Positions 1 to 36,609 of a DNA stretch of 36,609 nt are shown one piece after another (positions within the stretch are counted from its first letter, which is position 1; each line of letters starts with the position of its first letter). This DNA is from a virus: positions 1 to 36,609 of IMG/VR virus record IMGVR_UViG_3300018876_000047. One strand, written 5' to 3'. The position numbers and the translations under genes were made by a program. Under the pieces are notes generated by a model. The model saw nothing but the letters and a program-made list of their open reading frames with translations, was not told where the DNA came from and ran no database searches.

Positions 1-3000
1 CCTTGAATACCTTGAGCACCTTGCGCGCCAGGAGCACCAGCACCTGGGCCACCCTGTGCACCAAATTCACCTTGGGTACCTTGAATACCTTGAGGCCCTG
101 GAGCACCAGTTCCTGTATCACCCTGGTGACCCTGAATACCTTGAATACCCTGAACACCTGATCCACCGATACCATCTGTACCTTGGAATCCTTGAATACC
201 TTGTGTACCCTGGGTTCCCTGAGCTCCCTGTGTGCCTGGAGTACCAACCTGACCGGCAAAACCTTGTGCACCTTGAGAACCCAATGTTCCCTGAGCAGCA
301 TCACCAGTTCTAAAGAATTCTAAGAAACACTCATCCCCAGCAGTGAATGATTGTGTTCCTTCATCTATCAGTGTTGATAATGTCAATTCAACATAGGTTG
401 TTTGATTGATGACAGCTGTGACTGGCCAGATATAGAATTCAGCAAAATCTGGAGTCGCGTTATTATCGGTGCCCTTAATAACAATGTAACCTTTGGGGTT
501 ACTTGTACTAGCACCGAATGAATTTAACCAGCCATCAACCGTCGGATTACCTGCGTCAGCACTAGCGTTGTTGATATAGATTGCAGTAGCTGCATTCTGG
601 GTACCATTATTCAGTCTGAAATTACCAGTACCTGGGTCTGACTGAGCAGTGCCTGAATCAAAGGCGAATTTAAATCCAGCAGAAGCACCAGCCTGACCAT
701 CATTACCTTGAATGCCCTGAGCATCGGTACCTTGATTACCTTGAATACCTTGAGGACCTGTTCCGCCGGGGCCTTGGAATCCAGCAAAACCTTGGTTGCC
801 ATCTTCTCCTCTGTAGCCTTGAATACCCTGTGTTCCCTGAGCACCAATACCAGCCTGACCTTGGTTGCCTTGGATACCTTGAGTTCCTTGAGAACCAGCA
901 CCATCAGCACCTTGGAAACCTACATCACCTTGGAAGCCATCTGTTCCCTGATCACCCTGAATACCTTGAGTTCCTTGAGCACCTTCGTCACCGGAATCAC
1001 CAGTTCGAGCAAATGTTACTGTTACATCTTCTGAGTTGACAAAGGTTCCATTACCATTTAGATATGAAACATCAATGGTATGGGTCTCATTATTTTCAGT
1101 AGAACCCGAGATCGTGTAGATATGGAATATCGCGGGATCTGATTTCTTCGTGACCTTTACGTGGCCCTTGATGGCTGATGTTGAATCATCAATTGTCCTC
1201 AAGTAGGCCTCGATGCTCACACCGTAGTCATCAATTTCACGAATGAATATCTGAGTTGCGGCAGATGGTGTGGCATTATTGTAGCGAATTAAGCCATCGT
1301 AACTTCCAAACGGAGGATAGGTCGAGGTTGTCGTGTCGAATGTATAGTCAAATGTGACACCACCGAATCCACCTGATGCTCCCTGAATGCCCTCACCCTG
1401 AGGACCTTGAGGCCCTTGAGGACCTTGGACACCCTGCGGGCCAAGATCACTGATAATAATATTACCGACCATGGCCGCATGAGTAGAACACTGATAATAT
1501 AACAGGCTCGGTGCATTGGGAGGCACGACGAATGTGATTTCACCGTTGTCCTCACCATTATTGGTGACCCCAGTATTATACTGATCTCCAGTACCTGTAC
1601 CTGGGTCTGTCTTGATATAGAACGGATGCCCTGAAGCATTGATCTGGAATTTATATGTGAATCCCCGAATCAGAATGATATCTGGGTTACCACCGATACC
1701 ATCGACAACATAATCAGTGTTACCGTTATTGGTGATCTGATAAATTCTTGCACCATCGGAACCTATCTGTCCCTGAACACCTTGAATACCAGTGTTACCT
1801 TGTGGCCCTTGGATACCCTGGGTACCTTGATTTCCTTCTGAACCGTCAGCTCCTTGTGAGCCAGTAGCACCTTGGAGACCAGTATCACCCTGAATACCCT
1901 CATCACCGGTAGGCTGGAATGTAATGTATACGCCATTACCTTCAGCAGCAATGATTGATGTCCAATCAGAATCACCGGATTCGAATTGAACATTAATAGT
2001 CCACCAACCGGTCTGATCAGCAAAGGCAGTATAAGAGAATTTAGCATAATATCCCCTGAAGCCTTTACTCACGATTGTGAGATAACCCTTAGGAGTATTA
2101 TTCACCCCATTTAGGGCTGGGATGATTGTATCGAATACCTGATTATAGACATCAAGGTCATCGATATACAATGCCGTGGCTGATGCCAACAAAGCATTAT
2201 TGAATTTTAAATTACCGAACGATGGATCTGACGCAGTGGTATTTGTATTGACGTAATTATATTCCCAAGACAATCCACCCATCGGGCCGATTGCACCTGT
2301 ATTACCGCCAAGACCTTGTGCCCCTTGTGGCCCCTGAACACCTTGTAGGCCCGGAGAAGAAGGAATAAACGTAAGGACACTTTCTGGTCCATATGTTGAT
2401 ACCTGGCCAGTTTGGTCAGTCGAGCCCGATTCCCACTCTAAGTCTAATGTCCACCAGCTAGTATTATCTGTGATTCCATTGACCAAGAACCAGGTATTAA
2501 TATCACCCGATGCAGTATTAGCATTGCTTAAAATCAAACTTCCGTATGGAGCGGAAGGTAATTGACTCATATAACCCAATACAGCTTCTATACCATTAGA
2601 TAAACCAACATCACGATCATCAATATACATTTCTGGAGTCCCAGAAAGGAAATTGCTATCAGTTTTGAAGAATGTTTGGCCTGGATCTGAGGCTGTCGTT
2701 TGAGCAGTATTGTAATTATAGAGGAATGAAAAAGGAGGTAATCCAGTACCAACAGTACCCTGTGTACCACTGAATCCTTGAAGACCTTGAGCACCCTGAT
2801 TACCAGCTGGGATGAATGTGATAGATGCAGTAGCATCACCAGTAGGTACTACAGCACCAGCATTCCAACTTGTGCCTGGGAACGCGTCTGTTCCTTCGAG
2901 CTCAGATCTCTCAATGAAATTGATATCAAAATTACCCCAGTCAGAACCAGTACCTGTTACAGACCAAGTCCAGTTGGTATATTCATATATGATATACTGA

Positions 3001-4472
3001 TAAGTGCCATTTGATTCTCTGGCACTTCGAATTATAATTTGGCCTTTCGGGCTAGATGTGATAGCATCAAGATAATTAAACAGTTCGTCGATTCTTCGAC
3101 CCGAACCCGCCAGATCATCGATCCACATTTCTGTGGCTAATGTTACGTTAGAATTGTTTAAATACCAAGTATTAAGGCCGGGGAACTGGCCACCAGTTGT
3201 ATTTGTACTGAATTCCCAATAGAAAGACAGACCTCCTGCCCATCCTTCCACACCTTGGTTACCAAGATTTCCTTGAATACCTTGATTACCCTGTGTTCCC
3301 TGAGCACCCTGAGCACCACCAGCACCGGTTCCACCTTGGATACCGAGATCCCCTTGGATACCTTGAGGCCCGGATATCCCTTGTGGGCCCGTGTTGCCTT
3401 GCAATCCCTGAACCCCTTGGTCACCCTGAATGCCCTGCGTACCTTGTGGCCCCTGATTTCCCTGAAGCCCTTGGAATCCTTGAATACCCTGATTCCCTTG
3501 AGTTCCTTGGTTACCTTGAATGCCTTGAGGCCCAGTATTACCCTGTATACCTGTTGGACCTTGAGTACCGATAGCATCAGTACCCTGAAAACCTTGAATG
3601 CCTTGAGGGCCAGTATTACCCTGTAATCCTTGAGTACCTTGCGGTCCTTGGAATCCTTGTGTTCCCTGTGGGCCTTGGATACCTTGAGGGCCAGTATTGC
3701 CCTGTAAACCTTGATTACCTTGGATGCCTTGGTCGCCCTGAAGCCCCTGAGGACCTAAGAACCCTTGAGGGCCTTGAATACCTTGGATGCCTTGAATTCC
3801 CTGAGTCCCTTGCGGGCCTTGGATACCCTGTGGTCCGACATCGCCCTGAATACCAAGATCACCCTGGGTTCCCTGAGAGCCCTGAGGCCCGATAAATCCT
3901 TGGATACCTTGGAAACCAATAGGGCCTTGAATACCGAGATCACCTTGGACACCCTGTGGACCTTGCAGACCAATGAATCCACGAGACCCTTGGATGCCTT
4001 CTTCACCAAGTTGACCCTGAACACCCTGATCTCCCTGAATACCTTGGAAACCCTGAACACCTCTAAAGGAACCGATGTTTACCCAGTTCGTGCCGTCGTA
4101 TATCCACAGCTCATCTAAAAGGTCATCAATAACACCTTCACCGATATTTGCGCCTGGAAAAGTAGCATTTAATAGTGCCTGAGGATCGCCGGTAGAATTG
4201 ACATCAGCAACAGAACCAATAATTGTGAACCCAGGGCCGTACTCACCTTGTGTACCCTGATCGCCTTGGAGACCTTGAAGTCCTTGAACACCCTGTGGCC
4301 CTGTGCCTAAATCTAACCACTGAACACCATCTGAATATTTTAGTGTCCCATCATCAGCATAAACGATTGCACCTTCGAATGGCGCAGGGTCGAGCTGTAT
4401 GGGAAAGGCCTGGGGTATTCCCTGGCCTATGGTTTTATTTTTACCGGATATAGTTCGAAATTGTTCTGGCAT
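1..4472 (-). CDS. Collagen-like modular tail fibre protein with an embedded cupredoxin-like domain (3' end outside window)
   Basis: The frame is open from an ATG at 4470-4472 to the left edge, at least 1490 codons with no stop in the parts I translated, so the C-terminus is missing. After a short N-terminal region (starting MPEQFRTISGKNKTIG) come Gly-X-Y runs, mostly GxQG (GPQGIQG, GNQGTQG), at about 4240-4315, 3240-4075, 2750-2810, 2300-2360, 1765-1905, 1375-1445, 690-1000 and 1-305. Between them lie five related beta-rich modules of 120-140 aa and one cupredoxin-like domain (about 1440-1770). Y positions are mainly Gln, not Pro, as is common in bacterial and phage collagen. The start follows an AGGA-type ribosome site and lies 15 bases after the upstream 141-aa gene. 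A trimeric, rod-like fibre or capsid/tail decoration is the likely role; the adhesin role is inferred from neighbours. Out-of-frame ORFs on both strands here are shadows of the repeats. Confidence 0.88.
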   Translation of the reverse strand, partial: MPEQFRTISGKNKTIGQGIPQAFPIQLDPAPFEGAIVYADDGTLKYSDGVQWLDLGTGPQGVQGLQGLQGDQGTQGEYGPGFTIIGSVADVNSTGDPQALLNATFPGANIGEGVIDDLLDELWIYDGTNWVNIGSFRGVQGFQGIQGDQGVQGQLGEEGIQGSRGFIGLQGPQGVQGDLGIQGPIGFQGIQGFIGPQGSQGTQGDLGIQGDVGPQGIQGPQGTQGIQGIQGIQGPQGFLGPQGLQGDQGIQGNQGLQGNTGPQGIQGPQGTQGFQGPQGTQGLQGNTGPQGIQGFQGTDAIGTQGPTGIQGNTGPQGIQGNQGTQGNQGIQGFQGLQGNQGPQGTQGIQGDQGVQGLQGNTGPQGISGPQGIQGDLGIQGGTGAGGAQGAQGTQGNQGIQGNLGNQGVEGWAGGLSFYWEFSTNTTGGQFPGLNTWYLNNSNVTLATEMWIDDLAGSGRRIDELFNYLDAITSSPKGQIIIRSARESNGTYQYIIYEYTNWTWSVTGTGSDWGNFDINFIERSELEGTDAFPGTSWNAGAVVPTGDATASITFIPAGNQGAQGLQGFSGTQGTVGTGLPPFSFLYNYNTAQTTASDPGQTFFKTDSNFLSGTPEMYIDDRDVGLSNGIEAVLGYMSQLPSAPYGSLILSNANTASGDINTWFLVNGITDNTSWWTLDLEWESGSTDQTGQVSTYGPESVLTFIPSSPGLQGVQGPQGAQGLGGNTGAIGPMGGLSWEYNYVNTNTTASDPSFGNLKFNNALLASATALYIDDLDVYNQVFDTIIPALNGVNNTPKGYLTIVSKGFRGYYAKFSYTAFADQTGWWTINVQFESGDSDWTSIIAAEGNGVYITFQPTGDEGIQGDTGLQGATGSQGADGSEGNQGTQGIQGPQGNTGIQGVQGQIGSDGARIYQITNNGNTDYVVDGIGGNPDIILIRGFTYKFQINASGHPFYIKTDPGTGTGDQYNTGVTNNGEDNGEITFVVPPNAPSLLYYQCSTHAAMVGNIIISDLGPQGVQGPQGPQGPQGEGIQGASGGFGGVTFDYTFDTTTSTYPPFGSYDGLIRYNNATPSAATQIFIREIDDYGVSIEAYLRTIDDSTSAIKGHVKVTKKSDPAIFHIYTISGSTENNETHTIDVSYLNGNGTFVNSEDVTVTFARTGDSGDEGAQGTQGIQGDQGTDGFQGDVGFQGADGAGSQGTQGIQGNQGQAGIGAQGTQGIQGYRGEDGNQGFAGFQGPGGTGPQGIQGNQGTDAQGIQGNDGQAGASAGFKFAFDSGTAQSDPGTGNFRLNNGTQNAATAIYINNASADAGNPTVDGWLNSFGASTSNPKGYIVIKGTDNNATPDFAEFYIWPVTAVINQTTYVELTLSTLIDEGTQSFTAGDECFLEFFRTGDAAQGTLGSQGAQGFAGQVGTPGTQGAQGTQGTQGIQGFQGTDGIGGSGVQGIQGIQGHQGDTGTGAPGPQGIQGTQGEFGAQGGPGAGAPGAQGAQGIQ
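305..3235 (-). repeat. Five diverged copies of a beta-rich module between collagen segments
   Basis: Approximate copies are 2815-3235, 2365-2745, 1905-2295, 1000-1370 and 305-690. Each begins with an aromatic-rich strand ('SWEYNYVNTNTTASDPS', 'SFLYNYNTAQTTASDPG'). Then comes an 'NN...ATxxYIDD' segment, a 'PKGxxxI' segment, a 'TxWWTxxVxxxxG' segment, and an end of the form 'ITFxPxG' directly before Gly-X-Y sequence. Copies are clearly related but far from identical at DNA level. The cupredoxin-like domain sits between the third and fourth copies. Function unknown; they may be globular knobs along a collagen stalk. Confidence 0.75.
1440..1770 (-). other. Cupredoxin-like domain inside the collagen-like fibre
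   Basis: In-frame translation between two Gly-X-Y runs gives about 105 residues with the plastocyanin/amicyanin pattern. A His in 'SGHPFYIK' (codon 1626-1628) is followed by 'YYQCSTHAAMVGNI' with Cys at 1488-1490, His at 1479-1481 and Met at 1470-1472. The C-x2-H-x2-M loop has the spacing known from amicyanin, the shortest type-1 copper loop. All four expected ligands are present, so copper binding is plausible, but it is inferred and not shown. Confidence 0.75.
3240..4075 (-). repeat. Longest collagen Gly-X-Y array (low-complexity DNA)
   Basis: About 275 residues of nearly uninterrupted Gly-X-Gln/Gly-X-Pro triplets. On the plus strand the DNA is a mosaic of near-identical words such as CCTTGAATACC and CCTTGAGGGCC repeated every 9 to 18 bases. 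One short interruption ('TDAIGTQG') breaks the triplet register near 3570-3580. Such DNA is prone to slippage and unequal recombination. Confidence 0.85.
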
Positions 4473-4487
4473 TCTAGGTTCCTACGG

Positions 4488-4913
4488 TTATACTACATCG
4501 TCTTCTTCAGACTGACCGAGAGTGAATGATAATGTAACATCTATCGCGTTATTAGCATCACTTTTGGCTTCCAGAATGTCTCCTGATTTTAAGAACTGAC
4601 CATTAAGAGGAATGGGGATTGTTTCATAACCAGGAACTTGCAAGTTTCTAATGATCCAAAATGTCTGTGTAAGATCAAATCTGAAAACTTGCACATCTAC
4701 TGTAGCTGTATTAGCTGTAGTATTGCAACAAATTAAAGGACTGATAATTTCACCAACACCTGGCTCTACAGTAGTCGAACCACCGAATACCAATTCGGGA
4801 ACCTCATAATTAGGCACATTAATCAATTCCTGCCAATTTACTGACAACGATTTATTGACCGCAACTGGTTTCGCGTCTGGCGCCTGTGAAGTAGCGATTG
4901 TGGTTATAGCCAT
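4488..4913 (-). CDS. Small beta-rich putative virion structural protein
   Basis: 141 aa starting MAITTIATSQAPDAKPVAVN, with no signal peptide or membrane segment. After a polar N-terminus the chain alternates short hydrophobic strands with Gly/Pro turns ('GSTTVEPGVGEIISPLICC', 'PGYETIPIPLNGQ', 'IDVTLSFTLGQ') and ends in an acidic tail (EEDDVV). This looks like a compact beta-sandwich. I do not recognise a named family. It lies between the 4177-aa fibre gene (36-base gap) and the collagen fibre gene (15-base gap). It is preceded by TAGGATC about 10 bases before ATG and a late-promoter-like TCTAAATA. Its context suggests a fibre accessory, connector or minor structural protein. Confidence 0.75.
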   Translation of the reverse strand: MAITTIATSQAPDAKPVAVNKSLSVNWQELINVPNYEVPELVFGGSTTVEPGVGEIISPLICCNTTANTATVDVQVFRFDLTQTFWIIRNLQVPGYETIPIPLNGQFLKSGDILEAKSDANNAIDVTLSFTLGQSEEDDVV

Positions 4914-4940
4914 GTGTAGTAGATCCTATATTCTCTTTTC

Positions 4941-4948
4941 TATTTAGA
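4941..4948 (-). promoter_or_regulatory. Possible T4-type late promoter (TCTAAATA)
   Basis: The minus strand reads TCTAAATA, 7 of 8 matches to the T4 late consensus TATAAATA. It lies 28 bases upstream of the 141-aa gene's ATG, in the gap after the 4177-aa gene. The position matches the other candidates here, but a 7/8 match in AT-rich DNA can arise by chance. Confidence 0.4.
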
Positions 4949-4949
4949 C

Positions 4950-7900
4950 CTAGATTGACGCGCGACTTTGAGAAGCACGTCTTGCAAGTTTACGTACTGA
5001 AGATGTAAATGGTCGTCCTTCGATTCGTCCTGTTCGACCATTAATCCTTAATCCTCGGGCGAAGTACTGGTTGTTCAATTCGTCTGAACCCGACCATCTA
5101 ATTCGACCACCATCTTCATATTGGACAGATGCCAAGGCCGAGATTGCACTACCCAGGTTTCTGAAGTTCAAAGGAAGCGCGTTTCTGTTAACGCCTGCCG
5201 ATGCACCGTTGAACTGGTGAGCAATAGATTCAACCAACGATCCGAATACTAATGAATCTGGTCTTAAAATGTTATCTTTTAAGGCCTCTGATATTAATGT
5301 ATTTACCATCAGAGTATGATCTGGGTCAGGCGTCAGGTTTGTTGTGATATAATTTTGCAATCTATCCCAACATCCAGTGAACGCATCGAGCAGATCTGTA
5401 TTGTTAGCCCCAGCATTTTGATAGCCAATGCCATCCCAGAAGTATATATCTCCCTCCCAGTGATTCACTGCATATGCCGTAGATACAATATATGCCCAAT
5501 TTGGTCTCTGGCCGGTAGAAGGTAATGCTCCGGTATTTTCTAATACACCCTTGAATATCAAGTTTGGATATGCGTCGGATGGATTGAATACTGGGAATAC
5601 GATCTTACCTTCCTGATCGAAGAACGATGCAGAGTAGGTCAGTGTAGCGAAAGATGAACCATAACCAGGCCCTGAGTATCCGCCAGGTGTGGCCAATGCT
5701 GTATTCACATACTTGAAGTCATTTACCATAGCCTGAATGAGGTTTCCGGCATCTCTTCTGGTCAGATATTCATCTACGAATCTGTATGTAGCCCCGACCC
5801 ATCTTACAACATCCTTGGCAAGATCGACTCTCTTGGCAGTAAGCGCGGCCTTCGCATCGAGGTAGATATCACCCATCCATGCTTCATCCGGCTGTATCTT
5901 GACAGGAAGATTCTTAGGTGTGTTATTATACAAAGTGAGATAGAAGATGTTAGCCAAATCCTTGACTTTCTCGACCTCAACTTCACTTGGGAATCCACTA
6001 TTGAGCACCTGCCCCTCGAGCTCACCTTTCAGTGCTCTGGCGCAAATCTCACCCAACTCTCTGTACGATCGACCAGTAGGTTCACGTTGCTCTTCTGGCA
6101 ATCTCAAAATGTTATTCCAGAAATAGAAGTCTGCATTCCATCTTGAAGCCAGATTAGAATTGTAGTTCAAATCCCAGCTGAATGCATCGAGTAGGTAACC
6201 AGAATCTCTATAACACTTGTCTCTATCGTAATCAAGGACATCGAATTCTTTGTTGATGAACTCTATCATTCGATCGGCAAGGACTGTGTCATTGTTATCG
6301 ATTGTCGTTCCGAGAGTTACCAATTCTGCATCGACCCAAGAAAGATCTGGCTCTACCTGAGAAACCAGAACATCAAGATTATCTTCACGAATTACACTTT
6401 CAATAATCTGCACGAGATCTTGAGCACGGGCCCCTTCTGAAGAATTAGAATTATCACCCGTGAAATCTTGTGCTGTAGTCGTGTATTGTGTATCTTGTGT
6501 GTCGATACCTTGGACGATATCTCTTACCAACAGACCTAGATATTCGTAGGTATCTGCAGTCTGTCGCCGTGTTGATACTGGGAGAACACTGATAGCGTTT
6601 TCAAAGTAAATTTGTGCATTGATACGAGTGGCTCTATTTCCACCATATTGAACGTCGTGTGATATCGCGTCGACAATGAAACCAACATCTCGTCGGCAAC
6701 TCTTTTCGATATAACTCAGACCATTCCAATTCTTGGCGATATAATCGATAACACCGGTAGAGATTGTCGCAGCCTGAGCCTCTATTGCATCTACATCAGC
6801 AGTATAATTAGAGGCGACCCAATCGTAATCCGGCTCATCACGTAGTGGTAATTTGGAATCATCTGGATCGTCTACGATATTGGCAATGTACATACCCAAT
6901 TCTTTGGCTCTCTCACCGATCAATGGGTTGCCTGTGATACCGGTAGTAATCTGTGCGACAGTATTGCCAGGAGTTGGTGTTACCGCCTGGAGCTGCACGA
7001 CTTTTTCTACGACCTCTGCAAGACGCATCCATGCAAGTTTTGTAGGCTCTCTCTGATCATATGGAAGCAGATTTACTGCGTTTACGAAATATATTTGAGC
7101 CGCATTCCATGTAGCTGCATTACCCTTATATTGAATATCGTGTGAAATAGCATCGACCACATATCCAGTATCTCTGAAGCACTTGGCCTGATCATAACCC
7201 AAACCATTCCATTCTCTAGCAAGATACGTGATTACATCTTTCTGAACCGTGGGTATTATTGCTTCGATAGCATTAAATGCAGATACATATACAGCATCAT
7301 ATGCAGCAGTATCAGGCTCTTCTTCAGCAGGCAGACCGGATAGACTAGCAGCACCGACAACATTTGTGGTGATATTGACCAGTACCTTCGATCTATCTGC
7401 AGCCTCTGTACCAGCAGTTACGCCCACAATCTGTGATTCTGGGTTACCTGGCGATGGAGTGACAGTCTCGGCATTTACGACCTGGCGTGTCACCTCAGCC
7501 AAATGAGCAAATGCTCTTTCTGAAGCTCTTCTTTGATTCTCTGGTAGTGTATTCACAGTATATGCATTTGTGAAATACATTTCAGCATCTTGGATGGTCG
7601 CACTGTTGCCACCGTGCTGAAGGTCGAATGATACACAATCAAGCAGATAACCTACATCTCTCTCACACTTGGCAGCATCATATCCAAGTCCATTCGGCCA
7701 ATTATTATTTGCATAAACAATGGAGTTGGCAATGATAGATGTCTGGTTGGCAGTGATATCATCATATTCTGTAGTTGTATATCCAGTGGTGACAATCTCA
7801 ACCTCTGCAGGGAGATTATCCAAATTGCCATCATTCAATACATCGATGATGATATCAATTAATGCATCACATTCGTCTGCCTCTGTAGTGGTAGCGATAG

Positions 7901-10900
7901 GATCTGCTACCAGAATATCTCTAACCAAAGTCTTTAATTCTGTATAAGCACCGATTGATGCAGTTGTCTCAGCAGCACTTCCTAGCTGATTGACTGCTCC
8001 ATCAAAATATGCTCGAGCAGATGCCCTTGATCCAATATTACCTCCGTATTTCACATCGTGAGAAATTGCATCAAGAATATATCCTGTGTCTCTTTCACAG
8101 TCAGCGATATCATACGTTGCATAATTAGTGTTGACAAATGTGATAGTGTCTGATATAATACTAGCTTGATTCCCAGTAAACTGATCATATTCTGTAGTAT
8201 CCAGACCAGTGACATCGATATCGACCTCAGCAGGCATACCTGCAGTACTTCCTGCAATCAAAACATTGATTGTGATATCAATCAGATCATTTACCCTTGT
8301 CTGTTCGGGAGCCGTAGTCACGATCTGATTTACGATGGTCTTCAATTGCCCGAATGCAGCAATTGTCTGAGCCTCTTCACCTGGTACCTGAGATGTTGCA
8401 TTATCGAAGTAGGCAATTGCACTCAATCTTGAAGATGAGTTACCGCCGTACTTGATGTCATGTGAAATACCATCTAAAATAAACTTCGTGTCTCTTTCGC
8501 AATCTGCAACGTCGTATGTGAAATCAGTAGTGAATGGAGACGTATTAGCAGCAACCTGATCTGCAATCCAAGTAGTCAATTCTATGGCAAACTGTTGTTT
8601 ATTGCCTTGGATTAATGATACAGCCTCTACTCGATCATCTGTCTGATAATCTGCGCCTTCTGTCGTTGGGAATGTTGAAGGTTCGAATGTGGTAACAGAA
8701 CCATTCAATACATCAATGACACGATCAAACAGATCGTTGATTTCACCGATACTTTCTACAGCCGGCAATCTTGTGAGTTTATCTCTCGCGAATTCGATTG
8801 CTGCTATTGTTGCTGTAGACTGTCCATTGGCAGGATATCCACTAGATGTTCTGAGATATGCATTTGCAGACGTGACAGTATTATGATTGGTTCCTAAAAT
8901 CAAATCTCTGCGTACAGAATCGATGATATACCCAAGATCTCGTGTACACTTAGCATTATCGTAGTAGATATTAGGATAATTTGCCTGAATGAAATCCTGT
9001 ATATCAGAAATAATTGTTGCCTTATTGGCCTGAATTGCTGTACTAGCCGCAGTCCTTTGAGCAGTCTGATATGTGGCAGAACCGTTGCTCGGATATGTAA
9101 CGGCAGGTGTTGTAGTAGCAGAACCATCGAGAATATCGATGACGATATCTGCCAATGACTGTACAGTGGCATCTGATGTGACACTACCCAAGCCCTTGAT
9201 CTGATCAACAGCATATTGAATTACCGCAGCCGTTGCCTCGGATTGATTGCCAAGCAAATATTCTGATGTTGATCTGAGATACGCCTCACCGTTCGTGACA
9301 GAATTGTAATTAGATCCTGTGAGTAGGTCTCTTCGAATACCATCGATGATGTAATCAAGGTCTCGTTCGCAGACCTCATTATCGTAGTCTCTATTCAAGA
9401 AATCGGTCACTGCAGATTTCAGTGTAGCAGTTGCACTTACCGTATTGGATGCCCAGGTCTGGATATCAGTAGCAACAAAAGACAGATCTGGCTCTACCCT
9501 TGCAGGGATATTGGCTTCTGAGATTGTGGCTGCAGTCAGTGCATCAATGATGATTTCCATTAATTCCGAAACCGTGGTAGCCTCTGTGGCAGATGCAGCA
9601 TTACCAGAAACATCTTGAGTTTCTGCGTTACCCGTGGTAGGTGTTACCACCGTCTCGACAACGATATCCTGCATGACTGATGACATATGGACATAGGCAT
9701 CTTCTGTGTCAGCGCGTTGCAATGAAGGCAGTACATTAATTCCATCTTCAAAGTAAATATTTGCGGCTGCAAGTGTGGCCCTGTTACCAGCATATTGGAG
9801 ATCGTGAGAAATAGCATCGATGATATAACCCGTGTCTCTCTCGCACTTAGCCTGGTCATATATTGGATACGTGGCAGTGATATAATCTGTTACATCTTGT
9901 TCTATCAAGGTCTGTGCAGTCTGAATTGCATCATGATCTGCCGTATTAAGGCCAGTGAGATCTGGTTCAACAACAGCAGGTAATCCGGCAGTTGTTCCAG
10001 CAGCAAGAACATCAATGATGATGTCTATCAATTCAACCACACGGAGTCTTTCTGGTGTTGTGGTTACGAATTCGTTTACCTTACCCTTGAGGAAAGAGAA
10101 TGCCTGAATTGTAGGAGCAACCTCTTCGGGCCCTAATTGAGAAGCCGCACCTACAAAATATGCATCTGCAGCTCTGATTGAGGCACTGTTACCGCCGTAT
10201 AGAACGTCATGAGAAACAGCATCAAGAATGTAACCGGAATCTCTGAAGCAATCAGCAACGTCGTAGACCAGTTCTGGGAATTGCTCACCGATATAATCCA
10301 CCACAGACTGTTGAATGGCAGCCCTGTTGTTTTGGATCTGATTCTTGGCAGTGTTTCGTTCGGTTGTCTGATATGAACCACTTCCAGTCAACGGATAAGA
10401 TGGAACAGTATATGTAGTGACAGTGCCATCTAATACATCAATTACCCTTTCGAAAAGTGTGTCGATTGTTGCATCAGCAGTGGCAAGACCTAATGCCTTG
10501 ACCTGTTCCCTGGCACGTTCAACACCAGCGATTGTATATTCTTTCTGATCTGATAATACGTATGCTGATCCTGTTCGAAGATATGCGTCACCCGCAGTAA
10601 TCGTATTATGTGTCGTGTTCAAAATAAGATCACGTCTTACAGCATCGAGGATATAACCGATGTCTCTTTGACATGTCGCGACATCATAATTAGGTAATTC
10701 CTCAGTAATATAAGCGATCACCTCAGCGATGATGAAATCCCTGTTGATCTGCAATTGCTCTCTTGCGTATGTTCTTTCTGCAACGATACCTGGGTTGGAC
10801 CAAGTAAGAGAAGGAGCAGTGTTTGCATCTTCGATGATGTTAGCAACAACCTCGATACTAGCATTCAGACTATTCGTTACCGTGGCACCAGCAACACCTG

Positions 10901-13900
10901 CATCGATACCGATGGTCTCAATCTCGTCAGACAGTCTTCTAAATGCAGCTACTGTTTGAGCTCTTTCATTTGCAATCGTAGAGGCAGCAGTAGCATTGTA
11001 GTATGCCAATCCAGCCTGTACTGAGTTGAAGTTGGTTCCTAACTGGATGTCTAATGTTGTCGAATCAATGATGTACCCAGTGTCTCTTTCACACTTGGCC
11101 AGATCATAGGTGAAATATCGGTCTTCAAGGAATGCCGTGATTTCTTTTTGCAAGAACGCCTTATTGGCTTGAATCTTTTGACGGCCGAGAAGTCGATTTG
11201 CATTAAGAGCATTATCGCCCCATACAATCACATCAGCCGAAGGAGCACCATTCGTCATGATATCAATGATTTCATTGAAACCTGCATCTACCCTAGCCTT
11301 GGCCGTGGTATCTTCTACTCTGAGTGCCGTTTGTTGCTTGATGTAGTTTATGGCTCCAACGGTCTCAGTTAACTGATCACTGACAACCAAGTCAGCGGAT
11401 ACTGTTCCAGCACGATATGCAAGACCATTGAATATAGAATTGAAATTAGATCCTGTCAAGACATCACGCTTAACAGCATCCATTAATGTACCAGTATCAC
11501 CCGAACAGTTCACATTGTTGTATGTGAAATATCTATCGTCGAGGTAGCTAATCACCTCTTGCTGGATAAACGCCTTATTTGCTTGCAAGTGTTGACGAGC
11601 AATAGTTTGGTTTGGATCGGCAACTGGTCTTACAAGAGTCGGGGTGACAGGATTTTCAAATACTGCCAATTGTACGGCAAGTGTATCGATCAAATCATGT
11701 ACTGAAGTGCCCGTGGCTACATTTACTGCGTTACCAGAAGTGTCTTGGACAATACTGTTTCCGCCTTGAGGAGATACTGCTACATTTCTAACTATGTCAT
11801 CAGCAATATCAGCAAGGTGTTGGAAGGCAAGTTTGGTCGGTACTCTTTGCTCTAGTGGTAAAATGTTGACCTGATTGATAATAGGCTCACCATCTTTAAG
11901 ATCGACACCAAGAGCACCTTCGAAGTAGTAATTAATTGCCTCGATTGTAGATGCGTTTCCACCGTATTCGATATCCTTAGACACAGCATCCAAAATAAGA
12001 CCAACATCTCGGTAGCACTTATCTTGCTTGTATGGCAATCCATTGAATGTTGGTATCAGGTGAACATCAATCACATCGTCTTGGAGTCGTGCTCTCTGAC
12101 CATTGATCCATACTAGGGCATCAGAATAACCAGTCTCTACGACAGGCTCAACAGCTTCTGGTACAAGAAGATCACGGCTATCACCGATTGCAGTAGCAGT
12201 GATATTCATCAAATTACGAACCTGACTTGCCAGGGTCAAACCTAAATCTGGTTGTGATTGGTCCTGAACCTCAGCATTACCCGTGGTCGGTACAACCAAT
12301 CGATCTCTTACGATCTGGAATGCAATCTCAGCCAAATGGGCAAATGTATTAGCAGTAGGAATAACCTCATCCGCACCTAATTGTGATACAGCATGATCGA
12401 AATAGAATTTAGCATTATTACCGGAAGCAACATTAGATCCATGTTGGATATCCCAAGATGCAGCATCAATAAGGAATCCAGTATCTCTTTCACACTTAGC
12501 AACATCATATTCTAGGTCTGGATATGTGGCTGCAACATAGGCAGTTGCCTCTGCAATCAAGAATGCCCTATTCAACTGTAAGATTACTCTAGCATTAAGA
12601 GCATTGGCACTTACGGAATTGGTTCCAAAATTATAAGGATCGGCATTTCCAGTTCCATTATTGAGAATATCAATGATCTCGTCGAATGCCGTATTAGATC
12701 TTGTCAGTTCGGCACCTGATAAACCAGCACCAATTTCACTCTTCAGATAATTAATTGCTGAGGTGGTTTGAACTAATTGATCTGTAATTACAGTTTCGGT
12801 ACCTAAGGCTCCAGAGCGATAGGCAAGGCCAGTGTAGACCGCATGATAGTTAGAACCAGATACAATATCTCGTTTGACAGCATCGAGGATGAGTCCAGTA
12901 TCTCGTGAACACTTCTCACCGTCGAAGGTGAAATAATTTGCATTAAGATATGAAATCACATCTTGTTGCATGAAGGCCTTGTTTGCCTGAATCGTTTGTC
13001 TGGCGTATTGACCTTGAGAATTTGTTGTTACCTTGGTCACAGCATTTGGCGTGACAGATACAAACGTATGATTACCACCAGCACCTACACCAGCATTAAC
13101 AACGAAAGTATCGGCAGTCGGTACCGACGTTACCTGCATTGGAGTATTATAATTCGCATCACCAACACGAGGATATGAATGCTGTGTAGCATTTCCGTCT
13201 AGGTCACACGTGAAGGTAAATGAATATGGAGCAAAGATTACCCAATCGTCTGTCGTCAGACCATGGTTTGTAACAGTAAGTGTACTGTCGCCCGTGACTG
13301 GGTCATACGTAGCAGTTGACGGTGTGAGATATTCTAAATTAGATGCAGGATCTGACCAAACAATTGTATCGACATTGTCTAAACCGTTGTTGATAATATC
13401 GATGATCTCGTCAGCCGCGGCATCTGTTCTCGTCAGAGAAGGTTGGCCACTAATCGCTGCAGCCACCTGATTCTTGACATAACCCCATGCGCCAACCGTG
13501 GGCTCTAATTGGTCGTTTATGACCTTGGTTGAAATGCCCTGATAATATGCAATCCCTGCCTGAACAGAATTAAAATTCGTTCCTAAAGCAAGATCTCGTT
13601 CGATTGCAGGAAGGATGTAGAGATTTGTATCTCGTGCACACTTGATGTCATCATAGACAAAGAATGCGTCGTTAATCCATCCAACAATATGATCTTGGAT
13701 ATATTCTTTGTTTGCCTGAAGTTGCTTTCTTGCATTTCTTCTATCTACCGAGATACCAGCGTCATCACTAAACGTGATAGCATTTGGTACCACAGATATT
13801 GAATTGACGTTTGATCGAATATAGATGTGATCTGAAGTCTCCGTAGAAGCACCCACATGAACTGTGATCGTGTCTTGAGTAGTTGAAAGAATTGGCAACG

Positions 13901-16900
13901 GCTTATTGAATGCCGGATCTGTTGCCCTTGGGTGAGAGATCTCAGCAATATAATTATCAGATCCACATCGGAATACGAAGCTCTCTTCTTCTAACAGAAT
14001 GCTTGTTCCAACAGTCAGGTCGTGATCTTCTATGGTAATCGTAAATGTGCCGGCGACCGTATCATATGTCGCGAAGGTAGCTGTATATTGGCGACCAGTT
14101 CTTTCGAGGATATCTAAGATGTTGTCGAAGGCAGCATCTACACGAGATGCACCAAGATAACCGAGAGAATCGATCAATTCATTTGTTTGATCTTTCAGAT
14201 GCTTATAGGCACCTATTGTCTCTTCTCGTTGCTTCTCAACAACCTTTCTGGCTGTCGCCATGTAATATGCGTTACCAGCCGTAATCGAGTTATAATTGGT
14301 GTCTAACTGAGCATCATATTTAACTGCTGGTAAAATATAGTCCTCTGTATCCCTACGGCACTTCTTGCTGTTATAGGCAAAGAATTCGTCATTATTGTCA
14401 ATCCAATCGACAAAGTTTTCGATGATGAGCTCTTTGTTATCTTGCAGTATTTCTCTTGCCTGAGTTTGTTCATCGACACCTGTATCAGCAAAGGTTAGAG
14501 GATCAGCATATGACTCTCCATTCTCCAAAATATTGAGTGTCGCATCAAATGATGTATTTGCTCGAGTATTAATCGTTGGATCATTTGATTGGAAGATCGC
14601 CTCTACTCGGTCCTGAAGATATCGGATTGCTCCTGCTGTCTCTTCTTGTTGGTCATTAATGACGACATAAGAAATTGGGCTTCGATATGTGATACCAGCC
14701 AATCTTCCCCAGTAGTTAGAATCGGTAGCGATATCCAAACCCACTCCGTCGAGTATAATGCCGGAATCTCTTTCACATTTTTGAGAATCATAAACCTCAT
14801 AACCTAATCCTCCATCACTGATTGGAGTGGTGAGATGGTCGATCATATCTTGAACGATATTATTCGATTCTGCAACTAACGTATCACCGAATGCTGTATT
14901 TTGGAATATCGTGCCGGTAGGTTGCCTTGGTTGATAGAATGTGGCAGTACCCTTGGCTCTCATCGATATATCACCGAACTGAGAACCTGAGTTATTCAAT
15001 GTCACCTGACCACCGTTCAATGCATAGAACGCACAACGTGTGAAGATCGACAGCGAACCAATTCCGTTGACACCGGCACCATCTCGGGCAACATATCCGA
15101 TACCATTCTGGGTTCTAGGTGTGAAACCGAAGCAGAGAACATACGTATACAGAGAGTCTTTATCGAGAACTCGTCGGTCGGCAAGAAGACATCCCCCACC
15201 TCGTCCCACGAGTGGATTCGGGAAGTCATCTATACCTATACTTTCTACGATACCAACACCACCGGATTCAGAAATGACAGTATCGCCAACATTGAATCCT
15301 TCACCATTTTTCAGGTTACGTACGTAAATCTTTCTTTGAGTAACAAGATCACCTGGTATTACCGGTATCTCAAGAGCAGCATCTGCAGCGTCATCCCATG
15401 ACAAGAAACCTACAGCACCACTAGAGAAGGTTACCTTATCACCGAATAACCATTGACCAGAATAGCCAGGCTCTAAAATGATCTGTCGACCAAGGTCAGC
15501 AATTGTTCCCTTGGTGTTAAATGGATTGAGGGGTGGTTCAACATCAGCACGTAAGAAGTTAGAGAGCTGAGATGAATCCCTCAAATAAGGTGAACGTCGG
15601 AGTTTGGCACCTGGTCGATAAGCAACAGCGAAACCACCTTCTGGGAAATCGAAGTTGTCGACCTTCCAATTAGTGTATGAGAAACCTTGTAGGTAACAGC
15701 CGGAACCTACCAACCAACAGTTATTGTTTTCGTACCCGGGTAATGCCTCGATTACAGTGGCGTATTGTCCTGACGTAGATGTTGCAGAACAATCATCTGG
15801 AATGGCAAGGTTACCCTTGGTGTAATATGTTCCTGGGCCAACAGAAATATGTACGGCGTTATTGACATCGTTACGATCAAACTTGCCGCCTGCCTTTTCG
15901 AGGGCCAATTCACAAGCTCTTTCAAGTGATTTAACAGGCTGGAGCATAGATCCGGGCCACTCATCACGGCCGTGAGAGACATCAACGTGAATCTTTAATG
16001 CCTGAGATACTGATTTGGCCAATTCATCGTAGAATTGCTTATACGTGATCTTTTCTGTTTTTCCGGTCTGGAAATTCTTTAATGCGAACCAAGACTCTTC
16101 GTGGATATTAGGATCGAATACCTCTTTCAGATCCATCTCGAAGTCTTCAAGCTCACCTTCGATGAATCGAGCGTTTGTCACCAATGAATCATCGACAGTA
16201 CCATTCGCAAAGAATGATGTCTCAATGGTTGAATCTTGCATATCAGAATCTAAGATCACCGTGTTGGTCAAGGTGGTCTCAGATATCGTGCCTTCTCTGA
16301 AATCAGTTGTTAAGATTGTCGAATTGGTGATCAGTGAATCATCTAACGTAGTACTGGTGAATAGGTTATTCGAACCAGTGCCATTAGAGAAGTCTGAGTT
16401 ATCGATGTCTAGGTTATCACCAGTTGAATTTAGCAATTCACCTTGCGAGAATACAACATTATTGGCAGTACCATCATTGAACTCAGACTGTGTGATAATA
16501 GAGGTATTAACCGTGCTATTAACAAGAGCAGATTCTGAGAAAATGTTGTTGTTACCAGTTGAATTGAATATGACACTGTTATCCATAATGATATCAGTGG
16601 CAGTAGAATCTGAAATCTCGCCAAGAGTAAATGAGGATTCGAGAATTTCTGAATATTCAATTGTTCCATCAGTAAAGGTACTGAACCCGATAGACAGGTT
16701 ATTGGCAGTACTGTCTGCAAGATTTCCATTTAAGAACTCAGACTGAGTAATGACAATATTGTTTGCATTCGAATCAGTGATATCACCGTCTGTGAACAAC
16801 GATTGTGTAATCGTTACATTATTCGCAGTAGAATCGAATATCGCACCATCAGTGAAGGTAGACGCGCTAATGTCGACATTATTTGCTACGGAATCAAATA

Positions 16901-17483
16901 TAGCCCCATCGATAAATGTCGAATTTGTTATAACAAGATTATTGGCATTAGAATCTTCGATATCTCCATTTGAGAATAGAGACTGATCGATGACAGAATT
17001 TGTTAGGGTGACATTATTACCGGTGCCATCGTTGAACTCAGAGTTCGTGATGATCATATTATTACCGGTAGAATCAAATATGGCTCCATCGGTAAATGTA
17101 GAATCTGTAATGGCTACGTTATCAGCAGTAGAATCGGTGATCTCACCATCAGTAAAGGTGGAGTCGCGGATATCTAAGCGAAGAGCAACAGAATCTTGAA
17201 GGGTACCATCTCTGAAAGTAGATCGTCGAATGATACTGTCTTCCATTATGGAATCAGTGATGGTTACGTTACGGATAAGAGAGTCAAAGATTGTGACACC
17301 AGAAATCTGACCACCAGTAATTCTGATGCGTGAGAAGATCTCGTACTGAATTGCTTCTACGAGCTCTTTACGGGTAATATTTTTGGTGCCGTCATCACCT
17401 TGGATAAGGTTGACGATGACGAAGAGGTCTTCACTACGGGTATTGGCACCAGTGATCGAACCTAACTCTGAAATCTTAGCCAT
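4950..17483 (-). CDS. Giant modular tail fibre/adhesin with 19 KCxRD repeats
   Basis: 4177 aa, roughly 460 kDa, the largest gene here. Residues 1-65 (MAKISELGSITG, DLFVIVNL, GDDGTKNITRKEL) resemble N-termini seen on fibres of T4-like marine phages. Residues about 65-450 are about 20-residue repeats ('DSTANNVTITQSLFTDG'), probably a beta-helix. Residues about 500-850 resemble a pectate-lyase-type helix ('HVDVSHGRDEWPG', 'VHISVGPGTYY'). From about 900 to 3800 there are 19 copies of a 130-170 aa module centred on YDxxKCxRDxGYIxDAxxxD, followed by a degenerate copy near 3910. Two beta domains are inserted near 1130-1240 and 1385-1480. The C-terminus is basic (SSVRKLARRASQSR). The start has AAAGGTAAAGG upstream and an exact late promoter. 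A host-contact fibre is likely but inferred. Confidence 0.85.
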   Translation of the reverse strand: MAKISELGSITGANTRSEDLFVIVNLIQGDDGTKNITRKELVEAIQYEIFSRIRITGGQISGVTIFDSLIRNVTITDSIMEDSIIRRSTFRDGTLQDSVALRLDIRDSTFTDGEITDSTADNVAITDSTFTDGAIFDSTGNNMIITNSEFNDGTGNNVTLTNSVIDQSLFSNGDIEDSNANNLVITNSTFIDGAIFDSVANNVDISASTFTDGAIFDSTANNVTITQSLFTDGDITDSNANNIVITQSEFLNGNLADSTANNLSIGFSTFTDGTIEYSEILESSFTLGEISDSTATDIIMDNSVIFNSTGNNNIFSESALVNSTVNTSIITQSEFNDGTANNVVFSQGELLNSTGDNLDIDNSDFSNGTGSNNLFTSTTLDDSLITNSTILTTDFREGTISETTLTNTVILDSDMQDSTIETSFFANGTVDDSLVTNARFIEGELEDFEMDLKEVFDPNIHEESWFALKNFQTGKTEKITYKQFYDELAKSVSQALKIHVDVSHGRDEWPGSMLQPVKSLERACELALEKAGGKFDRNDVNNAVHISVGPGTYYTKGNLAIPDDCSATSTSGQYATVIEALPGYENNNCWLVGSGCYLQGFSYTNWKVDNFDFPEGGFAVAYRPGAKLRRSPYLRDSSQLSNFLRADVEPPLNPFNTKGTIADLGRQIILEPGYSGQWLFGDKVTFSSGAVGFLSWDDAADAALEIPVIPGDLVTQRKIYVRNLKNGEGFNVGDTVISESGGVGIVESIGIDDFPNPLVGRGGGCLLADRRVLDKDSLYTYVLCFGFTPRTQNGIGYVARDGAGVNGIGSLSIFTRCAFYALNGGQVTLNNSGSQFGDISMRAKGTATFYQPRQPTGTIFQNTAFGDTLVAESNNIVQDMIDHLTTPISDGGLGYEVYDSQKCERDSGIILDGVGLDIATDSNYWGRLAGITYRSPISYVVINDQQEETAGAIRYLQDRVEAIFQSNDPTINTRANTSFDATLNILENGESYADPLTFADTGVDEQTQAREILQDNKELIIENFVDWIDNNDEFFAYNSKKCRRDTEDYILPAVKYDAQLDTNYNSITAGNAYYMATARKVVEKQREETIGAYKHLKDQTNELIDSLGYLGASRVDAAFDNILDILERTGRQYTATFATYDTVAGTFTITIEDHDLTVGTSILLEEESFVFRCGSDNYIAEISHPRATDPAFNKPLPILSTTQDTITVHVGASTETSDHIYIRSNVNSISVVPNAITFSDDAGISVDRRNARKQLQANKEYIQDHIVGWINDAFFVYDDIKCARDTNLYILPAIERDLALGTNFNSVQAGIAYYQGISTKVINDQLEPTVGAWGYVKNQVAAAISGQPSLTRTDAAADEIIDIINNGLDNVDTIVWSDPASNLEYLTPSTATYDPVTGDSTLTVTNHGLTTDDWVIFAPYSFTFTCDLDGNATQHSYPRVGDANYNTPMQVTSVPTADTFVVNAGVGAGGNHTFVSVTPNAVTKVTTNSQGQYARQTIQANKAFMQQDVISYLNANYFTFDGEKCSRDTGLILDAVKRDIVSGSNYHAVYTGLAYRSGALGTETVITDQLVQTTSAINYLKSEIGAGLSGAELTRSNTAFDEIIDILNNGTGNADPYNFGTNSVSANALNARVILQLNRAFLIAEATAYVAATYPDLEYDVAKCERDTGFLIDAASWDIQHGSNVASGNNAKFYFDHAVSQLGADEVIPTANTFAHLAEIAFQIVRDRLVVPTTGNAEVQDQSQPDLGLTLASQVRNLMNITATAIGDSRDLLVPEAVEPVVETGYSDALVWINGQRARLQDDVIDVHLIPTFNGLPYKQDKCYRDVGLILDAVSKDIEYGGNASTIEAINYYFEGALGVDLKDGEPIINQVNILPLEQRVPTKLAFQHLADIADDIVRNVAVSPQGGNSIVQDTSGNAVNVATGTSVHDLIDTLAVQLAVFENPVTPTLVRPVADPNQTIARQHLQANKAFIQQEVISYLDDRYFTYNNVNCSGDTGTLMDAVKRDVLTGSNFNSIFNGLAYRAGTVSADLVVSDQLTETVGAINYIKQQTALRVEDTTAKARVDAGFNEIIDIMTNGAPSADVIVWGDNALNANRLLGRQKIQANKAFLQKEITAFLEDRYFTYDLAKCERDTGYIIDSTTLDIQLGTNFNSVQAGLAYYNATAASTIANERAQTVAAFRRLSDEIETIGIDAGVAGATVTNSLNASIEVVANIIEDANTAPSLTWSNPGIVAERTYAREQLQINRDFIIAEVIAYITEELPNYDVATCQRDIGYILDAVRRDLILNTTHNTITAGDAYLRTGSAYVLSDQKEYTIAGVERAREQVKALGLATADATIDTLFERVIDVLDGTVTTYTVPSYPLTGSGSYQTTERNTAKNQIQNNRAAIQQSVVDYIGEQFPELVYDVADCFRDSGYILDAVSHDVLYGGNSASIRAADAYFVGAASQLGPEEVAPTIQAFSFLKGKVNEFVTTTPERLRVVELIDIIIDVLAAGTTAGLPAVVEPDLTGLNTADHDAIQTAQTLIEQDVTDYITATYPIYDQAKCERDTGYIIDAISHDLQYAGNRATLAAANIYFEDGINVLPSLQRADTEDAYVHMSSVMQDIVVETVVTPTTGNAETQDVSGNAASATEATTVSELMEIIIDALTAATISEANIPARVEPDLSFVATDIQTWASNTVSATATLKSAVTDFLNRDYDNEVCERDLDYIIDGIRRDLLTGSNYNSVTNGEAYLRSTSEYLLGNQSEATAAVIQYAVDQIKGLGSVTSDATVQSLADIVIDILDGSATTTPAVTYPSNGSATYQTAQRTAASTAIQANKATIISDIQDFIQANYPNIYYDNAKCTRDLGYIIDSVRRDLILGTNHNTVTSANAYLRTSSGYPANGQSTATIAAIEFARDKLTRLPAVESIGEINDLFDRVIDVLNGSVTTFEPSTFPTTEGADYQTDDRVEAVSLIQGNKQQFAIELTTWIADQVAANTSPFTTDFTYDVADCERDTKFILDGISHDIKYGGNSSSRLSAIAYFDNATSQVPGEEAQTIAAFGQLKTIVNQIVTTAPEQTRVNDLIDITINVLIAGSTAGMPAEVDIDVTGLDTTEYDQFTGNQASIISDTITFVNTNYATYDIADCERDTGYILDAISHDVKYGGNIGSRASARAYFDGAVNQLGSAAETTASIGAYTELKTLVRDILVADPIATTTEADECDALIDIIIDVLNDGNLDNLPAEVEIVTTGYTTTEYDDITANQTSIIANSIVYANNNWPNGLGYDAAKCERDVGYLLDCVSFDLQHGGNSATIQDAEMYFTNAYTVNTLPENQRRASERAFAHLAEVTRQVVNAETVTPSPGNPESQIVGVTAGTEAADRSKVLVNITTNVVGAASLSGLPAEEEPDTAAYDAVYVSAFNAIEAIIPTVQKDVITYLAREWNGLGYDQAKCFRDTGYVVDAISHDIQYKGNAATWNAAQIYFVNAVNLLPYDQREPTKLAWMRLAEVVEKVVQLQAVTPTPGNTVAQITTGITGNPLIGERAKELGMYIANIVDDPDDSKLPLRDEPDYDWVASNYTADVDAIEAQAATISTGVIDYIAKNWNGLSYIEKSCRRDVGFIVDAISHDVQYGGNRATRINAQIYFENAISVLPVSTRRQTADTYEYLGLLVRDIVQGIDTQDTQYTTTAQDFTGDNSNSSEGARAQDLVQIIESVIREDNLDVLVSQVEPDLSWVDAELVTLGTTIDNNDTVLADRMIEFINKEFDVLDYDRDKCYRDSGYLLDAFSWDLNYNSNLASRWNADFYFWNNILRLPEEQREPTGRSYRELGEICARALKGELEGQVLNSGFPSEVEVEKVKDLANIFYLTLYNNTPKNLPVKIQPDEAWMGDIYLDAKAALTAKRVDLAKDVVRWVGATYRFVDEYLTRRDAGNLIQAMVNDFKYVNTALATPGGYSGPGYGSSFATLTYSASFFDQEGKIVFPVFNPSDAYPNLIFKGVLENTGALPSTGQRPNWAYIVSTAYAVNHWEGDIYFWDGIGYQNAGANNTDLLDAFTGCWDRLQNYITTNLTPDPDHTLMVNTLISEALKDNILRPDSLVFGSLVESIAHQFNGASAGVNRNALPLNFRNLGSAISALASVQYEDGGRIRWSGSDELNNQYFARGLRINGRTGRIEGRPFTSSVRKLARRASQSRASI
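5740..14815 (-). repeat. Array of 19 KCxRD modules plus one degenerate copy
   Basis: Cys-Arg-Asp motifs lie near 14770, 14350, 13630, 12905, 12487, 12010, 11495, 11085, 10665, 10243, 9839, 9364, 8942, 8495, 8093, 7660, 7175, 6695 and 6211. A copy without the Cys is near 5755. Most units are 400-515 bases; two are about 720 because of an inserted beta domain. Two subtypes are visible. A shorter one has 'GSNYNSV..G.AY' after the core. A longer one has 'SHDxxYGGNxA...A..YF...LPxxxRxPT.....LAEI', often followed by 'VxPTTGN'. Each unit has one conserved Cys. Confidence 0.85.
16040..17300 (-). repeat. Beta-helix-like 20-residue repeats at the N-terminus of the giant fibre
   Basis: About 20 tandem units on the theme 'xDSTxNNVxITxSxFxDGxI', for example 'FDSTANNVTITQSLFTDG' and 'DSNANNIVITQSEFLNG'. 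The regular Asp-Ser, Asn-Asn and Thr/Ser-x-Phe pattern resembles right-handed beta-helix or pentapeptide-like coils. Open frames of up to 233 codons on the plus strand here are by-products of the biased repeat codons. Confidence 0.7.
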
Positions 17484-17506
17484 GAAGCCTTTACCTTTTT
17501 ATTTTG

Positions 17507-17514
17507 TATTTATA
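17507..17514 (-). promoter_or_regulatory. T4-type late promoter (TATAAATA)
   Basis: The minus strand reads TATAAATA, an exact match to the T4 late promoter core recognised by the gp55 sigma factor. It lies 24 bases upstream of the 4177-aa gene's ATG, in a 63-base AT-rich gap. A start site a few bases downstream would leave a short leader containing AAAGGTAAAGG. It is the only exact copy I found before a gene in this window. Confidence 0.75.
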
Positions 17515-17546
17515 AGATCAACAATCAAAATATAATATAACTAAGA

Positions 17547-18908
17547 TTATCCGTCGCAGTTGCAACGTTTTTCTAATTCCACAATCCTGTCTTGTAATTC
17601 TTTGATGGCCTCTACAAGAAGACCAACCGTATTTCCATATCGAAGTGCTTTATATGTCTCTCCGTCATCTTCTATATGAGATGCATCGTAAACAACACCA
17701 GGTAAGACCTTCTCAACTTCCTGAGCTATGAGACCAGTGGTTCTATAATCGGGGTCATCCTTGTAGTTAAATGTGACACCCCTGAGTTGAGAAACCTTTT
17801 CGAGAGCATTTGGAATGACCTCGATATTTTCTTTTAAATTAATATCTGATGCATTACCGAATGCCGTGATATCACCTTCAGCGACAATTTCGCCAGTTTC
17901 GTATAGGCGAATAGTGGGATCGGTTGCATTATATACACGAAGATTACCATATAGATATTCGTCACATTCAACATTCAAATTAGCGGCAAGGTACATTTTT
18001 CTAGTTGATGTACCACTTTGCTTTAATGCCCAATTAATAGTTGGTGTAGAGGCTGAACCAGTGCCATATATTCTAAAATGATTGTTAGTGTCAGCATACG
18101 CACCATCAACCAAAAATTCATTGGCACGGACAACCCCAGAGTCTGCTGTAATATTACCGGTAGATGTTACACTAGAAAAAGATACAGCTGTATTTTCTTG
18201 TGCGTAACCAGAGAGGTTTACAGTTGCCGAGATTTCTTGAACACCATTAGAAATTTCTGATATGGTGATATTACTACCAGCCGAAAGTGATGAAGCAACT
18301 CTTGCTCTGGTAAAATATTGTGTTCCAGAATCGTATGCTGCACTAGGATCTTCACTGACGTCAGCGGTAGTCAAACCACCCAATGAACCATTAATCGTAA
18401 CATTATTGAAGATACCATTGTTAGCAGTAACATCTTCTGTCACCACGATATCTTCAGAAACAATCAAATTAGGTACCGTCAATGTACCAGCAGTGGTCAA
18501 TACCAGTTCTTCGGTGCCTCCACCAGTATTCATGATAAAATCACCACCACTATCCTTGATTCCTACGTCCCAAGATAGAGTACCGTTTGTATATTGTGTC
18601 TGTGCACCAGAACCAGAATATGTAAATGTGGCTACGATTTGATCTGGACCAGAGATATTTACCGGTTCAGTGAATGCAATCGTATTACCAGCACCGGTAT
18701 TACCAATCGTGGTAGTCGATAACTTGTTAGTAGCAATCAAGTTTGTTGCGGTGAAATCACCAACCAGTGTAGAATTACCAGTTGCCGAGTCACCACTGCC
18801 AGATGCTGTCATGGCGTCTCCAGCAAAGATTCCTACCATTTCATTGGTTTTATTCAACCATGTCTGAAAGGTATCAGTGGTACTAACAGTAGTTATTGTC
18901 TTAGCCAT
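17547..18908 (-). CDS. Tail fibre/spike protein with C-terminal S74 endosialidase-type intramolecular chaperone
   Basis: 453 aa. Residues 1-45 ('TFQTWLNKTNEMVGIFAG') look like a virion-attachment segment. Residues about 45-340 are Gly/Ser/Thr-rich beta repeats typical of a fibre shaft ('GNITADSGVVRANEFLVDG'). The last 100 residues match the S74 peptidase/chaperone family: 'SDINLKENIEVI' begins at Ser354, then 'VTFNYKDD', 'TGLIAQEVEKVLP' and a C-terminal helix 'LLVEAIKELQDRIVELEKR'. In this family the domain helps the shaft trimerise and then cleaves itself off just before the conserved Ser, here Ser354. The ATG overlaps the end of the 63-aa gene by 8 bases, so translation is probably coupled. 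Confidence 0.88.
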   Translation of the reverse strand: MAKTITTVSTTDTFQTWLNKTNEMVGIFAGDAMTASGSGDSATGNSTLVGDFTATNLIATNKLSTTTIGNTGAGNTIAFTEPVNISGPDQIVATFTYSGSGAQTQYTNGTLSWDVGIKDSGGDFIMNTGGGTEELVLTTAGTLTVPNLIVSEDIVVTEDVTANNGIFNNVTINGSLGGLTTADVSEDPSAAYDSGTQYFTRARVASSLSAGSNITISEISNGVQEISATVNLSGYAQENTAVSFSSVTSTGNITADSGVVRANEFLVDGAYADTNNHFRIYGTGSASTPTINWALKQSGTSTRKMYLAANLNVECDEYLYGNLRVYNATDPTIRLYETGEIVAEGDITAFGNASDINLKENIEVIPNALEKVSQLRGVTFNYKDDPDYRTTGLIAQEVEKVLPGVVYDASHIEDDGETYKALRYGNTVGLLVEAIKELQDRIVELEKRCNCDG

Positions 18909-19092
18909 TATTCGTGTCCGATTCTATTTTTTCGATTCTTTCGCTGATATTGAGCAGGCATTGTTTGATTTCTACGATATCAGAATGAAGCTGATCAACC
19001 TTTCGTTGATAGAGCCTTTCCATTTTATATTTATTTAATGCTTCTCGGTCGGTATTAAGAATGGCTTTCCCGGTAGGTGATCTCTGCATCAT
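18901..19092 (-). CDS. Small coiled-coil protein, function unknown
   Basis: 63 aa. From residue 15 on it is a charged amphipathic helix ('REALNKYKMERLYQRKVDQL', 'IKQCLLNISERIEKIESD') with a heptad-like hydrophobic pattern, which suggests a coiled coil. The ATG overlaps the TGA of the 1807-aa gene in an ATGA arrangement (a second ATG follows directly), and its own end overlaps the next gene by 8 bases. The overlaps at both ends argue that it is a real, translationally coupled gene. It may link or help assemble the neighbouring fibre; I recognise no family. Confidence 0.7.
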   Translation of the reverse strand: MMQRSPTGKAILNTDREALNKYKMERLYQRKVDQLHSDIVEIKQCLLNISERIEKIESDTNNG

Positions 19093-22000
19093 GTGAGTGC
19101 AATCCCTCTATAATCCTTGACAAATGGTACAGAACCCCTTCTGTCTGAGGTCATTACTATCTTCAATGACCAACGCCTGAATGTATCAAAGGTTCCTCCA
19201 TCTGCACTTGTATATTGATATTCACCACCGGCACCAGTCTTAGCAGAAGCAGGTATTCGATACCTAAACTCTCTAAAGTCACGAAGGTTGCCCGTATTCG
19301 AAAATAGACCTACACCTTCAAACAATTCCATTTCAACCCAGTCCAATGTGGTGAATGCAGAAACATCAGAAACATTTTGACCTCGGAAATATACCTTAAT
19401 ATCTGTACCAGTAGGCCTATAACCCGTGAGATACATTTCAAAATCTTCCGCATCAAAGTCTTCGGCCAATTCGGAGACCTTTGATACATAGACTCCAGCC
19501 TCATCTTCTGTTTCAGATATCTGATATTGACCAGCCAATATTTTCGAAACCTCAACATCCAATAATGGAGTAGAGGTTTGATTGCCACTGTTGGCCATAT
19601 TGACCGTGATTTCAAATTTCTTGCCCTTGCCTGGATCATTTGATAAACTGTATACAAGACATCCAGTCTTATTGAATTCGTTTCGATCATTGAATCTCAG
19701 TGATTGTACATGCGTATTATTCACATTAAGAGGATCGGTGAATTCACCAGTGATCGTAGTACTTGTTACACTGTCATTACTTCGAGAGATGAATGGCATG
19801 AAATAGCTCAATTCAACGTTATCAATCGATACGATGTTTGCTGTAGACTGTGAATCTAATCCTACAATTTGGCCAGATACATCAAACTGTCTGGTCGCAG
19901 ATGCATTACTTCCTTCGAGGTACATCTTGAATACATCTCTTGGGTTATAATAAATCAATTCACCTTTAACGATAGGATTCGCAGTACTGTTGGAGAATGT
20001 GTGTCCTGCCGTATGATCTACAGTCATGCTCGTAGATGTATCCACCGTGACAATTTCGAAGATATCAATAATACCGTTACCAGTATCGTTGACCAAAATG
20101 AAATCACCACCGGCGTAAGTATCATCTAGTGCAGTACCAGTGATCGTGTTAGTACCGGTTGTGATGCTCACAGTTGCACTTGTTGAACCAGAGGTGTTCT
20201 TTAGCTGATAAATTGTCTCACCACGATTGAATGCTCCGGTGAACGAATCCACCGTAAAGAATTCGTGATTATTATTAGTGAGAACAACACTTCCAGTAGA
20301 CTGATCAAAATTATTGCGATACAGTTTAAACTTGATATCCTCATCTTGATAGGATTTCCAAGCACGGTTATTGGTAGATGTAAACAGAACCCCGTCTCCC
20401 CAGTCTTGGACAATTGCTTGTCCCTGAGTAGCGCCGGGGGTCAGATCATCCCCACCAACCTTTGAAGTGAAGATTAGGTAACCAGGATCGTTACCATCTG
20501 GCATTACTACCACACAATATTCTTTTTCTGTATCTAATCGAACAGGAGCCTCAAATATGACTGTCGTTACCACAGAGGCATCATCTGATACATTTACCTG
20601 ACTTGATCGTAGATGAATTTCTGAGAATGGCAAAATCTCTGGAGCAGGATATCCGTTAGATACCTCTCGAAGCATTACAGTGACACCATTCGTTGCACTC
20701 TTTCTCTTAAAATACAGATCGACCTTAGAGACATATACGGCATCAGATCCCTGACCCATACCAGCCTTGATGAAGAATGTCTGTGCCAGAGGATCACCAC
20801 GTCGGAATATAGGAATCGTTGGTACGATAATAGGAGCAGGCCTCGATGGGAGATTACGCGTAGAGGTAGTTTCCTGAATTTCAAATTCTGGAGTTCTTGT
20901 CGTTGTGGTGGTAGACAGAGATGTTTTCTCTACAGAGAAATTATATGCATGATATGTCACGAAACCACCAGAGGTGCCAGAGGATTCGATGTCACCATAT
21001 ACGTCTACGTCTGCAATCTCTAATACCCTATCACCGACAAAGAAGGTATTGGCAGGTAAAGCAAATACTGCTCTTAAAACACCTTCGGCATCTGTGGTAA
21101 CAGGATCACCCAAAGATCCGGCTCTTCGAACATCGTCTGAACTAAATGCATCTATATTGCCAGGGGCAACCGAACCATCTACGTTGACCTTATCGAAATA
21201 GAAATAATGTCTCGTATTTGGTCTCAAGCCAACCATGAAGATTGCAATATTCCTTCCTGACATGAATGGTTGAAATTCCATATTGGTGACAAAATCACCA
21301 ACATATTGTTCTGTCGTAGTTACAGTTTCCCCTACTAGCTCTAAGGACCTAGTTGTCGTTGTCTCTACTCCTCCACCTGTAACAGGATTTACACCAGAAA
21401 CAGTAACTTCTGTATCCGTTAGAGGTTGGAATTCCTGAATGTTATCAATGATTTCCTGCGTGGGGAAAGAATTATCGATCACTATCTGAGCAGGAGTTGT
21501 GGTCGTATCATAATTCGCATCGTAAGGAGGTGTTATCTGACCACGGCCAGCATAATTATAGAAATTACTTACACAGTTTCGTGTGTTGGTGGCAAATGGT
21601 TGCTCGATGATAGGAATATCTGAATTCTTGCTCAGACCCACTGCCTTGGTTAGGGCATTACTTGGGAATCTCTGATCGTTCGTTCCACTGGCATAAATCA
21701 GATCCATAGAGAATTCTGTTGTGGCCGGTGTCAATATTTTAGCCTTGTGTCGAATCGCAGATCTGAATTCTGGATGTTTGACATCAGCAATACCCAGATC
21801 GTTCATTGGATCTACAATAAATCCGTTCTTAAAGCGAGTATTACCATTCTCATCTTTGATATTCAGATTGGCAGTATCAGACTCTAATTGGTTCAGTGAG
21901 ATATAATACGACATATTTTCGATCTTCTTCTCTAATGAATGAAGATCCTTCATCGTATAATTCTTAATGCCTTTTTGCTTGGCCTTTACTGCATAATCTC

Positions 22001-24512
22001 TTTTACCCATCGTGTTTGCTTCTTGCATTGTAAGAGCAGGAACACCGGGTATTGTTACCTCACCGATTACCAGTTGGTCAGGCTCAGGACGAGGGGGTAC
22101 AGCATATCTTTCTTCCTCTCCCTTAATTAATTTGGTAGCACCATATGAATCAATGATTAACAAATCCACACGTGAAAGATAGTGTTCGATATCTGTGATA
22201 CACGTGCCGTTATATGCTGGAATCAATGGTGGAGAATAGTCGCTGAATGTTTCGTTTGCGTTGCTACCTACCGGATCATCAAATACCACTGCTGAGGCCG
22301 CATTTGGTACCGTATAGGAAATCGTAGCCTCTTTATTTGCATAAGGCCTAAAATCGAAACACTCACGAAGGTTATATCTCTTACCACTCGAAGCAGTAAA
22401 TGTGGGGATTTCATTTGAATCCAATGTTTGAGGATAACTATTAATCGTGAAGAAATACTCTCCAGTCGAATTATTTAACTGGAAGCACTTGAATTCAATA
22501 GACATAACACCAGCAGTTGGTACTGGTCGACCCGAGATATATTCGATGTAAGACCAATCGTAGAAGGTATCCTTCTGATTAGGTACAAGTCTAAATGATG
22601 AGGTTACATCAATCCCTGCCGAATCAAGAATCTGTACGATCTCGTAACAATCAGGCATACCCAACGTATATCTTGTCTTGGTCGGAACGTTTGCCGTAGC
22701 CTTAACAAATGTAGTTCTTTCTTGTTTGCCCCAAGGACCAGAAGAAGTCAAATTTTTATTGATATTATAATAAACGTCTGCTACACCTGTACCGGCAGAG
22801 GCAACGTTGATGACCAATTCTGAATCATTTAATTGGGTGGTAACCGACGATACAGTGAGAGGAGTTGAAGAGCTGTCAATTACCAGAACATCGCTGACAG
22901 AATTAGAACCAGCAAAGTTATCATTTCCAGTAGCAGCGATTGTAATTTGTGTTCCAGTTAACGTGACATTTAACTGTTGTTGTCTTATCGCAACTGTGGT
23001 GTCTGATGTTTCAAAACTACTCATCACACCACTGTCGAACACAAGCTCTGATTTTGAATTTTCTTTTGCAAAAAATCCTTGGGTCAGATCGACCTGCCCA
23101 AAACCAGGTATCTCAATATTATCGACATCTGTCGTTGTTCCACTGGACATATAAATTCGTGACAAGAAAATCTTTCCTGGTAGTGCGTTAAGAACATATG
23201 CCTCACCAATATCGACATTGGAAGAATTTCTTAAATTGACCTTCGCGGACATTCCTAATACTGGTCGGCCGGAATACGTACAAGGATACCAGCTACCATA
23301 ATTCAAAGATACTGGTTGATTATTCAGTACATCAGTCGATGCGATATCATCTAAGATAAAAGACTGTTCACCTTTATTCTCTACCCTAAAGCCCTTGACA
23401 TATGCAGTACCAGATCCTACTGTTACCCTTAGATCGGTGATAGCAGTATTCGCCAGGTTTTCTTTTCGTTCTGTTTTTAAATCAAAATTACGAAGAATGT
23501 AATTACCAGATTCTTCATAGGTTCGACGTGCCATTTCTTCGCCGATGACGTTATATTGAGAAACGTCTCTAAGTGTTACGGCGTTTCCATTTTGGTAACG
23601 AACGAGAGAGAAGAACGATGCATCTGCCTCTGCTATAGGTGTATCAAGGGATACCAATTCTGGAATTAATTTAAGACGATCAGCACCTGGCGCATTTTCA
23701 TTTTGTGAACCGTTGGCATTATCGTATAAAGATCCATCCTGTCGAGCATTAACCAAACGCTCACGGATTCGATAACCCACATTCTTAGCGTCGGGGATAT
23801 CAGTGTACTTTGTTACGACCAATGTCTGTGCATCGGCAAAGAGAAAATGTCCCTTTTGGAAGATAATGCCAGGAGCAGCCTGCAGACCATATGCAGGACC
23901 AGTCGCAGGAGTCAAAACACCATCAGATGCCTGAAGTCCCGTGATCGATAATAGATCTGTAGCGATTGGGTTCACTTCGGGTGGAACCAACTCGCCGACC
24001 TTATACTTGTATCTGGTGATTGTTAATGATTCACCGTCATTGAATTGACCAGTCGTATTATTTGTTGTCTGGTTTAAATATCGAATGAAAAAGGTATTTA
24101 AATCGGGTGGCCTAGATTCAAAGCCCTGGGCTGCAGAAATGATCTCCGCCTGAAGACCCGTATCACCACCAGTAAGAACATATACGTAATCGATCTCTGT
24201 TTCGATTCCATTGATCGTTTCAGTTCCTCGGCCTGAAATATATGCTTCGACATTAACATTGTTTGAGAGGTCGTCGACCTTTACGAACTGAAGACCATTG
24301 ATTCTTGTGAAGTTACAGCCTTTGACAATACTGCCTTCTTTGAAAATATTATCGCCAAATTGCTCCACTTGATTTTGGAGCATTGTCTGCATCTGTGTGA
24401 GCTCTCGAGCCTGTACTGCGAACCCGGGCTTGTATAGAACACGATAATACTGATTCTCTAAATCGTAATCGTCGAAATACGGAGCAGTATTTAGGTTTGT
24501 ATTAATTGGCAT
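19089..24512 (-). CDS. Large DUF4815-type baseplate/tail structural protein
   Basis: 1807 aa. The N-terminus (residues about 10-60) has the signature 'YYRVLYKPGFAVQARELTQ' followed by 'QVEQFGDNIFKEGSIVKG', which I recognise as the DUF4815 family of phage structural proteins. Around residues 1080-1120 is 'FMSGRNIAIFMVGLRPNTRH', and about 1240-1360 is a 'DPLAQTFFIKAG...VDLYFKRK' region; both are common in large T4-like marine phage structural proteins. The C-terminus ends 'VPFVKDYRGIALT'. It follows the gp8-like gene by 12 bases (AGGGA ribosome site) and overlaps the 63-aa gene. It sits about where T4 has gp9-gp12, so a peripheral baseplate or fibre-attachment role is plausible, but I cannot equate it with a single T4 protein. 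Confidence 0.85.
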   Translation of the reverse strand: MPINTNLNTAPYFDDYDLENQYYRVLYKPGFAVQARELTQMQTMLQNQVEQFGDNIFKEGSIVKGCNFTRINGLQFVKVDDLSNNVNVEAYISGRGTETINGIETEIDYVYVLTGGDTGLQAEIISAAQGFESRPPDLNTFFIRYLNQTTNNTTGQFNDGESLTITRYKYKVGELVPPEVNPIATDLLSITGLQASDGVLTPATGPAYGLQAAPGIIFQKGHFLFADAQTLVVTKYTDIPDAKNVGYRIRERLVNARQDGSLYDNANGSQNENAPGADRLKLIPELVSLDTPIAEADASFFSLVRYQNGNAVTLRDVSQYNVIGEEMARRTYEESGNYILRNFDLKTERKENLANTAITDLRVTVGSGTAYVKGFRVENKGEQSFILDDIASTDVLNNQPVSLNYGSWYPCTYSGRPVLGMSAKVNLRNSSNVDIGEAYVLNALPGKIFLSRIYMSSGTTTDVDNIEIPGFGQVDLTQGFFAKENSKSELVFDSGVMSSFETSDTTVAIRQQQLNVTLTGTQITIAATGNDNFAGSNSVSDVLVIDSSSTPLTVSSVTTQLNDSELVINVASAGTGVADVYYNINKNLTSSGPWGKQERTTFVKATANVPTKTRYTLGMPDCYEIVQILDSAGIDVTSSFRLVPNQKDTFYDWSYIEYISGRPVPTAGVMSIEFKCFQLNNSTGEYFFTINSYPQTLDSNEIPTFTASSGKRYNLRECFDFRPYANKEATISYTVPNAASAVVFDDPVGSNANETFSDYSPPLIPAYNGTCITDIEHYLSRVDLLIIDSYGATKLIKGEEERYAVPPRPEPDQLVIGEVTIPGVPALTMQEANTMGKRDYAVKAKQKGIKNYTMKDLHSLEKKIENMSYYISLNQLESDTANLNIKDENGNTRFKNGFIVDPMNDLGIADVKHPEFRSAIRHKAKILTPATTEFSMDLIYASGTNDQRFPSNALTKAVGLSKNSDIPIIEQPFATNTRNCVSNFYNYAGRGQITPPYDANYDTTTTPAQIVIDNSFPTQEIIDNIQEFQPLTDTEVTVSGVNPVTGGGVETTTTRSLELVGETVTTTEQYVGDFVTNMEFQPFMSGRNIAIFMVGLRPNTRHYFYFDKVNVDGSVAPGNIDAFSSDDVRRAGSLGDPVTTDAEGVLRAVFALPANTFFVGDRVLEIADVDVYGDIESSGTSGGFVTYHAYNFSVEKTSLSTTTTTRTPEFEIQETTSTRNLPSRPAPIIVPTIPIFRRGDPLAQTFFIKAGMGQGSDAVYVSKVDLYFKRKSATNGVTVMLREVSNGYPAPEILPFSEIHLRSSQVNVSDDASVVTTVIFEAPVRLDTEKEYCVVVMPDGNDPGYLIFTSKVGGDDLTPGATQGQAIVQDWGDGVLFTSTNNRAWKSYQDEDIKFKLYRNNFDQSTGSVVLTNNNHEFFTVDSFTGAFNRGETIYQLKNTSGSTSATVSITTGTNTITGTALDDTYAGGDFILVNDTGNGIIDIFEIVTVDTSTSMTVDHTAGHTFSNSTANPIVKGELIYYNPRDVFKMYLEGSNASATRQFDVSGQIVGLDSQSTANIVSIDNVELSYFMPFISRSNDSVTSTTITGEFTDPLNVNNTHVQSLRFNDRNEFNKTGCLVYSLSNDPGKGKKFEITVNMANSGNQTSTPLLDVEVSKILAGQYQISETEDEAGVYVSKVSELAEDFDAEDFEMYLTGYRPTGTDIKVYFRGQNVSDVSAFTTLDWVEMELFEGVGLFSNTGNLRDFREFRYRIPASAKTGAGGEYQYTSADGGTFDTFRRWSLKIVMTSDRRGSVPFVKDYRGIALT

Positions 24513-24524
24513 TAATCTGGTCCC

Positions 24525-26159
24525 TTAAAATTCGAATACTATCTTAAACTCTTCTCGTGAAAGAGGATTTCTTTCTAATGGGAAGAAGTCTTCGATATAG
24601 TATACCTCTCCCGTTTGTTGTTTATAAAGTGGTGTCACTATGTTATTTGCTGCCGGTGAATTCGGAGTAATGATAACACCGGTATCTGTTCTAAATGGCA
24701 ATGCTGGATCTAAAGAAATATCACTACCAGGTTGGTTTGGATAGACCCCGACATATTGTGCTATGTAAACCGTGTTTGAAGTGAAATCTAATTCATGTAC
24801 TGTTCCACTGAATATGGTTTCATTATTCGAATCTATCTGGGTAATAATTGTATTAGCAGTAATAAAACCAATATCGTCTGTCGTCACTGCAATTCTATTA
24901 TCGAATATCTCCTGTGCGATGACAGCATTATTTGCATTTGGATCGGGGAAGAATTCTGGCTCTTTTACGATACCAATACCATTATATGTATTTGTATCAC
25001 CGATCTGCTCGTTATCATCACCCGTAATGAATCCATAAAGCAAGAAATGCTTGCACTTCAATTCATCTAAAAGATTATATCCGTGGCCACCGGGTGGTGA
25101 TAATACTGGTCTGATCTCTGCCCTCACATCTGTGGTTGCCGTATCTTCTGGATCGAAATCAAACAGAGGATCTTTTACCACTGCAGATGCATTTCGATAA
25201 CCACTACCTGCTGTGATCACCTGAATATTATTTATTCTACCTGAATCAACTTCTGCTACAGCTGATGCACCAGTTCCATCACCGGTAATGGTAATAAAGG
25301 GAGTAATTCCAATGGCCGCAGAGCCTAGATTATCTGGCTGAGGATCTGGTGTTACCGTAAATATCCCTCTCTGTGTACCTTCGTCGTATTCATAATCCGT
25401 CACTTCATAATAAAATGTGTTTGCGGATACTGTAGTTGCCCTTAATCTTTGGCCGATGAAATAATCATTCGCATGATATTTGACATTTTCTCTAAGAGTG
25501 GCACCAGTTACCTGAATCTCGTTAGGGGATACAGCACCTACGATATTAGCCAAAATCTCTTCATAGCCTTGATTGATATCTTTATTCTCGATAAAAATAT
25601 CACTGAATGATGATAAGAAGGAGGTATTCGCAACTGGATCTGATTCGAATGTGCCAACGATTGGAATATAACCCAATGCGTTATAAGCCTCAAATTCAAT
25701 TAAACTGATTGCGTATAGGTATTTCCAGACGTATCCATCTGCAGTACGATAAATTTGATCTCCTACCGCGGGATCGTAATTAGGTGGGGATGATACCTCA
25801 CCGCCATAATTATTAAATAGACACTTATAAACACGATAGTCACCCGTATCGTTATTGGTGGGCCCTACCACGGCATAGAATCGTTCATCTTCTAAATCTA
25901 CTGTATCGTCGTATTGGACGTATGTGTCTCCGTTGGCCCATGGGATATATTTGATCATATATCGCACGTCTTCCTGACGGATCTTTTTGCCGAATAATGT
26001 TTTTGATAGGAAAGAATTTTTGGCTACCTGTGAATTCGTGGCCTGGATACTTCCTAATTCAATCCCTGAAACAAATACATACGTATTCGAAGACTCGATG
26101 TCTTCGTAAAAACGTCGAAGGACATCGGTCTTATAATTTGTTGTTAATATTTCGGCCAT
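24525..26159 (-). CDS. gp8: Baseplate wedge protein, gp8-like
   Basis: 544 aa. The N-terminal half carries the gp8 pattern of T4-like phages: 'TDVLRRFYEDIESSNTYVFV', 'RQEDVRYMIKYIPWANGDTY', 'YRVYKCLFNNYGGEVSSPPN' and 'RTADGYVWKYLYAISL'. In T4, gp8 is a dimeric wedge component bound to gp7 and gp10. Its length exceeds T4 gp8 (about 334 aa), as in many marine relatives; the extra C-terminal half is beta-rich. It follows the subtilase gene by 33 bases, with a late-promoter-like AATAAATA in the gap. Finding gp8 separated from gp6 and the gp7-position gene by a fibre and a protease gene is unusual for the order I know. Confidence 0.8.
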   Translation of the reverse strand: MAEILTTNYKTDVLRRFYEDIESSNTYVFVSGIELGSIQATNSQVAKNSFLSKTLFGKKIRQEDVRYMIKYIPWANGDTYVQYDDTVDLEDERFYAVVGPTNNDTGDYRVYKCLFNNYGGEVSSPPNYDPAVGDQIYRTADGYVWKYLYAISLIEFEAYNALGYIPIVGTFESDPVANTSFLSSFSDIFIENKDINQGYEEILANIVGAVSPNEIQVTGATLRENVKYHANDYFIGQRLRATTVSANTFYYEVTDYEYDEGTQRGIFTVTPDPQPDNLGSAAIGITPFITITGDGTGASAVAEVDSGRINNIQVITAGSGYRNASAVVKDPLFDFDPEDTATTDVRAEIRPVLSPPGGHGYNLLDELKCKHFLLYGFITGDDNEQIGDTNTYNGIGIVKEPEFFPDPNANNAVIAQEIFDNRIAVTTDDIGFITANTIITQIDSNNETIFSGTVHELDFTSNTVYIAQYVGVYPNQPGSDISLDPALPFRTDTGVIITPNSPAANNIVTPLYKQQTGEVYYIEDFFPLERNPLSREEFKIVFEF

Positions 26160-26186
26160 CTGAATTCCACATTACTTTTCTATGTT

Positions 26187-26194
26187 TATTTATT
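26187..26194 (-). promoter_or_regulatory. Possible late promoter (AATAAATA)
   Basis: The minus strand reads AATAAATA, 7 of 8 to TATAAATA, 28 bases before the gp8-like ATG and overlapping the stop codon of the subtilase gene. The same word occurs 27 bases before the 512-aa gene. Spacing supports it, but the same word also occurs inside genes. Confidence 0.45.
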
Positions 26195-28250
26195 ACCCGA
26201 GTCTAATCTTTCTACGAGGATATGTTTGACCACTTACAGGCCGGCTTTGATATACGTTTGTTCGAACTGGCTCACTGACAAATTCTGGCACCACCCTATA
26301 TCGCCAAGGCAAAGCAAAGCGTTTTTTGTTTACAGTGGCATAGTATGCCTGAGTTGTATTGCAAAATACAAAATCCTCTCCGGGTCCTCCAGACTGACTG
26401 GTAGGTTGATACCTTACACGATCAGGTTTATAAGCAGCGCTGCCTCCTGTTGAATCTCCTACATTATTAATATTAAGGCCATTATTACCCTCTACCATAT
26501 TAGCAACTTCCTGCATGATCGAAGTGGCACTACCAGCTGAAGACCAATCAAAAGGTTGGTTTGTGGGTTCAAAGATAGGTTCAACCATTGTATTATAATC
26601 CACAGAATCTTGTGCCTCTTCTATTAAAGACCTAAGCTCTGCTATCGTTGGCCATGCACCTTTCTTATTATAAAAATATTCGACTAATAAAGCAGCGCCT
26701 CCAACAACTTGGGGGCATGCATTACTGGTACCACCATATAAACTCCATACATATCCATTTACATCGCTCTGCGGATCGCCATAATTAGATACTGAATTAT
26801 ATGCGCGCTTCACCTCGGCAGTTGTAGTTACAAGATGGCCATGAGCAGCGCTCTCGGAAAATGTATTATATAAACCAGAATTGTTGCATCCTCCAACGAC
26901 AATTGCGGTTTCATGATTATATGGATCTCTATGAGGATAAAATGAGCTAGTTGTTGCTCTATTTTCTATCGTCCAGTCTTCATTATAAAAACCGCCTTGT
27001 GAATTAGAAATAGCATATATATTCCCAGCGTCAGTGAATAACTGATTATTCCATTGCGGCTGGGAGTCGTCTGCTCTATATACGTTTGGTTCATTTCCTG
27101 AAGACCAGAAAGAATATATGCCTTCATATGTATTTAAATTATTCCAAGCCAAATCTAACGTAAAAGATGCTCGGGACGACTGACCTGATTTTACACACCA
27201 AAAATAATTGCCGGGTGCATCAGACCTTTCTATCTGCCATAATGAAAATCCACCAGCATGAAAAGCTGTGAAATCATTGGCCCAACCACCACCAGGTCTG
27301 TTCACAGTTGTTTGATTTCCATCGCTATCATACCAAATAAATTGTGAGATTAGATCAACCGGAATATAATAATTAAACTGGCCGCTGGCGAAGTAGCCCC
27401 AAGAATTGTTTATGATTGTCGCGTTTCTTCGGCCGGTGGCTGAATTGATTGGTTTGGTAATGTGCCAAGCCACTATTGCGTTGACAGCCGCAGTCGCGCC
27501 ATTAGTAGTATATATCAATCTTACATCAGAATTCTTTGCCCAGCCGGTGCACGTTCCGGCTGCTGCCATAGCAGACGCAACAGCATGTTCATGTACATAG
27601 TTTGTATTGGATACCTGATTATTTTCAGACGCAGTTACAGAACCATCATAAGAACTCCAATCCATTGGAACAATTTTGAAACTATTATCACTTGGTTTCA
27701 AAAAATTGGGATGGCTGGCGTTATTCGACATTAACGTATTGTTCTCATTACCGGCCGGTTCCAATATGACTATATCAACAGTAGACCCATCAAAGCTTTG
27801 TTTAATAGTAGCGTTTGAGATTGCAATTGGATCTTCCTGATCTCCATCAGCCAGGCCAGAATCATAAAACATTCCAACAGTTTGACCGGATGCAGTGAGA
27901 GATGAGGTATCTATTCCTGCAGAATAACAGATAAAGCTACTGGTATATTCCGAGCCATCTACAGAATTCCAAGCAGATTGTTGGTCTACCGTTGGCTTTT
28001 TTGTCTGAGTGATTTCATTATAACCATGATGCTTTACATTTCTTTCTTCTCTAAAAATCCAATCTACTTCTTGGACACGAGAATCAGCTTCCAAAACATC
28101 TTTTTGGCTATCTGTCATATCAATAATAAGACATCGAGGAACATATTGCAGTGTGCTGGGAATGTCCACCACACCACTGAACTCTGCTACAAAGTCATCT
28201 TTATCGACGCCTTCAGCTAGTACAACCTCATATCTTTTCTTGTCTGACAT
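26193..28250 (-). CDS. Subtilisin-like serine protease (S8) with I9-like pro-domain
   Basis: 685 aa. Residues about 6-66 look like an inhibitor-I9 pro-domain ('YEVVLAEGVDKDDFVAEF' to 'DSRVQEVDWI'). The catalytic core is complete: Asp130 in 'VGMFYDSG', His220 in 'YVHEHAVASAMAA' (aligning with HGTHVAG; the second motif His is shifted), oxyanion Asn386 in 'FWSSGNEPN', and Ser509 in 'YGGTSNACPQ'. 'IINNSWG' (279-285) is a further S8 hallmark. No signal peptide is visible. The last about 85 residues ('SAAYKPDRVRYQPT', 'YPRRKIRLG') are basic and may be a virion anchor. The ATG is one base after the stop of the 512-aa fibre gene, so the two are co-expressed. Roles in maturation of virion proteins or digestion of host surface proteins are both possible. 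Confidence 0.88.
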   Translation of the reverse strand: MSDKKRYEVVLAEGVDKDDFVAEFSGVVDIPSTLQYVPRCLIIDMTDSQKDVLEADSRVQEVDWIFREERNVKHHGYNEITQTKKPTVDQQSAWNSVDGSEYTSSFICYSAGIDTSSLTASGQTVGMFYDSGLADGDQEDPIAISNATIKQSFDGSTVDIVILEPAGNENNTLMSNNASHPNFLKPSDNSFKIVPMDWSSYDGSVTASENNQVSNTNYVHEHAVASAMAAAGTCTGWAKNSDVRLIYTTNGATAAVNAIVAWHITKPINSATGRRNATIINNSWGYFASGQFNYYIPVDLISQFIWYDSDGNQTTVNRPGGGWANDFTAFHAGGFSLWQIERSDAPGNYFWCVKSGQSSRASFTLDLAWNNLNTYEGIYSFWSSGNEPNVYRADDSQPQWNNQLFTDAGNIYAISNSQGGFYNEDWTIENRATTSSFYPHRDPYNHETAIVVGGCNNSGLYNTFSESAAHGHLVTTTAEVKRAYNSVSNYGDPQSDVNGYVWSLYGGTSNACPQVVGGAALLVEYFYNKKGAWPTIAELRSLIEEAQDSVDYNTMVEPIFEPTNQPFDWSSAGSATSIMQEVANMVEGNNGLNINNVGDSTGGSAAYKPDRVRYQPTSQSGGPGEDFVFCNTTQAYYATVNKKRFALPWRYRVVPEFVSEPVRTNVYQSRPVSGQTYPRRKIRLG

Positions 28251-28251
28251 A

Positions 28252-29790
28252 TTAGGTCTCTAATGTGAGAGCAGTTAATGTTACCGTGACCGTACCAGTA
28301 GAACCAGTATTATTTTGTATTGCAACTGGGACCACGGTTTCTGAATTATCTAACCAACCGAATACTGCAGGAGTAATCTTTACGGTTCCGGCTCCGGTGA
28401 ATACTGCTTCTGCAATTACACCAGAACCTTCTGCAGGATCTACACCTTGTGTTCTTCCAGCGTCAGCCGTTCTTGCAGCCGTATCTGAGTAAATTCTAAC
28501 CCAAGCTGCACCATCTGATTGAATCGAATAAAGTGCATAGGACTTACCGATTGATGCATATTCGACATTATCAGAAGCTCCGTCAGCAATAGATGCCGTT
28601 GTTTCTGCCTCTGTGTTTCGTGTTGCACTACCTCCACCACCACCGGCGGATGGATCTCGAACAACAATATCACCATTCATCGATGCATGGACAGTACAAA
28701 CATATTCATATGTACCAGCAGGGGCGTTACCTGGGATTTTCCAATAGAGTGTACCGCTTGTTTTATCTTGAGCATTACTTCCTGTAGTTGTTGTACCATC
28801 TTGAGCAACGTGTACCAATCCTGTATTATAATTAGATCCGCCACCGATATCTAAAATTCTAAATGGGTGAGATGCAGTAACACCATCGAGATTGAAGGCA
28901 ATCGTCTGGCCACGATCTACATAGACTGTGGGATTATCACCTGGGTATTGATCAATCAGATAACGTGTCGAATCAGGTCCAGTGACTACCAAGTTACTGA
29001 CAGCCTGTAACGCAATATCATCAACATCTAAATCGGCTGTATCTACCTCGGTTAGTGTGGCAAAGGTACCACCACCACCGCCGCCTGCAATTGTCACGGT
29101 GACATCATCGCCAGAAGTCGAAGCAACAACACCAGCACCTACAAAATTGATTGATGCCAGACTAGTCGTTAATGAAGATCCTTCATCTGATACGGTGATA
29201 TTTGCACCACCACCGCCAGTGGCATCTGTATCATTAATCCAAGCTGATCCATTATATTTTAATACCTGGCCATTGGTCGGACTGCTGATTGTGACATCGC
29301 CGAGATCAGGTAAATTACTAGCACCACCGCCACCAGCATTGGTTACCCAAGTATAGGTACCATCTCCATTTGTCTGTAATACGTAATTGGCCGCTTCTGT
29401 GTTTGTAATAGTACCGTCGTAGACAAATGGTGCAAGAGGATCAACATATGAACCTATATTACCAGCTGAATTATCACTGAGAAGTTTATTCCACTGCCCA
29501 TGAGCATAGTACATGGCCCCTGTGTCATGAGCGTGAGCAATGACTCCGTGATGCGCGGCTGGATCTAATGCAAGAACCTCGGATTCTAATGCGTAGAGGA
29601 AAGAAATTTTATTTGCTGTACCAAGAAGCTCTATTTCTTCATCTGAGTTGACAAGGTTGGTAACGATATCCCCACCTAAAGAGTTATACACCTCTGTGAA
29701 GTTACCATTAATTTTCTGCATCGCTGTTCGTATAGGATCACCAGTGCCGTCATTGGCGACTGCCCCTATATCGACTGTTTGCTTGGCCAT
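28252..29790 (-). CDS. Fibre/structural protein with a cupredoxin-like domain
   Basis: 512 aa. Residues 1-40 ('VANDGTGDPIRTAMQKINGN', 'FTEVYNSLGG') are an N-terminal motif common in marine phage fibre proteins. Residues about 120-240 are Gly-rich beta repeats of the type 'LPDLGDVTISSPTNGQVLKYNG'. Residues about 275-380 form a cupredoxin-like domain with His308, Cys365, His368 and Met371. Residues about 395-512 are a second beta domain ('YALYSIQSDGAAWVRIYSD', 'TGSTGTVTVTLTALTLET'). The start has GGAGA six bases before ATG and a late-promoter-like AATAAATA. It is followed one base later by the subtilase gene. A virion surface or fibre role is inferred. Confidence 0.8.
   Translation of the reverse strand: MAKQTVDIGAVANDGTGDPIRTAMQKINGNFTEVYNSLGGDIVTNLVNSDEEIELLGTANKISFLYALESEVLALDPAAHHGVIAHAHDTGAMYYAHGQWNKLLSDNSAGNIGSYVDPLAPFVYDGTITNTEAANYVLQTNGDGTYTWVTNAGGGGASNLPDLGDVTISSPTNGQVLKYNGSAWINDTDATGGGGANITVSDEGSSLTTSLASINFVGAGVVASTSGDDVTVTIAGGGGGGTFATLTEVDTADLDVDDIALQAVSNLVVTGPDSTRYLIDQYPGDNPTVYVDRGQTIAFNLDGVTASHPFRILDIGGGSNYNTGLVHVAQDGTTTTGSNAQDKTSGTLYWKIPGNAPAGTYEYVCTVHASMNGDIVVRDPSAGGGGGSATRNTEAETTASIADGASDNVEYASIGKSYALYSIQSDGAAWVRIYSDTAARTADAGRTQGVDPAEGSGVIAEAVFTGAGTVKITPAVFGWLDNSETVVPVAIQNNTGSTGTVTVTLTALTLET
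28651..28968 (-). other. Cupredoxin-like domain of the 512-aa protein
   Basis: Residues about 275-380. The pattern 'RGQTIAFN', 'SHPFRILD', 'NAPAGTYEYVCTVHASMNGD' gives His308, Cys365, His368 and Met371, the full type-1 copper ligand set with an amicyanin-length C-x2-H-x2-M loop. It shares with the collagen-fibre copy the landmarks HPFxI, YNTG, NAP, YxCxxHAxMxGxI and a closing Asp. Confidence 0.78.
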
Positions 29791-29816
29791 GTTATCTCCA
29801 AAAAGTTTTTATCTGT

Positions 29817-29824
29817 TATTTATT
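29817..29824 (-). promoter_or_regulatory. Possible late promoter (AATAAATA)
   Basis: The minus strand reads AATAAATA, 7 of 8 to the T4 late consensus, 27 bases upstream of the 512-aa gene's ATG and just before the end of the 750-aa gene. It could separate the fibre/subtilase pair from the baseplate core in transcription. Confidence 0.45.
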
Positions 29825-32077
29825 TTAAATTGTGTTAACATTATCTGATGTCAATATTGTAGAATCTACAGTAAAGTTTAAAATATCTGAGGTAATAGCA
29901 TTAATATCCTGGGTATCGAAAATTGAACCCTGGCCATCATCATTGAAATATCGAATGAAGTTAGAGGTTAATGATATACCTACTTTGTTTTTAAATAAGA
30001 ATTGATTGAATACCTTAGTACCGGCAAGATGCACATTCTCAAGAAGACCCGGCATGTAATCTGCTGGATTGACGGCACTCTTAAGCTCATAAGAATACTC
30101 CTGAAGATAATCACTATCCTGAACCTTCTTCTGCGAATCGTAATAAAAATCTTCACCGTCCTCGGCCAGTGTTTTCGTGTATCCATTAATATGAGAATTA
30201 AAATTAGACCAATAACCAGAATTCGTGCCCTGTGATTGTGACGTTACCACTGCCTCTGCTCTAACCGATCCATCTGAGGGTCTTGTCAGCTGTACATATG
30301 TCCCATCGGGATATCCAAACCCAGAGCCTTGAACAGCTACCTCTTCAATCGTTCCTATTTCGAATGCTACAGGAGATGCAATGACAGCGTTTTCACCCAA
30401 TTTAGGCGAATCATAATTTTGTTCTGACTTTATCGTTGAATATAAGACAATACCATCTCTAAGAATATCATTTGTTTGGCTGTCAAACCCGTAATAGGTG
30501 TAAGGTGTGATTCGAAGATAGCCGTTAGAATTAATCTCCCTCACGATACCTTGTCTACCAGTTCCTGTCTCTGTGATGATATTACCGATTGAAAAATCAA
30601 ATACCTCTTCGGAATTGGTGAAGATAATATTTTGGTCTCTTCGGTCGAATCTGGAAAATAAAGAATCTTGCAATACAGATTTCACATCATTTGTGTAGGC
30701 AGTACCAGGGTTGACGTTTAATAACGCATCGATAGTTCCAATGGTAATATCTTGCAAATCAAATGCGTCTTCTAGTACGGTATTAATATTGACAGGAGAG
30801 GCTGAACCAGACATTGGAGTACTTGCTCCATAATCTGCAGCATTTAATGCGACAGACACATATGGAGAAATTAGGTCAGTGATAAGACTGACTGTCTCTG
30901 AATTAGATATGGATTCTACTCGAACGTCTGTCGATAATCCGGTATCTGGTTCTAAATTACCAGGAGCAGAACTATTGAGAACTGTGTAACTGACTGCTGG
31001 TACAGTAATATTTGGATTACGATCAACTGTACTTACGGTATATGACAGACTGAATGATGTACCAGTGTCTATTCTGACAGCAACATAACTCGTTGTTTGT
31101 CCTGTTACTACACCAGATGTACCATTCGTGTCACTGAGTCTCTCGTATATTTCGAAATCTTCAGCCGAATTATCTAAAAGGATGAGCTGATTCGAAGAAA
31201 GTAATCTTGTTTCTTCGAGACTGTAACCCCAACCACCATCTTGTAGATCGTATTTTACCTGACCGTCAATATCTTCTGATATCTTTGTGACGACTGCAGT
31301 ACCTCCGGTCCCTATCGGCGATGTGACATTTACAATATCACCAACCTCATTACCTACGGTTCTGATTCCGAGCTGATCATCAACATCTAAAAAGTTCATA
31401 GATCCGTTTACGAATCCAAATCCTACCTCTACACCATTCACGATTGTCAATAATTGATCATATTTTTGAAATGAACCTCTTACCTGATCAATATAAATGA
31501 TCGGGGTCAAGATACCATTTAATAGAATCGTATTAATTTTATCGACCGCAGCCTTTGCTCCAGAAAACGATCCTGTAATATTACGAGAAAGAAGTGTACT
31601 ATAATCGTACTGTTCACCGGTGGGTGAAAAGAATTGATTATTATTTGGGTACATCTGCAGATAATTACCGGTCTTCCATTTAGAGTCGGATACCTTGAGC
31701 ATATTCGCTGCAGGATAAACGACCTCAACATCCTTATTGTAAAACATTTGGAAGAAAAGCTTAATGCCAGAAGCCGAACCTTTACGTTGATATAGATCAA
31801 GGATATTTCGAACTAGTACCTTTACCCCTGCTTCATCAAGGGGAAGATCTGCCATATATTTATTTTTAAAGTAAAGTAACATCTCATTTTGAGTGGTCGC
31901 GATATCACGATACTCAAACATCCTACGAGCATTATAGGTAGATTGGTTCGTGGTCTCTTCCAACCACTTGTAGTATTCTTTCGTGAGTGCAATCAATTCC
32001 TGTCCGCTTTCCTTATAGATAGCGGGGTATTGACTTTCTACGAAGAGAGATACATTTTTGTCTACAATGCCAACCAT
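29825..32077 (-). CDS. Baseplate wedge protein in the gp7 position
   Basis: 750 aa. Residues 1-120 are helical and conserved in style: 'ESQYPAIYKESGQELIALTK', 'EYYKWLEETTN', 'LVRNILDLYQRKGSASGIKL', 'FFQMFYNKDVEVVYPAANML'. I associate this pattern with the structural gene after gp6 in T4-like marine phages. The rest is mostly beta-rich, with internal repeats of the type 'GDIVNVTSPIGTGGTAVVTK' and a final 'NFTVDSTILTSDNVNTI'. It starts 14 bases after gp6. In T4 the next gene is gp7 (1032 aa), the wedge backbone; this protein is shorter, and the gp7 equivalence rests on position and general character only. Confidence 0.7.
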   Translation of the reverse strand: MVGIVDKNVSLFVESQYPAIYKESGQELIALTKEYYKWLEETTNQSTYNARRMFEYRDIATTQNEMLLYFKNKYMADLPLDEAGVKVLVRNILDLYQRKGSASGIKLFFQMFYNKDVEVVYPAANMLKVSDSKWKTGNYLQMYPNNNQFFSPTGEQYDYSTLLSRNITGSFSGAKAAVDKINTILLNGILTPIIYIDQVRGSFQKYDQLLTIVNGVEVGFGFVNGSMNFLDVDDQLGIRTVGNEVGDIVNVTSPIGTGGTAVVTKISEDIDGQVKYDLQDGGWGYSLEETRLLSSNQLILLDNSAEDFEIYERLSDTNGTSGVVTGQTTSYVAVRIDTGTSFSLSYTVSTVDRNPNITVPAVSYTVLNSSAPGNLEPDTGLSTDVRVESISNSETVSLITDLISPYVSVALNAADYGASTPMSGSASPVNINTVLEDAFDLQDITIGTIDALLNVNPGTAYTNDVKSVLQDSLFSRFDRRDQNIIFTNSEEVFDFSIGNIITETGTGRQGIVREINSNGYLRITPYTYYGFDSQTNDILRDGIVLYSTIKSEQNYDSPKLGENAVIASPVAFEIGTIEEVAVQGSGFGYPDGTYVQLTRPSDGSVRAEAVVTSQSQGTNSGYWSNFNSHINGYTKTLAEDGEDFYYDSQKKVQDSDYLQEYSYELKSAVNPADYMPGLLENVHLAGTKVFNQFLFKNKVGISLTSNFIRYFNDDGQGSIFDTQDINAITSDILNFTVDSTILTSDNVNTI

Positions 32078-32091
32078 TTTACTTTACCGTA

Positions 32092-33930
32092 TTAATTATA
32101 GGTCTTGGCCTGATTAATCGTAGCCTCTTTTGCTTCGACTAGATTCATATTGACAGTTACGTCAGTGTCGCGGATAATGAATACACGACCCTTTGGTGAT
32201 TTGACATCTTGGTCTTTGGTGTTTGCCGTGACCTTAATACCAGACCCATCGAATCGTTGAACAACAAAGTCAACCAATCTAACCTCACCAGTATCATAAT
32301 CTACAGTACCGGCTTTTGGATTAATGACCTGAGGATTGGCCGGATCATCAACGACGATCTGAATATTACCCAAGCCATCGTCTTGAATGTATACGCAAAC
32401 ATCATCTACGTCATAAGGACTACTCTTGATTGCCGGCTTATAGTCTGGGAATCCGTTCTCATCTCTAAAGGGATATGGCCTAACGAGAGGAGCATTAAAC
32501 TGAAATCGTGGATTGCCTTTTACATTCAGTGCTGGGGCATATTCGATGATAGGTTTAATCTCGAGGCTAGTGCTCTTAATTGCAGTGTCAATACTATCGA
32601 TTGCACTTGAAAGCTTAGACACTCTTAATGTCTTATCGAAGTCTTCAAGGGTGTCGTCAGAAAAGGTACCGATTGCATTACGTACCAAGGTTTCTAATTC
32701 ACTGGCAGATCTACTTGTTTGCTTACCAGTGTAGGATACGTCCACGATCATGTCAGCATATACGAATTCTGTTTGAACAAATATAGGTTCGATGGACAAT
32801 GGAGATCTATCCGCCAAATATTCAAGATAAGAATTAGCAAGTGTCTGGGAAATAATTGTCGTATCGTCTGAAAGATATACCGAAACCGCGACCTTACCAA
32901 ACTGTGGTGGATCTAACTCATCACCACCGTACACAGATACTGCCGTGATTTCTGGGAATTGTTGCTTGAGAAGGATTTCGTAATCCTTTGTGGTAACAGC
33001 CCTTTCTTGAATTTGAATTGACTTAGGAGCATTGAATCGAATAGATTCCATCGATTCACGTTCGGCTCCACCCGTAGAAGGAGTCACCGTCTCGACTGAG
33101 ATCGATGCCCCTTCTATGAATGAAGCTGTGAATGCAGAAATTTTATTACCTTCTTCACCAGAACAGATTCTATATCGAACACGAACATCCTCAAATTCCT
33201 CTGGCTGTGCACCGAATTTATTCCCACCGAAATAAACACTATATCGATTATCAAAATAAGGCTCTACATAAAATACCTTGTCCGTTGGCCCGACACCAAA
33301 TATGTCATTTGCCCTTGTGAAAACATTTTGATCGTCTGTCGCCTCAGCATCAACGAATACCACCAATGAATCTGTATCGACATTATCATTAGAAAGTGCT
33401 ACCCTGAGCACACCATCTGCATCAACAATGAAGCCTTCTCTCTGGAAGCTTTCTAGCATCTGACCTTCGAATAGTGTAATCGTTTCTGTTTGATAAACAC
33501 CGGCAGCTATTCTCTTGGCAATATATGTTTCGTCTGTGACAAACTGGAATGCCTCACCAAGATATGTTGCCTGAAAAATACTATATCGTGGAATCGTGAG
33601 TGTTTGAGCAGTCTCTGTCTCATCAGTGATCGTAACGATAACTTCTGCTCTTGCAGATCTTCGGGATCTTGGTAGATAGTTTAATTCTTTAGCATGGGAG
33701 ACAATTGAGTTTTTGATTGAGGCGGTGTCGAGGAACATTTCGTTGATTGCCATGTTCGTATAATAATTATTCATAAACGTATTATACGAAAGGACATCGA
33801 GCAGTGCACTCAGATTCGACCCTTCAAAATTATAGTCTTTGAACTGTGTCTGTGTTTGCAGATATGTCTTTAATTGGGTTTTGATCCCATCAAAGTCCAG
33901 TTCTGTGATTGGTGTCTTGACGTCTGCCAT
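32092..33930 (-). CDS. gp6: Baseplate wedge protein gp6 (Baseplate_J-like)
   Basis: 612 aa. The N-terminus has the strong gp6 pattern: 'FEGSNLSALLDVLSYNTFMN', 'MAINEMFLDTASIKNSIVSH', 'AKELNYLPRSRRSARAEV'. The middle has 'RYRICSGEEGN' and the conserved segment 'SIRFNAPKSIQIQERAVTTK' followed by 'YEILLKQQFPEITAVSVYGG', typical of baseplate J/gp6 proteins. In T4, gp6 dimers form the inner ring that joins the wedges around the hub and rearrange on contraction. The ATG directly abuts the gp25 stop codon, so the two are co-translated. Length is close to T4 gp6 (660 aa). Confidence 0.92.
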   Translation of the reverse strand: MADVKTPITELDFDGIKTQLKTYLQTQTQFKDYNFEGSNLSALLDVLSYNTFMNNYYTNMAINEMFLDTASIKNSIVSHAKELNYLPRSRRSARAEVIVTITDETETAQTLTIPRYSIFQATYLGEAFQFVTDETYIAKRIAAGVYQTETITLFEGQMLESFQREGFIVDADGVLRVALSNDNVDTDSLVVFVDAEATDDQNVFTRANDIFGVGPTDKVFYVEPYFDNRYSVYFGGNKFGAQPEEFEDVRVRYRICSGEEGNKISAFTASFIEGASISVETVTPSTGGAERESMESIRFNAPKSIQIQERAVTTKDYEILLKQQFPEITAVSVYGGDELDPPQFGKVAVSVYLSDDTTIISQTLANSYLEYLADRSPLSIEPIFVQTEFVYADMIVDVSYTGKQTSRSASELETLVRNAIGTFSDDTLEDFDKTLRVSKLSSAIDSIDTAIKSTSLEIKPIIEYAPALNVKGNPRFQFNAPLVRPYPFRDENGFPDYKPAIKSSPYDVDDVCVYIQDDGLGNIQIVVDDPANPQVINPKAGTVDYDTGEVRLVDFVVQRFDGSGIKVTANTKDQDVKSPKGRVFIIRDTDVTVNMNLVEAKEATINQAKTYN

Positions 33931-34365
33931 TTATCTAATCCTTTCTAAAATCACATCGAGTGTGATCGGCTGTTGTCTGTTGCGAATATAAAATTGAATG
34001 ACAACACCAACTGTATTATCATCAATTTCTGACCGAACAGAAACATCTATAAGTTCTGCTCTTGGCTCATACAATTCAATGGTTGATGTTATTTTATCTT
34101 TTAATAATTTCAGTGTAGATGGGGTAATATTTTCGAAAAGCAATTCACGGATGCCACCACCGAGGAATGGTTGCATAGGTCTTTCACCTGGGTCCGTCAG
34201 TAAAAGATTTTTGATTGCATCTTTCACTGCGTCCTCATCTTTCAACATGACGATGTCAGCAGAAAGAGGACTCTGAGCAAGATCTTTTGAAAAATCTTGA
34301 TACAGAGATACCTTTTTAGTGACCGGGGTAAAGAGATCCCTGGCGTCTAATGTTGTCAGTGGCAT
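33931..34365 (-). CDS. gp25: Baseplate wedge protein gp25 (GPW/gp25 family)
   Basis: 144 aa, near the family's usual length (T4 gp25 is 132). It has 'LLLTDPGERPMQPFLGGGIR' (residues 54-73), the 'ERP' and 'GIRELLFE' elements, and the diagnostic EPR motif at 100-102 ('YEPRAELIDV'). In contractile injection systems gp25 forms the core bundle with gp6 and nucleates sheath polymerisation at the baseplate. The start ATG overlaps the stop of the upstream peptidase-like gene by one base (TAATG) and has a strong AAGGAGA ribosome site at 34374-34380. Confidence 0.96.
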   Translation of the reverse strand: MPLTTLDARDLFTPVTKKVSLYQDFSKDLAQSPLSADIVMLKDEDAVKDAIKNLLLTDPGERPMQPFLGGGIRELLFENITPSTLKLLKDKITSTIELYEPRAELIDVSVRSEIDDNTVGVVIQFYIRNRQQPITLDVILERIR

Positions 34366-35915
34366 TACGATGGTCTCCTTCTTATATCAAGGTGTATATC
34401 ACCCGAATCTAAGAACCTTACGTGTTTAAAACCTACCTTTATGGCTGTATTTGTAAATGTTTCCTCATCATCACCCGGTGCCTTGATGTCTACGACTTTA
34501 CCACTCATATGAGATGATTCCGGTGGAGCTCCAATTTCTTCATTATATTGTTGACTTCTCCAGCCAGATGTGATATCCATCTTAGACCCAAGCTCATCTG
34601 ATAGTCGAATCAAATATACCTTCACATCTAAATCAATATTGACATAGCCCTCTAGGCCACAGTTTTCATCATCGACCCAATCACCAGATATACCTATCTT
34701 ACTGTCTGTACCCTCTTTCACATCTTTACATGATGGCAGGGTAGAATATTCTTTAATGGTAATTCGTTTCACATTCACTGGTTCTTCTCCAGTGGGAGTA
34801 ATTGCCTTACCATTCTCAGGTGACCACATCGTCTCCTGTTTCTCGATCAACTCTTTTTTCTTCTCGTCTGACATTCTTACAGCACCATTTCTGATTGCTG
34901 AAGATGTGTTGATGTTAGAAATGATCTTAAGTCGATTCGCTATATTAGAATATTTATTTGCAAAGTTGTCAAGGGGTGACTTAATCTGGTTCATTAACGC
35001 CTCAATGTTGAAGATAAAGGCGCAAAAACGAGAGATTAAATAATATAATTCCTCAATATTGGGATTCTCGAAGAGGCCAACAGCGTAATCGACGAGAGAT
35101 TTGAATTTATCTTCAATTGCTTTTTTGTTTTCGTCATTGAAAAACAAACACATTTTCTCTTTTTGAGTCATCACTCTCTTCACCAACTGTTCATTGATGA
35201 AGGTAGATACGTTGCCAATTACATTCTCGATATTGAAGTTTTCAATTGCACTTCGGATATTATCAAACGCATCCATCAACCCCTTGATTAACTGTTCCTT
35301 GAGTTTCTCGATTAATGCTTTGACAGTAATTTTTTGTATTGCGGCCTTGATAATATCATCAAGGTCACGAATCTTGGTCAGAAATTCCAACGCGTCTTTA
35401 ATAATTGCCTCTGCAGTGCCCAATAGAGTAAAGAACCCTTCAATCTGAGCAAAGAAATTAGGCATCTGGGCACACAGACCTCCCATTGAGCTCTGAGCGA
35501 ACGATCCCTGATAATAGCTATTAAGCTGGGACAATAACACAGGTACATCATTAAAGCACTTATCTGTGCAATCTGCCGGTGTTAAATTATAGTCAGTGAT
35601 AAACCCTGCGTATTCTAAGGCTGTGATAGGCCCTTGTTGCAATCGATTGTTTAGGTCTGGATAACCACTACCACCAGTTCGATTTAAAAGTGTATTTAAT
35701 TGTTGTTGTCCTTCACCAAAGGTATCACCATATCGGCGAGTAGCTACTGCGATGGGATTTGATTCTGCCTCATCTAATACATTTTGCTCTAACGCTGCAG
35801 AAAACGCCTCGATCTGCCTGAAGGTATAATTACCACGGCCATTGATCGTAGGTCCTTGAGGTAGAGATAACCTATTCTGTAGAGTTAAATTAGTATCGTC
35901 AGCACAAACTTCCAT
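34365..35915 (-). CDS. Baseplate-associated protein with C-terminal M15-type zinc peptidase domain
   Basis: 516 aa. Residues 1-150 have several Cys and no recognised family. Residues about 150-340 are long amphipathic helices ('DDIIKAAIQKITVKALIEKL', 'KEQLIKGLMDAFDNIRSAI'). Residues about 440-516 match the M15 D-Ala-D-Ala carboxypeptidase-like fold: 'MDITSGWRSQQYN' at 446-458, then 'SSHMSGKVVDI' with His469 and Asp476, and 'GDIHLDI' with His508, giving the three zinc ligands. Such enzymes cut peptidoglycan peptides. T4 puts a lysozyme inside gp5; here a peptidase beside the spike gene may do that job. The ATG lies one base after the gp5-like stop with GGAG upstream, so they are coupled. Confidence 0.82.
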   Translation of the reverse strand: MEVCADDTNLTLQNRLSLPQGPTINGRGNYTFRQIEAFSAALEQNVLDEAESNPIAVATRRYGDTFGEGQQQLNTLLNRTGGSGYPDLNNRLQQGPITALEYAGFITDYNLTPADCTDKCFNDVPVLLSQLNSYYQGSFAQSSMGGLCAQMPNFFAQIEGFFTLLGTAEAIIKDALEFLTKIRDLDDIIKAAIQKITVKALIEKLKEQLIKGLMDAFDNIRSAIENFNIENVIGNVSTFINEQLVKRVMTQKEKMCLFFNDENKKAIEDKFKSLVDYAVGLFENPNIEELYYLISRFCAFIFNIEALMNQIKSPLDNFANKYSNIANRLKIISNINTSSAIRNGAVRMSDEKKKELIEKQETMWSPENGKAITPTGEEPVNVKRITIKEYSTLPSCKDVKEGTDSKIGISGDWVDDENCGLEGYVNIDLDVKVYLIRLSDELGSKMDITSGWRSQQYNEEIGAPPESSHMSGKVVDIKAPGDDEETFTNTAIKVGFKHVRFLDSGDIHLDIRRRPS

Positions 35916-35916
35916 T

Positions 35917-36609
35917 TTAGTCTCCGTGAGAAGCTACATATCCAGCATTATTAAAGGATCTTGTTACAGCCCTTGATATAATCGCTGTGGATTTGCCTGG
36001 TGGTTCTGGCATCGTAACACCAATAGAATCCAACGATGGCAAACCAAGAATCGAAATGCCGGGTACGTCGATGACAGGGGCAGTCGGCACACCAGGTGTG
36101 CCACCCATACCAATATTTACCACAGAACCATCGATACTTGTGATACCACCAGCAATAATTGTTGCAGCACCTCCAGCTTGAGCACTGAAGATACCTCCCG
36201 TGCTTATTTGCATTGCACCACCCACAGTGAAATCCATTACCCCGCCAGTAGAGATAGAGAAGAGACCACCGGTCAAGATACCAGCAGCTCCACCCGTCTG
36301 CAGACTCAACGTGCCACCAGTACTAATATTTGTCTTGACTCCACTCACGATATTGATGCCTTGTGTGATGCCAGGAGCATTCGGGCTTGGAGTACCAATC
36401 GGAGTCCCAACCACAGGGGTGACAGGAGGTAGGGCTCCAGTCTGTCCTATGAATAGGTTACTCCCGGTCATATGTGTATCAATGACGGATGTAATCTTGG
36501 TGAACAATCCACTGAATGATTCGACGCTGTAATAACCAGTCGTGAATACTTTATTACCAGTAATCTTGACATCGCCACCACTGGGCCCAGGAGCACCATC
36601 TACGTTGCC
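35917..36609 (-). CDS. gp5: gp5-like baseplate spike, C-terminal beta-helix (5' end outside window)
   Basis: The frame is open from the right edge to a TAA at 35917-35919; a TTG near 36507 can be read as a start, but the codons before it ('VKITGNKVFTTGYYSVESFS') are in frame and look coding, so the gene begins beyond the window. About 36125-36320 encodes consecutive octapeptides beginning GG (GGTLSLQT, GGAAGILT, GGLFSIST, GGVMDFTV, GGAMQIST, GGIFSAQA, GGAATIIA, GGITSIDG). T4 gp5 has octapeptide repeats that form a three-stranded beta-helix needle, and VgrG proteins have a similar needle. A Pro/Gly-rich linker precedes the array, and about 65 residues follow it. No lysozyme domain lies in the visible part. 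It is directly upstream of the M15 peptidase and gp25. Confidence 0.75.
   Translation of the reverse strand, partial: GNVDGAPGPSGGDVKITGNKVFTTGYYSVESFSGLFTKITSVIDTHMTGSNLFIGQTGALPPVTPVVGTPIGTPSPNAPGITQGINIVSGVKTNISTGGTLSLQTGGAAGILTGGLFSISTGGVMDFTVGGAMQISTGGIFSAQAGGAATIIAGGITSIDGSVVNIGMGGTPGVPTAPVIDVPGISILGLPSLDSIGVTMPEPPGKSTAIISRAVTRSFNNAGYVASHGD
36125..36320 (-). repeat. GG-octapeptide repeats of the spike beta-helix
   Basis: At least eight in-register eight-residue units, most starting Gly-Gly and ending in Thr or Ala. The period of 24 bases is visible in the DNA as repeated CCACC/ACCACC (plus strand). Regular eight-residue spacing is the hallmark of gp5/VgrG-type needles. Confidence 0.85.

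Follow-up and report, generated by a model that had tools for sequence, protein, structure and literature searches.

A predicted subtilase with glutamate at the catalytic acid position, paired with a fibre-type gene in a T4-type baseplate block, is a candidate virion-borne protease

What would a subtilase do among the baseplate and fibre genes of a phage? The question is raised by a 36.6-kb virus fragment from a marine T4-like phage, IMGVR_UViG_3300018876_000047, positions 1 to 36,609 (hereafter "the window", meaning the whole stretch of 36,609 nucleotides analysed), in which an open reading frame with an ATG start fills positions 26193-28250 of the minus strand and encodes 685 aa. This gene and its neighbours are:

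26193..28250, minus strand: subtilase-fold protein P0001 (open reading frame; fold match; family profile against the PDB)
28252..29790, minus strand: gp10/gp9-N-type baseplate/fibre partner gene, 512 aa (Pfam T4_gp9_10_N, 2.6e-6; phrog_677, 1.3e-42)
24525..26159, minus strand: gp8-like baseplate wedge gene, the downstream neighbour (phrog_438, 1e-49)
29825..32077, minus strand: gp7/gp53-type wedge gene, the upstream neighbour (PHROG match; phiM12 homologue)

In the direction of transcription, the order is the end of a gp5-like spike protein (an assignment made by eye), an M15-peptidase protein, gp25, gp6, the gp7/gp53-type wedge gene, the gp10-like gene, the subtilase gene, gp8, a DUF4815/vrlC-type gene and the fibres. 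The subtilase gene sits inside a T4-type baseplate block, between the gp10-like gene and gp8, confirming its placement in a baseplate/fibre block by an earlier note made from the sequence. Its start codon lies 1 nt beyond the end of the partner gene, and the gp8-like gene occupies the identical slot beside the subtilase in many relatives. Very large fibre genes lie near the subtilase gene; at positions 4950-17483, a 4177-aa fibre-type protein is encoded whose N-terminal part consists of imperfect repeats in a long series, for example ITDSTFTDGAIFDST.

We modelled the window subtilase with AF2 from an alignment of 61 relatives. Confidence in the model was moderate (pTM 0.67, mean pLDDT 64.9), and residues 571-672 were not modelled confidently. 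VIA-align matched the catalytic part to ProteinT (Z 26.2, 3.0 A, 266 residues), aqualysin I (Z 26.0, 2.8 A, 257 residues) and proteinase K (Z about 25), and Foldseek likewise found proteinase-K-type subtilases. The family profile aligned with aqualysin-1 and proteinase-K-like enzymes over the acid, His, Asn and Ser motifs; an alignment profile was required, and a phmmer search of the PDB with the single window sequence returned nothing meaningful. Pfam Peptidase_S8 (PF00082) matched 58 of the 61 aligned family members and did not match the window protein at E<=1. Taken strictly, the protein departs from S8 in two respects, the catalytic Asp and the Pfam model. By prediction, then, the window protein has the subtilase fold, as the earlier note had claimed, and it belongs to the subtilases by fold and descent, not by the Pfam S8 model. 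The T4 prohead protease gp21 (S77) is also a phage-encoded serine protease, but of an unrelated family; the window protein has the subtilase fold instead, and it gave no Pfam match. Three segments of the protein could be assigned:

26616..27833, minus strand: catalytic domain, about residues 140-545 (AF2 model, VIA match, family profile)
28053..28250, minus strand: putative I9-like pro-domain, residues 1-66 (order of strands and helices in the model; conserved ending in relatives)
26196..26243, minus strand: conserved basic C-terminal motif RPVSGQTYPRRKIRLG, residues 670-685 (family motif scan)

The earlier note had described an I9-like pro-domain without a signal peptide, which is plausible. 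Residues 1-66 alternate between strands and helices in the AF2 model, and an I9-like ending, 'L..DPRV..VE', is conserved across the subtilase family at the end of this segment; Pfam I9 itself gave marginal matches, in 5 of 61 members (best E 0.13). Consistent with the absence of a signal peptide, the N-terminus of the window subtilase holds no strongly hydrophobic stretch. Overall, the window protein resembles the subtilases of MEROPS S8/PF00082 in its fold, in the motifs around His, Ser and Asn and, probably, in the type of its pro-domain. It differs from S8 enzymes such as proteinase K, aqualysin I and subtilisin in having Glu for Asp, an altered His motif, large insertions, a phage fibre context and no signal peptide, and in lying below Pfam detection.

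We next consider the gene immediately upstream. The product of this gene ends in a domain that recurs beside subtilase genes:

28255..28629, minus strand: C-terminal partner domain, ~125 aa, residues 388-512, predicted beta-sandwich (gene-pair counts; AF2)

The AF2 pLDDT for partner residues 389-512 was 96.4. In the relatives set, the partner domain lay directly upstream of the subtilase at 59 of 67 loci, the other eight being mostly contig ends, second tandem copies or a split gene. In a larger set, from which loci retrieved by way of the partner domain were left out, 83 of the 90 testable loci seeded with the subtilase were paired and 7 were unpaired, with 7 more cut. The gap between the two genes ranged from -20 to +6 nt. 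The coupling to a fibre gene is far tighter than was visible to the earlier note. Conversely, 77 open reading frames with the partner domain were followed by a subtilase in 75 cases and by a baseplate wedge-type gene in one, with one cut off; this figure of 75/76 describes the nearest loci, the 80 best among more than 580 candidates, and is no census. Two loci (L066 and L083), and probably a third (L193), carry two tandem subtilase genes.

The partner domain ended 0-2 residues from the C-terminus in 271 of 273 matches, in proteins of 180-1076 aa with stems of varied length. In two alignments, mean column identity was 58% for the partner domain versus 12% for the subtilase. Annotations of the proteins that bear it read tail-fibre, baseplate, structural or hypothetical, and against PHROGs the domain matched solely families of unknown function. 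Among solved structures it resembled beta-sandwich folds weakly, with a VIA Z of at most 7.4, and gave a weak Foldseek match to the HFTV1 turret (E 1e-4); we assign it no function on the strength of these relatives. In the isolates S-BM3, S-SCSM1, PSS2 and S-CBS2, which include siphophages, the gene downstream of a partner-type domain encodes a protein without a subtilase match, an arrangement that fits an adaptor role. The pattern as a whole is what would be expected of a domain that serves exchangeable tip proteins as a dock or cap. The putative tip proteins of S-BM3 and S-SCSM1 (L218, L219) share a C-terminal 'PCPYY[IL]PDDFV' motif, which the PSS2 protein in the corresponding slot (L215) does not have. 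On the subtilase side, a motif of the type RPxSGxxYPR ends 155 of 178 long, complete subtilase open reading frames and was absent from every other open reading frame scanned; our guess is that this C-terminus is a docking tag.

We propose, with a probability of roughly 0.5, that the window protein is a virion-borne zymogen subtilase on the tail-pin or fibre tip that acts on host surface proteins. The upstream gene would provide a fibre or gp10-like connector with its C-terminal beta-sandwich as the docking site, and the subtilase made from the next gene would bind this domain, perhaps via its basic RPxSGxxYPR C-terminus. The pro-domain would keep the enzyme folded and inactive in the producing cell, and in the finished particle it would cut host surface proteins during adsorption, making it an enzymatic receptor-binding part. 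Sequence or prediction backs the fold, the positions, the gene pair and the occurrence of Asp and Glu as the sole acids found; docking, zymogen control, activity, location in the virion of the window phage and the host target are what we infer. The virion enzymes known to open a path for phages act mostly on sugars or peptidoglycan. If the proposal is true, a widespread, modular fibre-tip protease of marine T4-like phages would represent a different entry strategy and could affect host range; the partner domain would also offer a handle for finding tip enzymes now filed as "hypothetical".

The main rival does not require contact with the host: the protein could serve in assembly, as a protease produced inside the host cell that trims its partner protein or the long virion fibres during maturation. 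The obligate-looking pairing with a fibre/gp10-like gene, the lack of a signal peptide and the proximity of the very large fibre genes would all fit such a role, but we consider it less likely than the fibre-tip reading given two comparisons. The first is with Sinorhizobium phage phiM12, the nearest core relative, whose gp6 is the closest match to that of the window (40%). Despite encoding the same wedge, gp8 and vrlC-type proteins, phiM12 has no subtilase gene; its homologue of the gp7/gp53-type wedge gene directly precedes gp8, indicating that the gp10-like gene and the subtilase are an extra pair relative to phiM12. The protein encoded at 34365-35915, with a C-terminal M15 peptidase domain, adjoins gp25 in the window as it does in phiM12 (SmphiM12_144), and is probably a second baseplate enzyme, one that cuts peptidoglycan.

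The second comparison is with S-SCSM1_228, a homologue in cyanophage S-SCSM1 that joins a subtilase and laminin-G/ConA-like lectin domains in one protein and is annotated as "baseplate wedge subunit (virion protein)", an arrangement better suited to a surface role than to assembly. The S-SCSM1 study reports 45 virion proteins identified by mass spectrometry (PMC9602691), and for S-CREM1 the number of virion proteins detected is 14. Note that the S-SCSM1 subtilase is an Asp form that has additional lectins and, upstream, no detectable partner domain, and its virion status may for these reasons not transfer to the window protein. The suggestion of the earlier note that the enzyme could be virion-borne is plausible, with this one annotated homologue in its favour. 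The earlier note had also set the enzyme apart from the head-maturation protease of T4, and this distinction probably holds: of 4 larger records with the subtilase, 3 have a distinct gene for the S77 prohead protease, making head maturation an unlikely role.

We also determined which residues would form the active site, counting alignment columns over 144 non-redundant relatives:

27759..27761, minus strand: codon GAA for E164, at the position of the catalytic Asp of subtilases (profile alignment; 144 relatives)
27585..27587, minus strand: codon for H222, the catalytic His, not H220 (144/144 relatives)
27093..27095, minus strand: codon for N386, the oxyanion-hole Asn (141/141 relatives where aligned)
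26724..26726, minus strand: codon for S509, the catalytic Ser, in GGTSNACP (139/140 relatives where aligned)

In the profile alignment with aqualysin-1, the E164, H222 and S509 columns fall on the catalytic Asp, His and Ser motifs. The acid column contains Asp in 102 of the 144 relatives and Glu in 42, including the window, with no other residue; because this conserved column corresponds to E164, the window protein carries Glu in place of the usual subtilase Asp. The earlier note had called the enzyme intact on the strength of Asp130, His220, Asn386 and Ser509. All four letters are present, and N386 and S509 are conserved, but the other two are not catalytic columns. D130 was rejected as the catalytic Asp since it sits in an insertion absent from 113 of 144 relatives, and H220 as the catalytic His since most relatives have S, N, G, D or T there. 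With two of four named residues wrong and Glu at the catalytic Asp column, "intact" does not hold in the canonical sense.

The window copy would cut with S509, H222 and E164 as a Ser-His-Glu triad, N386 lying in the oxyanion hole. Triads of this kind do occur in serine hydrolases, among them acetylcholinesterase and some lipases; we know of no characterised subtilase with such a triad, and a search of open-access papers (subscription papers being outside its reach) found nothing relevant on Glu in the subtilase triad. Replacement of Asp by Glu could lower activity.

An alternative is that the protein is a pseudo-protease or a weak enzyme, its fold retained as a module for binding at the tip of the fibre, with the Glu marking loss of catalysis. 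The 42 relatives in which Asp has become Glu and HGTHVAGT has been rewritten would be in keeping with this, as would the failure of the Pfam S8 model to find the window protein. By contrast, Ser, His and Asn are invariant in 42/42 Glu forms, and the acid position is never anything other than D or E. The catalytic residues of close relatives, whose degradation the earlier note had named as telling against its proposal, give a mixed picture: they are altered in the window and 41 relatives at the acid, which is nowhere lost, and Ser, His and Asn are kept. The His motif of the Glu forms is HAIGVLSA in place of HGxHVAGT, with the second His changed to Gly in 40 of 42, Gly to Ser in 41 of 42 and Ala to Leu in 35 of 42. 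In a quick maximum-likelihood tree from which these active-site columns were left out, all 42 Glu forms and two Asp forms made up one set (SH-aLRT 99). The fewest Asp/Glu changes on this tree number three, for example Glu gained once and Asp regained twice, and the starred branches by themselves force two; that returns to Asp are permitted also speaks against lost catalysis. One Asp/Glu pair of proteins is 83% identical, with codons GAC and GAA. Within the Glu group, 24 of 406 catalytic-domain columns are invariant, including E164, H222, N386, S509, G507 and T508.

An acid column limited to Asp and Glu, the retention of His, Asn and Ser, a single supported group and a His motif of its own together lead us to read the triad of the Glu forms as a working Ser-His-Glu triad and not a decaying one, and we regard loss of catalysis as improbable. 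Going further, we suggest tentatively, at somewhat less than an even chance, that a lineage of working Ser-His-Glu subtilases serves as exchangeable fibre tips, attached through the docking domain and cutting host surface proteins at adsorption, which would make them a proteolytic counterpart of the polysaccharide depolymerase tailspikes. The clean Asp/Glu split, the co-changing His motif and the two Asp members in the Glu group also amount to a natural experiment on the triad acid. Within the literature searched, the Glu lineage and its obligate-looking partner pair appear to be new. That the enzyme instead works on host proteins inside the cell during infection, outside the particle, is very improbable: the lack of a signal peptide would suit it, but the gene follows immediately on a fibre-type gene, inside the late baseplate/fibre block, and a homologue is annotated as a virion protein.

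Related proteins have been annotated before. Cyanophages S-H38, S-CREM1, S-WAM2 and S-H9-1 carry annotations of "subtilisin-like serine protease" or "peptidase", and P-HM1 and P-HM2 encode the S8 peptidase T4-GC518 (PMC3037559); the literature searched for these proteases gives them no function, and open-access papers, to which the search was confined with subscription papers outside it, yielded nothing relevant on phage tail subtilases. The S-H38 and S-CREM1 proteases are homologous to the window subtilase (26-32% identity) and occupy a matching slot, in the order gp10-like gene, protease, one gene, gp8; unlike the window protein, they are canonical Asp forms. A search for psbA, as an indicator of a cyanophage-type host, gave no match in three fragments. 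A Glu-type subtilase pair does occur on a contig (L304) that was binned with a Rhodobacteraceae genome and is probably phage, as another of its open reading frames resembles a T4 gp52-type topoisomerase (read by eye). With gp6 nearest to that of phiM12, this contig makes an alphaproteobacterial host of the window phage possible.

The best phage-database match of the window subtilase is the "putative proximal tail fiber protein" of the cultured phage S-CAM1 (phrog_15006), a Glu form with its partner gene 1 nt upstream, as in the window. It differs in being filed as a fibre rather than a protease and in having an inserted cupredoxin-like module. Two fibre-type proteins of the window also contain such modules, recognised by ligands in the arrangement of a type-1 copper site (HP ... 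CxxHxxM):

28252-29790, residues about 308-371: cupredoxin-like module
3-4472, residues about 949-1001: cupredoxin-like module

Several phage subtilases likewise have cupredoxin-like modules, as insertions or fusions, and one of them (L053) matches Pfam Copper-bind with an E value of 1e-7.
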